Source: Dysgonomonas sp. BGC7
GTDB taxonomy: Bacteria > Bacteroidota > Bacteroidia > Bacteroidales > Dysgonomonadaceae
DNA: 64,000 nt
Assembly: GCF_001261735.1 (NCBI RefSeq)
Contig: NZ_CVRP01000010.1
Location: 331,560 to 395,559, forward strand
Direction: 5' to 3'
Below, one piece after another: positions 1 to 64,000 of this stretch. The notes below the pieces were generated by a model. The model did not search any database and had not been told where the DNA came from. It saw only the letters and a list, made by a program, of their open reading frames with translations. The position numbers were made by a program, and so were the translations under genes. The first letter of the stretch is position 1, and the number at the start of each line of letters is the position of its first letter.

Positions 1-36
1 TCAATATACTTATACATAGTTTATTATTTACTTATA

Positions 37-1338
37 TTATTTTTCATCATCATAACCTGTGGCTTTAGCCTTCCATGCCATTGCAAACACAAGAGTTCCT
101 ATTATTCCGGCAGCAATGAGAACAAGGAAAGACTTATCCCATCCGTATGTCTGTACCAAATAACCGAAGCCCAATCCGGAAACAGCTGTACTCGCATAGC
201 CAAACAGACCGGTAAAACCTGCCGCTGTTGCAGCAGCTCTCTTTGTAGCCAAGTTAGAAGCGGCAATACCTATCAGTGCCTGCGGGCCATAAATGCAAAA
301 ACCTGCACCCATCAATACTGCTGTAGCAAGCCACATTGGAGGATGTTGCAATTCCCAAAAGACAAAGACAAACAAAGAGGCTAATGCCATACAGATAAGA
401 CAAACCCGAGGACCACGACCTCCAAAAAACTTGTCTGTAGCCCAGCCGGCAATCAACATTCCGGTTATTCCTGCAATTTCGAATGCTGCAACCATCCATC
501 CTGCATGGTGTAACGATACTCCTTTCCACTGGCTCAACAAGGTAGGACCCCAGTCCAGAACTGCAAAACGAACAATATATACAAAGAAGTTGGCTACGCC
601 TAATATCCATATATATGGATTTTTAAATACTTTATTTCGAACAAACTCCTTATATTCTTTCGACTTACGGTCTTCATCATTAGCCTTGTCATCTCCCATC
701 GAAATTTCAGGTAGTCCGACAGAACGAGGCGTATCACGAAGAGTGAACCACAAGAATACAGCTCCTAATAGAGCTATTGCAGAGGGTACGAAAAAGCACC
801 AACGCCAACCCAACGAAACTATATATCCGCACACAATTACAACTAATCCTGCACCTATAGAATGAGAAGTATTCCATACAGACATTTTAGTAGCCAATTG
901 ATGTGGAGGTATCCAGTGTGTCAACAAGCGTACACATGGAGGAAATCCCATCCCTTGAAACCATCCGTTAAACATCCAGACAATTCCAAACATCAATACA
1001 CTGGAACCAAAACCAAATAAAACATTACAAACAGCACACAATACCAATCCTGTGACCATAAAATAACGAGAATTAAATCTATCGCCTAATATGCCATTTG
1101 CAAAACGAGAAAGACCGTAAATGAGACCGTGCAATGTAAGGAATATACCTAGATCAGTTTTCGTTATTCCAAGATCCGCTTCCATGCCGGGCATAGCCAT
1201 ACTCAGATTTTTTCGGACGAAATAAAACATGGCATATCCTATCATTGTGGCAATAATAGTACGAGTTTGCCAATATTTAAACCGCTTAGCGGTCTCTGGC
1301 TTCATAGTCAGGTACGATTCTTGTGAATCAGTGTTCAT
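37..1338 (-). CDS. MFS organophosphate:phosphate antiporter (GlpT/UhpT family)
   Basis: 433 residues, the usual length for the OPA branch of the major facilitator superfamily. About twelve hydrophobic segments are visible, with a hydrophilic central loop around residues 205-235. The N-terminus (KYWQTRTIIATMIGYAMFYF, then VRKNLSMAMP) is typical of glycerol-3-phosphate and hexose-phosphate transporters, where the conserved Arg binds the phosphate. The likely role is inner-membrane exchange of a sugar phosphate or glycerol-3-phosphate for inorganic phosphate; the exact substrate cannot be read. Residue 12 is an alternative Met start. The gene stands alone and is divergent from the nitrite channel gene, with a -7 box at 1387-1394. 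Confidence 0.85.
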   Translation of the reverse strand: MNTDSQESYLTMKPETAKRFKYWQTRTIIATMIGYAMFYFVRKNLSMAMPGMEADLGITKTDLGIFLTLHGLIYGLSRFANGILGDRFNSRYFMVTGLVLCAVCNVLFGFGSSVLMFGIVWMFNGWFQGMGFPPCVRLLTHWIPPHQLATKMSVWNTSHSIGAGLVVIVCGYIVSLGWRWCFFVPSAIALLGAVFLWFTLRDTPRSVGLPEISMGDDKANDEDRKSKEYKEFVRNKVFKNPYIWILGVANFFVYIVRFAVLDWGPTLLSQWKGVSLHHAGWMVAAFEIAGITGMLIAGWATDKFFGGRGPRVCLICMALASLFVFVFWELQHPPMWLATAVLMGAGFCIYGPQALIGIAASNLATKRAAATAAGFTGLFGYASTAVSGLGFGYLVQTYGWDKSFLVLIAAGIIGTLVFAMAWKAKATGYDDEK

Positions 1339-1386
1339 AATGGTGTTAGTTTTAAATTAAATATTTCTATTTATTTCGAATAGAAA

Positions 1387-1394
1387 CAAAAATA
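1387..1394 (-). promoter_or_regulatory. -7 box for the OPA antiporter gene
   Basis: On the minus strand this reads TATTTTTG, a match to the Bacteroidetes -7 consensus TAnnTTTG, about 50 bases before the start codon. No good -33 TTG is seen at the right distance. Confidence 0.4.
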
Positions 1395-1479
1395 GTACGT
1401 TTTTACGATATAACGAATACAAAAGAACGAAATAATAATTAAAAACTTTCGATATTATTTTATTTAGTGAATTTCACTT

Positions 1480-1799
1480 CGTATTCCATGACTTATCTGT
1501 AATTAATCTTTATTTAAAACAATTATTTATTCGGTTTCTGCAAAATGTGATTTTAACTAAAACCTGACAAACTTGTACAGTTCTTACCTGTTTTTATAAT
1601 TATTATTAGCCACCCCTCTTGGCTTCGTCTAAGTCTCATCTTTTGGAGAGGCTTATGAGGTGTTCTTCACCCCGTTTATAGATAAAATTTTATAACTCCG
1701 ACAGCGAATCTTTCTCTCACATGATAAAGATATAGTCTCAACTACTGTTTCGCCTTAAGTACTTGATACAAGAACAGGAGAACAAACTGAGGCTATATG
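1480..1799. other. gene-free divergent region with possible leader structure
   Basis: No plausible coding sequence is seen between the two divergent transporter genes. The stretch is locally GC-richer than its flanks around 1610-1680. It can form short stems, for example GGTG/CACC near 1660, and a 9-bp stem (one G-T pair) between 1732-1740 and 1788-1796. It does not match any riboswitch class I know. It lies upstream of the -7 box at 1820, so most of it would not be transcribed from that promoter. Confidence 0.25.
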
Positions 1800-1827
1800 T
1801 TGTAGTCCTATTATTTTATTACCTTTG
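1800..1827 (+). promoter_or_regulatory. promoter for the formate/nitrite channel gene
   Basis: TTG at 1800-1802 and TACCTTTG at 1820-1827 are separated by 17 bases and match the Bacteroidetes -33/-7 pattern. The start codon at 1850 follows by 22 bases, giving a short leader. Confidence 0.55.
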
Positions 1828-1849
1828 TGCGCTAATTTAAAATATAAAA

Positions 1850-2632
1850 ATGAATTACAATAGTCCAAAAGATATAGCTCTACTTTTCTCTGCTACCGGT
1901 ATAAATAAAACAAAAACTCCCATATCCAAATTCATTGTTTTAGCATTCCTTGGAGGTACATTCATTGCATTTGGGGGGCTACTTACTGTTATTGTTGCAG
2001 GAGGTATTCCCGAAATTGGAGCAGGCAATCCCGGACTTATAAAATTCGTAGCCGGAGCATTATTTCCCGTTGGGCTGATAATGGTCTCTGTAGCTGGAGC
2101 AGACCTTTTCACGAGTGACTGTGCAGGAATGGTTTTACCATATATGAGTAAGCAAATCAACTTTAAACTATTAGCTAAAGTCCTCATTATTTCTTATATC
2201 TTCAATTTCATTGGAGCACAGTTTATAGCATATTTCATGGCATACCAAACAGGGCTAATATCTTCAGACCCTTGGATTTCATATCTTCATCATTACAGCG
2301 AAGCTAAAGTAAATCAGGATTTCTACAAAATATTACTAAAAGGCATAGGTGCTAACTGGCTTGTATGCTTAGGCACATGGATGGGTTATGCAGGTAAGGA
2401 TATTATGAGTAAAAGTATAGGAATATGGATTCCTGTTATGCTTTTTGTCACTTTAGGTTTTGAACACTCTATAGCTAATATGTTCTTCATTCCCGCAGCA
2501 ATATATTCCGGTGCCGATATTTCATGGGGTGATTTCATCTTAAATAATCTTACACCTGCCACAATTGGTAATATTATAGGAGGATCAGGTTTTGTGGGTT
2601 GCATCTATTGGTATATATACCTTAAAGATTAG
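1850..2632 (+). CDS. formate/nitrite transporter family (FocA/NirC) channel
   Basis: 260 residues with six hydrophobic segments, matching FNT pentameric anion channels in length and pattern (GGTFIAFGG, the AGADLFTSDC segment after the second helix, NWLVCLGTWMGYAGKD around residue 170, and FEHSIANMFFIP near 205). The NWLVCLG and FEHSIANMF stretches are family hallmarks that include the conserved central His. It is an inner-membrane channel for formate, nitrite or a related monovalent anion. Its position just ahead of the porin-nrfHA block suggests nitrite import to or export from the cytoplasm, but formate remains possible. It has its own promoter, and the Crp/Fnr-like site lies between it and the porin. 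Confidence 0.88.
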   Translation: MNYNSPKDIALLFSATGINKTKTPISKFIVLAFLGGTFIAFGGLLTVIVAGGIPEIGAGNPGLIKFVAGALFPVGLIMVSVAGADLFTSDCAGMVLPYMSKQINFKLLAKVLIISYIFNFIGAQFIAYFMAYQTGLISSDPWISYLHHYSEAKVNQDFYKILLKGIGANWLVCLGTWMGYAGKDIMSKSIGIWIPVMLFVTLGFEHSIANMFFIPAAIYSGADISWGDFILNNLTPATIGNIIGGSGFVGCIYWYIYLKD

Positions 2633-2678
2633 AAAAAGAGCAACAAATACTGTGATTCTTAACACAACATTATAGTGG

Positions 2679-2696
2679 GTGTAACCTATGTTACAC
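2679..2696. promoter_or_regulatory. Crp/Fnr-type operator upstream of the nrf block
   Basis: GTGTAAC-CTAT-GTTACAC is a perfect 7-4-7 palindrome with the spacing of Crp/Fnr-family dimer sites. Its centre is about 98 bases before the transcription start expected from the -7 box at 2772. This suits activation of nitrite respiration under anaerobic or nitrosative conditions. The regulator itself is not in this window. Confidence 0.6.
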
Positions 2697-2771
2697 TTTA
2701 TTTTATCTAAATTTCTTTTTTTTGTATTGTATAACATACTCTTAATTTATGTATAATTAAGATCTATTATT

Positions 2772-2779
2772 TATATTTG
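2772..2779 (+). promoter_or_regulatory. -7 box for the porin-nrf operon
   Basis: TATATTTG matches TAnnTTTG. No TTG is seen at the -33 distance, as expected for an activator-dependent promoter. The start codon chosen for the porin is at 2840. Confidence 0.5.
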
Positions 2780-2839
2780 CCTCACAAGCAAGACTATGAA
2801 GATATTTTTTGTAGAAAAGTTATAACTAACCACATCACT

Positions 2840-3976
2840 ATGAAAAAAGCTATAATTGCATTCTTGTTTTGTATGTCTTTTGGCTTTCTAAGCGCTCAGG
2901 ACAACAATGATCTACTACAAAAGTTAGTCGAAAAAAATGTACTTACACAATCGGAAGCCGATCAACTGAAAAAAGAACAAAAACCAATAATTGCCCAAAC
3001 GGCAGAAAAAGTTCGTAATCTTTTCAACAGCCCATATATCCAGATTGGAGGAAATGGGCAAATGATGTATAAATACACCGATGTTTCGAAAATAAAACAT
3101 GATTTTAAACCTAAAAATCTTTTTATCTCTTTAAACGGAAAAATCAACGATTCTTTCAGATATGGCTTTTTACTTGAATTTACCAATCCTTCGGTTCAGG
3201 AGTTTTGGGGCGAATGGACAGAAGTTCAACAGTTCAATCTAAAATTGGGACAGTTTAAAGTACCTATAACACTAGAAAGTCAATATGTACCTGCCACACT
3301 GGAAACAGTAGCTTATTCTCGTACAATATCTAATTTGTTTGGCTATGCAGGTGAGGACGATGTATTGAATAAACAAAATGGAAAAAACAATTTCGGACGT
3401 GATGCAGGAGTACAGATATCGGGAGAATTGCTTCCGATGAACGATCTCAATCTACTACAATATTCTATCGGTATGTTTCAGGGAATGGGCGTCACTACCG
3501 GAGAAAAAAACAACACAAAAGATTTTGCAGGTACACTTATGCTACAGCCTGTAAAAGGATTGCGTATAGGAGGAGGTGCATACTTCGGACAAGCATCCTA
3601 TAGTCTCGATAAAAATATAGCACCCGAACAAGATCATGTCCGTAACCGATGGATAGCCAGTGCAGACTACAAATCTGATAGATTTTCGGCTCGTACAGAG
3701 TGGATCAAGGCCAATGATGGAGGCATCGACAAAGAAGGACTATACGGCATGGCTTTATATTATCTTGTACCAAAAAAACTGAATGCATTAGTAAAAGCAG
3801 ACTATTATAATGCAAATAAGAAGGTAAATAATGAAGTGATGGACTACACAGTAGGTTTCAACTACTACTTTGCACCATCATGCCGTATACAGCTAAATTA
3901 TACATATTCCGACTTTGCAAAGAAATCAGCACATGATACAAACACTGTATTAGCACAGTTGCAAATAGGTTTTTAG
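2840..3976 (+). CDS. OprO/OprP-like outer-membrane porin
   Basis: 378 residues from the ATG at 2840. The frame stays open 21 codons further upstream, but 2840 puts a clean signal peptide first (MKKAIIAFLFCMSFGFLSAQ). Residues 22-70 form a short charged helix (LVEKNVLTQSEADQL), common in trimeric porins of the phosphate-selective group. The rest alternates as a beta-barrel and ends in aromatic Phe (LAQLQIGF), as outer-membrane barrels do. It probably admits anions such as nitrite to the periplasm for NrfA, an inference from its place as the first gene of the nrf block, 74 bases before nrfH. Phosphate or pyrophosphate are the alternative substrates. Confidence 0.75.
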   Translation: MKKAIIAFLFCMSFGFLSAQDNNDLLQKLVEKNVLTQSEADQLKKEQKPIIAQTAEKVRNLFNSPYIQIGGNGQMMYKYTDVSKIKHDFKPKNLFISLNGKINDSFRYGFLLEFTNPSVQEFWGEWTEVQQFNLKLGQFKVPITLESQYVPATLETVAYSRTISNLFGYAGEDDVLNKQNGKNNFGRDAGVQISGELLPMNDLNLLQYSIGMFQGMGVTTGEKNNTKDFAGTLMLQPVKGLRIGGGAYFGQASYSLDKNIAPEQDHVRNRWIASADYKSDRFSARTEWIKANDGGIDKEGLYGMALYYLVPKKLNALVKADYYNANKKVNNEVMDYTVGFNYYFAPSCRIQLNYTYSDFAKKSAHDTNTVLAQLQIGF

Positions 3977-4050
3977 AGACAATAATATTCAGTCAGCCAA
4001 ATAAAAGGTTTTGACAGATCAACAACTATAAATAGAAAAAAGCGAGTACA

Positions 4051-4632
4051 ATGAAAAAGTTTCTAGGTCGAATACCCCGGCAATTTATACTACCTATTTT
4101 TATAGTGGGGGGTATCATTGTCGGACTTGGAGCATATACAGTGTACATGTCAAGGGCACATTCTTACTTATCGGATGACCCTAGAGCCTGTATTAACTGC
4201 CATATAATGACTCCTTATTATCAGACATGGAACCACAGTTCGCATGCGCAATGGACTACCTGCAACGACTGTCATGTTCCGCAAGACAGCGAGGTAAAGA
4301 AATACGCCTTCAAAGCCATGGATGGCCTCTACCATGCTGCTGTATTCACTCTGAATGCAGAACCTCAGGTAATCAGACCACGCGATGCCAGCTATGGAGT
4401 TATTATGCAAAACTGTATACGCTGTCATACACAGCTGAACACAGAATTTGTAAAAACAGGTATGATAGAATACGTGGATACTAAAAACGGAGCTAATAAA
4501 GCGTGCTGGGATTGCCACACACAGGTACCACATAGCAAAGTGAGCAGCCTTTCGGAATCTCCAAATGCGATAGTACCATTACCGGCATCGCCTGTACCGG
4601 AATGGCTGAAAAAGAAAATGGATAAAAAATAA
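4051..4632 (+). CDS. nrfH: NrfH, tetraheme quinol dehydrogenase subunit of nitrite reductase
   Basis: 193 residues. One N-terminal membrane anchor (about residues 12-33) is followed by four CxxCH heme motifs: CINCH 47-51, CNDCH 71-75, CIRCH 122-126 and CWDCH 152-156. This is the NapC/NirT-type small subunit that takes electrons from menaquinol and passes them to NrfA in the periplasm. The length and four-heme count match the family. It lies 23 bases upstream of nrfA, its standard partner. Maturation needs the Ccs system encoded directly downstream. Confidence 0.95.
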   Translation: MKKFLGRIPRQFILPIFIVGGIIVGLGAYTVYMSRAHSYLSDDPRACINCHIMTPYYQTWNHSSHAQWTTCNDCHVPQDSEVKKYAFKAMDGLYHAAVFTLNAEPQVIRPRDASYGVIMQNCIRCHTQLNTEFVKTGMIEYVDTKNGANKACWDCHTQVPHSKVSSLSESPNAIVPLPASPVPEWLKKKMDKK

Positions 4633-4655
4633 AGTAACTAAAAACCAAATAGATC

Positions 4656-6155
4656 ATGTTTAATAAATTATCAGAAGCTATCAAACGTAAACCGATCATC
4701 GGATGGGGAATTTTCGCCGTAGTGATGATATGTGTTTTTTTACTGGGGCTGTTAGCGGCATCTATCACTGAACGCCGGGCAGAGATTGCCTCTATCTACA
4801 ATAATAAAGTACGAGACATAGAGGGAATAGAACCTAAGAGTGAACTTTGGGGCGAAAACTATCCGAGAGAATATAACACTTGGAAGAAAACAGCCGATAT
4901 GGATTTCAAAAGTAAACATATGGGAAACATGGAAGAAGATGTACTTGCATCGCGTCCCGAAATGGTAGTTCTATGGGCTGGTTATGCTTTCTCTCAAGAC
5001 TACAAAGCCCCTAGAGGACACATGCACGCTCTGGAAGACAATAGAAACACCCTTCGCACAGGATGTCCGGAAACTGATACCGACGGACCACAACCTGCTA
5101 CATGCTGGGCTTGTAAAAGTCCGGATGTACCAAGAATGATGCACGAAGTAGGTATCGAAGAATTTTACAAAACCAAATGGGGAGCATTTGGTTCCGAAAT
5201 TGTAAATCCGGTAGGCTGTGCCAATTGCCACGATCCGAAGACAATGAATCTGACTATAACCCAACCGGCACTAATCCAAGCCTTCGAGCGTCAAGGAAAA
5301 GACATAACACAAGCAACGCCACAGGAAATGCGCTCTTTAGTTTGTGCGCAGTGCCATGTAGAATACTATTTCAAAGGTGACGGCAAATACCTTACTTTCC
5401 CTTGGGACAAAGGCTCTACAGTAGAAGATATGGAAAAATATTACGATGAAATAGAGTTCTCGGATTGGACACACAAATTGAGCCGTGCACCTATGCTAAA
5501 AGCACAGCACCCAGACTACGAAACATTCATGATGGGAACACATGCTCAACGTGGATTATCTTGTGCCGATTGCCATATGCCATATGTAGCTGAAGGTGGA
5601 ATCAAATACTCCGATCATCAGATTATGAGCCCTCTTAAAAATATAGCGAATACCTGTCAGGTATGCCATAGAGATAGTGAAGAAAATCTTCGCAACTATG
5701 TATACGAACGTCAGGACAAAGTATTAGAAATTCGTGACCGTATCGAAAAAGAACTGGCTAAAGCCCATATTATGGCTAAAGCAGCATGGGATAATGGTGC
5801 TACAGACAAAGAAATGGCTGCTACTCTCAAATTGCTTCGTCAGGCGCAATGGCGTTGGGATTTCTCTGTTGCATCTCATGGGGCTTCGTTCCATGCTCCT
5901 ATCGAAACGCAACGTATTATGGCTCACAGTCTGGATAAAACATTGCAAGCACAAATAGAAGTGCAAAAAGTGTTATATACACATGGTATAACAGATGTAA
6001 CTATCCCTGATATTTCTACAAAAGATAAAGCGCAAGCCTATATCGGACTCGATATGAAGACTCTGCAAGCCAACAAAGACAAATGGATCAAAACCGTTGT
6101 ACCGGAATGGCTGAAAAAAGCAAAAGAAAAAGGACGAATCGTTGCTAGTCTGTAA
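4656..6155 (+). CDS. nrfA: NrfA, ammonia-forming pentaheme nitrite reductase
   Basis: 499 residues. The active-site heme has the diagnostic lysine-ligated motif CWACK (150-154). Four normal motifs follow: CANCH 188-192, CAQCH 230-234, CADCH 303-307 and CQVCH 334-338. The sequence between the third and fourth hemes carries the Ca-site and substrate region (KYLTFPW, then QHPDYETFMMGTH). The N-terminal hydrophobic stretch (about 13-36) is an uncleaved anchor or signal. It reduces nitrite to ammonium with six electrons in the periplasm. It ends 104 bases before the cytochrome assembly genes, with a strong hairpin between. Confidence 0.97.
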   Translation: MFNKLSEAIKRKPIIGWGIFAVVMICVFLLGLLAASITERRAEIASIYNNKVRDIEGIEPKSELWGENYPREYNTWKKTADMDFKSKHMGNMEEDVLASRPEMVVLWAGYAFSQDYKAPRGHMHALEDNRNTLRTGCPETDTDGPQPATCWACKSPDVPRMMHEVGIEEFYKTKWGAFGSEIVNPVGCANCHDPKTMNLTITQPALIQAFERQGKDITQATPQEMRSLVCAQCHVEYYFKGDGKYLTFPWDKGSTVEDMEKYYDEIEFSDWTHKLSRAPMLKAQHPDYETFMMGTHAQRGLSCADCHMPYVAEGGIKYSDHQIMSPLKNIANTCQVCHRDSEENLRNYVYERQDKVLEIRDRIEKELAKAHIMAKAAWDNGATDKEMAATLKLLRQAQWRWDFSVASHGASFHAPIETQRIMAHSLDKTLQAQIEVQKVLYTHGITDVTIPDISTKDKAQAYIGLDMKTLQANKDKWIKTVVPEWLKKAKEKGRIVASL

Positions 6156-6190
6156 AGAGCAATAAACTAAATAGAATCATGATTAATTTA

Positions 6191-6230
6191 TAAAAGTGTC
6201 TGATATCAGCAATACTATCAGACACTTTTA
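6191..6230 (+). terminator. 15-bp hairpin between nrfA and ccs genes
   Basis: TAAAAGTGTCTGATA (6191-6205) and its exact reverse complement (6216-6230) enclose a 10-base loop. It starts 35 bases after the nrfA stop and ends 29 bases before the next start. It probably acts as a partial terminator or RNA-end stabiliser that lowers expression of the assembly genes relative to nrfHA. There is no long U tract after it. Confidence 0.7.
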
Positions 6231-6259
6231 TAATAGATACCAATAGCAATGCCCTATAG

Positions 6260-7504
6260 ATGAAAGAAGATAAACCAAAAATGTGGCAATTCCCTTGGCG
6301 ATATAGAGAAAGTATATCCATAGTAGCTGGAGTAATTATTATAGGACTTATCCTCCAATTATTGGTAGGTAAGTTCAATTTCTTGCTGTTCGCCTCTCCT
6401 GTAAATCTGATAATAGGAGGATTGATACTCCTATTCCTTGTTCTATTTTCATTCGTGCGAAACAATCCTATCTATCAATGGTTTTCAGGTGTTCCTTTTG
6501 CTGTAACGCTTATCGGAGGCCTGCTGATACTGGGTATCATCATGGGATTAATACCACAGATGCTTCGTCTCGACCCACACGACAATTCTGTAATTACCCG
6601 TATAGGATTCAAACAGGTAACCAGTTCGTGGGCATTTGTCCTAGTTTACTTCCTTACATTACTGTCTTTAGGAACATTGATTGTAAGAAGACTTCTGGCA
6701 TTTAATATAAAAGATTACGCTTTTTATTTCAACCACATAGGGCTTTGGATTCTTCTGTTTGCAGCTGGACTTGGAGCAGCAGATATGAAACGATACGTGA
6801 TGCACGTACGCGAAGGTGAAGTAGAATGGCGTGTATATAACGACAATGGAGATGTTTTGGAGCTTCCGATAGCCATTCAGTTAAACGATTTTGTACTCGA
6901 AGAATATCCTCCTAAACTGGCCATCATAGACAGAAGTACAGGAGAACCACAACCAATATCAAAGCCTGATTATTTTCAGATAGACGAAAACCGTCCCAAT
7001 GGTAAGTTGTATAACTGGAATATCACAATAGAAGAATATATACATGATGCCATACGTAAGAATGACAGCACATACCACTATATGCCAATGCCCGGATCGT
7101 CTCCTGCGGCAAAGGTAAAAGCAAACTTAAACGGTAAAATAAGTGAAGGATGGGTATGTGGAGGCAGTATGGCTCAATTGTATATGACTCTGCCTCTCGA
7201 TTCTCAATATTGCATTGTTATGACTCAGGCCGAGCCTAAGCGGTTTATGTCTGACATAAAAGTATTGACAGAAAATGACAACGAAGCGACAGCCGAGTTA
7301 GAAGTCAATAAGCCTCTTAAGATAGGTAATTGGATGATTTACCAATACGGCTACGATAATCAGGCGGGCAAAGCTTCATCATACAGCAGTTTCGAGTTAG
7401 TCTACGATCCCTGGATAATTCCTGTATATATAGGAATTATCATGTTGGCAACAGGATCGGTTTGTTTATTATGGTCGGGAAATAAAAAGAGGAGGAAAAG
7501 CTAA
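6260..7504 (+). CDS. ResB/Ccs1-like cytochrome c assembly protein
   Basis: 414 residues. Hydrophobic segments sit near residues 12-34, 43-63, 74-96, 120-145 and 158-172. A long periplasmic domain (about 175-375) follows, then a final membrane helix near 380-402 and a basic tail (GNKKRRKS). This is the ResB/Ccs1 layout. The protein works with CcsA to deliver heme and ligate it to reduced CxxCH motifs in the periplasm. The stop overlaps the start of the next gene by one base (TAATG), so the two are translationally coupled. Its place after nrfHA, which together need nine hemes, fits a dedicated maturation system. Confidence 0.85.
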   Translation: MKEDKPKMWQFPWRYRESISIVAGVIIIGLILQLLVGKFNFLLFASPVNLIIGGLILLFLVLFSFVRNNPIYQWFSGVPFAVTLIGGLLILGIIMGLIPQMLRLDPHDNSVITRIGFKQVTSSWAFVLVYFLTLLSLGTLIVRRLLAFNIKDYAFYFNHIGLWILLFAAGLGAADMKRYVMHVREGEVEWRVYNDNGDVLELPIAIQLNDFVLEEYPPKLAIIDRSTGEPQPISKPDYFQIDENRPNGKLYNWNITIEEYIHDAIRKNDSTYHYMPMPGSSPAAKVKANLNGKISEGWVCGGSMAQLYMTLPLDSQYCIVMTQAEPKRFMSDIKVLTENDNEATAELEVNKPLKIGNWMIYQYGYDNQAGKASSYSSFELVYDPWIIPVYIGIIMLATGSVCLLWSGNKKRRKS

Positions 7505-8289
7505 TGACATGGAATGAATATCTTTGGTTTGCCATACCTGCAATCATATGCTGGATAAGTGCAGGAATTATGGTTTATAAGTGCAAAAAGAGTATTGTCA
7601 CAGATATTTTGATGATAGCAGGAATCGTAATATTCGCCGCTTTCATCATCGGGCTCTGGTTTGGACAACAGCGTCCTCCCCTGCGCACAATAGGCGAAAC
7701 CCGATTATGGTATTCCTTTTTCCTTGCCACCATAGGCTTCTTTACATATAAGCATTGGAAATACAAATGGCTATTATCTTTTACAGGGCTTGTCGCCTGC
7801 GTATTTGTGTGTATCAATATATTTAAGCCGGAAATACATTCCACTAACCTGATGCCTGCACTGCAAAGTTATTGGTTTGTACCGCACGTAACAGTATATA
7901 TACTCTCCTACTCTATGCTCGGCGCAGCTACAATAGCAGCCTTTATACAGATGAACAAACTGCACAAAAATGCAGCAGACGACAAGCTATATCAGTTTAT
8001 GGACAACATTGTATATGTCGGCTTCGGCTTTCTTATGCTGGGAATGCTAATGGGTGCAGTATGGGCAAAAGAGGCATGGGGACACTACTGGTCGTGGGAT
8101 CCGAAAGAGACTTGGGCTTTTATTACCTCAGCAGCTTACCTTATATACATTCATATGAGGCTGCAAAATGCTCATGCCAAATTCACACTGTGGACTTTAC
8201 CTATAGCATTTATCCTTCTTATGATAACATGGATAGGCGTCAATTATCTGCCTGCAGCACAGAACAGCATACACGTTTATTCGAACTAA
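7504..8289 (+). CDS. ccsA: CcsA/ResC-like heme-handling cytochrome c assembly protein
   Basis: 261 residues, nearly all hydrophobic, with about eight membrane helices. The tryptophan-rich heme-binding WWD motif is visible as WGHYWSWDPKETWAF near residue 192. A His ahead of it (FVPHVTVYILSYS, about 125) and one after it fit the axial heme ligands known in this family. It exports heme and presents it to apocytochromes together with the ResB-like partner. It begins on the stop codon of that gene. Bacteroidetes often fuse the two, but here they are separate. A hairpin terminator follows at 8306-8332. Confidence 0.88.
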   Translation: MTWNEYLWFAIPAIICWISAGIMVYKCKKSIVTDILMIAGIVIFAAFIIGLWFGQQRPPLRTIGETRLWYSFFLATIGFFTYKHWKYKWLLSFTGLVACVFVCINIFKPEIHSTNLMPALQSYWFVPHVTVYILSYSMLGAATIAAFIQMNKLHKNAADDKLYQFMDNIVYVGFGFLMLGMLMGAVWAKEAWGHYWSWDPKETWAFITSAAYLIYIHMRLQNAHAKFTLWTLPIAFILLMITWIGVNYLPAAQNSIHVYSN

Positions 8290-8305
8290 TTTTTATATCT
8301 TCAAT

Positions 8306-8332
8306 GTAGGGGTGAACGCCGTTTTCCCCTAC
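8306..8332 (+). terminator. hairpin terminator after ccsA
   Basis: GTAGGGG (8306-8312) pairs with CCCCTAC (8326-8332) around a 13-base loop, 16 bases after the ccsA stop. The downstream U tract is weak. Confidence 0.5.
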
Positions 8333-8446
8333 GCTGTATTACACCTACATAGATAATTTAGTTATACTTTCTCCACATTTTATCAGTATGTTCTACAATT
8401 ATTTGCCTATAATTACTATATTGAGGCGTTGAAACAAAAAAACGCT

Positions 8447-9001
8447 ATGAAGAAAGTTCTTGTAACCTATGCAGTAAAAGAGGAATTTGATCCAATAACC
8501 CTCAATGGATGTGAGATGAGATATGTACTCACAGGTATTGGCAAAACGATGGCCTCAATGAAACTAACCGAAGCCTTGTGTAAGGAACGTCCCGACATAG
8601 TTCTTAATATAGGAACGGCAGGAACTATCCAACACAATATTGGTGACATATTTGTATGTAGAGAATTTATAGACAGAGACTTTCAGGCTGTAAAGCTTCC
8701 TGGCATAGAGTATCAAATCGGCTTCGACGCAAACGAAAGTGCCAACAATTGGCTGTCGGCACAAGACAAAACAGGAATATGCAGTACAGGCGATAGTTTT
8801 GTTACACAAGCCAAAAACATAGACGAAGATGTGATAGACATGGAAGCTTTTGCGCAGGCTGTTGTATGCAAAGAATTTGGTGTATCGTTCGTAGCTGTGA
8901 AATACATAACCGACATTGTAGGACAAAACTCAGTAAAGCATTGGGAAGAAAAACTCTCTGATGCCCGAATAGGGCTACACGAATGGTTTTCAGGCAAGTA
9001 G
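8447..9001 (+). CDS. small MTA/SAH nucleosidase-like phosphorylase-superfamily protein
   Basis: 184 residues from the ATG at 8447; a TTG six codons upstream is also in frame. The N-terminal beta strand (KKVLVTYAVKEEF), the glycine loop VLTGIGKTMA, NIGTAGTI near residue 58, and the purine-site element VIDMEAFAQA near 132 are nucleosidase/PNP signatures. KYITDIVG matches the usual Asp-containing catalytic strand. It is shorter than the typical 230 residues of MTA/SAH nucleosidase. It probably hydrolyses an adenine or hypoxanthine nucleoside such as methylthioadenosine, S-adenosylhomocysteine or futalosine; which one cannot be told. It stands alone and is convergent with the ACT gene. Confidence 0.7.
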   Translation: MKKVLVTYAVKEEFDPITLNGCEMRYVLTGIGKTMASMKLTEALCKERPDIVLNIGTAGTIQHNIGDIFVCREFIDRDFQAVKLPGIEYQIGFDANESANNWLSAQDKTGICSTGDSFVTQAKNIDEDVIDMEAFAQAVVCKEFGVSFVAVKYITDIVGQNSVKHWEEKLSDARIGLHEWFSGK

Positions 9002-9004
9002 ACA

Positions 9005-9028
9005 CCAGCCTCCTGTTAAGGAGACTGG
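9005..9028. terminator. bidirectional hairpin terminator
   Basis: A 10-bp stem (CCAGCCTCCT with AGGAGACTGG, one C-A mismatch) and a 4-base loop sit between two convergent stop codons at 9001 and 9040. Confidence 0.6.
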
Positions 9029-9039
9029 CTATATGCAAA

Positions 9040-9465
9040 TTATTTCTGCTTAAGATTACTTCTGTTCAGCAAATCACAATTGCATGAAGATAGTATCTCA
9101 ATACATTTCTCGTTATCGGTAGGGCGTATAACTATATTTGCCGTATCGCCTTGCGAAAAAGCGTACATATATTCTATAAAGACATTTTCTTTAGCCAAAT
9201 AGTCTAATACGGTAGATAGAGCTCCCGGTTGGTTTGGGCAACTAAAACAAACTACATCGGTAATAGTTACGCCAAAATGAGCCTCTTTCAATACTTCCAC
9301 AGCCTTTTCCACATCAGAAACGACCATTCGCAAAATACCGAAATCAGCATTTTCGGCAAGACTGAAAGCTGTCATATTAATATCATTATTTCCCAATATC
9401 TTCGAAACCTCATTTATCCTTCCGGTTTTGTTTTCTATGAAAACAGAAAGTTGCTTTATTGTCAT
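9040..9465 (-). CDS. tandem ACT-domain protein
   Basis: 141 residues from the ATG at 9465. A more upstream in-frame start would lie inside paaK and is unlikely. Two ACT folds are visible: residues 1-70 (TIKQLSVFIENKTGRINEVS, then AFSLAENADFGILRMVV) and 71-141 (TDVVCFSCPNQPGALSTVLD). ACT domains bind amino acids as allosteric sensors. Genes of this kind regularly follow paaK/ior genes in Bacteroidales. It probably senses an aromatic or branched amino acid and tunes the operon's enzymes, which is inference. It is the last gene of the minus-strand operon and ends at a bidirectional terminator. Confidence 0.8.
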   Translation of the reverse strand: MTIKQLSVFIENKTGRINEVSKILGNNDINMTAFSLAENADFGILRMVVSDVEKAVEVLKEAHFGVTITDVVCFSCPNQPGALSTVLDYLAKENVFIEYMYAFSQGDTANIVIRPTDNEKCIEILSSCNCDLLNRSNLKQK

Positions 9466-9472
9466 AATCTTA

Positions 9473-10774
9473 TCAATTAAATATCCGTTTATCAATCACT
9501 CTCTGGGCTTTTCCTTCACTCCTCTTTATAGTATATGGTTCTACCAGTTTTATATCGGCGCTTATACCCAAAACGCTATGCAGGCGTTGAGCTATTTTCT
9601 TCTTGAGAATAACCATCTTTGTTATTTCGTCAGAGTAATATCCATCACGTACCTCTACCTGAACTTCAAGAATATCGAGATTATTCACCCTGTTCACTAT
9701 CAGCATATAATGAGGCTCGAACTCTTCCATTTCCAGTATTACACTTTCTATCTGCGAAGGAAATACATTCACACCCCGTATTATCAACATATCATCACTA
9801 CGTCCCACTATACGGCTCATACGTACACTTGTACGACCACATCGACAGGGTTCATCGGTAAGTGTACATAAGTCTTTTGTGCGGTAACGTAAAAGAGGCA
9901 AGCCCTCTTTAGTAAGAGTGGTAAACACCAGCTCGCCCTGCTCTCCATAAGGAAGAGATTCTAACGTATCGGGCGATATTATTTCAGGATAGAAATGATC
10001 GTCGATAATGTGCGAATCATCTTTGTACTGGCATTCGTGAGACACTCCTGGTCCCATAATTTCGCTTAATCCGTATATATTGTATGCATCTATTCCTAAC
10101 TTCGTCTCTATCTCCTTGCACATGTTCTCTGTCCAAGGTTCTGCTCCAAAAACTCCTATATTTAGTTTGAACTCATTTCGAGGAATACCAGCTTTCTCCA
10201 TAGCTTCGGCCAGATACAAGGCATAAGACGGAGTACAAGCCAATGCGGTAGCGCCAAAGTCACGCATCAATTGAATCTGTTTAGCTGTATTTCCGCTAGA
10301 CATAGGTATAACTGTCGCACCCAGATGTTCAACACCATAGTGTAGCCCCAATCCTCCTGTAAACAATCCATAGCCATATGCCACCGAAAAGATATCATTC
10401 TGTCCTGCACCAAAAGCACTCAGGCATCTGGCAGTCATCTCTGCCCAGATGGAAAGATCTTTTCTCGTATAACCCACTACAGTAGGAGACCCTGTAGTTC
10501 CCGAAGAGGCGTGCAGTCTTATTATCTGCGACATAGGTACAGCAAAAAGGCCGTAAGGATAGTTGTCTCTTAAATCTTGCTTGGTAGTAAAAGGTAGCTT
10601 TACAATATCGTCTATACTCTGTATATCGTCAGGTGTAACATTCATTTCCTGCATTTTCTGGCGATAGAAAGGTGTACTGTGATAAACCTTCTCCACCAGT
10701 TTATGTAAACGTTCTCCCTGAAGCTTTCTTTTCTCTTCGGGCGCCATGCATTCTTTGGCCTTATTCCAAATCAT
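9473..10774 (-). CDS. paaK: phenylacetate-CoA ligase (AMP-forming)
   Basis: 433 residues, the normal PaaK length. The adenylate-forming P-loop SSGTTGSPTVVGYT lies at about 90-103. Further motifs are the A5-type YGLSEIMGPGVSHEC near 238, the hinge region LLRYRTKDL near 300, and the C-terminal domain starting around GRSDDMLIIRGVNVFPSQIE. It converts phenylacetate or a related arylacetate, ATP and CoA to arylacetyl-CoA in the cytoplasm. No aerobic paaABCDE ring-oxygenase genes are nearby. The ior genes upstream suggest either arylpyruvate oxidation or the anaerobic reverse route from arylacetates to aromatic amino acids. A paired-repeat regulatory region lies upstream. Confidence 0.92.
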   Translation of the reverse strand: MIWNKAKECMAPEEKRKLQGERLHKLVEKVYHSTPFYRQKMQEMNVTPDDIQSIDDIVKLPFTTKQDLRDNYPYGLFAVPMSQIIRLHASSGTTGSPTVVGYTRKDLSIWAEMTARCLSAFGAGQNDIFSVAYGYGLFTGGLGLHYGVEHLGATVIPMSSGNTAKQIQLMRDFGATALACTPSYALYLAEAMEKAGIPRNEFKLNIGVFGAEPWTENMCKEIETKLGIDAYNIYGLSEIMGPGVSHECQYKDDSHIIDDHFYPEIISPDTLESLPYGEQGELVFTTLTKEGLPLLRYRTKDLCTLTDEPCRCGRTSVRMSRIVGRSDDMLIIRGVNVFPSQIESVILEMEEFEPHYMLIVNRVNNLDILEVQVEVRDGYYSDEITKMVILKKKIAQRLHSVLGISADIKLVEPYTIKRSEGKAQRVIDKRIFN

Positions 10775-10813
10775 ATGTTAGTTTTTAGTTGTTAGTTGTA
10801 TATGTTAAAACAG

Positions 10814-10865
10814 GGTGACAAAAGTTACAATTTTAATAGTTAAATAGAAAAAGTTCTTTTGTCAC
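10814..10865. promoter_or_regulatory. inverted repeat and Crp/Fnr-like half-palindrome upstream of paaK
   Basis: GTGACAAAAG (10815-10824) recurs as its exact reverse complement at 10856-10865, with 31 bases between. Inside the left copy, GGTGAC-AAAA-GTTACA (10814-10829) has the same 6-4-6 spacing as the site at 2680-2695, with one perfect GTTACA half. This is the only sizeable gap (153 bases) in the operon, so paaK and the ACT gene may have an internal promoter here. Confidence 0.4.
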
Positions 10866-10927
10866 TTTACCTCTCATCCTGCTCTATTGCTGAAAAATAG
10901 TTTCTCCGATATAGATAAAGAACAGCA

Positions 10928-12238
10928 TTAATGATCGAGGCTAAAAGCCTTCAATCTACTATCCAATACTTCATATAGGTTTTCGCTCATACGCGAACAA
11001 CAGGCTCTCACACCTTGTTGCTGACTGCCTGTAGTAGACAATGCAATAGAACTGATACCATAATAAAGCAATTCCTGCATCAGTTCGCCACAATTCATAT
11101 CTTTATATCCTATGGTGAAAAAGAAGCCATCGGAAATGTTACGGTCAATGTCTTTATCGTAAACAATATGGAAGCCATATCTTTCGAAAGAATCTTTCAT
11201 CCGTTTCGCCCTGCGGGCATATTCCCGTGTTTCTTCCACAAAATTGAGTTTGCCGTCAGAAGCAGCTTTCAGCATAGCTGCGTAGCCATATTGGGTAGTA
11301 TGGGTACTTCCCGAAGTGATCATGTAAAGAATAGCTCCCACAAATGTAGGGCCAAATATTCCCGCACCCGAGTATCTCCTTGCCAATGCTTCCGATTTTT
11401 GTGTAAATAACTTATCAGAAACACATACCACCGCAGCCCTCTGACCTGCATAACTGAATATTTTGGAAGAAGAGAGCATCAATATATAATTATCCGTATA
11501 TCGGGCAACCGTTGGCACATAAGGAGACTGAAAAGGGTGTCCAAAATCGACACGAAAATCCATACCGAAATAGGCAAGGTCTTCCAATATTATTGTATCG
11601 TACTTAGTTGCAAGTTCGCCTATTATCTTCAGTTCCTCTTCGGTCAGGCATATCCACGCCGGATTGTTAGGGTTGGAATAAACAATAGAAGATATATTTC
11701 CTTTCTGCAAATAAGTTTCCAGCTTGTCTCTAAGCCCATCTCCTCTAAACTTATATACATCAAATTCTTCGTATTGTATACCTAACACCTTCAATTGTGA
11801 CTTCTGTATAGGAAAGCCGGGGTCGATAAACAAAACGGTGTCTTTCCGATCGTCTCGCTGATTGCAGGCAATAAACGAACCAAAAGATCCTGCGACCGAT
11901 CCGGTAACAGGAATGCAGGAAACGGGAGAAATATCTATATCGAGAAATGCTTTAACAAAACGGGCTGATTCTTCTTTCAGTACAGGAATACCCTCTGCCG
12001 CAGGATACATAGAAGCGACGCCTCTATCCAGTGCTTCTTTTTCGGCATCGAGCCCTATCCGGCACGGAGCCAGTCCGGGCACACCCTGATCCATACGGAT
12101 AAAGGGAATACCAGTCTTTTGTTCCAAACGGGAAGCTATAAGCAAGACTTCCCCTATTGTTGCCTTCTCCAGGTTTGTTATTTTCAGTTCGTCAACAATA
12201 TTATCTATCTGCTGTTGGCTAAATACTCTGTGCTGCAT
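10928..12238 (-). CDS. fold-type I PLP-dependent aminotransferase
   Basis: 436 residues of the class I/II aminotransferase family. The substrate loop SNPNNPAWICLT (about 190) is followed by the Asp/Tyr pair ILEDLAYFGMD that contacts the pyridine ring. The PLP lysine lies in SSSKIFSYAGQR near 260, with an Arg at the C-terminal end (QQQGVRACCS) for the substrate carboxylate. It starts 1 base after the iorB stop, so it belongs to the ior operon. The probable reaction is transamination between an aromatic or other 2-oxo acid and its amino acid, supplying or draining the IorAB substrate. The precise amino acid cannot be read. Confidence 0.85.
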   Translation of the reverse strand: MQHRVFSQQQIDNIVDELKITNLEKATIGEVLLIASRLEQKTGIPFIRMDQGVPGLAPCRIGLDAEKEALDRGVASMYPAAEGIPVLKEESARFVKAFLDIDISPVSCIPVTGSVAGSFGSFIACNQRDDRKDTVLFIDPGFPIQKSQLKVLGIQYEEFDVYKFRGDGLRDKLETYLQKGNISSIVYSNPNNPAWICLTEEELKIIGELATKYDTIILEDLAYFGMDFRVDFGHPFQSPYVPTVARYTDNYILMLSSSKIFSYAGQRAAVVCVSDKLFTQKSEALARRYSGAGIFGPTFVGAILYMITSGSTHTTQYGYAAMLKAASDGKLNFVEETREYARRAKRMKDSFERYGFHIVYDKDIDRNISDGFFFTIGYKDMNCGELMQELLYYGISSIALSTTGSQQQGVRACCSRMSENLYEVLDSRLKAFSLDH

Positions 12239-12239
12239 C

Positions 12240-12827
12240 TTATTTTTTCATTTGAGATTCTCCGACAGAACGTCCGGCTCTAAAGGCCTTTATGTTCATT
12301 TCTACTATAGCTTCGCCTTTGCGAGAAAAGACTTGTGTTATAGCATCCTCCAGCTTATCAGCCTCGATACCCAAAATAACAGAAGCCGCCCCAAGTAATA
12401 CGATATTAGCTGCACGGGCTACACCCGACTCTTTAGCCAGAGTATCTACATCGAGTAATATTACATTTGGCATAGATGACAATTCGTCTAATATAGTTCC
12501 TATCTCAGGATAGTTTTTAATATTAACATATGCCACAGTATTTGTCACTATCCACCCTTGCTGAGAGAGGTATGGCAGATAACGCAAAGCTTCCATAGGC
12601 TCTAACGAAATAATGACATCGGCACTGCCTTTTGCTATCAGATCCGAATATATTTTTTCGGAAGATATACGCAGATTGGACTGCACATCGCCACCTCTCT
12701 GGCTCATGCCATGCACTTCGGCTTGCTTTATATGTAATCCTTCTTTCAGAGCTGCTTCTCCTATAATGGCAGCTATGGACAGTATTCCCTGACCACCAAC
12801 ACCCGAAAGTATTATATCTAATTTCAT
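12240..12827 (-). CDS. iorB: indolepyruvate:ferredoxin oxidoreductase beta subunit
   Basis: 195 residues from the ATG at 12827. An upstream in-frame start would run into iorA, while 12827 lies 5 bases after its stop. The N-terminal LDIILSGVGGQGILSIAAII is the gamma-type nucleotide/CoA fold of 2-oxoacid ferredoxin oxidoreductases. AEVHGMSQRGGDVQSNLRI near residue 43 is the conserved family element. With IorA it oxidatively decarboxylates aryl-pyruvates to aryl-acetyl-CoA while reducing ferredoxin, a reversible reaction. Only one copy is present, and it stays next to iorA as usual. Confidence 0.93.
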   Translation of the reverse strand: MKLDIILSGVGGQGILSIAAIIGEAALKEGLHIKQAEVHGMSQRGGDVQSNLRISSEKIYSDLIAKGSADVIISLEPMEALRYLPYLSQQGWIVTNTVAYVNIKNYPEIGTILDELSSMPNVILLDVDTLAKESGVARAANIVLLGAASVILGIEADKLEDAITQVFSRKGEAIVEMNIKAFRAGRSVGESQMKK

Positions 12828-12832
12828 ATTGT

Positions 12833-14413
12833 TTATTTTTTCTTTCTTTTTAGTGTTTGTATACATTCGCGACGAGGGATAATAACGGATACTCCATAAT
12901 ATTCGATTTCGTTTCTGATCACATTTTTTATTTCATCCATATTCTTAGGTAAAGGTACAACTATCTGTACATGTTCCTTTTGCACACCTACGGCATAACA
13001 AATAGCTTCTATTTTTTCTGTTCCTGCCGAATCTTGACCACCTGTCATAGCAGTAGTAAGATTGTCTGAAATAACCACCGTGATATTCACTTCCGAGTTG
13101 ACAGCATCCAGCAACCCGGTAATACCGGAATGTGTAAAAGTAGAATCTCCGATAACTGCTATAGAAGGAAACAAACCCGCATCGGCAGCTCCTTTTGCCA
13201 TAGTGATAGAAGCTCCCATGTCTACACAAGTATCTATAGCCCTAAATGGAGGAAGTGCCCCTAAAGTATAACAACCTATATCGCTGAACACTTTAGCGTC
13301 TTCGTACTCTTTTACAACCTCATTCAAAGCATTATATACATCTATATGACCACATCCTGTACACAAGGCAGGCGGACGTGGCACAATATTGCTGCTGACA
13401 TCGAACTGCTTTTCGGAAGCCAATCCCAAAGCTTGTTTCACATTATCGGGAGTAAGCTCCCCCACCCTAGACAACTCTCCTGTAAGACGACCTTTTATTT
13501 TGCCACTCTCGTCAAGCAGTCCACGCAATTGTTCTTCCACAAAAGGTTGCCCGTCTTCAAGGATCAACACTTCGTCACACGTGGAAACGACTTTCTTTAT
13601 AAGATCTTTAGGCAACGGATATTGTGATATTTTCAATACTGTAAGTTCGCAGCCTGCGGGAAAGTTCTCCATCAGATAGTTGTAAGCTATTCCGCAAGCA
13701 ATAACACCTTTCTTATTCCCTTGTTGAAATGAGTTATAAATAGAATCGGCCGATAGCTTTTCCAGTTTTGGTTGTATTGCGAGTAGCTCATTATATCTTC
13801 GTCTAGCATTTACAGGCAGAAGCACCCAACGGGATTTATCTTCCGGAAATTTGATCGGATTCTGTAGTCTTATCTGCGATGTCACAACTTCGGATCGGGA
13901 ATGAGCCATCCGGGTGGTAAGACGCATAAGAACAGGTAATTCGTATTTTTCTGACACATCGAAAGCATAACGTACCATATCATAAGCCTCTTGTTGCGAA
14001 GATGGTTCGAAGATAGGCATGAATGCAAATTTCCCGTAGAATCGCGAGTCTTGTTCGTTTTGTGAAGAATGCATAGAAGGATCATCTGTAACCAGAACAA
14101 CAATCCCTCCATTTGTCCCTGTCATAGACGAATTTACAAAAGCATCGGCAGCAACATTAAGCCCCACATGTTTCATACAAACAAGTGCCCGCTTACCTAC
14201 ATACGACACACCTAAAGCAGCCTCCATCGCCGTTTTCTCGTTCGTACACCACAAACTATGTATTTTTCGCTCGTTGGCAAGTGGCGATTCCTGTATATAT
14301 TCCGTTATCTCTGTAGATGGGGTTCCGGGATATGCATATACCCCTGTTATGCCCGCATGTATAGCTCCTAGTGCGATAGCCTGATCGCCTAGCATAAGTA
14401 GTTTTTGTTTCAT
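12833..14413 (-). CDS. iorA: indolepyruvate:ferredoxin oxidoreductase alpha subunit, no ferredoxin domain
   Basis: 526 residues. The N-terminal pyrimidine-binding half (AYPGTPSTEITEYI, ALGVSYVGKRALVCMKHVGL) is followed by the linker and CTGCGHIDVYNAL near 350. The thiamine diphosphate half follows (GDSTFTHSGITGLLDA near 420, then SDNLTTAMTGGQ). The best-known archaeal and clostridial IorA chains continue with a C-terminal domain carrying two [4Fe-4S] cysteine sets. Here the chain stops at IPRRECIQTLKRKKK, with no CxxCxxC cluster motifs. Electrons must then pass through the remaining cysteines or a separate ferredoxin. The first base of the start codon abuts the amidase stop. The operon is amidase-iorA-iorB-aminotransferase-paaK-ACT. 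Confidence 0.92.
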   Translation of the reverse strand: MKQKLLMLGDQAIALGAIHAGITGVYAYPGTPSTEITEYIQESPLANERKIHSLWCTNEKTAMEAALGVSYVGKRALVCMKHVGLNVAADAFVNSSMTGTNGGIVVLVTDDPSMHSSQNEQDSRFYGKFAFMPIFEPSSQQEAYDMVRYAFDVSEKYELPVLMRLTTRMAHSRSEVVTSQIRLQNPIKFPEDKSRWVLLPVNARRRYNELLAIQPKLEKLSADSIYNSFQQGNKKGVIACGIAYNYLMENFPAGCELTVLKISQYPLPKDLIKKVVSTCDEVLILEDGQPFVEEQLRGLLDESGKIKGRLTGELSRVGELTPDNVKQALGLASEKQFDVSSNIVPRPPALCTGCGHIDVYNALNEVVKEYEDAKVFSDIGCYTLGALPPFRAIDTCVDMGASITMAKGAADAGLFPSIAVIGDSTFTHSGITGLLDAVNSEVNITVVISDNLTTAMTGGQDSAGTEKIEAICYAVGVQKEHVQIVVPLPKNMDEIKNVIRNEIEYYGVSVIIPRRECIQTLKRKKK

Positions 14414-15178
14414 TTATTTGATTAGTGTAAGTTGATCCGCATCATTTAAGGCAGGGAATGACAATCTGAAATCATCCAATGCCTGTTTATCTATTTTTCC
14501 GCAAACAGCTTCCGCTTTACCATTTTCGGCTGCTACAATTGTTTGTCCCAAGTAGTTGATCAGAGCTGTGCCTCCGCTATAAGCATTGGAAGGATCGTCA
14601 CCCACCCTGTTTACTCCGACTACATAACATACATTTTCGATAGCACGAGCCCTCAGCAGAGTATTCCATGCATTGATACGGGATGTAGGCCAATTGGCAA
14701 CATATATAGCTATATCATAATCGCCTCTGTTTCGGGAAAAGGCAGGAAAGCGTAAATCGTAGCAAATCTGGAGTAGAATACGAAACCCTTTGTACTCTAC
14801 AACAATACGCTTCTGTCCTGCTGTATATTCTTTATCCTCACCGGCATAAGTAAACAAATGTTTTTTATTGTACACAGCATACTCTCCATCAGGCTTAACA
14901 AAATAGAATCGGTTATAATATTTATCATCATCTACTACTGCCACACTACCTCCTACCGCCGCATTTTTACTCTTAGCCACCTGACGCATCCATGCTAAAG
15001 TTTCGGTTTCGGCTTTTTCTGCCACACCTTTTGGTGACATACAAAATCCGGTGGTAAACATCTCAGGAAGAATAATGATATCTGCTCCATCATAAGGATC
15101 AAGCATTTTTTGAACTTCTGCTTTATTTCTTGAAGGCTTTTGCCACTCAATATCTGTCTGGAGCAGTAATATATTCAT
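14414..15178 (-). CDS. nitrilase-superfamily amidase (omega-amidase type)
   Basis: 254 residues, a typical length. The catalytic triad is visible: Glu39 in ILPEMFTTGF, Lys106 in YNKKHLF and Cys139 in LQICYDLRFP. Close relatives are omega-amidases that hydrolyse 2-oxoglutaramate or 2-oxosuccinamate, the by-products when glutamine or asparagine donates the amino group to 2-oxo acids. Membership of an operon with an aminotransferase and an arylpyruvate oxidoreductase fits that role, pulling glutamine-dependent transamination forward. It is the first gene of the operon. A weak -7-like element (TATCTTCG on the minus strand, 15207-15214) lies upstream. Confidence 0.85.
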   Translation of the reverse strand: MNILLLQTDIEWQKPSRNKAEVQKMLDPYDGADIIILPEMFTTGFCMSPKGVAEKAETETLAWMRQVAKSKNAAVGGSVAVVDDDKYYNRFYFVKPDGEYAVYNKKHLFTYAGEDKEYTAGQKRIVVEYKGFRILLQICYDLRFPAFSRNRGDYDIAIYVANWPTSRINAWNTLLRARAIENVCYVVGVNRVGDDPSNAYSGGTALINYLGQTIVAAENGKAEAVCGKIDKQALDDFRLSFPALNDADQLTLIK

Positions 15179-15397
15179 GTGTATCAGGTGTTAGATAAAT
15201 TAACTTCGAAGATAAAGATTTTTATCTGAATCAAAAAAATACCAATCTATTTATTTAAGAAATATGGATATTATAAGAAAAAAGAAATATCAGAAGATAT
15301 ATCTCAAAGCTATAATTAAGGATAGATGTTATGCTTGACAAGAAGAAAAAACAAAGTATTAGCCTATACTTCAAGATAAAAATTAACAAATAAAAAA

Positions 15398-15423
15398 AGC
15401 GGAATGGAGTTTTCCATTCCGCT
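15398..15423 (-). terminator. rho-independent terminator of the Hc1-like gene
   Basis: An 11-bp perfect stem (15398-15408 with 15413-15423) and a 4-base loop are followed on the minus strand by a run of seven T. It lies 25 bases after the stop codon. Confidence 0.85.
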
Positions 15424-15448
15424 AACGGCAGAAATACAATTCCTACAC

Positions 15449-15625
15449 TTATTTCTTTGTAACTTCAATAGATTTTTTACGAAAATCTTTTAAAGCCTTT
15501 TCTATTTCGAGAGAAACTTTTCTTGCACGAGTACCAGCCGCCTTATTTCCGTTTTCGATCTGTGCCGCTGCATCTTTTGCAAAATCTTTAAAACTCTCAT
15601 TCAATTTTTCTACAAGATTCTTCAT
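15449..15625 (-). CDS. histone H1/Hc1-like small DNA-binding protein
   Basis: 58 residues from the ATG at 15625. The chain is short, lysine-rich and predicted helical, with phased Ala and Lys (KDFAKDAAAQIENGNKAAG, then ARKVSLEIEKALKDFRKKS). This is the pattern of Hc1-like nucleoid proteins widespread in Bacteroidales. It probably binds DNA without sequence specificity. The gene is monocistronic, with a clear promoter (15647-15675) and a strong terminator, consistent with high expression. Confidence 0.75.
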   Translation of the reverse strand: MKNLVEKLNESFKDFAKDAAAQIENGNKAAGTRARKVSLEIEKALKDFRKKSIEVTKK

Positions 15626-15646
15626 GTTTTCCTTTTTTATGTGTAA

Positions 15647-15675
15647 CAAAGATATTTCTTATTCTGAACAAACAA
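15647..15675 (-). promoter_or_regulatory. promoter of the Hc1-like gene
   Basis: On the minus strand TTG (15675-15673) and TATCTTTG (15654-15647) are 18 bases apart. They match the -33/-7 consensus and give a leader of about 15-20 bases. Confidence 0.6.
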
Positions 15676-15783
15676 CTTTGGCAAAAGGTTTTCAGTTTTA
15701 CGATGAAAATATAATCCTTCTTGATAATAGTTTTATAAACTGACTGTCTTGCCTACTGACAACATATGGCTAAGGCAGACCTT

Positions 15784-15818
15784 TTGTTGCTTATAATTTT
15801 TAATAATAGATACATTTG
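15784..15818 (+). promoter_or_regulatory. orphan promoter in the 15.7-16.1 kb gap
   Basis: TTGTTG (15784-15789) and TACATTTG (15811-15818) are 21 bases apart and match the Bacteroidetes pattern. The nearest annotated gene starts 337 bases downstream. The transcript would therefore carry either a long leader or the small frame at 15861. The rest of the 500-base gap (15650-16155) shows nothing else recognisable. Confidence 0.4.
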
Positions 15819-15860
15819 CAGCTATTTCTGAAAATCAAGACAGTAGATATAGATAAAATA

Positions 15861-15956
15861 ATGAACAGCTTTCTGGTGGAAAGTGAAAGAAAACTAAAGC
15901 ATTGCTACAAATCAGTGAAATGCAATCCTAAGAATATTACATATAGCAATACATGA
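15861..15956 (+). CDS. possible 31-residue micro-ORF
   Basis: ATG at 15861 to TGA at 15954-15956, about 36 bases after the start expected from the promoter at 15811. The peptide is basic and polar, with Cys at positions 15 and 21 (KLKHCYKSVKCNPK). No family is recognised. It could be a small regulatory peptide, or chance in an untranslated leader. Confidence 0.2.
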   Translation: MNSFLVESERKLKHCYKSVKCNPKNITYSNT

Positions 15957-16155
15957 TAAAAGATAAAGGTACAAATACTGAGTAAATTTAATTTGATATA
16001 TCAGTTTTATTCATTATGTTTACTCTGTGGTTTTCAATATACTAGAATAAAGAGACAGAGGACCTTCTTTAAATGAGTATATAATAATTAAAATCGGTTC
16101 TATATTCTTCTATTACATACGGTTTATTTAGTATTAACCCTTAACTCTTATCAAA

Positions 16156-16380
16156 ATGCTAACAAATGATATTGGTATTAATGCCGGAACTATCTGGAAA
16201 CTCTTGTCTCAAAGAGGAAATCTGACTGTAAGGGAAATAGGTGAATTAACTCATTATAAAGATTCCCTAATTATGTTAGCTCTAGGATGGCTATCCAGAG
16301 AGAGCAAAATAGAATTTTCAACAACAAATGGAGAGTTGAAAATAGGACTAAAACAAGTGGTTTCTGATCTATATTATTAG
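16156..16380 (+). CDS. small winged helix-turn-helix protein (DUF2582 type)
   Basis: 74 residues. IGINAGTIWKLLSQRGNLTV, then IGELTHYKDSLIMLALGWLSRE and a short beta hairpin (KIEFSTTNGELKIGL), make a complete winged helix. Proteins of this size and pattern (DUF2582) are common in Bacteroidales and are thought to be DNA-binding regulators; their targets are unknown. It is a single gene ending in a strong hairpin at 16409-16449. It lies upstream of the AraC gene and pilus locus, but no operon link is evident. Confidence 0.7.
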   Translation: MLTNDIGINAGTIWKLLSQRGNLTVREIGELTHYKDSLIMLALGWLSRESKIEFSTTNGELKIGLKQVVSDLYY

Positions 16381-16408
16381 AAAAGAATATCATAAAAATA
16401 TTATCAGT

Positions 16409-16449
16409 TAAATAGCCTGTTTAAATTTAATATTTAGACAGGCTATTTA
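16409..16449 (+). terminator. terminator of the winged-helix gene
   Basis: TAAATAGCCTGT (16409-16420) pairs exactly with 16438-16449. The stem extends by a G-T pair and five more A-T pairs. It is followed by a T-rich run. Confidence 0.75.
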
Positions 16450-16824
16450 TTTTTGACTATACTTTTTCTGTTTATTGAGTTATAAACCAAGCACAGATAC
16501 CATTTTGTATTATTTTAACAAAAGAAGAAAATATATCTATTAAAATTAAAATAAAGATTCCTTAAACAATTTGTTAAGAATTTAGTTATAGTTATATGAT
16601 AAATTGTTAAGAAAATAAAAACCAAAGCTTTTATCAAAATTAATATTTATTATTGTACCAATATGATAAGTAAGAAGCAGCTTACTCTTAAATATTTATC
16701 AACAAAGGATATCAATAAAACTCTATTTCAAAAAATAAATGTAGTAAAATACTACTCAAATACCGAAAGGTAATTTTGAGTTTAGTACTTATTCAGAAAA
16801 TCTTTCTAAATATATTCCGGTTAT
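16450..16824 (+). other. AT-rich control region ahead of the AraC gene with repeats
   Basis: No coding sequence is seen. TTGTTAAGAA occurs twice, at 16571-16580 and 16604-16613. The 33-base phase is about three helical turns and suits the two-headed binding of AraC-type regulators. A short inverted repeat AGTAAG/CTTACT lies at 16669-16686. GTAGTA-AAA-TACTAC, a perfect palindrome, lies at 16741-16755, 70 bases before the AraC start. Any of these could be operators. Confidence 0.35.
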
Positions 16825-17691
16825 ATGGGCGATAATTTATCTCAGTTCAATGAAATAAACTTTTTAATAAGAGATGATTCATTTTCTCTTCATGAAGAAA
16901 AGAAGGATAATCAATTAATTGTAGGTAATCAAAGCTACAATTGTATAATATTCATGCTAAGCGGAAATATCGAAATTGTAACAAGTGCGAACAGAACTAT
17001 AATACTCGAGCCTGATCATATGTACAATCTATCTATGCTAACCGGACCATACAAAGGAAAAGTGTTAAAAGATGCCCGCTACATTAATTTAAATACAAGT
17101 GCATTGGTACCGCTAATCAATGCTATTAAATTACAAAATCTAATAGACTCAAGCCATCTGATTAGCAAGGAAGTAGAAACTCTCAAATTTGGAGAGGTAC
17201 TCTATTCATACCTCCAACATATTATTCTACTCAAAAAAGATGAAGATATTCCAGTCGAAATGTATGATCTTAAAAAACTGGAATTTTTATATTACATGAG
17301 ACAATATCATACAAGAGAAGAGCTTGCTCATTTCCTACATGCCTCTATATCTACTCATAGCAAGTTTAGAATGATTGTATATAAGAACTATACAAATTCG
17401 ACAACAGTAAAAGAATTGTCGAACAGATGCTATATGACCACCAAAACTTTTACCCGCCATTTCAAAACAGAATTTGGTGTTACTCCACACAAATGGCTTA
17501 TTAAACAAAAAATTGACAATCTGAATGATTTACTATTTAACAAAGGGGCTTCGATAGAGGATATATTAGAGGAATTTCGCTTTTCATCTATAATAGAATT
17601 CAGGCAATTCTGCATCAGATATCATCTTGATAATATATTGGAATCTTTCAAGCAGCTAAAAGAAGCTTATTTAGAGAATATTACAGATTAA
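16825..17691 (+). CDS. AraC-family transcriptional regulator
   Basis: 288 residues. The N-terminal half (about 1-125) looks like a beta-rich cupin sensor (NYNCIIFMLSGNIEIV, MYNLSMLTGPYKGK). The C-terminal half carries the two AraC helix-turn-helices: TVKELSNRCYMTTKTFTRHF near 195, then EFGVTPHKWLIKQ and ASIEDILEEFRFSSIIEFRQ near 235-260. The second helix-turn-helix is less canonical than the first. It lies 192 bases upstream of the pilus-like operon in the same orientation and is its likely regulator. The signal it senses is unknown. Confidence 0.82.
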   Translation: MGDNLSQFNEINFLIRDDSFSLHEEKKDNQLIVGNQSYNCIIFMLSGNIEIVTSANRTIILEPDHMYNLSMLTGPYKGKVLKDARYINLNTSALVPLINAIKLQNLIDSSHLISKEVETLKFGEVLYSYLQHIILLKKDEDIPVEMYDLKKLEFLYYMRQYHTREELAHFLHASISTHSKFRMIVYKNYTNSTTVKELSNRCYMTTKTFTRHFKTEFGVTPHKWLIKQKIDNLNDLLFNKGASIEDILEEFRFSSIIEFRQFCIRYHLDNILESFKQLKEAYLENITD

Positions 17692-17741
17692 GAATTGAGT
17701 TTTTATGACACAATGCAAATGTCTTTTTTTTTATATTTTTT

Positions 17742-17786
17742 GTCCTTTTTTTTTAGAAAAGGACAACATCGAATAGATTAATTTTG
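17742..17786 (+). promoter_or_regulatory. promoter and inverted repeat ahead of the pilus-like operon
   Basis: TAATTTTG (17779-17786) matches the -7 consensus. Just upstream, GTCCTTTT (17742-17749) and AAAAGGAC (17757-17764) form an 8-bp inverted repeat in a T-rich tract. It could be the end of the AraC transcript or an operator centred some 40 bases before the expected start. No TTG at -33 is seen, as expected if an activator is needed. Confidence 0.5.
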
Positions 17787-17883
17787 CGCCGCATTTAAGG
17801 GGTAAAACAGAATGAATACAAACTGCCTCTCTAATGCAAAGAAAGGAAATAATTGTAAATATTCTAATTTTTATCAGGAAAAA

Positions 17884-18447
17884 ATGAAAACAAAATTTTT
17901 AATTGCGTTCTTCGCATTGATCGTTTCTTATGGAACAAGCAGCCTTTATGCACAAACAACAACAACAGAAGGTGCAAGTGACCAAGTGACCCTAAACATC
18001 AGATTGAAAGCAATACAGACTTTATTGGTAAACAGTGGACAAAAAGTTGTAAATTTAGATTACAACACAACTAGTGATTATGCAAATGGAGTTTCTTCGG
18101 ATCAAGCTGACCACTTAACAATATACAGTACCGGTGGATTTGAAATAAAGGCTAAATCATCTTCTGCAGCTTTGACCAATGACGGAGGTAAAAATATCGA
18201 AGTATCAGATATTAAAATCACAGCTTCAAAAGGAGCTACGAACAAATTAATTGGTGTAGATTACCTTTCTTCAGCACTAAGTGCAGATGGAACAACTATC
18301 GTAAAGAGTGACATGGGGGGGGTAAATCAGACATTCAACATCAAATATCAATCAGCAGGAGCCGATAAATATATTAATCATTATAAACATAAAGAAGATC
18401 CTACTTACTTTACAACAACAGTAACGTACACTATATACGCTAAGTAA
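17884..18447 (+). CDS. secreted pilin-like major subunit (novel family)
   Basis: 187 residues from the ATG at 17884. The frame is open 24 codons upstream, but 17884 begins a clean signal peptide (MKTKFLIAFFALIVSYGTSS, cut after LYAQ). The mature chain is beta-rich, without cysteines, and ends with an aromatic-containing strand (TVTYTIYAK). DYANG at 65-69 and the following LTIYSTGGFEIKAKS recur in the C-terminal half of the protein encoded at 19338, which marks both as one fold. It is the first gene of the chaperone-usher-like operon and is followed by an attenuator-like hairpin, as expected for an abundant subunit. No named family is recognised. A G8 tract lies at 18315-18322. Confidence 0.6.
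   Translation: MKTKFLIAFFALIVSYGTSSLYAQTTTTEGASDQVTLNIRLKAIQTLLVNSGQKVVNLDYNTTSDYANGVSSDQADHLTIYSTGGFEIKAKSSSAALTNDGGKNIEVSDIKITASKGATNKLIGVDYLSSALSADGTTIVKSDMGGVNQTFNIKYQSAGADKYINHYKHKEDPTYFTTTVTYTIYAK
18315..18322 (+). repeat. G8 homopolymer inside the subunit gene
   Basis: Eight G in a row (codons ATG GGG GGG GTA) in otherwise AT-rich DNA. A one-base slip would shift frame at about residue 145 and remove the C-terminal strands. This is a classical layout for slipped-strand phase variation. Confidence 0.6.
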
Positions 18448-18475
18448 ACATTATATTCAGAGATATTTATTTGCG

Positions 18476-18511
18476 AAAGGGAGTGTTATGATAGCAGCTG
18501 GCACTCCTTTT
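18476..18511 (+). terminator. attenuator-like hairpin between subunit and chaperone genes
   Basis: A 10-bp stem (AAAGGGAGTG 18476-18485 with CACTCCTTTT 18502-18511, one G-T pair) lies between the first and second genes of the operon. It is probably a partial terminator giving more subunit than assembly machinery. Confidence 0.65.
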
Positions 18512-18541
18512 CCAACTTTTAAATAAGAGGAATAAAAAAAT

Positions 18542-19345
18542 ATGACACGGAGATTAACTGTCATTATTTCTATACTTGCATTGTGTTTTACTACAAAAGG
18601 TTATGCACAACTTGGAATTTCAGTATCGCCTCCTCGTGTATATTATACAATAGACCCAGGGCAAACAGGAGTTAACGATATTGTCATCACAAATGTCAGT
18701 GACAATAATACGCTGGAGCTATCTATTACTTTGGGAGACTGGATGTATAATGAATATGGTGAAAACGTAATGTATCCGGCCGATAGCTTAAAAAACTCAT
18801 GCGCAGGCTGGGTTAATATCATGGGTTCTTCCTATCTATCTCTCAAACCAAAACAAAGCGAGACTATAAAAGTAGCTATAACTGTACCACCCAATGTAAG
18901 CGATACTATTACAACACACACAGCAATGTTGTATGTAACGCAGATGAATCCCATTGATGATGTTAACGAACATGGAGCAAATATTAAAGTAAGCGTTCGT
19001 TCAGGAATTAAACTTTTTCAAAGAACATCTGCACCCCGGCATAATAAAATAGATATAAGGAATCTTTCCTTAAACAAGACAGAAAATGCTATATTCCTTG
19101 AATTCAAGAATGAAGGTAATGTATGGATAGATGGATCTGTTGGTTCTTATCTGTTCAACAAAGCTACCGGAAAGGAAATAGCTTTGGAAAATATTATGTA
19201 TTACACTATGCCCAACGATCTGCGTATATTAAAAATACCTCTCCCTGCTAATATCGAGAAAGGTAACTATACAGCAACTGTGATGATAGATTATGGAGAT
19301 TCGAACAATATTGAAGCAGCAGAACTTGAATTTACCTATGAATAG
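18542..19345 (+). CDS. PapD-like periplasmic chaperone
   Basis: 267 residues. The signal peptide MTRRLTVIISILALCFTTKG is cut near YAQ. The first Ig-like domain starts with GISVSPPRVYYTIDPGQTG, the layout of the PapD family G1 strand with its conserved Arg. A second edge segment, SSYLSLKPKQSETIKVAITVP (about 97-117), corresponds to the F/G region. The second domain spans about 155-265. Its task would be folding and capping of the secreted subunits by donor-strand complementation in the periplasm. The next gene overlaps its end by 8 bases, so the two are coupled. Overall similarity to proteobacterial chaperones is weak; the fold call rests on pattern and context. Confidence 0.65.
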   Translation: MTRRLTVIISILALCFTTKGYAQLGISVSPPRVYYTIDPGQTGVNDIVITNVSDNNTLELSITLGDWMYNEYGENVMYPADSLKNSCAGWVNIMGSSYLSLKPKQSETIKVAITVPPNVSDTITTHTAMLYVTQMNPIDDVNEHGANIKVSVRSGIKLFQRTSAPRHNKIDIRNLSLNKTENAIFLEFKNEGNVWIDGSVGSYLFNKATGKEIALENIMYYTMPNDLRILKIPLPANIEKGNYTATVMIDYGDSNNIEAAELEFTYE

Positions 19346-20369
19346 AATCATATATTTCATTATTATATTACTCACATCAATTGGTGTTCATTCCCAGACA
19401 CCTAACCTTTCTCTGTGGAGCAATACATATATGAATATTTATTCATACGAAGGGACTACTCAGCCCAATTCTATAACCATCCGGATATCTCAAAACGGAT
19501 ATCTCAATATTCAGAACTGGAAGCTATCTGTAATAGCCACTCCTGTAACAATATGGAATGGATTGTTCTTTCCTGTAGAAAAAATTAATCTACAACCCAA
19601 CTATACAACAGGTACAGTTAAAGATCCCGGGCCATTACCAACAATATCTGAAATAGGAATACCTGCCACCCTGAACCTAATAGGCAACTCGGAAGTATTT
19701 CTTGTTCCACGTTCCAATGCACCTATATACAATATAGGAACTGGCAACAGTTATTACGATCTACAGATTCTATTTAATATGAACGTTGTAGGAGGCAGCT
19801 ACTTAACAAAGCTGAAAACAAATAGTCCTCAATATCCTATAAACATGAGATTTACTCTTTATGGAGCAAATAATGAGATAATAGGAACTACAAATTTGAG
19901 TTATACGATTCAAGTGCATACTAATCTTACGGGCACGCCACCTTCCGAAAACACTTATTCGATCCAGATATCGACCGGAGCCCGAAATGGCCAATTAAAT
20001 ATGAACTCTTTGGCCGACTATGCAAATGGCGCTAGTGTATTATATAATAACGGTTTATCTGTTTCAACGAATATTGACTATCAAATATCTGTAAGGTCAA
20101 TATCTTCTACATTCATATCATCTTCCGGAAATTCACTACCTTTAGATGTTGTCAATGTACAATTGCGACCGTCGTCTGATAATAAAGCCTCTTCTATTAC
20201 AAGGTCCATTTCCAGCACATCTCAAATAATTTCGACAGGAAGTTCCACAAACAAACTACCTGCTTATTATGACATTCATTACTATACCAACCCGAATGAC
20301 CAGAGATTGATACAAGCTAAAATGGAAGACTATTCTACTACTTTGCAATATGAGATTACGCCCAAATAA
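19338..20369 (+). CDS. two-domain candidate tip adhesin
   Basis: 343 residues from the ATG at 19338, which overlaps the chaperone stop; upstream in-frame starts would lie deeper in that gene. The signal peptide is MNRIIYFIIILLTSIGVHSQ. Residues 21-200 form a beta-rich domain with no resemblance to known families. Residues about 205-343 align with the subunit encoded at 17884: LADYANGASV with DYANG at 227-231, then the same hydrophobic strand order and a matching end (LQYEITPK against VTYTIYAK). A unique N-terminal domain joined to a pilin-type domain is the plan of chaperone-usher tip adhesins. The function is inferred from this layout. Confidence 0.5.
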   Translation: MNRIIYFIIILLTSIGVHSQTPNLSLWSNTYMNIYSYEGTTQPNSITIRISQNGYLNIQNWKLSVIATPVTIWNGLFFPVEKINLQPNYTTGTVKDPGPLPTISEIGIPATLNLIGNSEVFLVPRSNAPIYNIGTGNSYYDLQILFNMNVVGGSYLTKLKTNSPQYPINMRFTLYGANNEIIGTTNLSYTIQVHTNLTGTPPSENTYSIQISTGARNGQLNMNSLADYANGASVLYNNGLSVSTNIDYQISVRSISSTFISSSGNSLPLDVVNVQLRPSSDNKASSITRSISSTSQIISTGSSTNKLPAYYDIHYYTNPNDQRLIQAKMEDYSTTLQYEITPK

Positions 20370-20374
20370 GAAAT

Positions 20375-23191
20375 ATGCCATTGCATTTATTTTGTTCTAA
20401 AGTCAAATTCTTACTGGGGATTCTTGGTCTATTTGTATCTGTATATACTCACGCACAAAAAAGTGAGAATATACAAAGTCTAAGTATGCAGGTAGAACGC
20501 ACACTCAAACAATCTCAGCAACAAAATATAATAAGTACAATTATAAAAATAAACAATCGGTCAAATAGAAGTTTTTCAGGAAGTGTAGGAATACGGGAAG
20601 TCAACGGCTTAAGAAGTATAGCCGGAGGAATATTACCAATCGACATTCAGCCATCGGATAGTATATTTTTACCTGTCAAATTTCTAATTCAACCTCAGAT
20701 AGAAGCCGGAACAACTCATATACAATTCGATTTGTTAGACAACGACAGAAAACTGATAGATAAACAAGAATCCACTTTCACTGTCGAAGAAAAAATTGCT
20801 TTATCATTAAATGTTGATCATCAAAACATACTGATCACCAATCCTAATGATTCTGTTAGGGTAAAGGCAAATGTAATAAATTCTGGAAATAAGGCACAAA
20901 GTATAACATTAGTATTCAGTATACCAACTCTACGAGAAGGAGTAAACTTTATTGAACAAAAAGTTGAGCTCTTGCCCATGCAGCATCATCAATTCTCATT
21001 CAGCTTTATGCCTTCCTCATCTTTATTAGACAAACAGAATTTTTCGGTGAATGTTACAGCAATGCGAGGAAAAGATAAAGAAATATTCGGAAGTTCGTCT
21101 ATAGAAGTTCAAAATGTGTCTACAAATAGAAGATTTAATGAAACAGGAAATATAGACTTCAATCTATTCAATCCATACCAGAATAATTCAATTACTGTCA
21201 ACCACAGACAAACAAAATTGTCAAGCAGTATCACCCAACTTATAGGTACCGGAAGTATTGACTTACCAGCCGGATATATAGGATTATCCGGAAATTTATA
21301 TAAAATCAGTTCTGACAATACCTTAGTAGGAACCAATACTTTTTTGTCATACAAGTTAGATCATAATGAAGTGACAGTGGGAAGTGTTTATGAATCATTA
21401 GAAACGACTTTATCCGGAAGAGGAGCTAAAGTCCAACTAGGATCTACAGACAACACTAATCTACGAATAGGCGTTATAGATCAGAATTACAATATATTCA
21501 GCGCTACACCTCTTTTCAACAATACTTATAGCATATATGCCGTAGGACAGCTCAACAGCCCGAATCAGTCGCAAAGGGCATCTTCCTCTTTTCTCTATCA
21601 CTATGACTACATGGAAAAAAGTCGAAATTTGATTACTGGAGGTGATGTAAACTGGTTGGTAAAAAACAACTGGAATATCAATTTAAGACTGCATGGAGCA
21701 ATGAGCCATATAGAAACATTCGGCAACAATAAATTTTCAGGATCGGCTGAATTGAGGTATAATGGAACAAATAAAGGATATGACATGTCCGGATCATATT
21801 ATTTTAGTTCCAATTACTTTCCGGGAGATCGTAGAGGAATGATAACTCTTCAACAAATGCTATACAAAAAACTTAATGATAAATATTCGTTACGAGGTAG
21901 CATTTTCTATTCTCACTTTTCGCCAAGGTCACATACTTTTACAATGAATAATAATTCTCAAAATCTCATGGGAGATGTAGAATTATATTTTCCTAAAAAG
22001 AGAAATATATCCACAAGTGTAACCTATCTCAGCCAATACGAGCAATCGAATAACTATAGACAAAGCTATAATTTCGAAAATGCCAATATGTTTGCCAATC
22101 GGCTAAAAGCGTCTATCCGTTGGAACAACTTCAAAACAAAACACTCGATGCTCTTCTCTGTTGAGAGCGGAATAGCAAAATATCCCTCCGAAAAAAGACA
22201 GAGTATGCAACTGAAAAGTAATCTTACATATTCATACGACTGGATAAATTTTACAACTATGTATCAATATGGAAGTTATTATTTATCAGAATATTTTTTA
22301 TCTCAAAGAGAAGAAAAAACATTTAGGCGTTTGATATCTTCATTAGCTGTAAATAAGGACTTCTCTGAAAAGAAATATATAATAAATGCAGGCATCAGCA
22401 TAACAAAAGACCTGTATACAGACTTATCTCCTTCTGCCTTTGCCAACTTTAAATATACTCCATCCAAGTCGTACTCTGTCTATATAAATTCTATATGGAA
22501 TAATTATAGATTCAGAAATACTCCTTCTAATAATTCCTATAGTGTAGAAGTAGGGTTAACAGTCAACCTCCAAAGAAACAATGCTTCGAGTAAACGTAAA
22601 AGTAAAGTATCGGCATTTGCTTTCTATGACAAAAATACAAATGGCGTATTTGATAAAGGAGAAGAACCTGCAAAAAACTTCAATGTCAAAATAAACAATA
22701 CTGCATTTATCACTGGAGATAAAGGACAGGTTGTATATTCGCGTGTTCCTTTCGGCAACTATGTAATAGACCAAATATCTGAAAATGGTTGGTTCTCATC
22801 CAGCGATACTATTAAGGTAACCAAGTTTAAAACAGATGTTCAGATACCACTACAGCAGGCAGGAACAGTTATTGGCCGAATAAAATATATATTTAATGCT
22901 AAATCGGCAATCGATGTTGTTCCTCAAAAAGAGGGTATATTATTCCTTATAACAAGTAGTGACGGAAAAACAAAACAAAAGGTAGTAACAGACAATGATG
23001 GTCTTTTTACAGCTTTTCTTCCTACAGGAGATTATCAGATAGAATTATTAACCAACTCTCTACCAAACGACTCATTCTGCAAAATCAATTATCAGAAGAT
23101 TACTGTTACTTCGGGCAAGATTCTCAATCTGAAAGCCTTCAATATAGAAATCAGACAAAAGAAGATTAATCTGAAGCACTTCTCTCAATAA
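20375..23191 (+). CDS. usher-like outer-membrane beta-barrel protein
   Basis: 938 residues, close to the usual usher length. A signal segment (about 8-28, ending HAQ) is followed by two beta-sandwich domains (about 30-135 and 138-245). A long stretch of alternating strands (about 255-740) is rich in Tyr, Asn and Ser, like an outer-membrane barrel. A beta-sandwich with an SdrD-B-like start (FYDKNTNGVFDKGEEP, then DKGQVVYSRVPFGNY) spans 745-835, and a carboxypeptidase-regulatory-like domain spans 845-925. Ushers have barrel plus C-terminal sandwich domains, with a similar Gly-Gln-Val segment. No recognisable plug signature was found, so the usher role rests on size, order and neighbours. It starts 5 bases after the adhesin stop. 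Confidence 0.55.
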   Translation: MPLHLFCSKVKFLLGILGLFVSVYTHAQKSENIQSLSMQVERTLKQSQQQNIISTIIKINNRSNRSFSGSVGIREVNGLRSIAGGILPIDIQPSDSIFLPVKFLIQPQIEAGTTHIQFDLLDNDRKLIDKQESTFTVEEKIALSLNVDHQNILITNPNDSVRVKANVINSGNKAQSITLVFSIPTLREGVNFIEQKVELLPMQHHQFSFSFMPSSSLLDKQNFSVNVTAMRGKDKEIFGSSSIEVQNVSTNRRFNETGNIDFNLFNPYQNNSITVNHRQTKLSSSITQLIGTGSIDLPAGYIGLSGNLYKISSDNTLVGTNTFLSYKLDHNEVTVGSVYESLETTLSGRGAKVQLGSTDNTNLRIGVIDQNYNIFSATPLFNNTYSIYAVGQLNSPNQSQRASSSFLYHYDYMEKSRNLITGGDVNWLVKNNWNINLRLHGAMSHIETFGNNKFSGSAELRYNGTNKGYDMSGSYYFSSNYFPGDRRGMITLQQMLYKKLNDKYSLRGSIFYSHFSPRSHTFTMNNNSQNLMGDVELYFPKKRNISTSVTYLSQYEQSNNYRQSYNFENANMFANRLKASIRWNNFKTKHSMLFSVESGIAKYPSEKRQSMQLKSNLTYSYDWINFTTMYQYGSYYLSEYFLSQREEKTFRRLISSLAVNKDFSEKKYIINAGISITKDLYTDLSPSAFANFKYTPSKSYSVYINSIWNNYRFRNTPSNNSYSVEVGLTVNLQRNNASSKRKSKVSAFAFYDKNTNGVFDKGEEPAKNFNVKINNTAFITGDKGQVVYSRVPFGNYVIDQISENGWFSSSDTIKVTKFKTDVQIPLQQAGTVIGRIKYIFNAKSAIDVVPQKEGILFLITSSDGKTKQKVVTDNDGLFTAFLPTGDYQIELLTNSLPNDSFCKINYQKITVTSGKILNLKAFNIEIRQKKINLKHFSQ

Positions 23192-23402
23192 CAGTTTTCC
23201 ATATATTCATTCTAGTGAGAACTATGGTAATAAAACAAAAAATTGTTTTTAATTCTCTCATTTCCAAATAGCCTTACAAAAGATAACACACTGAAGAACA
23301 ATCTGAAATAACATAATAGGATTACTACTAAAATGAGACTATACAAAGAATATTTAGAGAACTAGCTAAAAAAGAGTTTTATTAATCACGATTAAATCAT
23401 GT

Positions 23403-24620
23403 CTAAAAAATAGCAAGAGCTTGTTCCAAGTCGGCAATAAGGTCATCAGCATCCTCTAGTCCCACTGACAAGCGGAAAAGACCTTCTCCTGCAAATGTAT
23501 TCCATGACTCCAATTGCTTATCTGTAGAAAATTTAAACGATGTCTGTAGCAGGTCTTTACTATTAAGATAGAAGATTAATGATCTATGATGTCCCAAAGA
23601 TACAGCATAATGAATAATACTTAACCTATCTGCCAGCCTTCGAGACTCAAGTATTCCATTTTCTACTTGAAAAGTTATAATTCCCGAGAAATTTTTCATT
23701 TGTCGCTTAGCCAACTCATACTGAGGATGAGAAGCTAAACCCGGATAAATAACTCTTTTCACCTTCGGGTGACTTTCTAAATATGCGGCTATTTTAAGAG
23801 CATTTTCCTCATGTACCCGCATACGGATAGGAAAGGTTGCTATTCCTCTCAGTATTAACCAAGCATTGAATGGGCTCAATGATCCGCCTAAGCGAATAGC
23901 TGTTTTTTTACGCAAAGATGTAAGATCTTTTTTATAACCTAGAATTACTCCACCCAGGGCATCTCCATGTCCACCCAGGTATTTTGTAAGAGAGTGGACA
24001 ACAAAGTCTGCTCCCAACTCTAAAGGCTTAGTAGCAACGGGAGTCGCAAATGTAGAATCTACAGCTAGTTTTGCACCCACACTATGTGCAAGATTCGCAA
24101 CCTCTGCAATATCAGTAAGCCTCAATAAAGGATTGCACGGTGTCTCTATATACAGAAGCTTGGTCTCTGATTGCAAAGCATTCTTTATGGCATCAATATC
24201 TGAAGTATCTACTTTCGAAATCTTTATTCCTAGCTCAGGAATCATTTCATTGGTTATTTCTGATAGTGCCGCATACGCTACATCGCTTACAACGGCATGA
24301 TCTCCGGACTTTAGTAAATGAAAGAGCAGAGCCGTAATTGCAGACATACCGCTGGCAAAAGTAACTGCTGTTTCAGCACCTTCCAAAGCTGCTAACTTTT
24401 CCTCTAGTTGATGTACAGTCGGATTCCCCCATCGAGTATAAACCCATGTATCATTTTCGTCCATACCCTCTACTGAAAACCCTGTATCAGCACCCACTGT
24501 AAAGGTTGTAGACATAACCAGATTAGGAGAAGATGCGTGAGTTGTAGGATCAGGAGATTCTCCTGCATGAATAGATTTGGTTTGTTCTCCGAGATGATGT
24601 AATAAAAATTTAGTTCCCAT
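23403..24620 (-). CDS. trans-sulfuration family PLP enzyme (cystathionine gamma-synthase / methionine gamma-lyase type)
   Basis: 405 residues. YTRWGNPTVHQLEEKLAALE near 60, then FASGMSAI, and the PLP lysine in VVHSLTKYLGGHGDALGG near 210 are hallmarks of the Cys/Met metabolism family. The C-terminal SLGHHRSLIFYL and FRLSVGLEDADDLIADL also fit. Members make cystathionine, cleave it, or split methionine, and sequence alone does not separate them. The enzyme is cytoplasmic and tetrameric. It is a single minus-strand gene, convergent with the pilus-like locus and unrelated to the PUL beyond it. The 210-base gap before it (23192-23402) shows no clear terminator. Confidence 0.88.
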   Translation of the reverse strand: MGTKFLLHHLGEQTKSIHAGESPDPTTHASSPNLVMSTTFTVGADTGFSVEGMDENDTWVYTRWGNPTVHQLEEKLAALEGAETAVTFASGMSAITALLFHLLKSGDHAVVSDVAYAALSEITNEMIPELGIKISKVDTSDIDAIKNALQSETKLLYIETPCNPLLRLTDIAEVANLAHSVGAKLAVDSTFATPVATKPLELGADFVVHSLTKYLGGHGDALGGVILGYKKDLTSLRKKTAIRLGGSLSPFNAWLILRGIATFPIRMRVHEENALKIAAYLESHPKVKRVIYPGLASHPQYELAKRQMKNFSGIITFQVENGILESRRLADRLSIIHYAVSLGHHRSLIFYLNSKDLLQTSFKFSTDKQLESWNTFAGEGLFRLSVGLEDADDLIADLEQALAIF

Positions 24621-24720
24621 AGAGTGTCATTTAATAATTAACGAAAGTAGAATTCTTCGTAAAATCATGCAATAACACAAATATGGTATTTATAAAACAT
24701 CAATATTGCCCGAACAAAAA

Positions 24721-24742
24721 AACGCTTATCGCTATAAGCGTT
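24721..24742 (-). terminator. terminator of the GH92/PUL end
   Basis: AACGCTTA (24721-24728) and TAAGCGTT (24735-24742) form an 8-bp stem with a 6-base loop. A T run follows on the minus strand. It lies 8 bases after the GH92 stop. Confidence 0.85.
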
Positions 24743-24750
24743 CAGTATAT

Positions 24751-27084
24751 TTACTTCTTACGGGAAGCAAGCTCAATAATCAGTTTTTTTGCATTGATTA
24801 GCTCCTGATGTGATATACGATAACCTTTAAAAGGTTTATCTCCTAATATCATGTTCTTTATGTATATGTCTTCCGGTGTATTGCGCTTCGCTTCTATTAC
24901 CAATTCCTCCTGAGCCCAATAACGCTTGTCGAGTTTAATAACTACACGGTCAAATACAGGACTGGTTATTGTGTAATATGGTTCTCCCGGACAATCAGGA
25001 TACAGTCCTATCATATTGAAAACAGCCCATGCCGACATTGTTCCCGCATCGTCATTACCGGGTATACCATCAGGCTTGGTAGTATAATGTTTATCAAGCA
25101 ATCGCCTTACATGGTATTGAGTACGCCATTCCTCTCCTTTAAAGTAGCTAAACAAATAAGGATATGCTATATCAGGTTCATTAGCCGGATCATAATAACC
25201 TTTATCAAATACCATCTCCAGTTTGTCAATAAATTTTTTCTTTCCTCCCATAAGTTTTGCTAAACCTGTCACATCATGAGGGACATAGAATGTATAGTTC
25301 CACGCACTACCTTCATGAAAACCAGGATTTTCTTCAAAATCCATACCTTGTTGAGGATTGAAAGGCGACAAGAAAGATCCATCAGGAAGTATAGGACGGA
25401 AAGTTCCATACTCCGGTGAATAATAGTTTGTATAACCTAAAGATCTCTTTTTAAAGTAGACGGCATCGTCTTTCTTACCTAATGCCTCGGCCAATCGGGA
25501 TAATGAATAGTCAGCTATATAATATTCCAAAGCATGTGAAACCGAATTATCAAATTCGCTACGCAAAGGAACATATCCCAGTCTCATATAATCATTGTTA
25601 TCAGGACGCATACGGTTAAAGTCTCCTTTCAGCGAAGCATAGTACGAATCAGGCAACGCACCTCCCTTTCTTACAGTATCGGTAGTGTATGTTATGCCCT
25701 GCATAGTTGCCGATTTATGAAAAGCTTGGTAAGCTGTTTCAATATCAAAGTCTCGTAAACCTTTAAGCCATGTATCAGTTATCACAGGTATCGAAGGGTC
25801 ACCCTCCATCGTCCATGTTTCGCGTCCGTACAGTTCCCACTTGGGCATCCAGCCCCATTCTTTGTACATGCCTATCATAGATCGCACCATATCTGTCTGG
25901 CGATCTGGCCAAGCAAGCGTCATAAGCTGATGCAGATTGCGATATGTATCCCAAAGAGAAAAAACCGTATAACGCGTATTTTCAGTCTTTAAGATATTAT
26001 TACCTTCCATGGCAGGATATTCACCATTCACATCATTCAATATATTGGGATGTATCAGAGTATGATAAAGGGCTGTATAAAAAACGGTCTTTTGCTCATC
26101 TGTTCCACCTTCAACTAAAATACGCGAAAGATCGTTGTTCCATTTCTCTTTAGCCTGAGCACAAAGCGTATCAAAAGTTTTTCCTTTAGCTTCTGTATTT
26201 AGATTGAGGCGAGCATTCTCTATGCTCGAAAACGAGACTCCAATTTGCACTTCTATCTGTTCTTCTCTCTGTAAATCGAAACTGAACCATGCGCCTACAT
26301 CATCACCGGCTATATCTTTATGGTATTTTTCGTATATCTTGTATCGTCCATGGTCGGGATCCCATTGAGCTTTTACACCCTCCATCAGACGTTGTTTTTT
26401 CCAAAGGCCACTTCTTTCAGGAGTTTTGCCTACAATACGCATAACAAAATAAACAGGAAATACCGCCTGAGAATTATAGCAGAATGTTCCCAGCATTTTC
26501 ATTCCTTCTACATCCCCATCTCCATTGAAACGAAGAAATGCCCCTGACTCATTTGTAAGCCCCTGACCAAGATTGAGCAATATATTAGCTTGTCCTTTAG
26601 GAAAAGTATAACGATGTACGCCTACTCTTGTTGTAGATGTCACTTCGGTAAGAATATCGTATTTGGTAAGTTTGTTTGTGTAATATCCGGGAGAAGCTTT
26701 TTCCTGTGTGTAGCGGCTGCCATAATTCTTATAGTCTACATCAAGCTCTCCTGTAGTAGGCATTATCAGTAATGAACCCAAATCGGGACACCCTACCCCA
26801 CTTAGATTCACATGAGAATAGCCCGTAAAAAACACATTATGATACTCATAAGGAGTAGACCACCAACGAGCATCTTTGTCATACACATTGTCTTTACTTC
26901 CCATCACATTGAAAGGAACAACTGACATCATTCCGTTAGGGACAACTGCTCCGGGATTGGTAGTCCCGAAGTTTGTTGTTCCGATGAAAGGATCTACCCA
27001 ATCTACCGGTTGCTTGGTTTGAGAATTAAGAGAATTTGATAGGAAGACAATCCCGATAAGCAAGGTAAGATATCTTTTCATCAT
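24751..27084 (-). CDS. GH92 alpha-mannosidase
   Basis: 777 residues, a standard GH92 length. A signal peptide (about 1-21, ending SLNSQ) lacks a lipobox, so the enzyme is probably periplasmic. Family motifs are DPFIGTTNFG near 31, FTGYSHVNLSGVGCPDLG near 86, WDTYRNLHQL near 376, ETWTMEGDPSIPV near 425, EGSAWNYTFYVPHD near 590 and GNDDAGTMSAWAVFNMIGLYP near 675, which includes the Asp pair proposed as catalytic base. GH92 enzymes are calcium-dependent exo-acting inverting alpha-mannosidases; the linkage preference cannot be fixed here. It is the last gene of the PUL and separated from GH130 by 251 bases with a small palindrome. Confidence 0.92.
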   Translation of the reverse strand: MMKRYLTLLIGIVFLSNSLNSQTKQPVDWVDPFIGTTNFGTTNPGAVVPNGMMSVVPFNVMGSKDNVYDKDARWWSTPYEYHNVFFTGYSHVNLSGVGCPDLGSLLIMPTTGELDVDYKNYGSRYTQEKASPGYYTNKLTKYDILTEVTSTTRVGVHRYTFPKGQANILLNLGQGLTNESGAFLRFNGDGDVEGMKMLGTFCYNSQAVFPVYFVMRIVGKTPERSGLWKKQRLMEGVKAQWDPDHGRYKIYEKYHKDIAGDDVGAWFSFDLQREEQIEVQIGVSFSSIENARLNLNTEAKGKTFDTLCAQAKEKWNNDLSRILVEGGTDEQKTVFYTALYHTLIHPNILNDVNGEYPAMEGNNILKTENTRYTVFSLWDTYRNLHQLMTLAWPDRQTDMVRSMIGMYKEWGWMPKWELYGRETWTMEGDPSIPVITDTWLKGLRDFDIETAYQAFHKSATMQGITYTTDTVRKGGALPDSYYASLKGDFNRMRPDNNDYMRLGYVPLRSEFDNSVSHALEYYIADYSLSRLAEALGKKDDAVYFKKRSLGYTNYYSPEYGTFRPILPDGSFLSPFNPQQGMDFEENPGFHEGSAWNYTFYVPHDVTGLAKLMGGKKKFIDKLEMVFDKGYYDPANEPDIAYPYLFSYFKGEEWRTQYHVRRLLDKHYTTKPDGIPGNDDAGTMSAWAVFNMIGLYPDCPGEPYYTITSPVFDRVVIKLDKRYWAQEELVIEAKRNTPEDIYIKNMILGDKPFKGYRISHQELINAKKLIIELASRKK

Positions 27085-27160
27085 ATTTTTTATTTAGTAA
27101 AAGACAATATTAACGACTTTATTAACTGATAAACAATGGAATAATACTCCGGCATCATAA

Positions 27161-27180
27161 GGGCGAATATTTATTCGCCC
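27161..27180. repeat. 20-bp palindrome, REP-like
   Basis: GGGCGAATA and TATTCGCCC pair perfectly around TT. The flanking CTAC and the GGGGCGAAT-type core resemble short interspersed palindromes scattered in intergenic DNA of many bacteria. No T run follows. It may stabilise the upstream RNA end or act as a weak terminator. Confidence 0.55.
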
Positions 27181-27335
27181 CTACATTCTAAAATATATCA
27201 ATAAATTTTTAACTAAAAAGTAATGGAAGTAACACTTTACAATCATTCTTCATTTGTTACTTCCTGCACCATCTACAAATGCCTATTTACCTTATAGATA
27301 AAGTTTTAAATAATCGAAGAACAAATTTGGAGAAG

Positions 27336-28340
27336 TTACTTAAGAATATTTGTTCTTTTAGTAAATTCTATTATTTCATCTATATATCCGAAGGCTAACC
27401 CTGTTACAGTATCAGCACATCCATAATAAACTGCGATGCGTCCTGTTTCAGGATCGTGCAACGAAGCACAAGGGAATGTTACATTCGGTACATCACCCGT
27501 AAGCTCATATATTTCTCGTGGAGCTATCAGATACGGACCACTGCGTGCTATCATTTTCCAAGGTTCGTCTTTATCCAATAGGGCTGAACCAAAGCTATAC
27601 ACATAACCATTGCAAGAACGCAATACGCCATGATATATCATCAACCATCCCTCCGATGTTTCGATAGGTATAGGACCTGCTCCAACTTTCATACATTGCC
27701 ATGCACTATCTTCGAAAGCAGCAGGCGACATAACATGTCTGTGGCGTCCCCAAAACTCCATATCAGGCGATTCGCTATAGAAAATATCACCGAAAGCTGT
27801 ATGTCCGTTATCACTCGGACGACTGAGCATAGCAAAGCGCCCGTTTATCTTACGCGGAAACATTACCCCGTTTCTATTAAATGGCAGAAAAGCATTTTCT
27901 AGTTGATGGAATAGTTTGAAATCGGTAGTCCATGCACATCCGATTGTAGGGCCATGATAACCATTACACCATGTTACATAATAACGATCTTCGATCCATG
28001 TTACACGAGGGTCGTAGCCATACACCCATACACCAACTTCATCATCGCCTCCGGTAAACTTAACATCTTCTTCTTCAATATCCCAGTTGATCCCGTCTTT
28101 ACTGAACCCGACATGCAACCTCATGCGGCGGTTAGTATCATCGCAACGGAAAACTCCTGCATAACCGTCTCCGAAAGGAACTACCGCACTATTGAAAATA
28201 CTGTTTGACGTACTAAGAGCATTGCGTCCGATGATAGGGTTGGCTGAGTAGCGCCACATAACATCCTTACATCCATCCGGACGATTTTCCCAAGGCATAC
28301 CGGCTAACGGTTGGCCTTCTATTTTTAGATCTTTTGCCAT
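27336..28340 (-). CDS. GH130 mannosyl phosphorylase
   Basis: 334 residues without a signal peptide, hence cytoplasmic. A five-bladed beta-propeller pattern is visible, with [18 protein letters not shown] near 106 holding the single catalytic Asp (about 109) of GH130. WLMIYHGVL near 225 and [20 protein letters not shown] near 295 are further family elements. The N-terminal and loop sequences resemble the group that phosphorolyses beta-1,4-mannosyl-N-acetylglucosamine, the core left after N-glycan trimming, giving mannose-1-phosphate and GlcNAc. That fits the MFS gene 25 bases upstream and the flanking GH92 genes. Mannobiose or mannosyl-glucose specificity is the alternative. Confidence 0.88.
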
Positions 28341-28365
28341 AATGTTTTTTGTTTTTTTATATTGA

Positions 28366-29664
28366 TCATTTAATCTCTTCTGAAATAATATTTTCTTCTG
28401 TTTCTTGTTTATCAGGATACTTAAATGGAATTATACGGGACACAACCAATGCCGGTATCATGGCTATGGCCACAACTACAAAGAATTGCTGATATCCCAA
28501 CCAGTCACTCAATACACCACTTATCATTCCTGCAAACATATATCCAAGATTCATCACTCCCGACGCAAAAGCATAGTGTGCCATTTTGTGTTCTCCGGGT
28601 GCAACCTGTTGCATCATAAACAAAGTAAGTCCTACAAAGCCGAATCCATAACCAAAATATTCGCAAACAACAGCCGAACCAATAAGAAGAATATTTGATG
28701 GTTGAAAAATAGACAACATTAGATAAATAAGGAAAGGCAGGTTTATAGCACAGCATAGATAAAACAAAGTTTTCTTAAGACCTTTGGCCGATATATAATA
28801 TCCAGCAAGAATAGACCCTAGAATAAAAGCAACAGTACCGAAAGTACCATTTATCAGTCCTATCTGGCTAATTTCAAGTGCTAGTCCACCTTTTTCTGTC
28901 GGAGCTTTAAGGAATAGAGGCAGAATCTTTATTGCAAGACCTTCAGCTAGTCTGTATAGTATAATGAAGATAATATAGAAAGCAATATTCTTTTTTTGAA
29001 AAAACGTTACAAAAACATTTTTAAAAGAGTTCCATCCGTCTTTTACCGTTTTTATCTGAGATACAGCAGCACCACCGGACGGTAATACCCTACTATGCCA
29101 TAAGCTGAGGAGAATCATTATTGCTGCACACACTCCCATAATAAGCATCCACGCATTGACTACTCCCATTGTATTTTTGAGCATTCCTGCCATAAAAACA
29201 AGCCCCCCGTTAGCAACTACTTTTGCTATATTGAAAAACGCTCCTTGCCAACCAATATATTTAGCCTGTGTCTGATTGTCGAGCTCGGTCATATAAATAC
29301 CGTCTGTGGCTATATCGTGCGTTGCTCCACTAAATGCAATAACACCCATCAGGGCTATAGAGTAGGTGAAGAAATCGGGCAAAGGAAGACTTAATGCAAC
29401 TAATGCGAAACTAATACCCGTAATCATCTGAGTGCCTACCACAAAATATTTCTTCGTCTTAAACATTTCGAGAAAAGGGCTCCACAAAGGTTTTAAACTC
29501 CATGGAAGAATTATAAGGGAAGTCCAAAAAGTTATTTGTCCATCCGAGATACCCATTTCGGAAAACATAATGACAGAAACCAACTGTACCATAACAAATG
29601 GTAAGCCCATTCCAAAGTAAACACTAGGAACCCATCGTAAGGGTGTCGCTTTTTTTAGTTGCAT
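28366..29664 (-). CDS. MFS sugar transporter of the N-glycan locus
   Basis: 432 residues with about twelve membrane helices and an AmpG/SLC45-like pattern ([13 protein letters not shown] at the start, [16 protein letters not shown] near 55, [13 protein letters not shown] near 120). It is an inner-membrane proton-coupled importer. Its position directly ahead of the GH130 gene implies transport of the disaccharide that GH130 cleaves, probably mannosyl-GlcNAc. The substrate is inferred from context only. Confidence 0.82.
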
Positions 29665-29744
29665 AAGAGCTCTTAAGGTTAAATGTAGTTATTTTTTGTT
29701 TTTTTTTCTTCAGACAGTATCAATCTCTACTTTTCTGCTAATAT

Positions 29745-32012
29745 TTATCGTTGAACAGCATCTACGGGCCATACTGAAGAGGGAGTATCTCCCATCTCGA
29801 GTTGAAGGATGCCTCCACAAATAATATCTTCAAAATCAATATAGTATTTATCGTAAGGTTTACCATTGAGTGTAACCGACTGAATATACTTGTTAGTCTT
29901 ATTATTATTTTTAGCTAAGATAGTAAAAATATTACCATCTTTTACACGTATAACAGCCTTGCCGACAACAGGACTTCCCAAAATATATTTACCTCCTGCC
30001 GGCTCTACCTGATAGAGCCCCAATGAAGACAATACATACCATGCTGACATCTGTCCCACATCTTCATTACCTGAAAGTCCGGCAGGCTGATCGTGATATA
30101 ATTCGGAGAGAACCTGACGAACTTTTTCTGCCGTTTTCCAATACTGCCCGACATACGGATATAAGTAGAGAATATGATGACTTGGTTCATTGCCATGAGC
30201 ATACTGACCAATGAGCCCGCTTATGTCAGGAGAGGCGGACTTTCCAAGATTGCCTTCTATGATAAACAGAGAATCTAATTTTTGAATAAAGTTTTCCTTA
30301 CCTCCAAAAACTTCGACAAGTCCATCTACATCATGCGGAACCAGCCATGTATATTGCCATGCATTTCCTTCACAATAATCGTCATCGAAGTGAGCTGAGC
30401 TGAAAGGATTGAAAGGTGTACGATACTTGCCATCGGATGACAGGCCTCTCATAAACCGGGTTTCTTTATCAAAGTAATATCGGTAAGCTTTACTCCTTTT
30501 CAGAAAATAATTATAGTCGTCATCTTTTTCCATCTGTTTTGCAACCTGAGCTAGACTCCAATCAGCAATGGCATATTCTAAACATTTAGCAAGCGATTCT
30601 GGAGACTCTTTATCGTAAGGGATATAACCATATTCTTTAAGATACTTCAAGCCACGCTCGTCTAACATCGAAGAATTTTTCATTGCCTCGTATGCCAATT
30701 CTTTGTCGAAGCCTCCATATCCTTTAAGTATGGCATCTGCCACTACAGGAATTGCAGGATTACCAACCATACAATCGGTTTCATTTCCTACCAGATGCCA
30801 CACGGGAAGTTTACCCTGTTGTCGATATATATTAAGCATCGTATTGATTATATCACTCATCTTTTCGGGATGAATGATTGTCATCAGAGGATGGGCAGCA
30901 CGATAGGTATCCCATAAAGAAAAAGTTGTATAGTTTACAAAACCTTCTCCTTTATGCATATTTTGGTCGGCACCATAATAATCGCCATTGACATCGCAAA
31001 ACACAGACGGAGCAATCATTGTATGATAAAGGGCTGTATAGAAAGTGCGTTTTACAGACTCATCCGTCGTCTCTATTTGTATTTTATTCAACTCTGCATT
31101 CCAAGCCTCATCTGCATCATTTACAGTCTGTTCAAAGTTCCAACCGGGTAGTTCTGCCAACAAGTTTACTTTTGCATTATCTATACTCACAGGAGATAAT
31201 GCTACTTTGACATAAAGAGGATCTCCACCCAATTCTTTATCAAATAAAACTTTCCCATAGACTTTTTTAGCTTTCAGAGATTTCCCCTGCTGCATATTTA
31301 ATGAATCATATACCTGAAATTCTCTTATTGGCTTAGAAAAGAGTGCTGTAAAAAATACTCGTTGATCTTTGGCCCATCCTGAAGAGTAGCGATAACCGGA
31401 GATTACAGAATCGTTCTCCTGACTGATAAAACAGTCTATAGATTCATCCGAATTCAATTTGTCTGCCAGATTAAAAACTATAGCTGCCGAATCTGTCTGA
31501 GAGAAAGTATATTTATGAAAACCGACACGTTTGGTTGCTGTTAGTTCTACATCTACATTATATCTATCAAGATGAACACTATAATAACCGGGACGAACAT
31601 ATTCATTTTTCCTTTTGAACAAAGAATACATTCCGGATGTAGGGTTATCAATAGTTCCTTTTGCCATTTTCACACTTCCTGTAACAGGCATAACCAAAAT
31701 ATCGCACAGATCGCCAATGCCCGTCCCACTCAGATGCATATGAGAAAATCCAAAGATAGTAGAATCAGAGTAATGATAACCGGAACACCAATCCCATCCT
31801 TCAGTTATATTCGTAGGGCCTAACTGTATAAGGCCAAAAGGAACATTTGCCCCAAGAAAAACATGCCCATGACCGTCTGTTCCAATATAAGGATCGACAT
31901 ACTGTGTCACACGAGACTCATCTACTCCTTTATCTTTAGAAGATCCGCACGAAAACAGAAAAGATAAAAGGAAACATAAAGGGAGGATTCTCTGCAATAT
32001 TATATATTTCAT
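29745..32012 (-). CDS. GH92 alpha-mannosidase lipoprotein
   Basis: 755 residues. The N-terminus is a lipoprotein signal with LLSFLFSC, so the mature enzyme is lipid-anchored, probably at the periplasmic face or cell surface. GH92 motifs include DPYIGTDGHGHVFLGANVPF near 42, FGFSHMHLSGTGIGD near 88, WDTYRAAHPLM near 365, ETDCMVGNPAIPV near 408, EGNAWQYTWLVPHD near 560 and GNEDVGQMSAWYVLSSLGLY near 645. This copy has GNED where the other GH92 in the locus has GNDD, and HLVGNETDCMVG replaces the longer loop there. The two probably differ in linkage preference. It lies between the GH3-BNR gene and the MFS gene. Confidence 0.92.
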   Translation of the reverse strand: MKYIILQRILPLCFLLSFLFSCGSSKDKGVDESRVTQYVDPYIGTDGHGHVFLGANVPFGLIQLGPTNITEGWDWCSGYHYSDSTIFGFSHMHLSGTGIGDLCDILVMPVTGSVKMAKGTIDNPTSGMYSLFKRKNEYVRPGYYSVHLDRYNVDVELTATKRVGFHKYTFSQTDSAAIVFNLADKLNSDESIDCFISQENDSVISGYRYSSGWAKDQRVFFTALFSKPIREFQVYDSLNMQQGKSLKAKKVYGKVLFDKELGGDPLYVKVALSPVSIDNAKVNLLAELPGWNFEQTVNDADEAWNAELNKIQIETTDESVKRTFYTALYHTMIAPSVFCDVNGDYYGADQNMHKGEGFVNYTTFSLWDTYRAAHPLMTIIHPEKMSDIINTMLNIYRQQGKLPVWHLVGNETDCMVGNPAIPVVADAILKGYGGFDKELAYEAMKNSSMLDERGLKYLKEYGYIPYDKESPESLAKCLEYAIADWSLAQVAKQMEKDDDYNYFLKRSKAYRYYFDKETRFMRGLSSDGKYRTPFNPFSSAHFDDDYCEGNAWQYTWLVPHDVDGLVEVFGGKENFIQKLDSLFIIEGNLGKSASPDISGLIGQYAHGNEPSHHILYLYPYVGQYWKTAEKVRQVLSELYHDQPAGLSGNEDVGQMSAWYVLSSLGLYQVEPAGGKYILGSPVVGKAVIRVKDGNIFTILAKNNNKTNKYIQSVTLNGKPYDKYYIDFEDIICGGILQLEMGDTPSSVWPVDAVQR

Positions 32013-32110
32013 TATTTCTCGGTATTTAAGGTCACAGACCTGTTTTTATTACTGACATATATGTAAAACTGAAATAGCAAGTTGTATCTAGAAAACAGTT
32101 TCTAAATTAT

Positions 32111-35100
32111 TTACTTTACATTAGCGGGAAGAACATATAGCTGCGAAGGATCTATCTCAACATATTTGACATTCTCTCTTCTCCATGTATAAACAATATG
32201 TACAATTCCTTTCTTATCCTGAATAACGGATGGATATGAATATTCTTTTATGGGAGAATCCTCCAACACAAGAATATTATCCCAATGAATACCATCGTTC
32301 GACACAGCTACATTCAGTGGTGTACGCATTCTTGTCATATATGCGCTTTGTGAGGCTTTCACATGATTATAAACCATAAGAAAACGCCCGTCTGCCAAAG
32401 CTATGGCATCCAGCCCCGAATTATTATTAGGGAGATGTAACGGAAAAGACTTTGTCCAAGTCTTCCCCTTGTCGGAAGAAAAAGATGAGACTACAGCCTC
32501 ATTCTGAGAACGACAAACGGTTTGTAATGTTCCATCTTTATGCTGTAATATAGATGGCTGAATGATACTACAGGTTTTATCATTTATCGGATTGGTTTTC
32601 GTCCACATTTTTCCCAGATCGTTTGTAAATTCAAAATGAACTTTCCATCCATCATTTTCTGTACTCGATCCGCAAATAAGCGTTTCGTCCACTAATAATG
32701 GACGATTTTTGATCGGTCCTAAGAAGCCCTCCGGTAGTGCTTCCGGCTTAGTCCATGTAAGCCCGTTATCAAATGACCGAATAAGATAGCCCGACCAATC
32801 CTGAACATTGTATCCGATCTTATAGAAAAGAATAAGCTCTTTTCCCTGAACTTGAAACAAAACAGGATTGTAGCAAGCCTTACGCACAGAATCATTTACA
32901 ATTCCATCTACGACTTTTACCGGAGAAGTCCACTCTGAACCAACTCTACGACTAACATAAATACTCACTTCGGGATGTCCCTCATACTCTCCGCCGAAGA
33001 AAGCCGAAACCAAGCCTGCCGGAGTCTCTTCTATTGTTGCAGAATGAACGGAAGGAAAAGAAACTTTGTTGATATCGTAAATAAATTCATCAGTTAATAT
33101 TGCTTGTTTTGGATTAACTGTTATTCTTTTTTCCAATTTTATATTATCGGAAGACGAACCAACCATAAGAGTAAAATCACCGGGTTCTACAACCTGTTCC
33201 AGATTTTTATCTAAGATAGAAAGATCATCCTTATTTAGATGAAAAGTAATTAGCTTCTCTTCTCCTTTTTTCAGAAAAACTCGCTCAAAATGTTTCAATT
33301 GTTTTACAGGCTGTACGAGAGATGCGAATTCATCTTTCACATACAATTGAACGACCTCTTCGCCATCATATTTCCCTGTGTTTTTCAAAACACAAGAAAC
33401 TTCAAAATCATACAAGCTAAGCTGTTTCGTGGTCATATTAGTATATTCAAATTGAGTATAACTCAATCCATATCCAAAAGAATAGAGTGGCTTAGATGTC
33501 ATTTCTACATAATCGTGCCCCCACGGATTTTTTCTATTATAATAGACAGGTATTTGCCCCACCGATCTGGGAACAGATATAGGCAAACGTCCGGCTGGAT
33601 TATAATCGCCGAATAAAACATTTGCAATAGCAGCACCGCCTTCTTGTCCGGGATACCACCCTGTCAACAAAGCATCGGCATATTCATGAGCCCAATTCAT
33701 ATTCAGAGGACGACCTTGTATGTAGACAACAATAATAGGCTTTCCTGTTGCTTTAATGGCCTTCAATAGTTCGAGTTGTTTACCCATTAGTTCGAGCGAT
33801 GAGCGGTCAAATCCCTCGCCGCTTTCCATATCGCTTAAGCTTTCCGTAGAAGAAATAGCAGCACCGGTTTCTATATATTTGGTTTTAAAATCTCTGGCAC
33901 TGGAACCTCCTACAACAACTACTGCCACATCAGCTCTCAAAGCTGCTTCAACAGCTTCTTTTATAGATAAATCCGTTGTATCACGAATAGCACAACCCTT
34001 AACATATTCTACACGAGAACCTCCTATTTTCGATTTTATACCATCCAATACTGTGATAATATCTTTTCTATTTTGAGGAGCAGTATAGTCGCCAAGCATA
34101 TTATATGGATTATCTGCATTAGGACCTATTACTGCTATTTTATTTTTTTTGCTCAATGGTAAAGTTTGTTTCTTATTTTCCAGCAATACAATAGATTCTT
34201 GTGCCAATTGACGTGCCAAAGAAATATGTTCCTTTGTCTTCACATTTTTTGAGGCATCGTCTATTTTAACATAAGGATTCTCAAATAATCCCATATCAAA
34301 TTTCAGCTTCAATACTCTATATACAGCTGAATCAATATCGGACATATTAATTTTTCCGTTCTTAAAAGCATCCCCCAGCAAACTAAAAGAGTTAAAGCCT
34401 AAATCTACATCAACACCCGAACTTAAAGCCAGTACCCCTGCATCTTCGAGAGACTTACTAACTAAATGTTGTTCCTTTAATCCATCGACACTAACCAAAT
34501 CTGAAACAACAAACCCTCCAAAATTCCACTTATCTTTCAGTATATTTTTCAACAAATCACTGTTTGCTGTACAAGGAATACCATCTACTGAGTTGTATGC
34601 CGTCATTACAGAAAGTGCTCCAGCCTCTATTGCTTTTTTAAACGGAGGAAGAAAGTTTTCATGAATTTCTCTATTCCCTACCAATGCAGTATTTCCATTA
34701 TGCCCTCCTTCGGGAATTCCGTATGCTATAAAATGTTTAAGTGTAGTAATTGTGCTATAGGGATTATTAAGTTGTCCTTTTCCATTACCTTTGGCTATAG
34801 CTGCACCTAATGTAGCTGCCAAAACAGGGTCTTCGCCAAAAGTTTCTTCAACTCTTGACCATCGTGCATCGCGCACGAGATCCAGAACAGGGCCATAGCT
34901 AATATGTGCTCCTTGCGAACGAATCTCTTTCGAAATAGCCCCCCCCATCTTTTCCAACAAAACAGGATTCCAGGTCGAAGCCTGCCCTATACCTGAAGGA
35001 AATACTGTTCCCCCGATAGCCATATGTCCATGAGGTGCCTCTTCTGCTATAAACAGAGGAATACCTAAACGGGTATTTTCCAGAACATAGCGTTGTAAAG

Positions 35101-35455
35101 CATTTCCCACTTTTGCAGCCAAAGTAGGCGACAGTCCATTCTCTATTGTTTTTTTTGTCCATGGATCAGCTCTATAAACAGCCCACAACATGCCAATATG
35201 TTTGTTTTGAACAAGATCTTTAAACTTTTCTGAATACGTTACCTCGTCTCCCTGCCTATCATACATCTCCCAACCCAAGGGACAAAGTAATTGTCCTACT
35301 TTCTCTTCCAAGGTCATTCGGCTCAGAAGATCCAAGACTCGCTCATGACTACTCAACTTTGAATCTTTGTACGGCAAATTATCGCTCGTATTTGATGAAA
35401 CCCTACATACAAACAGGCTAAAAACAAAAAGGATAAGGCAGTATCTTTTCTTCAT
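32111..35455 (-). CDS. GH3 glycosidase fused to a BNR/sialidase-like propeller
   Basis: 1114 residues. A signal peptide (about 1-21) precedes the GH3 TIM barrel (about 35-390), whose nucleophile Asp lies in GFVVSDLVSVDGL near 316. The alpha/beta sandwich (about 415-650) and FnIII-like domain (about 675-750) end a normal GH3 enzyme. A further 330 residues follow. This part has four Asp-box motifs (SFDNGLTW near 888, TNDLGKMW near 945, SSDKGKTW near 992, SNDGIHW near 1055) and an N-terminal GLVSAFFGGEYEGHPEVSIY, as in BNR_2 sialidase-like proteins. GH3 members include beta-glucosidases and beta-xylosidases; the propeller may be a second glycosidase or a binding module. A G8 tract lies near residue 170. 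Confidence 0.85.
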   Translation of the reverse strand: MKKRYCLILFVFSLFVCRVSSNTSDNLPYKDSKLSSHERVLDLLSRMTLEEKVGQLLCPLGWEMYDRQGDEVTYSEKFKDLVQNKHIGMLWAVYRADPWTKKTIENGLSPTLAAKVGNALQRYVLENTRLGIPLFIAEEAPHGHMAIGGTVFPSGIGQASTWNPVLLEKMGGAISKEIRSQGAHISYGPVLDLVRDARWSRVEETFGEDPVLAATLGAAIAKGNGKGQLNNPYSTITTLKHFIAYGIPEGGHNGNTALVGNREIHENFLPPFKKAIEAGALSVMTAYNSVDGIPCTANSDLLKNILKDKWNFGGFVVSDLVSVDGLKEQHLVSKSLEDAGVLALSSGVDVDLGFNSFSLLGDAFKNGKINMSDIDSAVYRVLKLKFDMGLFENPYVKIDDASKNVKTKEHISLARQLAQESIVLLENKKQTLPLSKKNKIAVIGPNADNPYNMLGDYTAPQNRKDIITVLDGIKSKIGGSRVEYVKGCAIRDTTDLSIKEAVEAALRADVAVVVVGGSSARDFKTKYIETGAAISSTESLSDMESGEGFDRSSLELMGKQLELLKAIKATGKPIIVVYIQGRPLNMNWAHEYADALLTGWYPGQEGGAAIANVLFGDYNPAGRLPISVPRSVGQIPVYYNRKNPWGHDYVEMTSKPLYSFGYGLSYTQFEYTNMTTKQLSLYDFEVSCVLKNTGKYDGEEVVQLYVKDEFASLVQPVKQLKHFERVFLKKGEEKLITFHLNKDDLSILDKNLEQVVEPGDFTLMVGSSSDNIKLEKRITVNPKQAILTDEFIYDINKVSFPSVHSATIEETPAGLVSAFFGGEYEGHPEVSIYVSRRVGSEWTSPVKVVDGIVNDSVRKACYNPVLFQVQGKELILFYKIGYNVQDWSGYLIRSFDNGLTWTKPEALPEGFLGPIKNRPLLVDETLICGSSTENDGWKVHFEFTNDLGKMWTKTNPINDKTCSIIQPSILQHKDGTLQTVCRSQNEAVVSSFSSDKGKTWTKSFPLHLPNNNSGLDAIALADGRFLMVYNHVKASQSAYMTRMRTPLNVAVSNDGIHWDNILVLEDSPIKEYSYPSVIQDKKGIVHIVYTWRRENVKYVEIDPSQLYVLPANVK
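34939..34946 (-). repeat. G8 tract (coding strand) inside the GH3-BNR gene
   Basis: Eight C on the plus strand are eight G on the coding strand, in codons ATG GGG GGG GCT. A slip of one base here would destroy the enzyme early in the barrel. It is the same length and context as the tract in the pilin-like gene. Confidence 0.6.
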
Positions 35456-35502
35456 TTTATTGATATTATAACAGAGTAGGTAAAAACCATATTACAAACA
35501 AA

Positions 35503-35530
35503 AACTTACATTTCTTATTTTATGTAAGTT
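35503..35530. promoter_or_regulatory. 9-bp inverted repeat ahead of the GH3-BNR gene
   Basis: AACTTACAT (35503-35511) and ATGTAAGTT (35522-35530) are exact reverse complements with a 10-base spacer. They lie 48 bases upstream of the GH3 start and just after the terminator of the preceding operon part. It could be an operator or a leader hairpin for the second PUL transcript. Confidence 0.4.
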
Positions 35531-35547
35531 ACATTATATATAAAAAA

Positions 35548-35599
35548 CCTGTCACTGCTTTTGTTTGCAGATTTAATTGCATTTGAAAACAGCGACAGG
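35548..35599 (-). terminator. terminator after the SusCD-lipoprotein genes
   Basis: A long imperfect stem: CCTGTCACTG (from 35548) pairs with CAGCGACAGG (to 35599) with one mismatch, and TGCA pairs at the loop end. Six T follow on the minus strand. It splits the PUL into a surface-binding unit and an enzyme unit. Confidence 0.7.
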
Positions 35600-35633
35600 C
35601 AAAAATTACTTTAATTTATTGAATAGTGTTTAT

Positions 35634-36842
35634 TTAAAAAGGACATTTTTGATTATCTACCCATTGTATAGTCCTGTATGGCTTAGCATTATATCCGTGT
35701 CCTGTCATATCAAGAACAGTACCATCATCTTGGGTTTCGCCATTAAATCGCCAATAAGCTACCAACCCTTTACTGGTAGGATCCACATAGCATATACCGT
35801 CTTCAAGTTCGGCTCTGGAACGAGCCACATTCCAGACACGGCATTCGCTTATATAACCATTAAAAAAGCGTTGATAACCAACAGAGCGCCCTATAGCAAA
35901 CGTATCCTCCCATGTATGACCATCATAAGCCATGCTAAGATTGATAGTACCTCCATTCTTCGTTTCTACAAAGTGAATCTGTTCACCATCTAAATAAACA
36001 CGAAGATATTGTCCATCGTATACAGCAGCAAAATGCAACCAGTGACCAGTACTGAATTCTTTATCCACCCAAGATTCATAATGATCTTTCTTGTCAGGAT
36101 GAGTAGCTGAACCTATAGAACCTTTTGACAATTGCAATTTGTTCGTAGGTTTACCGGCACCATCACCAAAACGGAATAAGAAATTTTCTTCACAGCCAAC
36201 CAACGAGCTGATACCACCTGCACCATTTGGTGTAGTAGGAAAAGAAACAGGAAGTACTTTCATTTCCAATGTCATTTGACCAAGAGCTTTTACCGGACTA
36301 TTTTCTCCTCCAAATCCAGGAATATCGAAGCAGTTGTTACGAGCCAGATTAGCAGCCTTAATATTAATAACCTTAGTAAGCATAACATAAGCAGTGCGTG
36401 AATTTTCCAATACTCCTAAATCTCCTCCTCCTTCTACAGAAGATATAGATACAGGCAGACAGTATGATACTCCCTCTTGCAATTTATCTGCATCTGCACT
36501 CATTTTAATTTGTGTAGACTGATATTTCCCTGTACTAATCAATACTTCCGAACCATCTATCGTATAACTGCCTTCAGGAGGTAATTGACTATTACGACCG
36601 GTAGATTTATTGAACTCAGCAAGCAACTCCGGAGCCGGCGTCAAACTTATTTTCACATCGGTATCCGTCTTGGCTGTCGATGTCACTGTAAGACCTATAC
36701 TAGACTCACCATCTACCAAAAAGCGAACAGTAGAAGAGGTTAATGTTCCTGTCATATAAAGAGCATCGCCAAAGTCGGGGCCTTCTTTGCAGCCTGTAAT
36801 ACAAAGCAGCAAAGCAAATAAAGATAATATATATTTCTTCAT
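35634..36842 (-). CDS. surface glycan-binding lipoprotein, DUF1735 plus LamG
   Basis: 402 residues from the ATG at 36842. The lipobox is LLLCITGC, followed by acidic residues (KEGPDFGD). Residues about 25-155 are a DUF1735 (BT_3987-like N-terminal) beta-sandwich (STVRFLVDGESSIGLTV, EGSYTIDGSEVLISTGKYQS). Residues about 175-400 are a concanavalin/LamG-type domain (HWLHFAAVYDGQYLRVYLDG, FAIGRSVGYQRFFNGYISEC, VWNVARSRAELEDG). It is probably anchored on the cell surface to hold glycans for SusCD. It is the last gene before the terminator at 35548. Confidence 0.82.
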   Translation of the reverse strand: MKKYILSLFALLLCITGCKEGPDFGDALYMTGTLTSSTVRFLVDGESSIGLTVTSTAKTDTDVKISLTPAPELLAEFNKSTGRNSQLPPEGSYTIDGSEVLISTGKYQSTQIKMSADADKLQEGVSYCLPVSISSVEGGGDLGVLENSRTAYVMLTKVINIKAANLARNNCFDIPGFGGENSPVKALGQMTLEMKVLPVSFPTTPNGAGGISSLVGCEENFLFRFGDGAGKPTNKLQLSKGSIGSATHPDKKDHYESWVDKEFSTGHWLHFAAVYDGQYLRVYLDGEQIHFVETKNGGTINLSMAYDGHTWEDTFAIGRSVGYQRFFNGYISECRVWNVARSRAELEDGICYVDPTSKGLVAYWRFNGETQDDGTVLDMTGHGYNAKPYRTIQWVDNQKCPF

Positions 36843-36854
36843 ATTCTTCAAAAA

Positions 36855-37841
36855 TTATTTTGCATAAACATTAAATATACTGGCATACAGAGTCGTATTA
36901 GAGGTTGACCCCGAACTTTTAACAATTCTAATATATCGAGTAGTAACAGGTGCATAAAACACACAGAAAGTTGAAGATTTTGTTAATGTACCTTCCAGTT
37001 TCCATGTGGCACCATCATTACTCGAAAATATAGTCATACCACTGGTAAAAGAAGACGTGCCAGTAGATCTCTGAAGTCTGATTGCATCAAATGTATATGA
37101 CTTTCCCATATCTATATCTAAATTGATAGTTGGAGCATTATACAAATAGCAATAAGCTGAAGTCGCTGTCGTAAATAAATACGAAAGAGGTTGATAGGAA
37201 GTACTTACAGTAGCATTAGTAGTTGCCGACCAACCAGTTTGATCTGCTACCAATGTACCTGTAATACTACCTACTACAGCATCATCATTCACATTATCTT
37301 TATCTTCTGCTACAGTAGCAATCAGATAGGTAGAAAAAAAGTTCGAGCTTGATTGAGATTTTCCTCCTTCTGTTGAAGTAATACGCAAAGGAATAAGATA
37401 TCCCTTTTCGCTTCTAAGTGTTGTAAGGATACTATTATCATTGGTCATAGAAATGCGAAGAGTATCTGTCGTAACCATACTACCCGCCGGAATATTCATA
37501 GTCGCATTTTCTATTACTAACGCTGATGTAGGTATTGCTTCATAGTCAGTACCATGCTTTTCATTATAAGCAGCAATCATGGAATTATCAACTTCTACAG
37601 TAGCCTTAATATTTTCGGAAGCTTTCTGTGTACACTTCAGCGGAATTTCAAATTTAAGATTACTTACAGTAATTACAGGAGTGTGTACAACCTTATATGA
37701 GCTCGATTTATCGGACATATATACGCGATTGTGTTCATCGCCGGGAAAATCGTAAGTATCTTCATCATCGCTACAGGCAACAAAACTCATTGCATAAATA
37801 ACCAGCATAGTTGCATAAAAGATATTTTTTATATTTTTCAT
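36855..37841 (-). CDS. surface glycan-binding lipoprotein, DUF1735 plus F5/8 type C
   Basis: 328 residues. The lipobox lies in AMSFVAC, followed by SDDEDTYD, an acidic stretch of the kind linked to surface export in Bacteroidetes. DUF1735 spans about 35-175 (FEIPLKCTQKASENIKATV, HGTDYEAIPTSALVIENATM). A discoidin-like domain spans about 195-326 (TINLDIDMGKSYTFDAIRLQ, TIFSSNDGATWKLEGTL, VTTRYIRIVKSSGS). F5/8 C domains usually bind terminal sugars. It probably works with its LamG neighbour as a surface glycan capture protein. Confidence 0.8.
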   Translation of the reverse strand: MKNIKNIFYATMLVIYAMSFVACSDDEDTYDFPGDEHNRVYMSDKSSSYKVVHTPVITVSNLKFEIPLKCTQKASENIKATVEVDNSMIAAYNEKHGTDYEAIPTSALVIENATMNIPAGSMVTTDTLRISMTNDNSILTTLRSEKGYLIPLRITSTEGGKSQSSSNFFSTYLIATVAEDKDNVNDDAVVGSITGTLVADQTGWSATTNATVSTSYQPLSYLFTTATSAYCYLYNAPTINLDIDMGKSYTFDAIRLQRSTGTSSFTSGMTIFSSNDGATWKLEGTLTKSSTFCVFYAPVTTRYIRIVKSSGSTSNTTLYASIFNVYAK

Positions 37842-37865
37842 ACTTATTTTTTTATTAAAGTGATA

Positions 37866-38867
37866 TTAATAAACTGCCGGATTTTGGATTTGAATACACT
37901 CTCTGAAGCGCTTGTATGGACTAGGGTTGTTTTCATGTACATTATAGTCACGGTGTATAAAGAAAGCGCCGAAACCTCCTTTTCTTCCATTAGCCGGCTT
38001 ATAGCGCGCTTGAGTATACATTGTACTCATATTCCCTTTCCAATTATCACCCATATTACAGCAATAAACTACTTTCTCATTAGGCCATGAACCAGCACCT
38101 GTTCCACCACCATAGGCTTGTAAAAAACAATAGTTGCTATAAGGAGCAAGCTCTACCATACCTGTACTGGTCTGGTCGATATTCAGCAATTTCTTTGTAT
38201 CAGTAACACCTTTTCCATATCGTTCTTGAATAAGAGCAAGACGTTCTTCTTGTGTTATATCAGGATTGGGCCCCATGTATTTTGCCATATACTTATAAAA
38301 ATGAACAAAATAGCTACCACTAAGGAAGTCTCCTTCCGGTTCATAATCAGCATCAAATCCATCTAGATCGTTCTCAAAGACCTGATCTAAAAAATATTCA
38401 GCATACATCTCAATAGCTCTATTGATAGCGGCAGTCTTTTCTTCTCCGGCAGGCATTTGACGAGCTTCATTGTAAGCTTTCTTAAAATCATGATCGTCAG
38501 TTTCAGCATCGATACGAGTAATAGCTACAGCGAGCATCTTAGTACCTTTCACCTTCTGCACAAAACGAATCTCTTCCCAAATAGCTGTATTTTCTTTTGC
38601 AGGAATACCACCCCACATAGAACAAATGTCGAGACTGTCGGGTAATCCCATAAAACGTACCCCTAAAGAATTTTGTGCCCCGTATTGAGCAAACCATCCG
38701 AAAGCAATTTCGTGATCGCTTGCTTTATAGTCTCGCAAATTCTGATAATATAAGTCACTGTAGGTATAAGGATTCTGAACAGATTCCGTTTCAATATCTT
38801 TATCGCACGAAATCATAAGTATACCCCCTATTACTACAAGAGCCAATAGATATTTAATTGTTCTCAT
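37866..38867 (-). CDS. GH18 endo-beta-N-acetylglucosaminidase-like lipoprotein
   Basis: 333 residues from the ATG at 38867; a longer frame would overlap SusD. The lipobox is GGILMISC (Cys21). The GH18 active-site motif is intact as DGFDADYE, residues 169-176, with the catalytic Glu at the end. IAFGWFAQYG near 63 and the closing barrel strands also fit. EndoF/EndoH-type GH18 enzymes cut between the two core GlcNAc residues of N-glycans and release the oligosaccharide. The B. thetaiotaomicron high-mannose locus has a comparable enzyme with its DUF1735 domain on the same chain; here those domains are on the two neighbouring genes. A catalytically weak binding protein is a less likely alternative. 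Confidence 0.82.
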   Translation of the reverse strand: MRTIKYLLALVVIGGILMISCDKDIETESVQNPYTYSDLYYQNLRDYKASDHEIAFGWFAQYGAQNSLGVRFMGLPDSLDICSMWGGIPAKENTAIWEEIRFVQKVKGTKMLAVAITRIDAETDDHDFKKAYNEARQMPAGEEKTAAINRAIEMYAEYFLDQVFENDLDGFDADYEPEGDFLSGSYFVHFYKYMAKYMGPNPDITQEERLALIQERYGKGVTDTKKLLNIDQTSTGMVELAPYSNYCFLQAYGGGTGAGSWPNEKVVYCCNMGDNWKGNMSTMYTQARYKPANGRKGGFGAFFIHRDYNVHENNPSPYKRFRECIQIQNPAVY

Positions 38868-38905
38868 AATCTTATTAATTATTTTATTAGTTACTTGACC
38901 TGCTG

Positions 38906-40501
38906 TTATCTCACGTCCCACCATAGTTTGGTTCCGGCAATGTCACTGCCTCCTAACAATGATACAGCAGCTTGTGTATTCTGACTATTGTTGGAATACT
39001 CTGTTGTCGGAAATTTAAGGCGACTGATAAGTTCACCACTTGCAACTTCCGTAGTATAATTATAAGAATTAATTCTTACAAAACCGGGATAGCCTGTACG
39101 ACGCATTTCGCTCCAAGCCTCTTGTCCATCAGGATAGAGAGCAATCCACTTCTGAATCATTATACGTTCCAGTTTTTCTTCAGCAGATGCCCCTTCCGAC
39201 CAGGCAATAGTTCTTAGAGAAAGACTACTACCCACATTTGTTCCTGCATTGGTAACAGGATTGGTATACGTAGAAAGAGGTAAGTTCGTTGCATTAGTAA
39301 TGTAAGTATCTACTCCGGAAGCTCCTTTAGAAGCAAAAGAAGTACGAATACCTTGCTCATAATAACTCTGTACTGTTCCTGTACCTAGATTCAATCTCAA
39401 TTTCGCTTCAGCAAGAAGGAAATAGGCTTCAGCCGCATCCATCCACTGCATACTACTATTTGTTTCGAAATTAAGACCGGAAGCCGCTGCTACATAAGTA
39501 TCTTTTGCCAAATTAGTCATACCGTTTCTTACACCATGATATTTTCCATCCTTTGCCGCTGTACGGAAATATCTTGAGATACGCGGATCTCCATAACCAT
39601 TCAGGTAACAGTCCATAGTGGCTCCCATACGCATATCCTTAAAACTTTCACTAACTTCCCAAATAGGATTGGTGAATGTAAAGGATGTTGTTTGGTGCAA
39701 AAATGCAGAGTCATCGGAAGAAGTCATCAGACCAGAGCTGTGATTAATAGCCGCAGTGGCCTCTGTCTGAGCCTTAGTCTTATCTACGAAGGAGATACGC
39801 ATAGCTAAGCGCAAGCGAAGAGTATTGGCAAACTTAATCCATTTGCTCACATTACCACTATAAATATAGTCATACTGCTCCATGTATTTAGCCGAGTTAC
39901 TATTGCTATAAGCCGTCAGAACGTTAATAGCATCGTCCAATTCATCAAAAAACTGATAATAAACATCTTTTTGGCTATCGTAAGGCACTTGAGTAGAAGT
40001 TCCAAACTTGCTGTAAGGAATAGGCCCGTACATATCGGTGATGCGACTCATTCCCAATACTTTTATAACGGTAGCCATTGCTCTCGACACAGAACCCTGA
40101 TCGGTTACATCGACGATCGATTTCCACGGCTGCATGATATATGTATACGCATCTTTGAAAGGAGCACCATACCAGTCTTTATAAAGCGCATAGTGATCGT
40201 TGTGATACGTAGTGTAACTATATGTATTGATATTAGCTATATAGCTCGCAAAAATGTCGCCGGTCAGCATCTCTGTGATTTGATATTCACCACCAAGATC
40301 TTTACCTACAATAAATACCCCTTTCTCCATCTGAGTAAAATATGCACCAGTATTCAGATTATCCTGATCCATCTGTCCGGGAGTTACTTCATTAGGATTG
40401 ATATTCCATTTCTCGAACTGATCGGTACAAGAAGAAAAAAGCAAGCCTCCTACTAATAGTGTACCACTAATAAGTTTTGTATATTTCAATATCTTTTTCA
40501 T
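38906..40501 (-). CDS. SusD/RagB-family nutrient-binding lipoprotein
   Basis: 531 residues. The lipobox is GGLLFSC followed by TDQFEKWNINPNEVTP, typical of the SusD-like_2 branch. The helical TPR-like core (KFANTLRLRLAMRISF near 225, DAAEAYFLLAEAKLRLNLG near 350) and the C-terminal EEKLERIMIQKWIALYPDGQ near 445 are SusD signatures. It sits on the outer face as a lid over SusC and binds the glycan. It starts 12 bases after the susC stop, the invariable pairing. Confidence 0.95.
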   Translation of the reverse strand: MKKILKYTKLISGTLLVGGLLFSSCTDQFEKWNINPNEVTPGQMDQDNLNTGAYFTQMEKGVFIVGKDLGGEYQITEMLTGDIFASYIANINTYSYTTYHNDHYALYKDWYGAPFKDAYTYIMQPWKSIVDVTDQGSVSRAMATVIKVLGMSRITDMYGPIPYSKFGTSTQVPYDSQKDVYYQFFDELDDAINVLTAYSNSNSAKYMEQYDYIYSGNVSKWIKFANTLRLRLAMRISFVDKTKAQTEATAAINHSSGLMTSSDDSAFLHQTTSFTFTNPIWEVSESFKDMRMGATMDCYLNGYGDPRISRYFRTAAKDGKYHGVRNGMTNLAKDTYVAAASGLNFETNSSMQWMDAAEAYFLLAEAKLRLNLGTGTVQSYYEQGIRTSFASKGASGVDTYITNATNLPLSTYTNPVTNAGTNVGSSLSLRTIAWSEGASAEEKLERIMIQKWIALYPDGQEAWSEMRRTGYPGFVRINSYNYTTEVASGELISRLKFPTTEYSNNSQNTQAAVSLLGGSDIAGTKLWWDVR

Positions 40502-40513
40502 CTTAAGAATTCT

Positions 40514-43500
40514 TTAGAAGTTTAGTTTAACAGAGAGACCAAGATTACGTAAACTCGGCATCATAAAGTAATCCATACCACTGAAGTGAGTTCCTGTACT
40601 TGCAGTCAACTCGGGATCGTAAGGAGCTTTGCAATAGAACATAAAAAGATTACGTCCTGTAAAAGCCACATTCATACCACTGATCCAAGGTATAACTTTC
40701 GTAACCGGAACATCATAACCTAAAGATAGTTCGGCAAGACGAACGTTAGTTGCACTATATACATACATAGAACCTGCACCTGTACCTATTGTTTCATAAT
40801 ATTTTTGAGCGGCAGGAACCAAGTAACCATTAATTATAACACCTCCGGCATCACGAGCCTCTGCTGAGACTTTTGATGTACCATAAGAGTCCATTAAGGC
40901 TTGTGTCATAGACACTCCTATACCTCCTACACGTGCATTAACTAAAAAGCCAAGTGTCAATCCATTCCAACTAAAAGAGTTGCGCCATCCCATAGTATAT
41001 TTCGCTTGTGAGTTTCCGGCATAGATCCACCCGTCTTTTCTATCACCTGCATTTTCGTCAACTGCTACTGTATTGTTTACATAGTCAACGTCAATATATC
41101 CATGATTATCGGTGCGCAGAGCTGTTACATAAAGATCTCCAATAGAACCACCTTCGGTCAAACGAGACATAACATTACCTATACCACCTAAATCCAGCAT
41201 ATCCTGTTCTGTTGTCAGATCATTATTCAATTTGGTCGGCTTCAACAGTTTTATAATTTTATTACGATTAAGCGTATACGTAAAGGTCGAATTCCACTCT
41301 ACAGGACCTACCGGTTGATTAAGTGACAGACTAACCTCGATACCTTTATTGTCTACCTGACCTCCGTTGATATAAATAGAAGTATATCCGGATGAAGCAG
41401 AAAGTGAAGGGTTGAATAACTGATTGTAAGTAGATGTTTTATAAAGAGATACGTTCAACGCCAGCTTATCGCCCCAAAAGCGTGATTGCATACCAACTTC
41501 CCAAGCTTTAGTACGTTCAGGTTTGATATCTGTATTTGGATAAGTAGAAGCCGTAGTCGGCGTACCCGATTCGTAAGGATAAGTCTGATAAGCAATGTAA
41601 CGGGTAGGAGCATTACCGACTTCACTATAAGATCCACGCAATTTCAAAAATGTCAAAACATTATTTTTTATCGGGAATAAATCGGTAAGAATAGAAGACA
41701 GACCAACCGAAGGATAAGCCACAGAGCTGGTATTAGTCCATGCTAAAGCAGACGACCAATCTATACGTCCGGTCACATCAAGGTAGAGCTTACTTTGCCA
41801 GCCAACTTGTGCAGTGGCAAAAATAGACTGTGTTTGATCGTGATACCCATCCTGATCGAACTTAGCTTTCGATTGGTTGAGATTCTTAAGAGTAAAGCTA
41901 TTTGCCACAGAGTTGAGGTCACCTCCTACACTGTAGTATTGATAGTTTACATCTTGAATACTGGTACCGACAGTACCTGTAAGAGAGAAATCTCCAAAGT
42001 ATTTGTCAATGTTCAGCATCAAGTCTCCGTAAAGCTGGCGAGTAGATAAATCTGCTTTGTAGTAAGCACCATACATTCCTGCAAAAATAGCATCGGTAGT
42101 TGCCGAATATTTCTTTTCGTTTATGGCAGAAGTGTAGTCCATTTTAGCACGAGCACCCAAAGTAACTCCTTTTACAACATCATAATTCAAGCCTCCACTT
42201 ACAAGAAAGCGATTCTTATGATTGATAAAGTTATCACGTTTGGTAACCCAGTAAGGGTTCTGCATACCAAGTCCCATATTACCCCAAGGCCAGTATTGTG
42301 TTTTGAAACCACGGCTTTCATCGTACATTTCAAATAACTGATAAGTTTCGAGATTATAACTTGGCGACATCAGATAAGTAGAAACAATAGGGTTGAAATA
42401 TTGCCCCTGAGAAATCATATTCTGCTCGCGAACATTCATATAAGTAGCACTAAGATCGAGACGCAACTTATCATTAAGCATATTGGTTGTATTACGAATC
42501 GTAAAATTGTAACGATCGAGTGTATTGTTTAATACGATACCTTCTGCATTAGTGGCAGCCAGAGAGAGAAATGTTTGGTTCTTCTCATTACCGTTACTGA
42601 TAGTCAATGAGTTTGTTTCATTCCAACCGGTCTGAAAGAAATCCATTGGGTCGTAATTACTTGGCTGAGCAAGTTTCTGCCCCCAACTCTTGAGAGAACC
42701 AGTAGAGGCTCCGTATGTATTTTGAAATTCGGGAGTGATAAACGGATTATAAAACGAAGTATTATTAGCGTAACTCACACGCAACTTGTCTTTTGTTCCT
42801 TTTTTTGTAGTAATCATGATTACTCCATTAGCAGCATCACTACCATAAAGAGCAGAAGCAGCAGCACCACTAAGTACCGATATGCTTTCAACATCTTCCG
42901 GATTGATCATGGATGCACCATCACCCGATTGTCCCATACCTGTAAAATGATCGTCAGGCTGTGTAGTCTCTAATGAAGGCATAGGAATACCATCTATCAC
43001 ATACAACGCATTGTTATTGCCAGATATGGATTTAGCTCCACGCATTACAACCTTAGCTCCACCACCGATACCCGAAGAACTGGTATTGATAGCAACCCCG
43101 GCGATTTTACCAGACAGACTGTTTACGAAGTTAGCATCTTTTACTCCGACAATCTCATTGGCCGATATTTCTTGCACATTGTAAGAGAGAGCTTTCATTT
43201 CTTTCTTGATGCCGAGAGCTGTGACAACAACCTCATTAATAGTGAAAGCTGCATCTTCCAATACTATGTCATAAACAGACTTACTATCCAGAAAAGCTTC
43301 CTGAGGTTTCATTCCAACAAAGGAAATATGGATAGATTTCACTCCATCGGGTACCGTCAATGAGAAATGCCCGTCTACATCAGTCATACTTCCCAGTGTA
43401 GTTCCTTTTACGACGACCGATGCACCAATAATGGGTTCGCCACTTTTGTCTTTTACTGTTCCTGTTATTTTTCGCTCCGTTTGAGGAGATTGTTGAGTGT

Positions 43501-43885
43501 TTTGAACATTCGTCGCTTTTTTAGAAAGAACAATCTGGTCACCCTCGATCTTATATATAACATCTGTTTGTTTAAAAATAGATTCAAGGATTGATTCTAT
43601 GGATTGTCCTTTTGTATTAACACTTACCTTTCTGTCTACATTTATTAGTTTACTGTTGTACAGAAAGTAAAACCGGGAATTTTCTTCGATAGAGTTTAAG
43701 ACTTCCTCTATTGTGGCATTCTTCAAATTTAAGGTTTTTATGACAGTCTGTGAATACACACTGTTGGCTCCCACATGAAGTATTATTCCAAATAACAATA
43801 TAATTGTAATTCTCATAAAAATTGGGATTTTGGGTATTAAGCTAAAATAACGCTTATTACCTTTTTTTTTCAGTAAATTCTTCAT
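40514..43885 (-). CDS. SusC/RagA TonB-linked outer-membrane transporter with STN domain
   Basis: 1123 residues. After a signal anchor come an STN domain (about 50-115, LNLKNATIEEVLNSIEENSR), a carboxypeptidase-regulatory-like domain (about 138-215, ITGTVKDKSGEPIIGASVVV) and the plug (about 240-345, with SGKIAGVAIN and LYVIDGIP). The beta-barrel ends with the aromatic terminus SVKLNF. The STN domain is the signalling piece that contacts a FecR anti-sigma factor, and such a factor lies just upstream. It imports oligosaccharides released at the surface, powered by TonB. Confidence 0.96.
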   Translation of the reverse strand: MKNLLKKKGNKRYFSLIPKIPIFMRITIILLFGIILHVGANSVYSQTVIKTLNLKNATIEEVLNSIEENSRFYFLYNSKLINVDRKVSVNTKGQSIESILESIFKQTDVIYKIEGDQIVLSKKATNVQNTQQSPQTERKITGTVKDKSGEPIIGASVVVKGTTLGSMTDVDGHFSLTVPDGVKSIHISFVGMKPQEAFLDSKSVYDIVLEDAAFTINEVVVTALGIKKEMKALSYNVQEISANEIVGVKDANFVNSLSGKIAGVAINTSSSGIGGGAKVVMRGAKSISGNNNALYVIDGIPMPSLETTQPDDHFTGMGQSGDGASMINPEDVESISVLSGAAASALYGSDAANGVIMITTKKGTKDKLRVSYANNTSFYNPFITPEFQNTYGASTGSLKSWGQKLAQPSNYDPMDFFQTGWNETNSLTISNGNEKNQTFLSLAATNAEGIVLNNTLDRYNFTIRNTTNMLNDKLRLDLSATYMNVREQNMISQGQYFNPIVSTYLMSPSYNLETYQLFEMYDESRGFKTQYWPWGNMGLGMQNPYWVTKRDNFINHKNRFLVSGGLNYDVVKGVTLGARAKMDYTSAINEKKYSATTDAIFAGMYGAYYKADLSTRQLYGDLMLNIDKYFGDFSLTGTVGTSIQDVNYQYYSVGGDLNSVANSFTLKNLNQSKAKFDQDGYHDQTQSIFATAQVGWQSKLYLDVTGRIDWSSALAWTNTSSVAYPSVGLSSILTDLFPIKNNVLTFLKLRGSYSEVGNAPTRYIAYQTYPYESGTPTTASTYPNTDIKPERTKAWEVGMQSRFWGDKLALNVSLYKTSTYNQLFNPSLSASSGYTSIYINGGQVDNKGIEVSLSLNQPVGPVEWNSTFTYTLNRNKIIKLLKPTKLNNDLTTEQDMLDLGGIGNVMSRLTEGGSIGDLYVTALRTDNHGYIDVDYVNNTVAVDENAGDRKDGWIYAGNSQAKYTMGWRNSFSWNGLTLGFLVNARVGGIGVSMTQALMDSYGTSKVSAEARDAGGVIINGYLVPAAQKYYETIGTGAGSMYVYSATNVRLAELSLGYDVPVTKVIPWISGMNVAFTGRNLFMFYCKAPYDPELTASTGTHFSGMDYFMMPSLRNLGLSVKLNF

Positions 43886-43984
43886 ACTTTTACTAGATCA
43901 AAAAAATTAGGTGATCAACTTAATTAATTTATTACCATTTCGTTAGGTGAGATTTTCGCTTTGGTAATAAATTTGATAATTTAG

Positions 43985-44010
43985 GGGGAAAAGCAGTCTA
44001 GCTTTTTCCC
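43985..44010 (-). terminator. hairpin after the anti-sigma gene
   Basis: GGGGAAAAGC (43985-43994) and GCTTTTTCCC (44001-44010) form a 10-bp stem with one G-T pair and a 6-base loop. It lies between the sigma/anti-sigma operon and susC. T-richness is on the plus-strand side, so its strength on the minus strand is uncertain. Confidence 0.55.
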
Positions 44011-44099
44011 TTTTCTTTAGTTTTCCTTTCTCATAGTGGTGTTTTTTTAAGGTTAATGATTTATTCTAAGATGTTAACATGTTTAAAACAATGAGTCTA

Positions 44100-45116
44100 T
44101 TAGTTTTTCATACTGATTATAACTACTCTTTTCGAGAAACTATTATCTCCAGACTGTTCCGGTTCAATCATTTTATACTCTATCGGAGCTGTTTTTTCCA
44201 ACAAACGGAGTATTTCGCTTAAGGTTTCTGTCGTAAAGGTGGCAGAATATTCATAGCCATACAATTCTTTTCCTTCCAGGCGTATATCGACATTGAAGTG
44301 GCGAGACAAACGTTGTACAACCTCCGTCATACTAGCTCTTCTAAATATCATTTTCCCTTCTACCCATCCTGTCTTGACAGCAAGATTAGCCTCTTCAACC
44401 TTCATAGACCGATCTTCCTTCATGTAAGATAAGTGTTGTCCGGGAATAACGTCTTTTGCAGTTGGACTATCCATATTTTTCACTTCAATATTACCCTTTA
44501 CCAAGGTAACATCGATACCTTTATCTTCATGGTATGCATTTATATTGAATTCTGTCCCATAAGCACTCACTACAAGATCGTTAAACATTACCACATCGAA
44601 ACGATTCGCTTTATCTGAACTAACCTTAAAGTAAGCCTCTCCCAAAAGATGTACAACCCTTTTGTTTGAAGTAAATTTCTGAGGATAGATTAATTTAGAT
44701 CCGGAGTTTAACCACACTTCAGTACCATCAGGGAGCATTGTTCTTGTTATCAGTCCATAGGCAGACGATACTTCTATTTGTTGTACAGGAATATCTTCAT
44801 TTGATTTGAAATACCAAAAACCAGTCAAAAGCAGTATAGGAAGCAGTAATATTGCTGCTGCGTTGCGCGTAAAATTTAGAAATCTAGTCTTATACCTATC
44901 TTTACGAATTCGATTAGAAACTATTTTCCAGTTCTTCTCAGTATTGGCTTTAGTATGCAGTTTCAATTCTGATGAAGTTTTCCAAATAAAAGTTATATCA
45001 TCGACTTCTTTCTGCAATTCTGCTGAAGCCTCTATTTGTTCTTCAAATAGTTTTTGTTCTTCGGCAGGTAATTTCCCTTCCAGAAAAGTAATTATATATT
45101 TGGTATCAATATTCAC
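44100..45116 (-). CDS. FecR-family anti-sigma factor
   Basis: 338 residues, with GTG as the probable start. The N-terminal cytoplasmic helices (about 1-85) bind the sigma factor. One membrane segment (about 87-106, AAAILLLPILLLTGFWYF) follows. The periplasmic FecR part has the signature TMLPDGTEVWLNSGSKLIYP near 135 and YAVVS-like repeats. The C-terminal domain (about 255-325) resembles an STN partner. It transmits glycan occupancy of the STN-SusC to the ECF sigma factor encoded 63 bases upstream. Confidence 0.93.
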   Translation of the reverse strand: MNIDTKYIITFLEGKLPAEEQKLFEEQIEASAELQKEVDDITFIWKTSSELKLHTKANTEKNWKIVSNRIRKDRYKTRFLNFTRNAAAILLLPILLLTGFWYFKSNEDIPVQQIEVSSAYGLITRTMLPDGTEVWLNSGSKLIYPQKFTSNKRVVHLLGEAYFKVSSDKANRFDVVMFNDLVVSAYGTEFNINAYHEDKGIDVTLVKGNIEVKNMDSPTAKDVIPGQHLSYMKEDRSMKVEEANLAVKTGWVEGKMIFRRASMTEVVQRLSRHFNVDIRLEGKELYGYEYSATFTTETLSEILRLLEKTAPIEYKMIEPEQSGDNSFSKRVVIISMKN

Positions 45117-45179
45117 TTTTTTATCCTTTTATATACTAGACGAACGAAATAGGATATACCCTATGAAAAAATATATAAA

Positions 45180-45755
45180 TTACCAGAAAAAAAGAATAAG
45201 AAGAGGTAAATAATCTTTTAATTCGACCCTTAAAGTCTTAAGGGCTTTAGTCATATGGGCTTCCACCGTCTTTATTGAGACACCCTGTTGTTCTGCAATT
45301 TCTTTGTATGATTTGCCTTCAAAACGGTTTAGCTCGAATACACTTCTCACGTTTTCAGGTAATTTTGCTAGTGCTTTTATAAGCATTTGTTCCAGTTCGA
45401 TGTGAGAATACAGGTCGTCTGATGCATATTTCGATTTGTCTAAAACTTCTCTTTCTTGCCATAAGCGAGCCGAGTCTTGTTTTCGTAGATAATCTATACA
45501 CGAATTGCGAACACTGGTAATAAGAAAGTTTCGGCTTGATGTATTTATCTCTATCGTCTTTCTGTTTTTCCACACTTTAAAGAAAGTGTCTTGTACTAAA
45601 TCTTCACACGTATCCCAATCATCAATATGTCGATGCGCAAATACGCACAAAGAAGAGAAAAACTCAAAAAACAAAGAGCGAAAAGCATCTTCATCATCAT
45701 TAAGAGCTATCCTCCAGAACAATTGATCTATTGCATCTGAATTAGTGAATCCCAT
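45180..45755 (-). CDS. ECF RNA polymerase sigma factor
   Basis: 191 residues. Region 2 includes FRSLFFEFFSSLCVFAHRHI and DLVQDTFFKVWKNR (about 20-75). Region 4 includes LPENVRSVFELNRFEGKSYK and the helix-turn-helix IAEQQGVSIKTVEAHMTKAL (about 130-175). It pairs with the FecR-type gene downstream and probably activates susC and the rest of the locus when the target glycan is present. Confidence 0.95.
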   Translation of the reverse strand: MGFTNSDAIDQLFWRIALNDDEDAFRSLFFEFFSSLCVFAHRHIDDWDTCEDLVQDTFFKVWKNRKTIEINTSSRNFLITSVRNSCIDYLRKQDSARLWQEREVLDKSKYASDDLYSHIELEQMLIKALAKLPENVRSVFELNRFEGKSYKEIAEQQGVSIKTVEAHMTKALKTLRVELKDYLPLLILFFW

Positions 45756-45916
45756 GTATCAAAATTATATAAAATGTTTAATACTTCTGCGATATCAATA
45801 TTTTTTTAACTCAGAATGCATTGTGCTATGTGAATGAATATTGTTCTATTCAATACTTATAATACTGTATCTCTTTATAATAAGAAATTATATTTGTGTT
45901 ATAATATGTTTAGTAA

Positions 45917-45942
45917 CAGAAAGCCTCTTTCGAGGCTCTCTG
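45917..45942 (-). terminator. terminator of the xylose operon
   Basis: An 11-bp stem (45917-45927 with 45932-45942, one A-C mismatch) closes a loop that reads GAAA on the minus strand, a stable GNRA tetraloop. It lies 53 bases after the xylE stop. Confidence 0.6.
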
Positions 45943-45994
45943 ATTTTGAAACCTAACCACCTTATTCACCTAAAACACAATACAGCTATAGAGC

Positions 45995-47551
45995 TTATTT
46001 CTTCCATATATTTTCCATGTCTTCTAAAGTCTTCCCTTTAGTCTCAGGCAGACGCTTCCAAACAAACAATGCTGCAGCAACAGCTAAAATACCATAAATC
46101 CAATACGAGAACCCATGATTGAAGGTATTAACCAGAGTTTCATTCTTGTCCATAATAGGAAATGTCCATGAGATGAGAAAGTTTGAAACCCATTGTGCTG
46201 CAACAGCTATCGACATTACACTGGAACGAACAGAGTTTGGAAAGATTTCGGAAAGCATTACCCAGCAAACAGGCCCCCACGACATAGCGAAGCCGGCAGT
46301 ATAGGTTAGCATAAAAACCAATTTCAATCCTCCGGGTAATCCTTGAGAAAAAGAAGTACCTAGACCCAACATAGACACAGCCATAACTAAAGCTCCGGTA
46401 ATAAGTAATGGCTTCCGTCCAAACCTATCGACAGTCATAATAGCTAATACAGTAAACGACAGATTGATAACACCAACTATTATTGTTTGCAAGAGGGCTG
46501 AATCTGTACCTGAACCCATACTCTTAAATATTTCGGGAGCATAGTAGAGAACTACATTAATTCCCACAAACTGCTGAAAAGCAGATAATAACACGCCTGT
46601 GATGATGATAAGAAAGCCATAAGACCTAATAGGCACATATAATGCTATTACAAAACTTGCTATCATTGCTATTTCCAAAGCAGAAGAAACTCCTGCCAAA
46701 GAAAGAGTGATTATACCTACAACAAAAAGGATCAGCCATGTTATCATAAAACGATAATACGGTTTGAGAGAAACATTTTCCTCTTTATCAAAGCTTTGTT
46801 GTATTTCCGATACTTCTTGTTTGGCTAAAGCACTGCCCATCAATTTAGACAGAATATTCTCAGCCTGAGCCATACGTCCCTTCATGACCAGCCATCTAGG
46901 TGTTTCGGGAGCAATAAATAGCAGCAAAAAGAATATAGTAGAAGGTATGGCAAGAGAAGCAAACATCCATCGCCATCCTGTTACATGCAACCATTGAGTA
47001 TCGCCTTGCTTAGCTATAAAATAGTTGACAAAATATACAACAAGCATACCAAATATTATTGCGAACTGATTCAATCCAACGAGGCTTCCCCTCTTGTTCG
47101 GAGGTGCAATTTCTGCAATATACATAGGCGAAACCATAGAGGCAATACCTACCCCTATACCTCCAAGTATACGATAAAACACAAAATGATATACAAAAGA
47201 ATGATCTCCGGCCGAAGGCATGCGGAAGCCAATTTCAGGCCATGCCGAACCGATAGCTGCTAACAAAAATAGAATTGCCGCAACGAACAGAGCTTTTTTA
47301 CGACCAAAAGTCTGACTCAGCCATCCGGCTACCGCAGCACCAAGTATACAGCCCATAAGAGCACTACTTATCACAAAGCCCTCCATCGCATTAGCCTCAT
47401 TTAGGGGTAATCCCATCGGCTCAATGAAAAAATGTCGTAAAGACTCTACCGTACCGGATATTACCGCTGTATCATAGCCGAATAATAGTCCGCCAAGCGT
47501 AGCTATTAAAGTCAGTTTGAGCGTATAAAACTTATTTATTTCGTTTTTCAT
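45995..47551 (-). CDS. xylE: MFS D-xylose:proton symporter
   Basis: 518 residues with twelve membrane helices. Sugar-porter motifs are LLFGYDTAVISGTV near 22, GRKKALFVAA near 88, RILGGIGVGIASMVSPMYIA near 135, PETPRWLVMKGR near 218, QQFVGINVVLYYAPEIFKSM near 325 and PETKGKTLEDME near the C-terminus. It is the last gene of the xylR-xylB-xylA-xylE operon and 93 bases after xylA, which supports xylose as substrate. Confidence 0.93.
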   Translation of the reverse strand: MKNEINKFYTLKLTLIATLGGLLFGYDTAVISGTVESLRHFFIEPMGLPLNEANAMEGFVISSALMGCILGAAVAGWLSQTFGRKKALFVAAILFLLAAIGSAWPEIGFRMPSAGDHSFVYHFVFYRILGGIGVGIASMVSPMYIAEIAPPNKRGSLVGLNQFAIIFGMLVVYFVNYFIAKQGDTQWLHVTGWRWMFASLAIPSTIFFLLLFIAPETPRWLVMKGRMAQAENILSKLMGSALAKQEVSEIQQSFDKEENVSLKPYYRFMITWLILFVVGIITLSLAGVSSALEIAMIASFVIALYVPIRSYGFLIIITGVLLSAFQQFVGINVVLYYAPEIFKSMGSGTDSALLQTIIVGVINLSFTVLAIMTVDRFGRKPLLITGALVMAVSMLGLGTSFSQGLPGGLKLVFMLTYTAGFAMSWGPVCWVMLSEIFPNSVRSSVMSIAVAAQWVSNFLISWTFPIMDKNETLVNTFNHGFSYWIYGILAVAAALFVWKRLPETKGKTLEDMENIWKK

Positions 47552-47565
47552 TGGTAAAGATTTAT

Positions 47566-47607
47566 GTCTCTCGAGCCTCCCTATAAAGAGAGGCTATGTA
47601 GAGAGAC
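47566..47607 (-). terminator. intercistronic hairpin between xylA and xylE
   Basis: GTCTCTC (47566-47572) pairs with GAGAGAC (47601-47607), and inside it AGCCTC (47574-47579) pairs with GAGGCT (47590-47595). It lies within the 93-base gap of the operon. It probably sets differential expression or RNA decay rather than full termination. Confidence 0.55.
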
Positions 47608-47644
47608 TTATAATATTGAAATTATAAACAGAATAATCAGGAGG

Positions 47645-48973
47645 CTAGATATACAGATTTACAATAGCTTCGTAAAGCTCTTGCTTGCCGCTTATTTGCT
47701 TAGGTTCACCTACCTTATGAGCTATTGTACGCAGATCTTCGAGAGTAAGTTTACCATCTTCGAAAACTTTACCCTCGCCACTATCGAACGAAGAATAACG
47801 AGTCTGACGCAGTTTATTATAATCTGAATTAGCAAGAATATCGGCAGCAACGAGCAGTCCACGTGCAAACACATCCATACCTGAAATATGAGCAATGAAC
47901 AGATCATCCATATCTGTAGAATTTCGACGAATCTTAGCATCGAAATTAACACCACCATTGCCCAGTCCTCCGGCAGGAAGCATTACAAGCCAGGCATGAG
48001 CGAAATCATAAATATCGAGTGGGAACTGGTCTGTGTCCCAACCATTCTGATAATCTCCTCTATTGGCATCGATACTACCCAATAATCCGGCATCGGCAGC
48101 AGCCTGCAATTCATGCTCGAATGTATGGCCTGCAAGAGTTGCATGGTTTACTTCGATATTTACTTTGAAATCTTTATCAAGACCGTAATTACGAAGAAAT
48201 CCTATAACTGTTTCGGTATCGTAATCATATTGATGTTTCGTTGGTTCCATTGGCTTAGGCTCTATAAGAAATGTTCCGGTAAAACCTTGTTTACGAGCAT
48301 AATCACGGGCCATGGTTAGAAACTGGGCAAGATGATCCTTTTCACGCTTCATATCTGTATTCAACAGGCTCATATAACCTTCGCGGCCACCCCAAAATAC
48401 GTAATTAGATCCTCCAAGAGCAATAGTAGCATCAATGGCATTCTTTACCTGTGTGGCTGCACATGCTACAACCTCGAAATCAGGATTCGTTGAAGCTCCA
48501 TTCATATAACGCTCGTGACTAAACACATTGGCTGTTCCCCACAATAGTTTTATGCCCGATGCAGCTTGTTTTTCTTTAGCATAATCTACAATGGTTTGAA
48601 GATTACTTTCATATTCGCCCCATGAATTACCTGCATCTACCAAGTCTACATCGTGGAAGCAATAGAAAGGAATACCCATCTTAGTCATAAACTCAAATGC
48701 TGCATCCATCTTATATTTTGCTTTGCTTATAGCATCATTGCCAATATTCCAAGGATGATGTATTGTGGCTCCTCCAAACGGATCTCCTCCGTTAGCGCAC
48801 AACGTATGCCAGTATGCCATAGAAAAACGCATCCAGTCTTTCATTGTTTTGCCCATTACGACTCTATTCTCGTCATAAAAACGATAAGCCATCGGGTTTT
48901 TACTTTCTTTACCTTCAAATTTTATTTTTCCTATACCCGGAAAAAACTCTTTTGTTCCTTTTAAAATTTCCAT
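47645..48973 (-). CDS. xylA: xylose isomerase
   Basis: 442 residues, the class II length. The metal and substrate residues lie in [14 protein letters not shown] near 100, [18 protein letters not shown] near 190, [17 protein letters not shown] near 230, [18 protein letters not shown] near 265 and [20 protein letters not shown] near 298. It converts xylose to xylulose in the cytoplasm with divalent metal. Its partners are xylB upstream and xylE downstream. Confidence 0.98.
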
Positions 48974-49059
48974 AACACCTTTTTTATGAATAATAGTTTA
49001 AGGTCATAGACCCTTTTTGATTTATTTCTTATGTAAAAACTGGAATAGCGAGTCAGGTT

Positions 49060-50541
49060 TCAATTCTTCATAACAATTTCTTTCCACCTCTCATACGCAT
49101 CTCTGTATTGAGCCTTCTTGTTATATTCAGGCTCTATTGTTCCAAGATTTTCTAACGAAGCAAAAGCTTCTTTTGCCGAAGAGTACAATCCTATCCCGAT
49201 GCCGGCTCCTTTTGCTGCTCCGGCTGCCCCATCGGTATTAAACAATTCGATATTCACATTACTGACACTCGCCAGTGTCTGAGAAAAGACAGGACTAAGA
49301 AACATATTTGTAAATCCGGCTTTAACAGTATGTATATTCATTCCCATTTCCCGCATAATTTCCATACCATACTCATAAGAAAAAACAATACCTTCCTGAG
49401 CTGCACGAATAATATCTTTCTTGTCGTGAATATTGAAATTAATACCGTGCATGGAGCAATTCACATTTTTATTTTCTAATACACGCTCAGCACCATTGCC
49501 GAAGGGAACAATGCTTACCCCTCTTGCTCCTATCGGCGATTGTGCTGCGAGCTTATTCATATCATCATAAGATAGTCCTTCTAAAGCCAGATTACGTTTC
49601 AGCCACGAATTGAGAATGCCTGTACCATTGATACAAAGAAGAACTCCCAGACGAATCTGTTCGGGCGTATAATTCACATGAGCAAAGGTATTCACCCTCG
49701 ATAGCTTATCATAATTCAACTGATCGAGAACTCCATACACTACCCCTGAAGTTCCTGCTGTGGATGCAATCTCGCCCGGCTCCACAACATTCAGAGATAA
49801 GGCGTTGTTTGGCTGATCGCCTGCACGGAACGAAACAGGAGTACCTTCTTTCAGACCTAACTCTTTGGCGGCCTCTGCCGATACATATCCCTGTATACCA
49901 AATATTGGCTTGATCTCAGGAAATAAACTTCTGGGAATGCCATAAAAATTGAGAACATCGTCAGACAGATCATTTGCTTTAAAATCCCAAAACATACCTT
50001 CCGACAGGCCTTCAATTGTCATTACAGCATCGCCTGTCAGCTTCATTCCTATATAATCGCCGGGAAGCATCAGTTTATCTACCTTTTCATATATATGAGG
50101 CTCATTTTCCTTTACCCATGCCAATTTTGATGCCGTAAAGTTGCCGGGAGAGTTTAATAAACGACTTAAACATCTCTCCTCTCCTATTTCCCGAAAAGCC
50201 TTCTCTCCATAAGGTATAGCACGGCTATCGCACCAAATTATAGAAGGACGCAAAACATTCTTATCCTTATCTACTAAAACTAAACCATGCATTTGCCAGG
50301 TGATACCGATTCCTTTGATTTCATCACTTTTAATACCTGACTTTTGCATTACCGAGAGATGTGCCAACTTGAGATTTTCCCACCATAGGGATGGCTCTTG
50401 CTCTGCCCATCCCGACTTTACGGCTGTTATTTTCATTTCTTCTTTTGGGAAGAAATCAGAAGACACAATTCTCCCTGTTTCGGCATTCACCAAGCAAACC
50501 TTTACTGATGAACTGCCTATATCATATCCAAGTAGGTACAT
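49060..50541 (-). CDS. xylB: xylulokinase
   Basis: 493 residues of the FGGY kinase family. The N-terminal phosphate loop is LLGYDIGSSSVKVCLV. WQMHGLVLVDKD near 84, GDQPNNALSLNVVEPGEIAS near 240 with the catalytic Asp, and DGAAGAAKGAGIGIGLY near 440 are family features. It phosphorylates xylulose to xylulose-5-phosphate. It starts 32 bases after the regulator gene stop. Confidence 0.96.
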   Translation of the reverse strand: MYLLGYDIGSSSVKVCLVNAETGRIVSSDFFPKEEMKITAVKSGWAEQEPSLWWENLKLAHLSVMQKSGIKSDEIKGIGITWQMHGLVLVDKDKNVLRPSIIWCDSRAIPYGEKAFREIGEERCLSRLLNSPGNFTASKLAWVKENEPHIYEKVDKLMLPGDYIGMKLTGDAVMTIEGLSEGMFWDFKANDLSDDVLNFYGIPRSLFPEIKPIFGIQGYVSAEAAKELGLKEGTPVSFRAGDQPNNALSLNVVEPGEIASTAGTSGVVYGVLDQLNYDKLSRVNTFAHVNYTPEQIRLGVLLCINGTGILNSWLKRNLALEGLSYDDMNKLAAQSPIGARGVSIVPFGNGAERVLENKNVNCSMHGINFNIHDKKDIIRAAQEGIVFSYEYGMEIMREMGMNIHTVKAGFTNMFLSPVFSQTLASVSNVNIELFNTDGAAGAAKGAGIGIGLYSSAKEAFASLENLGTIEPEYNKKAQYRDAYERWKEIVMKN

Positions 50542-50573
50542 ATCTTTTTTGTTATTTATAGACTTATTTTGAG

Positions 50574-51284
50574 CTACATATTCGCCTTATACTTATTATG
50601 AGCTTTTTTATCGAATTTATAAAAACGGGCTGCCCGATGCGATACATTTTTCTGTATTTCCTCAAGTCGCACAACATAAGGCATGGCCGTTACCTTCTTA
50701 TGGAAATTTCGAATATCTATATCTTTCTCATAAATAGCTTCATACAAACGATGGAGTTGGCTTATTGTAAATTTATTAGGTAATAGCTCAAATACCATAG
50801 AAGGGTCATGTTCTATCCAACGTCTTATTTCGTTTAATGATTCTTTTACAATCTGATTGTGATCGAAAGGCATTTTCGGAATTTCACGCAAAGGGCACCA
50901 TTCGGTCTGCTTATATTTAGAAACATTGTTTAATTTACGATCTATTTTACATAACGAAAGATAAGCAACAGTAATTAGCCTATTGATATTAGGTTGATAC
51001 TCTTTATCCAGCCATTTTATATCTTCCGATTTGCTAGCCCGGTCCGGTGAAGCAAAACAACGAAATTGACGAAGTGTCATTTTTTTTATTCCTGTCAGTT
51101 CGAAGAGAACACGATTTGCCGCATCGTCTACATCTTCCTCATCGTAGATAAGACTACCCGGTAGCTTCAGATCTTTCTGATTGTTTTCATCTCTCCTGAC
51201 AAGGAGTATATTGAGACCATCATCATCGAAACCGAAGACAACACAATCAACTGAGACATAGGTATGAATAAATCTAGGCTTCAT
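50574..51284 (-). CDS. Nudix-type xylose regulator (NrtR family)
   Basis: 236 residues from the ATG at 51284; the frame continues upstream but only through AT-rich leader. The N-terminal Nudix fold (FIHTYVSVDCVVFGFDDDGL, LLVRRD, LKLPGSLI) has a degenerate Nudix box, with DEEDVDDAANRVLFELTGI lacking the REUxEE catalytic residues. It should therefore bind a ligand rather than hydrolyse it. The C-terminal winged helix (about 150-225, LLPNKFTISQLHRLYEAIY, RNFHKKV) binds DNA. Regulators of this build control arabinose and xylose genes in Bacteroidetes. It is the first gene of the xyl operon and probably autoregulated. Confidence 0.85.
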   Translation of the reverse strand: MKPRFIHTYVSVDCVVFGFDDDGLNILLVRRDENNQKDLKLPGSLIYDEEDVDDAANRVLFELTGIKKMTLRQFRCFASPDRASKSEDIKWLDKEYQPNINRLITVAYLSLCKIDRKLNNVSKYKQTEWCPLREIPKMPFDHNQIVKESLNEIRRWIEHDPSMVFELLPNKFTISQLHRLYEAIYEKDIDIRNFHKKVTAMPYVVRLEEIQKNVSHRAARFYKFDKKAHNKYKANM

Positions 51285-51745
51285 GGTATTTAGTCCTAAT
51301 CTTATTATGTTTTGTACAAATATATAAATACAAATACAAATAAGAATAAAAACACAACAAATATTTTTATTAAATATCTGTATTATAATCACTTATATTT
51401 TGTATAAAATACAATAAGACACACAAGCTTTATGTATACATTACATTATTAAAATCGCATGAAAAGGGTAATTTAAGAGATATATTAAACGATTCTCTTA
51501 TATGTTAATTTCTACAATAAGACAGATTCATTGTTTCTATCTTTTATCCGACATTTATATTCACGAAATTGAGTCTATAGGTGTAATTTTATTCTTAGAT
51601 GTCTATAAATAAAAGCCTACTATATGAAGAAAACCGAATTAAAAGGAGAAAAAGTTAGGGGTTTGACAAATGATTTACTCTTAAAACATCTATATAACAA
51701 TCATTATATTAAGCTTTTTACTATTTTTGTAAAAACAAACGAGAC
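51285..51745. other. intergenic region with the xyl and fur-gene promoters
   Basis: On the minus strand TATATTTG (51324-51317) is a good -7 box for the xyl operon. It overlaps the palindrome TTTGTACAAA (51311-51320), a possible XylR operator. On the plus strand TATTTTTG (51722-51729) is the -7 box of the Fur-family gene, 16 bases before its start. The middle part (51400-51700) is AT-rich and shows nothing else clear. Confidence 0.45.
51722..51729 (+). promoter_or_regulatory. -7 box of the Fur/Zur-family gene
   Basis: TATTTTTG matches TAnnTTTG. The expected leader is about 10 bases. No strong -33 TTG is visible. Confidence 0.5.
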
Positions 51746-52156
51746 ATGACAGCTGAACAGATCTTAAAAGAGCATGGAATAAAAAAAACAGTTTGCCGTA
51801 AATGTATTATCGACAAGTTGATAGAAAGTGACGATACAGCACTGACTGAGAACGAGATAAAAGATGCTTTTGCAGATCTTTTCGATCGTGTAACTTTTTA
51901 TCGTTCTTTAAAAACCTTGGAGGAAAGTAAAATTATTCACCGTGTGGTATTGAATAATGCGACAGTTAAATACGCATTGAGCAGCCATCTTGTACTTTCG
52001 AAAATACATCCTCATTTTCATTGCACAAGTTGTGATAAAGTTATTTGCCTCGACTCTTCTTTGATGGACAGAAATATTCATTTACCTGCTGGTTATAAAG
52101 TAGAATCGGCTCAGATATTACTGGAAGGTATCTGCCCTGAATGTCAAAAAAAATAA
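51746..52156 (+). CDS. Fur/Zur-family metal-responsive repressor
   Basis: 136 residues. The N-terminal winged helix (about 1-75) includes LTENEIKDAF and FDRVTFYRSLKTLEESKIIH, the recognition-helix pattern of the family. The hinge and dimer domain has HPHFHCTSCDKVICL near 88, with a structural CxxC pair completed by CPECQ at the C-terminus. An extra CRKC lies at residues 17-20. The neighbouring ZnuD-like receptor and His-rich lipoproteins suggest a zinc (Zur) rather than iron role; this is inference. It is convergent with that operon, sharing a bidirectional terminator. Confidence 0.9.
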   Translation: MTAEQILKEHGIKKTVCRKCIIDKLIESDDTALTENEIKDAFADLFDRVTFYRSLKTLEESKIIHRVVLNNATVKYALSSHLVLSKIHPHFHCTSCDKVICLDSSLMDRNIHLPAGYKVESAQILLEGICPECQKK

Positions 52157-52186
52157 TTCCGAATATAGCTTCGTATATCCGGAATT
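52155..52186. terminator. bidirectional terminator
   Basis: AATTCCGAATATA (52155-52167) pairs with TATATCCGGAATT (52174-52186), with one A-C mismatch and a 6-base loop. It overlaps the stop codon of the Fur-family gene and lies 10 bases from the opposite stop. Confidence 0.8.
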
Positions 52187-52196
52187 ATGTTCAAAA

Positions 52197-52676
52197 TTAT
52201 TTTTTATCCATTATTTTCAGACTTATCGCTCTTAATTGTTGCCATCCGGCTTTATCTGTGACTCGGACCATAAAGTGATAATCTCCTGTGTCAACATCTT
52301 CAGGAATAGAAATCTCCTCATTTGCTTCATATATGATCTTCCCCTCAGGAATAGCAAAGTCTTGATTATATACAAAAGCTTTTATCGGTTTCTTTTTAGG
52401 CTCTAAGTCACATTCTACATTATCAGTACTATGCGAATGATGATCAAAATTGTTATGTATTTCTATACTATAACTCCCTAATTCTACATTATCGGTAAAG
52501 ATAGCCCTAAAAGAGAAACTTTCGCCTCGATACAGAATAACACAGTTCTGAGGGAAAGAATTACTTCCGTTCATATTTATTCCGGGTTTTTCCATATCCT
52601 TATCATCATCATCGCTACCACTACATGCTAACAGAAAAGAAAAAATAAAACAATAGAATATATACTTCATTTTCAT
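52197..52676 (-). CDS. small His-rich DUF4625 lipoprotein
   Basis: 159 residues. The lipobox is FSFLLAC followed by SGSDDDDKDMEKP, an acidic surface-export-like stretch. One DUF4625 beta-sandwich follows. SYSIEIHNNFDHHSHS (about 77-92) packs several His into one loop and aligns with the IEIH motif of the larger neighbour. GDYHFMVRVTDKAGW near 130 aligns with its YHLHF motif. It is probably a surface or periplasmic metal-binding protein feeding the TonB receptor. It is the last gene of the operon and 15 bases after its neighbour. Confidence 0.7.
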   Translation of the reverse strand: MKMKYIFYCFIFSFLLACSGSDDDDKDMEKPGINMNGSNSFPQNCVILYRGESFSFRAIFTDNVELGSYSIEIHNNFDHHSHSTDNVECDLEPKKKPIKAFVYNQDFAIPEGKIIYEANEEISIPEDVDTGDYHFMVRVTDKAGWQQLRAISLKIMDKK

Positions 52677-52691
52677 AATATGCTGCTTTTT

Positions 52692-53783
52692 TTAAGCTGT
52701 TATTATTAGTTTTTCTTTTATGGTCTTATACGCACCCTTATTATCATTGGTTCTAATCTCAATAAGATATTCCCCTACTGCTGCACCTGTTGCTGCTAAA
52801 TGCTTATGAAAGATGAACTCTTTGACATCGCCTGACACAAAATCGTCTGAGAAAGTATTATTATAAAAATATGTAGCAGGAGCAGAAGCTTTATAGATAC
52901 GCACACGGATAGAAGAAATTGGATCAAGAGTATTCACCTTAAATTCGGTATGGATATTTGAAGCTGTTGCAGAATTATTGCTTCCTATTTCCAGATCAGA
53001 AACTGTAATTCCAGCTTCTTTTACTACTATATCTAACGACTTAGTAAGCGATTTCCCATTTTTGTCATATACTTTAAAATGAAGGTGGTAATCTCCTGAA
53101 GGTGCATTATCAGGAACTACCAAATGCTTGTGGAAATCTTTCAATTCTGTTTCACCCGTATATGCATAAACTGTATCCAGTTCAAAAGCAGCAGTCTCTC
53201 CCTCACTGTGAATTTCTACAAATATTCTATCTATACCGCTTTCTGCCTTAATAGATGTTGCCTCTACAACTGGAGATGTACCGATATATGCAATTTTATT
53301 GTCCGGAAAATCGTGTCCTGAACCAAAATTCAGACCTTCAATGCTAATATTCACAGGTACCGATTCTATAACCAACTCCGATTCAACAGTTGTTGCTTGT
53401 CCAAACTTATCTGTAACAGTAAAGTGTAAGTGATATTCTCCTTCCGGTGTTTCAGTAGGAATGTCAATATGCTCATGGAAATCAGCATTTTTCACACCGA
53501 TATACTTTCCATTTACATACGACTTTTCAATCTTAAAGCTGCTGCCTTCCTCTTTATGTATTTCTATATCTATACGCTGTATTACACCATCGGCTACAAT
53601 ATTACCCTCTAAATGTAGATCGCCGCCTGCAACCGCAATCCTACTATTCTCACTGCCTATCTCGGTCAAGTGAATAATCGGTTTAGAAGGATTTTCGTCA
53701 TTGTCATCATTGCTACATGAAGCAAACACCAGCAAGCAGAAATTTAAGATAAAAACGGTTCCCCATACTAATTTTTTACTCAT
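52692..53783 (-). CDS. DUF4625 lipoprotein with three repeats and His motifs
   Basis: 363 residues. The lipobox is LLVFASC followed by SNDDNDENPSKP. Three beta-sandwich repeats of about 105 residues cover 38-145, 147-256 and 258-362. Repeats 1 and 2 share a His set: IEIH/VEIH, then FHEH/FHKH, then GEYHLHF/GDYHLHF. Repeat 3 keeps FHKH but has GEYLIEI where the last His pair should be. The spacing suggests one metal site per repeat, the third degenerate. With the receptor and Fur-family gene beside it, zinc capture is the likely job. It starts 70 bases after the receptor stop. Confidence 0.72.
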   Translation of the reverse strand: MSKKLVWGTVFILNFCLLVFASCSNDDNDENPSKPIIHLTEIGSENSRIAVAGGDLHLEGNIVADGVIQRIDIEIHKEEGSSFKIEKSYVNGKYIGVKNADFHEHIDIPTETPEGEYHLHFTVTDKFGQATTVESELVIESVPVNISIEGLNFGSGHDFPDNKIAYIGTSPVVEATSIKAESGIDRIFVEIHSEGETAAFELDTVYAYTGETELKDFHKHLVVPDNAPSGDYHLHFKVYDKNGKSLTKSLDIVVKEAGITVSDLEIGSNNSATASNIHTEFKVNTLDPISSIRVRIYKASAPATYFYNNTFSDDFVSGDVKEFIFHKHLAATGAAVGEYLIEIRTNDNKGAYKTIKEKLIITA

Positions 53784-53853
53784 AATTTATTTGTTTTTAA
53801 GGGATATACATATCCCGGTTATTAAATGATTTGAACTATTGCCTGATAATTTA

Positions 53854-56199
53854 TCAGAAATCAAGACCAACCATAACAGAGAAATTACGTCCCGGTTCCG
53901 GTACATCTATCAGGCGATAATAGCTTGTATGATCGTAATATTTTTTGTTCATCAAGTTTTGTCCTTGCATACTAACTTTTATCTTAGATTCCTTCCATGC
54001 AAAAGTTCTTCCAGCAGATATATTCAAGGTGCTATATCCTTTTGTCTTATTTTCAGGAGGTACTATTTCATTTTGGTTACCTGTTATTTTATAGTTTACA
54101 GAAATATAGGCATCACGTCCACTCCATCTTGTTTTGGGAGAATATTTCAGAGTTGCCGAAGCAGACCATGGTGGAGAAAAAGGAAGTGTATATCCTTTCT
54201 TGTCGCCAGAAAGCTGCCTGGAATGTAAGTATTCGCCAGAAAATTCAGACTCGAATTTGTCAGACATTTTCCAGATACATTCTGCCTCAAATCCATATCT
54301 AAACACTTTGCTTTGTGTATAATAATACACTTGCAAGCCTTCATAATAGTCAGATGTCGGATTGAGGTATATATAGTTAGGAAAATAGTTCACATACGGA
54401 TCGAACTGAATATTGAAAATGTTATTAGTCCAATTGATACCTAAGTCCAATTGATAAGACTCTTCAGGAGACAGATCAGAATAACCTCTTTCGAAACGAA
54501 AAATATGATAATTTATCCCATCAGAACCTAACTCCTTAGGTGTAGGAGCGCGAAAACTTTTACCTAAATTTGCCTTAAAGCTCCACTTGTTTATCATATA
54601 ATTGATTCCGGCAGACCAACTAAAACTACTAAATGAGCGATTCAGGTTTGCCGAACGTTCTTTGTATAACGAATCCGAGCCTTCTATTGGAGTTTTGTAC
54701 CAATCATGATATTCAGATATATGTGTGTGTATAAAATCAAAACGAGCCCCTGCACTTAAAATCAAATTATCGGATATATGATATCTATCCAGAGCATACC
54801 CTCCAAAAGATGTGTTTTCAAAATCGGGGATAATAAACCCCCACCCTTCACGTTTGTTGTCTTGATGCTCAATACTTAATCCAGCATTTATATGATGTTT
54901 GTCTGCAAGCCGAAATTTAGAAGAAAGGTTTGCTGTATATGTGTTTTTATTAAACTTTCTTTCTAATGAGTTTAACGGTATAGGCATATAACCATGCGAA
55001 ACGGGTTCAGATCGTTCTTTACGCAAATTGTTCTGAAAAGCAAAATTTCCCTCCAGACGAACTTTATCAAGCTGCCAAACAGAATTGTTTATCAACTTAA
55101 AGTGATTGACCGAATGGTAAGGTAGATCTATATCCCGAAAAGATTTATCATAGTCAATATCTGACATGCGAACTTCTAATCCGTGTGCATCAGCAAAAAA
55201 GCCACTTTTGGTATATATATTCGATATATGGAAATTGGATTTGAATGCTTTGGAAATATATCCCATCGTAAAACCGCCATTTTGTTCTTTTCCGGCTGTG
55301 TTACGAAGTCTTTTCTTTTTCAGCTTTATATAATACGAATAATATTGAATACTATCGGTAGGTACTTTATAGTCGGCATAATCAATAAACGTAAAGTTGG
55401 CTTTATAATAAAATTTGTTCTTCTTCCCTGCCAACTGGGCAGAGAGTCCTACCGACTCGTTATTGCTACGAGCAAACAAGTTTAATCTTCCCTCTGTACT
55501 CTTTGTCGGAATGTAATTGTTTCGCAGACTTATAACTCCTCCAATAGCATCCGAACCATACAACAATGATCCCGGACCTTTAATAATCTCAATATCATCA
55601 ATTGTAAACTGATCTATTTCCAGCCCATGATCTTCTCCCCATTGCTGCCCTTCGTGTTTAATTCCGTTTTCAGAAACAATCATACGATTAAACCCTAAAC
55701 CTCTTATTGCGGGCTTAGATTGCCCCGACCCAATACTCATAGCCTTGACTCCGGGAATTTTCTCCAAAGTATTCGTCAAACTACCCGAAAAGTTTTCCTC
55801 AATGTAAGATTGGTTTACCTTAATAAGGTTTTGAGAAGATTGCATTTGAATATCTTTAAACTTATTTCCTTCAATAAGCACTTCTTTCAACTCAAGATTA
55901 TCTTTCTCCAAAACAAAGTCCTGTTTTATGTTTCCAGTCACTTCTATTTGTATCGATTGAGATACATACCCCAACGATTTTACAGATAAAATGATTATTT
56001 TATTGTGTGCCACTACTAATGAGTAATATCCGTCTTTATTGCTTTGAACAATCTCATTGCTATATTCTACATATATTGATGCAGCTTCTAAAGGCAATTT
56101 GTTTTCATTAGTTACCCTGCCACTTACATGATATGTACTCTGAGAATAAGAGTAAACGATAGAGAGAAGGAATAATAATAGTGTATTATATATTTTCAT
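53854..56199 (-). CDS. TonB-dependent receptor, ZnuD-like
   Basis: 781 residues. A signal peptide (about 1-19) precedes a carboxypeptidase-regulatory-like domain (about 22-95, HVSGRVTNENKLPLEAASIY). The plug follows (about 115-225, NTLEKIPGVKAMSIGSGQSK, RGLGFNRMIVSENGIKHEGQ, KGPGSLLYGSDAIGG). The plug segment WGEDHGLEID carries an acidic-His cluster of the kind seen in zinc receptors of the ZnuD group. The barrel ends FSVMVGLDF. No SusD partner is present. It is the first gene of the operon, and a 17-bp palindrome overlaps its promoter. Heme or another chelate cannot be ruled out. Confidence 0.85.
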   Translation of the reverse strand: MKIYNTLLLFLLSIVYSYSQSTYHVSGRVTNENKLPLEAASIYVEYSNEIVQSNKDGYYSLVVAHNKIIILSVKSLGYVSQSIQIEVTGNIKQDFVLEKDNLELKEVLIEGNKFKDIQMQSSQNLIKVNQSYIEENFSGSLTNTLEKIPGVKAMSIGSGQSKPAIRGLGFNRMIVSENGIKHEGQQWGEDHGLEIDQFTIDDIEIIKGPGSLLYGSDAIGGVISLRNNYIPTKSTEGRLNLFARSNNESVGLSAQLAGKKNKFYYKANFTFIDYADYKVPTDSIQYYSYYIKLKKKRLRNTAGKEQNGGFTMGYISKAFKSNFHISNIYTKSGFFADAHGLEVRMSDIDYDKSFRDIDLPYHSVNHFKLINNSVWQLDKVRLEGNFAFQNNLRKERSEPVSHGYMPIPLNSLERKFNKNTYTANLSSKFRLADKHHINAGLSIEHQDNKREGWGFIIPDFENTSFGGYALDRYHISDNLILSAGARFDFIHTHISEYHDWYKTPIEGSDSLYKERSANLNRSFSSFSWSAGINYMINKWSFKANLGKSFRAPTPKELGSDGINYHIFRFERGYSDLSPEESYQLDLGINWTNNIFNIQFDPYVNYFPNYIYLNPTSDYYEGLQVYYYTQSKVFRYGFEAECIWKMSDKFESEFSGEYLHSRQLSGDKKGYTLPFSPPWSASATLKYSPKTRWSGRDAYISVNYKITGNQNEIVPPENKTKGYSTLNISAGRTFAWKESKIKVSMQGQNLMNKKYYDHTSYYRLIDVPEPGRNFSVMVGLDF

Positions 56200-56266
56200 C
56201 AGAGATTAAAATAACTTTATTATAAATTGATTTCATCTGAAATATTCGTCATTTGAATCAGAAATG

Positions 56267-56304
56267 CAAATATAACAAAAATAACAAATGCAACAATGTT
56301 GCAT
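56267..56304 (-). promoter_or_regulatory. promoter with overlapping perfect palindrome (candidate Zur box)
   Basis: ATGCAACA-A-TGTTGCAT (56288-56304) is a perfect 8-1-8 palindrome. On the minus strand, -7 boxes TATTTTTG (56283-56276) and TATATTTG (56274-56267) lie beside it. A -33 TTG for the second box (56296-56294) falls inside the palindrome. A repressor bound here would block transcription of the receptor operon. Confidence 0.65.
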
Positions 56305-56389
56305 ATTTAAATATTTTAAATAAATGTCTCTTTTTTACAATCAAGTTCTCTAATAGAACTTTATATTTACAAAATGGAATCTTTAGAAA

Positions 56390-56700
56390 TTTTATCACCT
56401 TGCAGAGAATTATTCCAATAGGGAACATAAACTTATTTTTCCATACAGATACGCCATTGTTAGTGGATGGTACAAAGACATTGCAGCCACAAGCATTTAC
56501 TAGTGGACAAAGTACGACATATAGCAATCTTATCCAATTGGGCACTACAGATATGATATGTGTTGCATTTCCTAGCTCTTAAATCTTCATCATGAGGTAA
56601 AATTAACTCTAAAAAATTACCTTGATGTAAGTGATTTATGAACCTACCAGGATGTTTTATGTCAAGAGACAAAAATTCTGACTCTATATTCAGAAAGTAA
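56390..56700 (+). pseudogene. remnant of an AraC-family regulator (N-terminal part)
   Basis: In one frame, LQRIIPIGNINLFFH is followed by LQPQAFTSGQSTTYSNLIQL and MICVAFP (56397-56580). This matches the sensor domain (DUF6597 type) of Bacteroidetes AraC regulators, where the same order of Pro-Gly, Gln-Pro-x-Ala, Gly-Gln-x-Thr and Val-x-Phe occurs. A stop follows at 56580. The next frame carries a weak continuation (VKLTLKNYLDVSDL) and is again interrupted. No helix-turn-helix part remains before 56828. Confidence 0.5.
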
Positions 56701-56827
56701 GAGCTGACCTTGCCTTTAAAACACAGAGTAAAAAGAGAAAAAAAATTATTTTTAAATATATATCTTTTACACTACTATACTTTCATCTAAAAAGAAAAAA
56801 CTTCATGTTACTCCTTTTTCCCTGTGG

Positions 56828-56864
56828 TTAAAACCATAAAGTCGAGACGACTTTATGGTTTTAA
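56828..56864 (+). terminator. 17-bp perfect hairpin without a live upstream gene
   Basis: TTAAAACCATAAAGTCG (56828-56844) pairs exactly with 56848-56864 around a 3-base loop. Only the AraC remnant lies upstream on the plus strand, so it may be that gene's old terminator. The rest of 56700-56981 is AT-rich and shows nothing else clear. Confidence 0.65.
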
Positions 56865-56981
56865 TTAATAACTTCCAATAATATATACTTAATAGTTAGA
56901 ATGTAATATAAAAATTATTAGATAGATTATTATCTTTAATCCCTGTTATAAAGATAGCATTTCAACTCCACTTTAATAAAT

Positions 56982-59900
56982 ATGGAAAACGAGCAGAATA
57001 AACTTAACATTGAATTTTATTATTTACCTGTCGTAAATTTTGCTATGCAGCAAAATAGAGTATCTATAATACGCGATCTTTTTATAGAGAATCTGGCTCA
57101 AAATGCACTCAGAGATCTGAAAATAGTATTAGCTACCGATCCTGAGTTTGCAACAGTCTCTCCCATATCTATTGAAGTCGTTGCTGCAAAAGAAAAAATA
57201 AGAGTCGAAATACCCCAATTAAGCCTTTCGTCTAACTACTTTGCTCAACTTACCGAACGAGTATCAGGTGATATATCTCTCAAAATATACTCGAAAGATG
57301 AACTGTTACTTGAAGAAAAATATCCTATAAATATATTAGCATATGATCAGTGGGGAGGAATTGACGTCTTACCTGAAATACTATCATCCTTTGTCACTCC
57401 CAATCACCCTGCTACAGTACCCATAATAAAAAGAACAGCCGCTGTTCTCGAGCAATGGACGGGTAGTCCTTCTTTAGACGAATATCAGAGCAGAAATCCC
57501 GACAGAGTACAAAAACAAATGGCTGCTATATATACAGCCATTGCCGAACAAGAAATTATATACAGTACTGTACCTGCCAGTTTCGAAGAATACGGTCAGC
57601 GTATACGGCTCATAGATTCAGTGATGACACAAAAGCTAGGTACATGTCTAGATATGGCACTACTCTACGCTTCATGTCTCGAAGCTATAGGAATACATCC
57701 TCTCATTATAGTAGTCGATGGGCACGCTTTTGCCGGAGGCTGGCTCATTCCCGAAACATTTCCCGATAGTATCACCGACGATATTTCTTTGATAAGTAAA
57801 CGAACTGCTGATGGTATCAACGATATCACTTTGATAGAGACTACATGTATGAATATGGGGCAGAATATGGATTTTGATGATGCTGTAAAGGCTGCGAACA
57901 AACGCCTCTCCCAGTCTGGATTTATGCTGGCAATAGATGTGAAAAGAGCACGCTCTTCGGGAATAAAACCGATACCTCAACGAATACTGAATGGAAAACA
58001 TTGGGAAATTGAAGAAGAGGTTTCCTCCAATCTAGACAAATCACGAACAAGTCCGCAGACGATCAATCCTTACGATCTGTCGGGCATAAGTTCAGAGATG
58101 GTTATAACAAAACAACTATTGTGGGAACGAAAATTATTAGATCTGAGCCTGAGAAATAATCTACTAAATATAAGAATAACAAAAAATACTTTACAACTCA
58201 TTTCTGCCAATCTGGACTTGTTTGAGGATGCTTTGGCCAATGGAGACGAGTTTCGAATAATGCACAAACCAACTGATTGGGACAACCCTTTGTTCGACTT
58301 CGGACTATACAAGTCTCTTTCAGAAGCAGATCCTATAATAGACCTTATAAAGTCTGAACTGACACAAAAACGACTTCGCTCCTATTTCAGTGAGAACGAT
58401 CTAAGTAAAGCTCTTACTTATCTGTATCGCTCTTCACGAACAGCTATGGAAGAAAACGGAGCTAATACATTATATATCGCTTTAGGCTTATTGAAGTGGT
58501 ATGAAACAAAATTGAGCGAACGACCTCGCTATGCGCCGATATTACTTATTCCTGTGGAGATAATAAGAAAATCAGCAGCTAAAGGGTACGTGATTCGTTC
58601 GCGCGAAGAAGAAACAATGATGAATATCACATTGTTGGAAATGCTTCGCCAGAATTTTAACATAATTATTTCGGGACTAGACCCTTTACCTACTGATGAA
58701 AGCGGAGTAAACGTAAAACTCATTTACACTATTATTCGAAACAGTATAAAGAATCAGCCTAAATGGGATGTGGAAGAGCAAGCTATTCTGGGACTATTTT
58801 CGTTCAGTAAGTTCATTATGTGGAACGACATACACAACAATGCTCATAAACTGATAGAAAACAATGTGGTTTCGAGTTTGATGAATGGAAAAATAGAATG
58901 GAACATAGAAGAGCCGACCATGGATGCGAAAACTTTGGATGAAACTTTACCTCCCAATGAAGTAGTATTGCCTATCAGTGCCGACTCATCCCAATTAGAA
59001 GCTATATGGGAAGCAGCCGAGGGGAGAAATTTCATTCTTCATGGACCTCCGGGAACGGGCAAATCCCAAACGATAACAAATTTAATAGCCAACGCTCTAT
59101 ACAGGGGTAAGCGAGTATTATTTGTTGCTGAAAAAATGGCTGCTCTTTCGGTTGTGCAACGTCGGCTCGAAGCTATAGGTTTAGCTCCTTTCTGTCTGGA
59201 ACTACATTCCAATAAGACAAAAAAGGGAGCAATTCTATCTCAACTAAAAGAGACTACTGAAGTAGTAAAAACGATACCACCCGAAAATTTCGAACAAGAA
59301 GCTGAGCGCATTTTCGCATTGCGCACCGAAATGAACAAATATATAAAAGCTCTGCATAAAGTGTATCCGTTTGGTCTTTCACTATTCGATGCTATAGTTA
59401 AATATCAACAAATAGAAGACAAACCCGTATTTAATATACCGGAATCTCTTTTTTCTGATTTGAATAAGAATACACTTCATCAATGGCACGAAACATTAGA
59501 GTTGTTAGTATCTACAACTAATGCATGCGGACACCCGTATAAGCATCCATTAACAGGTATTGCTATAAAACAATATTCATCTGCCACTAAAGACGAAGTA
59601 GCTGAATGCGTTAGAAATACGATTACGCTCATCTCTGAAGTGCAAAAACAATTAGCACTCTTACCTGATATTTTTAACGAATTCGATATTTATAAAGATA
59701 GAAAAAACATAGAGGTAGTAGCTGGTATAATAGATAAATTATTGAATATACCTGAACTCTCTTCCGCATTACTCGCTTCTCCTCTATTAAACGATATTTT
59801 AGAAGAATATCGTGAAGTGTGTCATCACGGAAGGAACAATGACAGGCTAAAGACAGACTTATTGTCTGTTTTTTCGGAAGGAGTATTGACCCTTGATGCA

Positions 59901-62777
59901 AAAAAGCTATTATTCGATTGGAATCAAACTCTCAACAAATGGTTTATCCCTAAGTTTTTGGGACAAAGAGCTGTTAAGAAACAGCTTGCGACTCATGCAA
60001 TTAGCCAGATAAATAAAGATCAGATAGCCAAAATATTAGAAGACATAATAGAGTATCAGTCCGAACAGGCATATCTGAAAAAATATAAAGAAGATATACC
60101 TCTCTATTTCCGAAAATATGGCCGCTCCGGAAATGAAGATTGGAAAGCTATAGAGCAGATAGTTGCTGATACCTCCATCATCAATTCGCTAATACTTGAT
60201 TATACCAAAGATATATCTAAGGCTACAAGTATAAGACAAATCTTATCGTTGCAGTTAACAGATGGCATAACGACTTTCAGGAGCATGCATGGAGAAATAC
60301 TCATTGCTGTAAATAGTCTTATAATAAAACTGAACAGACAGGAAAACCTATTGTACAATATATTAGGAACAACTCATGATGTATTGTACAAACAATTTGA
60401 CAACTGGACAGAAACAGCTTTAAAACAATTATACATATGGTACGATAATATAGATAAGCTCAAAGATTGGTATCAATGGCTACTCGTCCACAACAAGATG
60501 GAAAATCTACAATTAGGTTTTATTGCCCGACAATACAAAGACGACAATATAGAAGCCGCAGCGTTGATTAATACTTTTTATAAAAGTTTTTATAAAGCTG
60601 TAATAAACTATATTATTTCAAAAGAACCTAGTTTGGATCTATTTAAAGGTAAAATATTTAATGATACAATAGAAAAATATAAGAAGCTTGTTGCTGAATT
60701 TGAGCAACTTGTCAGAAGAGAGCTATACGCTAAACTAGCAGCCAATATTCCTTCTTTTACCAGAGAGGCTACCCAAAATTCGGAAGTAGGCATTTTGCAA
60801 CGAAATATACGAAACAATGCTCGAGGTATTTCCATTCGCAGACTGTTCGATCTTATTCCTACTCTACTTCCTCGTATGTGTCCATGTATGTTGATGAGTC
60901 CTATATCTGTGGCTCAATATATAGATGTAAATACAGAAAAATTTGATCTCATAGTTTTTGACGAAGCATCTCAAATGCCGACTTATGAAGCAGTAGGAGC
61001 TATTGCTCGCGGAACGAATGTTGTAATAGTAGGTGATCCAAAACAAATGCCTCCGACAAACTTCTTCTCGGTAAATTCAGTCGATGATGAAAATATAGAA
61101 ATGGAAGATCTGGAGAGTATTCTGGACGACTGTCTGGCTCTTTCTATGCCCTCCAAATACTTATTATGGCACTATAGAAGTAAACATGAAAGCTTGATAG
61201 CATTCAGTAACTCAGAATACTATGACAATAAGCTATTAACATTCCCTTCACCTGATAATATAGAATCGAAAGTAAAGTTTATTCCTATCAAAGGACATTA
61301 CGACAAAGGGAAGTCGCGACAAAATAAAGCAGAAGCACAAGCTATTGTCGACGAAATAGTAAGAAGACTGGAAGATAAGACGCTGAGGAGAAAAAGCATA
61401 GGTATAGTCACATTTAGCTCGGTACAGCAATCTCTTATCGAAGATCTGCTTTCTGACGTTTTTATGCAAAATCCTGTTCTGGAAAGTCTTGCTCTCGAAT
61501 GCGAAGAACCTCTATTTATAAAGAATCTGGAAAATGTACAAGGCGATGAAAGGGATATCATTTTCTTCTCGGTGGGTTACGGACCCGATAAAGATGGACG
61601 CGTGAGTATGAACTTCGGACCACTGAATAGATTAGGAGGTGAACGCAGACTAAATGTAGCTGTATCGAGAGCCAGATACGAAATGATCATATATTCGACA
61701 TTACGCTCCGATCAAATTGATCTCAATCGAACATCGGCTATTGGAGTTGCAGGACTTAAGCGCTTCTTAGAGTATGCCGAAAAAGGCGGACATGTGACTT
61801 CAAAAACTCAAAAGGCTATTTCGGAATACTCAATTAATAATATTATAGCTGCTAGGCTGGAAAAGGAAGGCTACAAAGCAGATATCAATATTGGCTGTTC
61901 AGGCTACAAGATAGATATAGGTATTGTAGACAACGAAAATCCGTCGAAGTATAAGCTCGGAATTATATGTGATGGAGAAAATTACAGACAGGCAAAAATG
62001 GTTAGAGATAGAGAAATAGTACAAAATAGTGTACTAAAAATGCTTGGATGGAAAATACTCAAGATATGGACACTCGACTGGTGGGAGAATCCAAATGCCG
62101 TTTTGCAAACAATAAAAGAAGCTATTGAAGCGAATGAAGAACAAGCTATAGACGATATTACAAAAGAGGACGAAGCTACTCTTGTAAATGAAGCATCTGT
62201 AGACAAACAAGAGATTGCAAAATCTCTGGTAGACACTATACGTCCATATCAGGGCTCAGTACTTAATCCTTCTCCATATTCCAGTGAAGAATTTTTTCAG
62301 CCAAATTATAAGGAGCTTATCCTAAAACAAATAAAAATGGTAATAAAGGCCGAAGCTCCTATCAGTAAATCGTTGTTATACAAAAGAATTCTTACAGCAT
62401 GGGGAATATCGCGGCTAGGACAAAGGCTTGATAGTTATTTTAACAAGTTATTAGCAACAACAGATTTCTATTCTTCACAGTACGAAGACTTAACATTCTA
62501 TTGGCTAAGTAAAGAGCAATACCTAGAATATGACCTCTTTCGCACAGGAATGAGAGATGCTGTAGATCTACCTCCTGAAGAAGTGGCAAATGCTATGAAA
62601 TATCTATTAACAGATGAGATAAGCCTGCCAACAACAGATCTGTCTAGATTGTGTGCTCAACTATTCGGTTTTGCACGAGGCGGTTCGAACGTAGATGCAG
62701 CTATGCACCGAGGAGTGATAAAAGCCTTAGAAAGAAGTTTTCTAAAAATAAAAAATGATCGTGCAGTAATAATATAG
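56982..62777 (+). CDS. giant DUF4011 SF1 helicase with transglutaminase-like and Vsr-like nuclease parts
   Basis: 1931 residues. A beta-sandwich N-terminus (about 1-110) is followed by a transglutaminase-like segment with Cys222 in GTCLDMALLYAS and His248 in VVDGHAFAGG. DUF4011 comes at about 375-420 (LLWERKLLDLSLRNNLLNIR). The SF1 helicase is split: Walker A GPPGTGKS 688-695, a long helical insert, motif II DEASQMP at 1327, GDPKQMPP at 1351, HYRSKHE at 1397, VQGDERD at 1519 and NVAVSRARYEM near 1560. A Vsr/DUF559-like nuclease spans about 1625-1710 (GYKIDIGIVD, GIICDGENY), and DUF3320 about 1770-1840. This build is known from anti-phage candidates. It is not in an operon. Confidence 0.85.
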   Translation: MENEQNKLNIEFYYLPVVNFAMQQNRVSIIRDLFIENLAQNALRDLKIVLATDPEFATVSPISIEVVAAKEKIRVEIPQLSLSSNYFAQLTERVSGDISLKIYSKDELLLEEKYPINILAYDQWGGIDVLPEILSSFVTPNHPATVPIIKRTAAVLEQWTGSPSLDEYQSRNPDRVQKQMAAIYTAIAEQEIIYSTVPASFEEYGQRIRLIDSVMTQKLGTCLDMALLYASCLEAIGIHPLIIVVDGHAFAGGWLIPETFPDSITDDISLISKRTADGINDITLIETTCMNMGQNMDFDDAVKAANKRLSQSGFMLAIDVKRARSSGIKPIPQRILNGKHWEIEEEVSSNLDKSRTSPQTINPYDLSGISSEMVITKQLLWERKLLDLSLRNNLLNIRITKNTLQLISANLDLFEDALANGDEFRIMHKPTDWDNPLFDFGLYKSLSEADPIIDLIKSELTQKRLRSYFSENDLSKALTYLYRSSRTAMEENGANTLYIALGLLKWYETKLSERPRYAPILLIPVEIIRKSAAKGYVIRSREEETMMNITLLEMLRQNFNIIISGLDPLPTDESGVNVKLIYTIIRNSIKNQPKWDVEEQAILGLFSFSKFIMWNDIHNNAHKLIENNVVSSLMNGKIEWNIEEPTMDAKTLDETLPPNEVVLPISADSSQLEAIWEAAEGRNFILHGPPGTGKSQTITNLIANALYRGKRVLFVAEKMAALSVVQRRLEAIGLAPFCLELHSNKTKKGAILSQLKETTEVVKTIPPENFEQEAERIFALRTEMNKYIKALHKVYPFGLSLFDAIVKYQQIEDKPVFNIPESLFSDLNKNTLHQWHETLELLVSTTNACGHPYKHPLTGIAIKQYSSATKDEVAECVRNTITLISEVQKQLALLPDIFNEFDIYKDRKNIEVVAGIIDKLLNIPELSSALLASPLLNDILEEYREVCHHGRNNDRLKTDLLSVFSEGVLTLDAKKLLFDWNQTLNKWFIPKFLGQRAVKKQLATHAISQINKDQIAKILEDIIEYQSEQAYLKKYKEDIPLYFRKYGRSGNEDWKAIEQIVADTSIINSLILDYTKDISKATSIRQILSLQLTDGITTFRSMHGEILIAVNSLIIKLNRQENLLYNILGTTHDVLYKQFDNWTETALKQLYIWYDNIDKLKDWYQWLLVHNKMENLQLGFIARQYKDDNIEAAALINTFYKSFYKAVINYIISKEPSLDLFKGKIFNDTIEKYKKLVAEFEQLVRRELYAKLAANIPSFTREATQNSEVGILQRNIRNNARGISIRRLFDLIPTLLPRMCPCMLMSPISVAQYIDVNTEKFDLIVFDEASQMPTYEAVGAIARGTNVVIVGDPKQMPPTNFFSVNSVDDENIEMEDLESILDDCLALSMPSKYLLWHYRSKHESLIAFSNSEYYDNKLLTFPSPDNIESKVKFIPIKGHYDKGKSRQNKAEAQAIVDEIVRRLEDKTLRRKSIGIVTFSSVQQSLIEDLLSDVFMQNPVLESLALECEEPLFIKNLENVQGDERDIIFFSVGYGPDKDGRVSMNFGPLNRLGGERRLNVAVSRARYEMIIYSTLRSDQIDLNRTSAIGVAGLKRFLEYAEKGGHVTSKTQKAISEYSINNIIAARLEKEGYKADINIGCSGYKIDIGIVDNENPSKYKLGIICDGENYRQAKMVRDREIVQNSVLKMLGWKILKIWTLDWWENPNAVLQTIKEAIEANEEQAIDDITKEDEATLVNEASVDKQEIAKSLVDTIRPYQGSVLNPSPYSSEEFFQPNYKELILKQIKMVIKAEAPISKSLLYKRILTAWGISRLGQRLDSYFNKLLATTDFYSSQYEDLTFYWLSKEQYLEYDLFRTGMRDAVDLPPEEVANAMKYLLTDEISLPTTDLSRLCAQLFGFARGGSNVDAAMHRGVIKALERSFLKIKNDRAVII

Positions 62778-62780
62778 AGT

Positions 62781-63947
62781 TTACAGTTTTTTAAGAGAGG
62801 CAATAGACTTTTTCACATAGTCGTTGTCGGGTTCTACCATGAGCCAAAAATTTAGATAGCCCAACAGGCGCTTCAAATAGGAAGGATCGGTAGAACCTAT
62901 AAATCGTTGATGATCGGTAAGTCCTTTAGTAAGAATATAGTGAACATTTTTTCTCACTTCACGTTTTTTCGATTTAGGAATCATCAATTTTTTGCCTGAG
63001 CTTATAGATATTCCTGTCACTATCTTTCGTTTCTTTTCGGTGAGAAAGCGAGTCTTTTTCCTTTGTATTACAAACTTTTCATCTTTTACGATATTGTTGA
63101 CTTCAGATAAAACCTCTTCAAAAAGAATATTTTCTCCCGAAAAGGTTAAATCGTCAGCATACCTGGTATAAGTAAAATTATGTTTTTGAGCAATAGACAT
63201 TAGCTTTACATCCATATCGTATGCAACAATGTTGCTAAGAGCAGGACTTGTAGCTGCTCCCTGAGGCAACTTTCCTTCGAAAGAGCATAATTCGGCAAGT
63301 ACTTGCGATATATTGGAGGGATAGCCAAAACTTTCAAAAACTTTTATTATTCTGGATTTCTTTATAGAACCGAAAAAATCGACAATATCAACTTTCAGCA
63401 CATGAGGCTTACCCAAATGAGGTTTAGCATTATCGACAACAGATACATTCTGACGAAACCCTGTGCAGGATGTATGCACGTTGGCAGATAGTAAAGTACG
63501 CTTATAAATTGTTTTCTGAATATTCAATAAGGCAGTAACAGGTGCCGATATTTCTCTGAAGCCTCCACTTCGCTTGCCTAATCTGAAACGAGAATAATAT
63601 TTTGATGTATCTCTTAAAATATCAATTAAAATATTTTTTTCTATTACCAAAAAGTTTGCACACCATGTTATTGCTTTGTCATCGAAAGGAAGAGGCGCTA
63701 AGAAAAGACGAGCTATTAATCCCTGTCTTTTTGCAATCTGAGGCTTCTCTATATTTTTACGACCAAAGAATGAGAAAACACTTTTTTTAGGTTGGTCTTT
63801 CGGTCTTTCTTCCTTCTCATTACTATTAGTTCCCCGATCATATCCGCTTGTATCTCGGCTATACTCATCTCCTCTTTTTTTATAAAAAAGTTTGTAAAGT
63901 AAGTATAGTAAAGCGATTGCGAGTATGCCTAATAATATATTCATCAT
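62781..63947 (-). CDS. retron-like reverse transcriptase with N-terminal membrane anchor
   Basis: 388 residues from the ATG at 63947; an in-frame TTG lies four codons upstream and a second ATG one codon downstream. Residues 3-22 are a membrane helix (NILLGILAIALLYLLYKLF), followed by a charged linker to about 65. The reverse transcriptase core spans about 100-385: KVDIVDFFGSI (first catalytic Asp about 187), LPQGAATSPALSN at 227, YTRYADDLTFSG with YADD at 263-266, and KIVTGISIS near 310, the VTG motif of retron enzymes. No msr/msd RNA can be judged, because only 53 bases remain upstream. The stop is 3 bases from the stop of the giant helicase on the other strand. Confidence 0.85.
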   Translation of the reverse strand: MMNILLGILAIALLYLLYKLFYKKRGDEYSRDTSGYDRGTNSNEKEERPKDQPKKSVFSFFGRKNIEKPQIAKRQGLIARLFLAPLPFDDKAITWCANFLVIEKNILIDILRDTSKYYSRFRLGKRSGGFREISAPVTALLNIQKTIYKRTLLSANVHTSCTGFRQNVSVVDNAKPHLGKPHVLKVDIVDFFGSIKKSRIIKVFESFGYPSNISQVLAELCSFEGKLPQGAATSPALSNIVAYDMDVKLMSIAQKHNFTYTRYADDLTFSGENILFEEVLSEVNNIVKDEKFVIQRKKTRFLTEKKRKIVTGISISSGKKLMIPKSKKREVRKNVHYILTKGLTDHQRFIGSTDPSYLKRLLGYLNFWLMVEPDNDYVKKSIASLKKL

Positions 63948-64000
63948 TCTGAAATACAAAAAAGAGGATGAGCATTTACTTTCAGTAATACTTTGATTTT

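Follow-up and report, generated by a model that had tools for sequence, protein, structure and literature searches.

A probable diverged chaperone-usher operon in Dysgonomonas with a predicted link to TLP-type fibres

Introduction

The closest described systems to the operon considered here are the chaperone-usher pili of the type 1 (FimA-H, E. coli K-12) and P kinds and the alternate class (CS1/CFA-I, ECP; CfaA-E, EcpA-E). The barrel of FimD has 24 strands and a plug, and the CFA/I operon is short, with a single major pilin and a single two-domain tip protein. Accounts of pili in Bacteroidota usually treat them as type V (FimA/Mfa), the known pili of Bacteroidales, which are also thought to use strand exchange. 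Among the open-access titles and abstract openings listed, none describes a chaperone-usher system of this sort in Bacteroidota, which is weak evidence of absence.

The DNA analyzed (the window) is a stretch of 64,000 nt from Dysgonomonas sp. BGC7 (GCF_001261735.1), contig NZ_CVRP01000010.1, positions 331,560-395,559 of the forward strand. It carries an operon that very probably encodes a diverged Bacteroidota chaperone-usher pathway, whose predicted product is a pilus that probably bears a two-domain adhesin at the tip. Like those of type 1 and P pili, this operon is compact and encodes a PapD-like chaperone in which the key Arg and Lys are present, a two-domain tip-like subunit and a large barrel with C-terminal sandwich domains. 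In contrast to them, its barrel protein and pilins have no detectable sequence match, and the barrel is plugless, has about 26 predicted strands and is preceded by two Ig-like domains. With the alternate class it shares CfaE among the fold matches of the two-domain protein and, with CFA/I, a short operon of one predicted major pilin and one two-domain protein, whereas EcpB/EcpE (25.5%) and EcpC (10.8%) give no significant profile match. The phylum and the predicted strand-exchange principle are shared with type V pili (FimA/Mfa1), but the operon lacks a fimbrillin domain or lipobox and has a PapD-like chaperone and a barrel.

Operon organization and conservation

Five open reading frames occupy the + strand at 16825..23191 of the window and encode an AraC-type regulator (16825..17691, +; HTH_18, E 1.6e-9), a subunit (P2), a chaperone (P3), a two-domain protein (P4) and a barrel protein (P5). 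An earlier note, made from the DNA sequence alone, had described an AraC regulator followed by four codirectional, tightly spaced secreted proteins, and this arrangement is present: successive reading frames are spaced by 120 nt (regulator to the start of the P2 reading frame), 94 nt, -8 nt and 5 nt, and signal-peptide-like segments, as read from the sequence, open P2, P3, P4 and P5. When all five proteins were compared with Pfam and NCBIfam, the regulator gave the only clear match. This regulator is likely to control the operon; its relatives occur in 5 of 100 fetched loci (phmmer, E 0.01 or better), and the two strong matches among the five are Dysgonomonas loci (L061 and L062).

The same four-gene order, which the earlier note had proposed seeking in other Bacteroidota, recurs there. 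Subunit, chaperone, two-domain protein and barrel follow one another in 82 of 99 tabulated loci, the window included (70 S-C-A-U and 12 S-S-C-A-U), although these loci are not independent draws, because they were chosen by chaperone similarity, some are truncated by the end of a contig and at least two contigs, recognized by identical lengths, are counted twice (L078/L142 and L106/L145). The recurrence of this four-family order is more than chance. A P2 relative lies upstream of the chaperone gene in most tabulated loci, and carriers include Dysgonomonas, Proteiniphilum, Chryseobacterium, Flavobacterium and relatives.

Among 395 genomes drawn evenly from the phylum, the chaperone is found in 12 at E <1e-30, all in the class of the window; at E 1e-3 the count is 26, and the 14 weaker genomes were left out of the prevalence. 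Within the Dysgonomonadaceae, 23 of 101 genomes have chaperone matches, and the only one of these 23 from the genus of the window is the window's own genome. An usher profile matched 46 of the 395 genomes, only 8 of them near full length, and the figure of 46 is unfit as a prevalence because the remaining matches are mostly to the C-terminal sandwich domains. A comparison of empty sites within the genus revealed no clean one and was dropped. Of 25 genomes, 23 have the left flanking gene, but only 3 others have a close relative (77-79% identity) of the right flanking gene, and in one single-contig genome (G558) about 0.7 Mb separates the two.

The chaperone

The chaperone gene (P3; 18542..19345, +) encodes 267 aa. 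Profile-profile comparison identifies P3 as a homologue of the FimC group, in agreement with the PapD-like character that the earlier note had assigned to it. Against eight E. coli K-12 chaperones, P3 aligns over 211 columns and FimC residues 27-241 (hhalign 96.2%, E 2.1e-9), whereas the same query stays below 1% against the K-12 usher, pilin, EcpA, EcpC and EcpD sets. The homology spans both PapD domains and includes the conserved Arg and Lys: R32 and K157 align with the key residues of FimC and are kept in 52 and 50 of 56 aligned sequences, respectively. K157 pairs with the Lys in FimC SRIKLYYRP and lies, together with a G1-type strand, in IKVSVRSGIK (residues 148-157; 18983..19012, +), where the alternating positions I148, V150 and V152 are mostly hydrophobic across the 56 sequences and fall in the region matching part of FimC G1.

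Pfam PapD_N matches to the chaperone family are weak and PapD_N has no match in the genome; the FimC model matches P3 weakly (E 0.011, residues 7-261); and single-sequence and profile searches of P3 and P5 against PDB sequences returned nothing useful. At the sequence level, likeness to proteobacterial families is limited to the chaperone, as originally noted, with P3 at 96.2% and neither P5 nor the pilins giving a detectable sequence match. The suggestion of an independent or very diverged surface-fibre pathway survives in its second half: a very diverged pathway fits, and a fully independent one is not favoured because P3 is homologous to the FimC group.

The subunits and their relation to TLP-1 and TLP-2

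The P2 reading frame opens at 17812, and an alignment of 54 sequences places the probable start at 17884 (17884..18447, +). P2 is the predicted major subunit. Near its mature N-terminus, residues 33-44 (DQVTLNIRLKAI; 17980..18015, +) form a candidate donor strand. Across the 54 sequences, the columns of V35, L37, I39 and L41 are hydrophobic (mean Kyte-Doolittle 3.6 to 4.3) and the interleaved columns of T36, N38, R40 and K42 are not (-1.1 to -3.4). The match of P2 to the homologous C-terminal domain of P4 starts only at P2 residue 43 (hhalign 99.2%, E 1.9e-19), so that the alternating segment, which P4 lacks, falls outside it. This segment is likely to be the donor strand.

P4 (19338..20369, +) is read from a reading frame that opens at 19293, with a probable start at 19338 placed by its signal peptide, and shares 8 nt with the end of the chaperone gene. 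Its AlphaFold2 model (mean pLDDT 93.5) contains two beta-sandwiches, which bears out the earlier description of a two-domain subunit-like protein: an N-terminal one (19392..19922, +), predicted to bind a receptor, and a C-terminal pilin domain (residues 204-343; 19947..20366, +), the one homologous to P2. The best 50 Foldseek matches mix the tip adhesins CfaE, FimH, LpfD and CupB6 with unrelated Ig-like proteins, and a profile search with the P4 alignment gave no relevant match. P4 is predicted to be the tip adhesin.

The best PDB profile matches of P2 itself are direct and weak, to TLP-2 (E 0.03) and TLP-1 (E 0.07), which are fibre subunits solved by cryo-EM (TLP-1/TLP-2, PDB 9ikj/9ikk), have longer chains than P2 (236-237 aa) and presumably bear a glycan coat in the fibre. 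Through intermediates the connection strengthens: the P2 family matches TLP-type pilins (hhalign 93.5%, E 2.3e-7), and the pilin of one such locus (L155) matches TLP-2 at E 4.9e-9. Beside this pilin and in two like loci, the usher matches the P5 family (100%, E 5.7e-42) and the chaperone matches the P3 family (100%, E 1.6e-57). In each of the 7 genomes found to encode a TLP-like pilin of full length, a nearby second subunit matches only from model position 44/45, past the donor segment. By these comparisons the P2 pilin family includes TLP-1 and TLP-2, via intermediates. What is new is the tie, as read from sequence profiles, between this family, the TLP-1/TLP-2 fibres and the chaperone and usher genes.

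The 94-nt gap between the P2 and P3 genes contains a hairpin with a T-rich 3' arm (18475..18512, +). The predicted folding energy of the gap is -22.9 kcal/mol (z -3.2), which none of 200 shuffles equals. A perfect-stem terminator-like pattern occurs in 24 of 89 equivalent gaps of relatives, compared with 0.1 on average and 2 at most over 20 shuffles. A terminator scan limited to loops of 3-8 did not report the site. The hairpin is likely a leaky transcription attenuator.

These results bear on whether the product of the operon might be a short adhesin assembled by the chaperone, or a coat resembling a capsule, instead of a rod. Such a product would suit the one or two subunit genes that, besides the two-domain gene, are all that most tabulated loci hold, and the fibre of this operon is a prediction. 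The kinship of the P2 family with TLP-1/TLP-2 fibre subunits, and a hairpin resembling an attenuator, through which P2 would become abundant, nevertheless leave this reading unlikely.

The barrel protein

P5 (20375..23191, +) is a usher-like outer-membrane barrel protein of 938 aa, modeled with a mean pLDDT of 86.7 and a pTM of 0.63. The sandwich domains at both ends that the earlier note had recognized appear in this predicted model. Residues 35-253 (20477..21133, +) look like tandem Ig-like domains, judging from strands in the full-length model and a weak FixG_C Ig match (E 0.00037, below cut-off). The barrel spans residues 272-731 (21188..22567, +) and has about 26 predicted strands rather than the 24 of the FimD/PapC family, as counted by hand from DSSP of the predicted model, not of a solved structure. 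The model has no plug, that is, no domain-sized insert inside the barrel, and none of the 71 aligned sequences has one either, because the length of the barrel segment varies among them only from 457 to 472 aa. Two C-terminal sandwich domains follow (residues 741-926; 22595..23152, +), in a piece that matches SpaA with 29 bits against a cut-off of 23.1.

The PF00577 Usher profile has no match in P5 or the genome, and hhalign of P5 against ushers reached 0.6%. A second structure aligner ranked an Mtr-complex barrel first. P5 could be read as a barrel of the MtrB or porin kind, an anchor or exporter for something else, with the operon serving as a surface-adhesin or transport system that makes no pilus. 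This is quite improbable in view of the Foldseek search of the PDB, in which FimD and PapC chains hold ranks 1-9 of 1112 matches (E 1.4e-15 to 1.6e-11) and the best non-usher reaches 3.3e-10 compared with 1.4e-15 for the best usher. The VIA alignment of P5 with PapC covers P5 271..926, reaching into the C-terminal domains; absence from the VIA-align list was used to exclude no family. Gene context likewise argues against an Mtr- or porin-like role, since the P5 gene accompanies a PapD-like chaperone and subunits in the 82 loci described above and all 15 of the loci that encode TLP-like pilins also have a P5-family usher and a P3-family chaperone, and the operon proteins match no cytochrome family.

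A FimA/Mfa-like (type V) pilus whose operon carries unusual accessory genes would be of the known pilus type of Bacteroidales, for which strand exchange is likewise proposed, but it is highly improbable given that P2 and P4 match no Pfam or NCBIfam family, fimbrillins included, at E up to 10, that neither signal peptide ends with a lipoprotein cysteine at the chosen starts, that a PapD-like chaperone and large barrel are present and that P4 matches chaperone-usher tip adhesins; the operon is most likely not of the FimA/Mfa kind, as had been anticipated.

Proposed pathway and implications

The diverged chaperone-usher pathway remains the preferred reading, and the earlier comparison of the gene order and sizes with a chaperone-usher operon is supported by the homology of P3, the fold matches of P4 and P5 and the recurring gene order. 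In the proposed pathway, P2 and P4 would reach the periplasm via Sec, where P3 would lend its G1 strand to hold each subunit, with R32 and K157 anchoring the subunit C-terminus. P5 would then receive the subunits, each still bound to its chaperone, on its periplasmic sandwich domains and let them through the barrel in folded form. P4 would be exported first, because its second domain sits where P2 has its donor strand, and P2 would follow, polymerizing by donor-strand exchange through the N-terminal segment VTLNIRL. The leaky hairpin after the P2 gene may keep P2 in excess over P3, P4 and P5.

A chaperone-usher branch in Bacteroidota would add a surface-adhesion route in a major phylum, and a plugless usher of another size would test which usher parts gating and subunit transfer need. 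The link to TLP-1 and TLP-2 supplies a concrete candidate assembly gene set for fibres solved by cryo-EM, and the assembly question is therefore directly testable. The chances are about even that a Bacteroidota branch with a plugless usher of about 26 strands and tandem Ig-like gating, broad in the phylum, makes the TLP-1-type cryo-EM fibres. If so, these orphan environmental fibres would gain an assembly machine, and chaperone-usher pili would be placed broadly in Bacteroidota.

Operon organization and conservation

An ORF listing of the window recovers the five genes of the proposed operon where the earlier note had placed them. All lie on the same strand and encode an AraC regulator (P1), the predicted major pilin (P2, start 17884, chosen by alignment with relatives), a PapD-like chaperone (P3), a two-domain subunit predicted to be the tip adhesin (P4, start 19338) and a 938-aa usher-like barrel protein (P5). 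P2 and P3 are separated by 94 nt, P3 and P4 overlap by 8 nt, and P4 and P5 are 5 nt apart. In relatives, the median pilin–chaperone gap is 79 nt (89 loci with gaps of 21–299 nt), the median P4–usher gap is 6 nt (83 loci) and the median chaperone–P4 distance is −8 nt (84 loci), with single overlaps being rough because the ORF starts there are first-possible starts. The 1.6-kb stretch upstream of the regulator holds two small ORFs, judged by eye: a lysine-rich, histone-H1-like peptide (15449–15649, minus strand) and a 74-aa protein with a winged-helix-like look (16156–16380, plus strand).

Loci were picked for comparison by chaperone similarity (the best 80 of 95 matched plus 20 from a second set, at least two contigs being present in both), giving 101 sources with the window, of which 99 were tabulated; L158 and L159 have no chaperone row. 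The order subunit, chaperone, P4-type subunit, usher-like barrel recurs in 70 of the 99 tabulated sources and with an extra leading subunit in 12; the others are variants, split genes or contig-cut pieces. Four genomes (G095, G210, G012 and G308; loci L150, L151, L153 and L154) also carry, beside the main system, a paralogue of it that comprises a chaperone, an usher and four or five subunit genes and has no detected P4-type gene.

Chaperone and usher-like protein

The link of the P3 family to PapD depends on profile-profile comparison, as simple profile searches gave no convincing match. The P3 family (56 sequences) matches eight E. coli K-12 chaperones at 96.2% (E 2.1e-9), EcpB/EcpE at 25.5%, and the K-12 usher, pilin, EcpA, EcpC and EcpD sets at <1%. 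FimC GATRVIY and SRIKLYY align to SPPRVYY and SGIKLFQ of P3, and the two key positions are presumably PapD R8 and K112. R32 is kept in 52/56 aligned family sequences and K157 in 50/56. Judged from these alignments, chaperone homology is well supported.

For P5, a structure predicted from 71 aligned sequences (pLDDT 86.7, pTM 0.63) suggests two Ig-like domains, ~26 strands within residues 272–731 and two C-terminal domains. Because the longest connection between barrel strands is ~18 residues and the barrel segment is 457–472 residues long in every one of the 71 sequences, no plug appears to be inserted; the FimD barrel, by contrast, has 24 strands and a plug. Foldseek places ushers at ranks 1–9 (TM 0.20 to 0.36). 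VIA-align ranks 6r2q_B of the Mtr complex first, which we take to be the 26-stranded MtrB, with PapC level with a porin and FimD just after. Neither a genome search with an usher profile nor profile-profile comparison connected P5 to ushers, and by sequence P5 falls outside PF00577, the Pfam Usher family. P5 thus looks usher-like by its position, partners and Foldseek ranking, and its usher identity is moderately supported.

Pilin family

The best PDB sequence matches of the P2 profile are the cryo-EM fibre subunits TLP-2 and TLP-1 (9ikk/9ikj; E 0.03 and 0.07), beginning close to the mature N-terminus. These structures reportedly come from a CryoSeek study of pond water, and the fibres are said to carry glycans. 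Part of another article also mentions glycoprotein fibres from natural samples.

A search of 395 phylum genomes with the matching 63 residues of TLP-2 gave two hits, both in a single genome, and this locus (L155) adjoins a chaperone and usher already detected by the window's profiles. The genes there run usher, chaperone, pilin, pilin, and the first of the two pilins has an E value of 4.9e-9 against TLP-2. Two further genomes with such pilins were found among 148 of this genome's family, and a profile of the three pilins had matches in 14 of the 390 genomes searched from its taxonomic order. In the 15 loci inspected (those 14 genomes plus G435), chaperone and usher both lie within ~8 kb in every case; eight share the L155 order, and seven have different orders and weaker TLP matches. 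Compared with the window's families, proteins of three such loci score 100% for ushers, 100% for chaperones and 93.5% for pilins.

All seven genomes with a full-length match to the three-pilin profile have a second subunit close by whose own match starts at model position 44 or 45. In L155 the mature form of this second subunit is predicted to begin just ahead of that position, so it would lack the donor segment (the alternating hydrophobic N-terminal stretch of the pilin), as expected for one placed at the tip or end. The wider family varies in gene order, since in L240, L241 and L242 the usher is on the strand opposite to the chaperone and pilins.

Pilin–chaperone hairpin

The window's pilin–chaperone gap folds better than 200/200 shuffles (z −3.2) and contains a perfect-stem terminator-like pattern, which also occurs in 24 of the 89 gaps of relatives versus a mean of 0.1 (maximum 2) in 20 mononucleotide shuffles. 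The strict pattern was not found in the other 65, and a terminator scan restricted to loops of 3–8 did not list the window's site. The hairpin may act as an attenuator.

Other loci in the window

The window ends in a possible defence locus, in which a reverse transcriptase closely resembling retron type III-A models (62781–63959, minus strand; E 2.9e-107) adjoins a 1931-aa DUF4011/helicase/nuclease protein (56982–62777, plus strand) matching defence models PDC-S37 and Hhe. The protein at 32111–35455 (minus strand) combines a BNR (sialidase-like) repeat domain with an entire enzyme of glycoside hydrolase family 3, a fusion that looks unusual.

Distribution and interpretation

Sequence search finds chaperone relatives in Flavobacterium, Chryseobacterium, Dysgonomonas and others, in some sources already annotated 'fimbrial biogenesis chaperone', and 'hypothetical protein' is the label on the handful of named usher relatives. 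The distribution is patchy: the chaperone matches strongly in 12/395 phylum genomes and is matched in 23/101 genomes of the window's family, where the window's own genome is the only member of its genus among the matches. G+C content is slightly lower in the operon (34.6%) than in the window (37.4%), and gain or loss of the system via transfer is possible. The operon is best read as a diverged chaperone-usher pathway whose usher has a new architecture; most likely it makes a pilus, and we infer that a fibre is formed.
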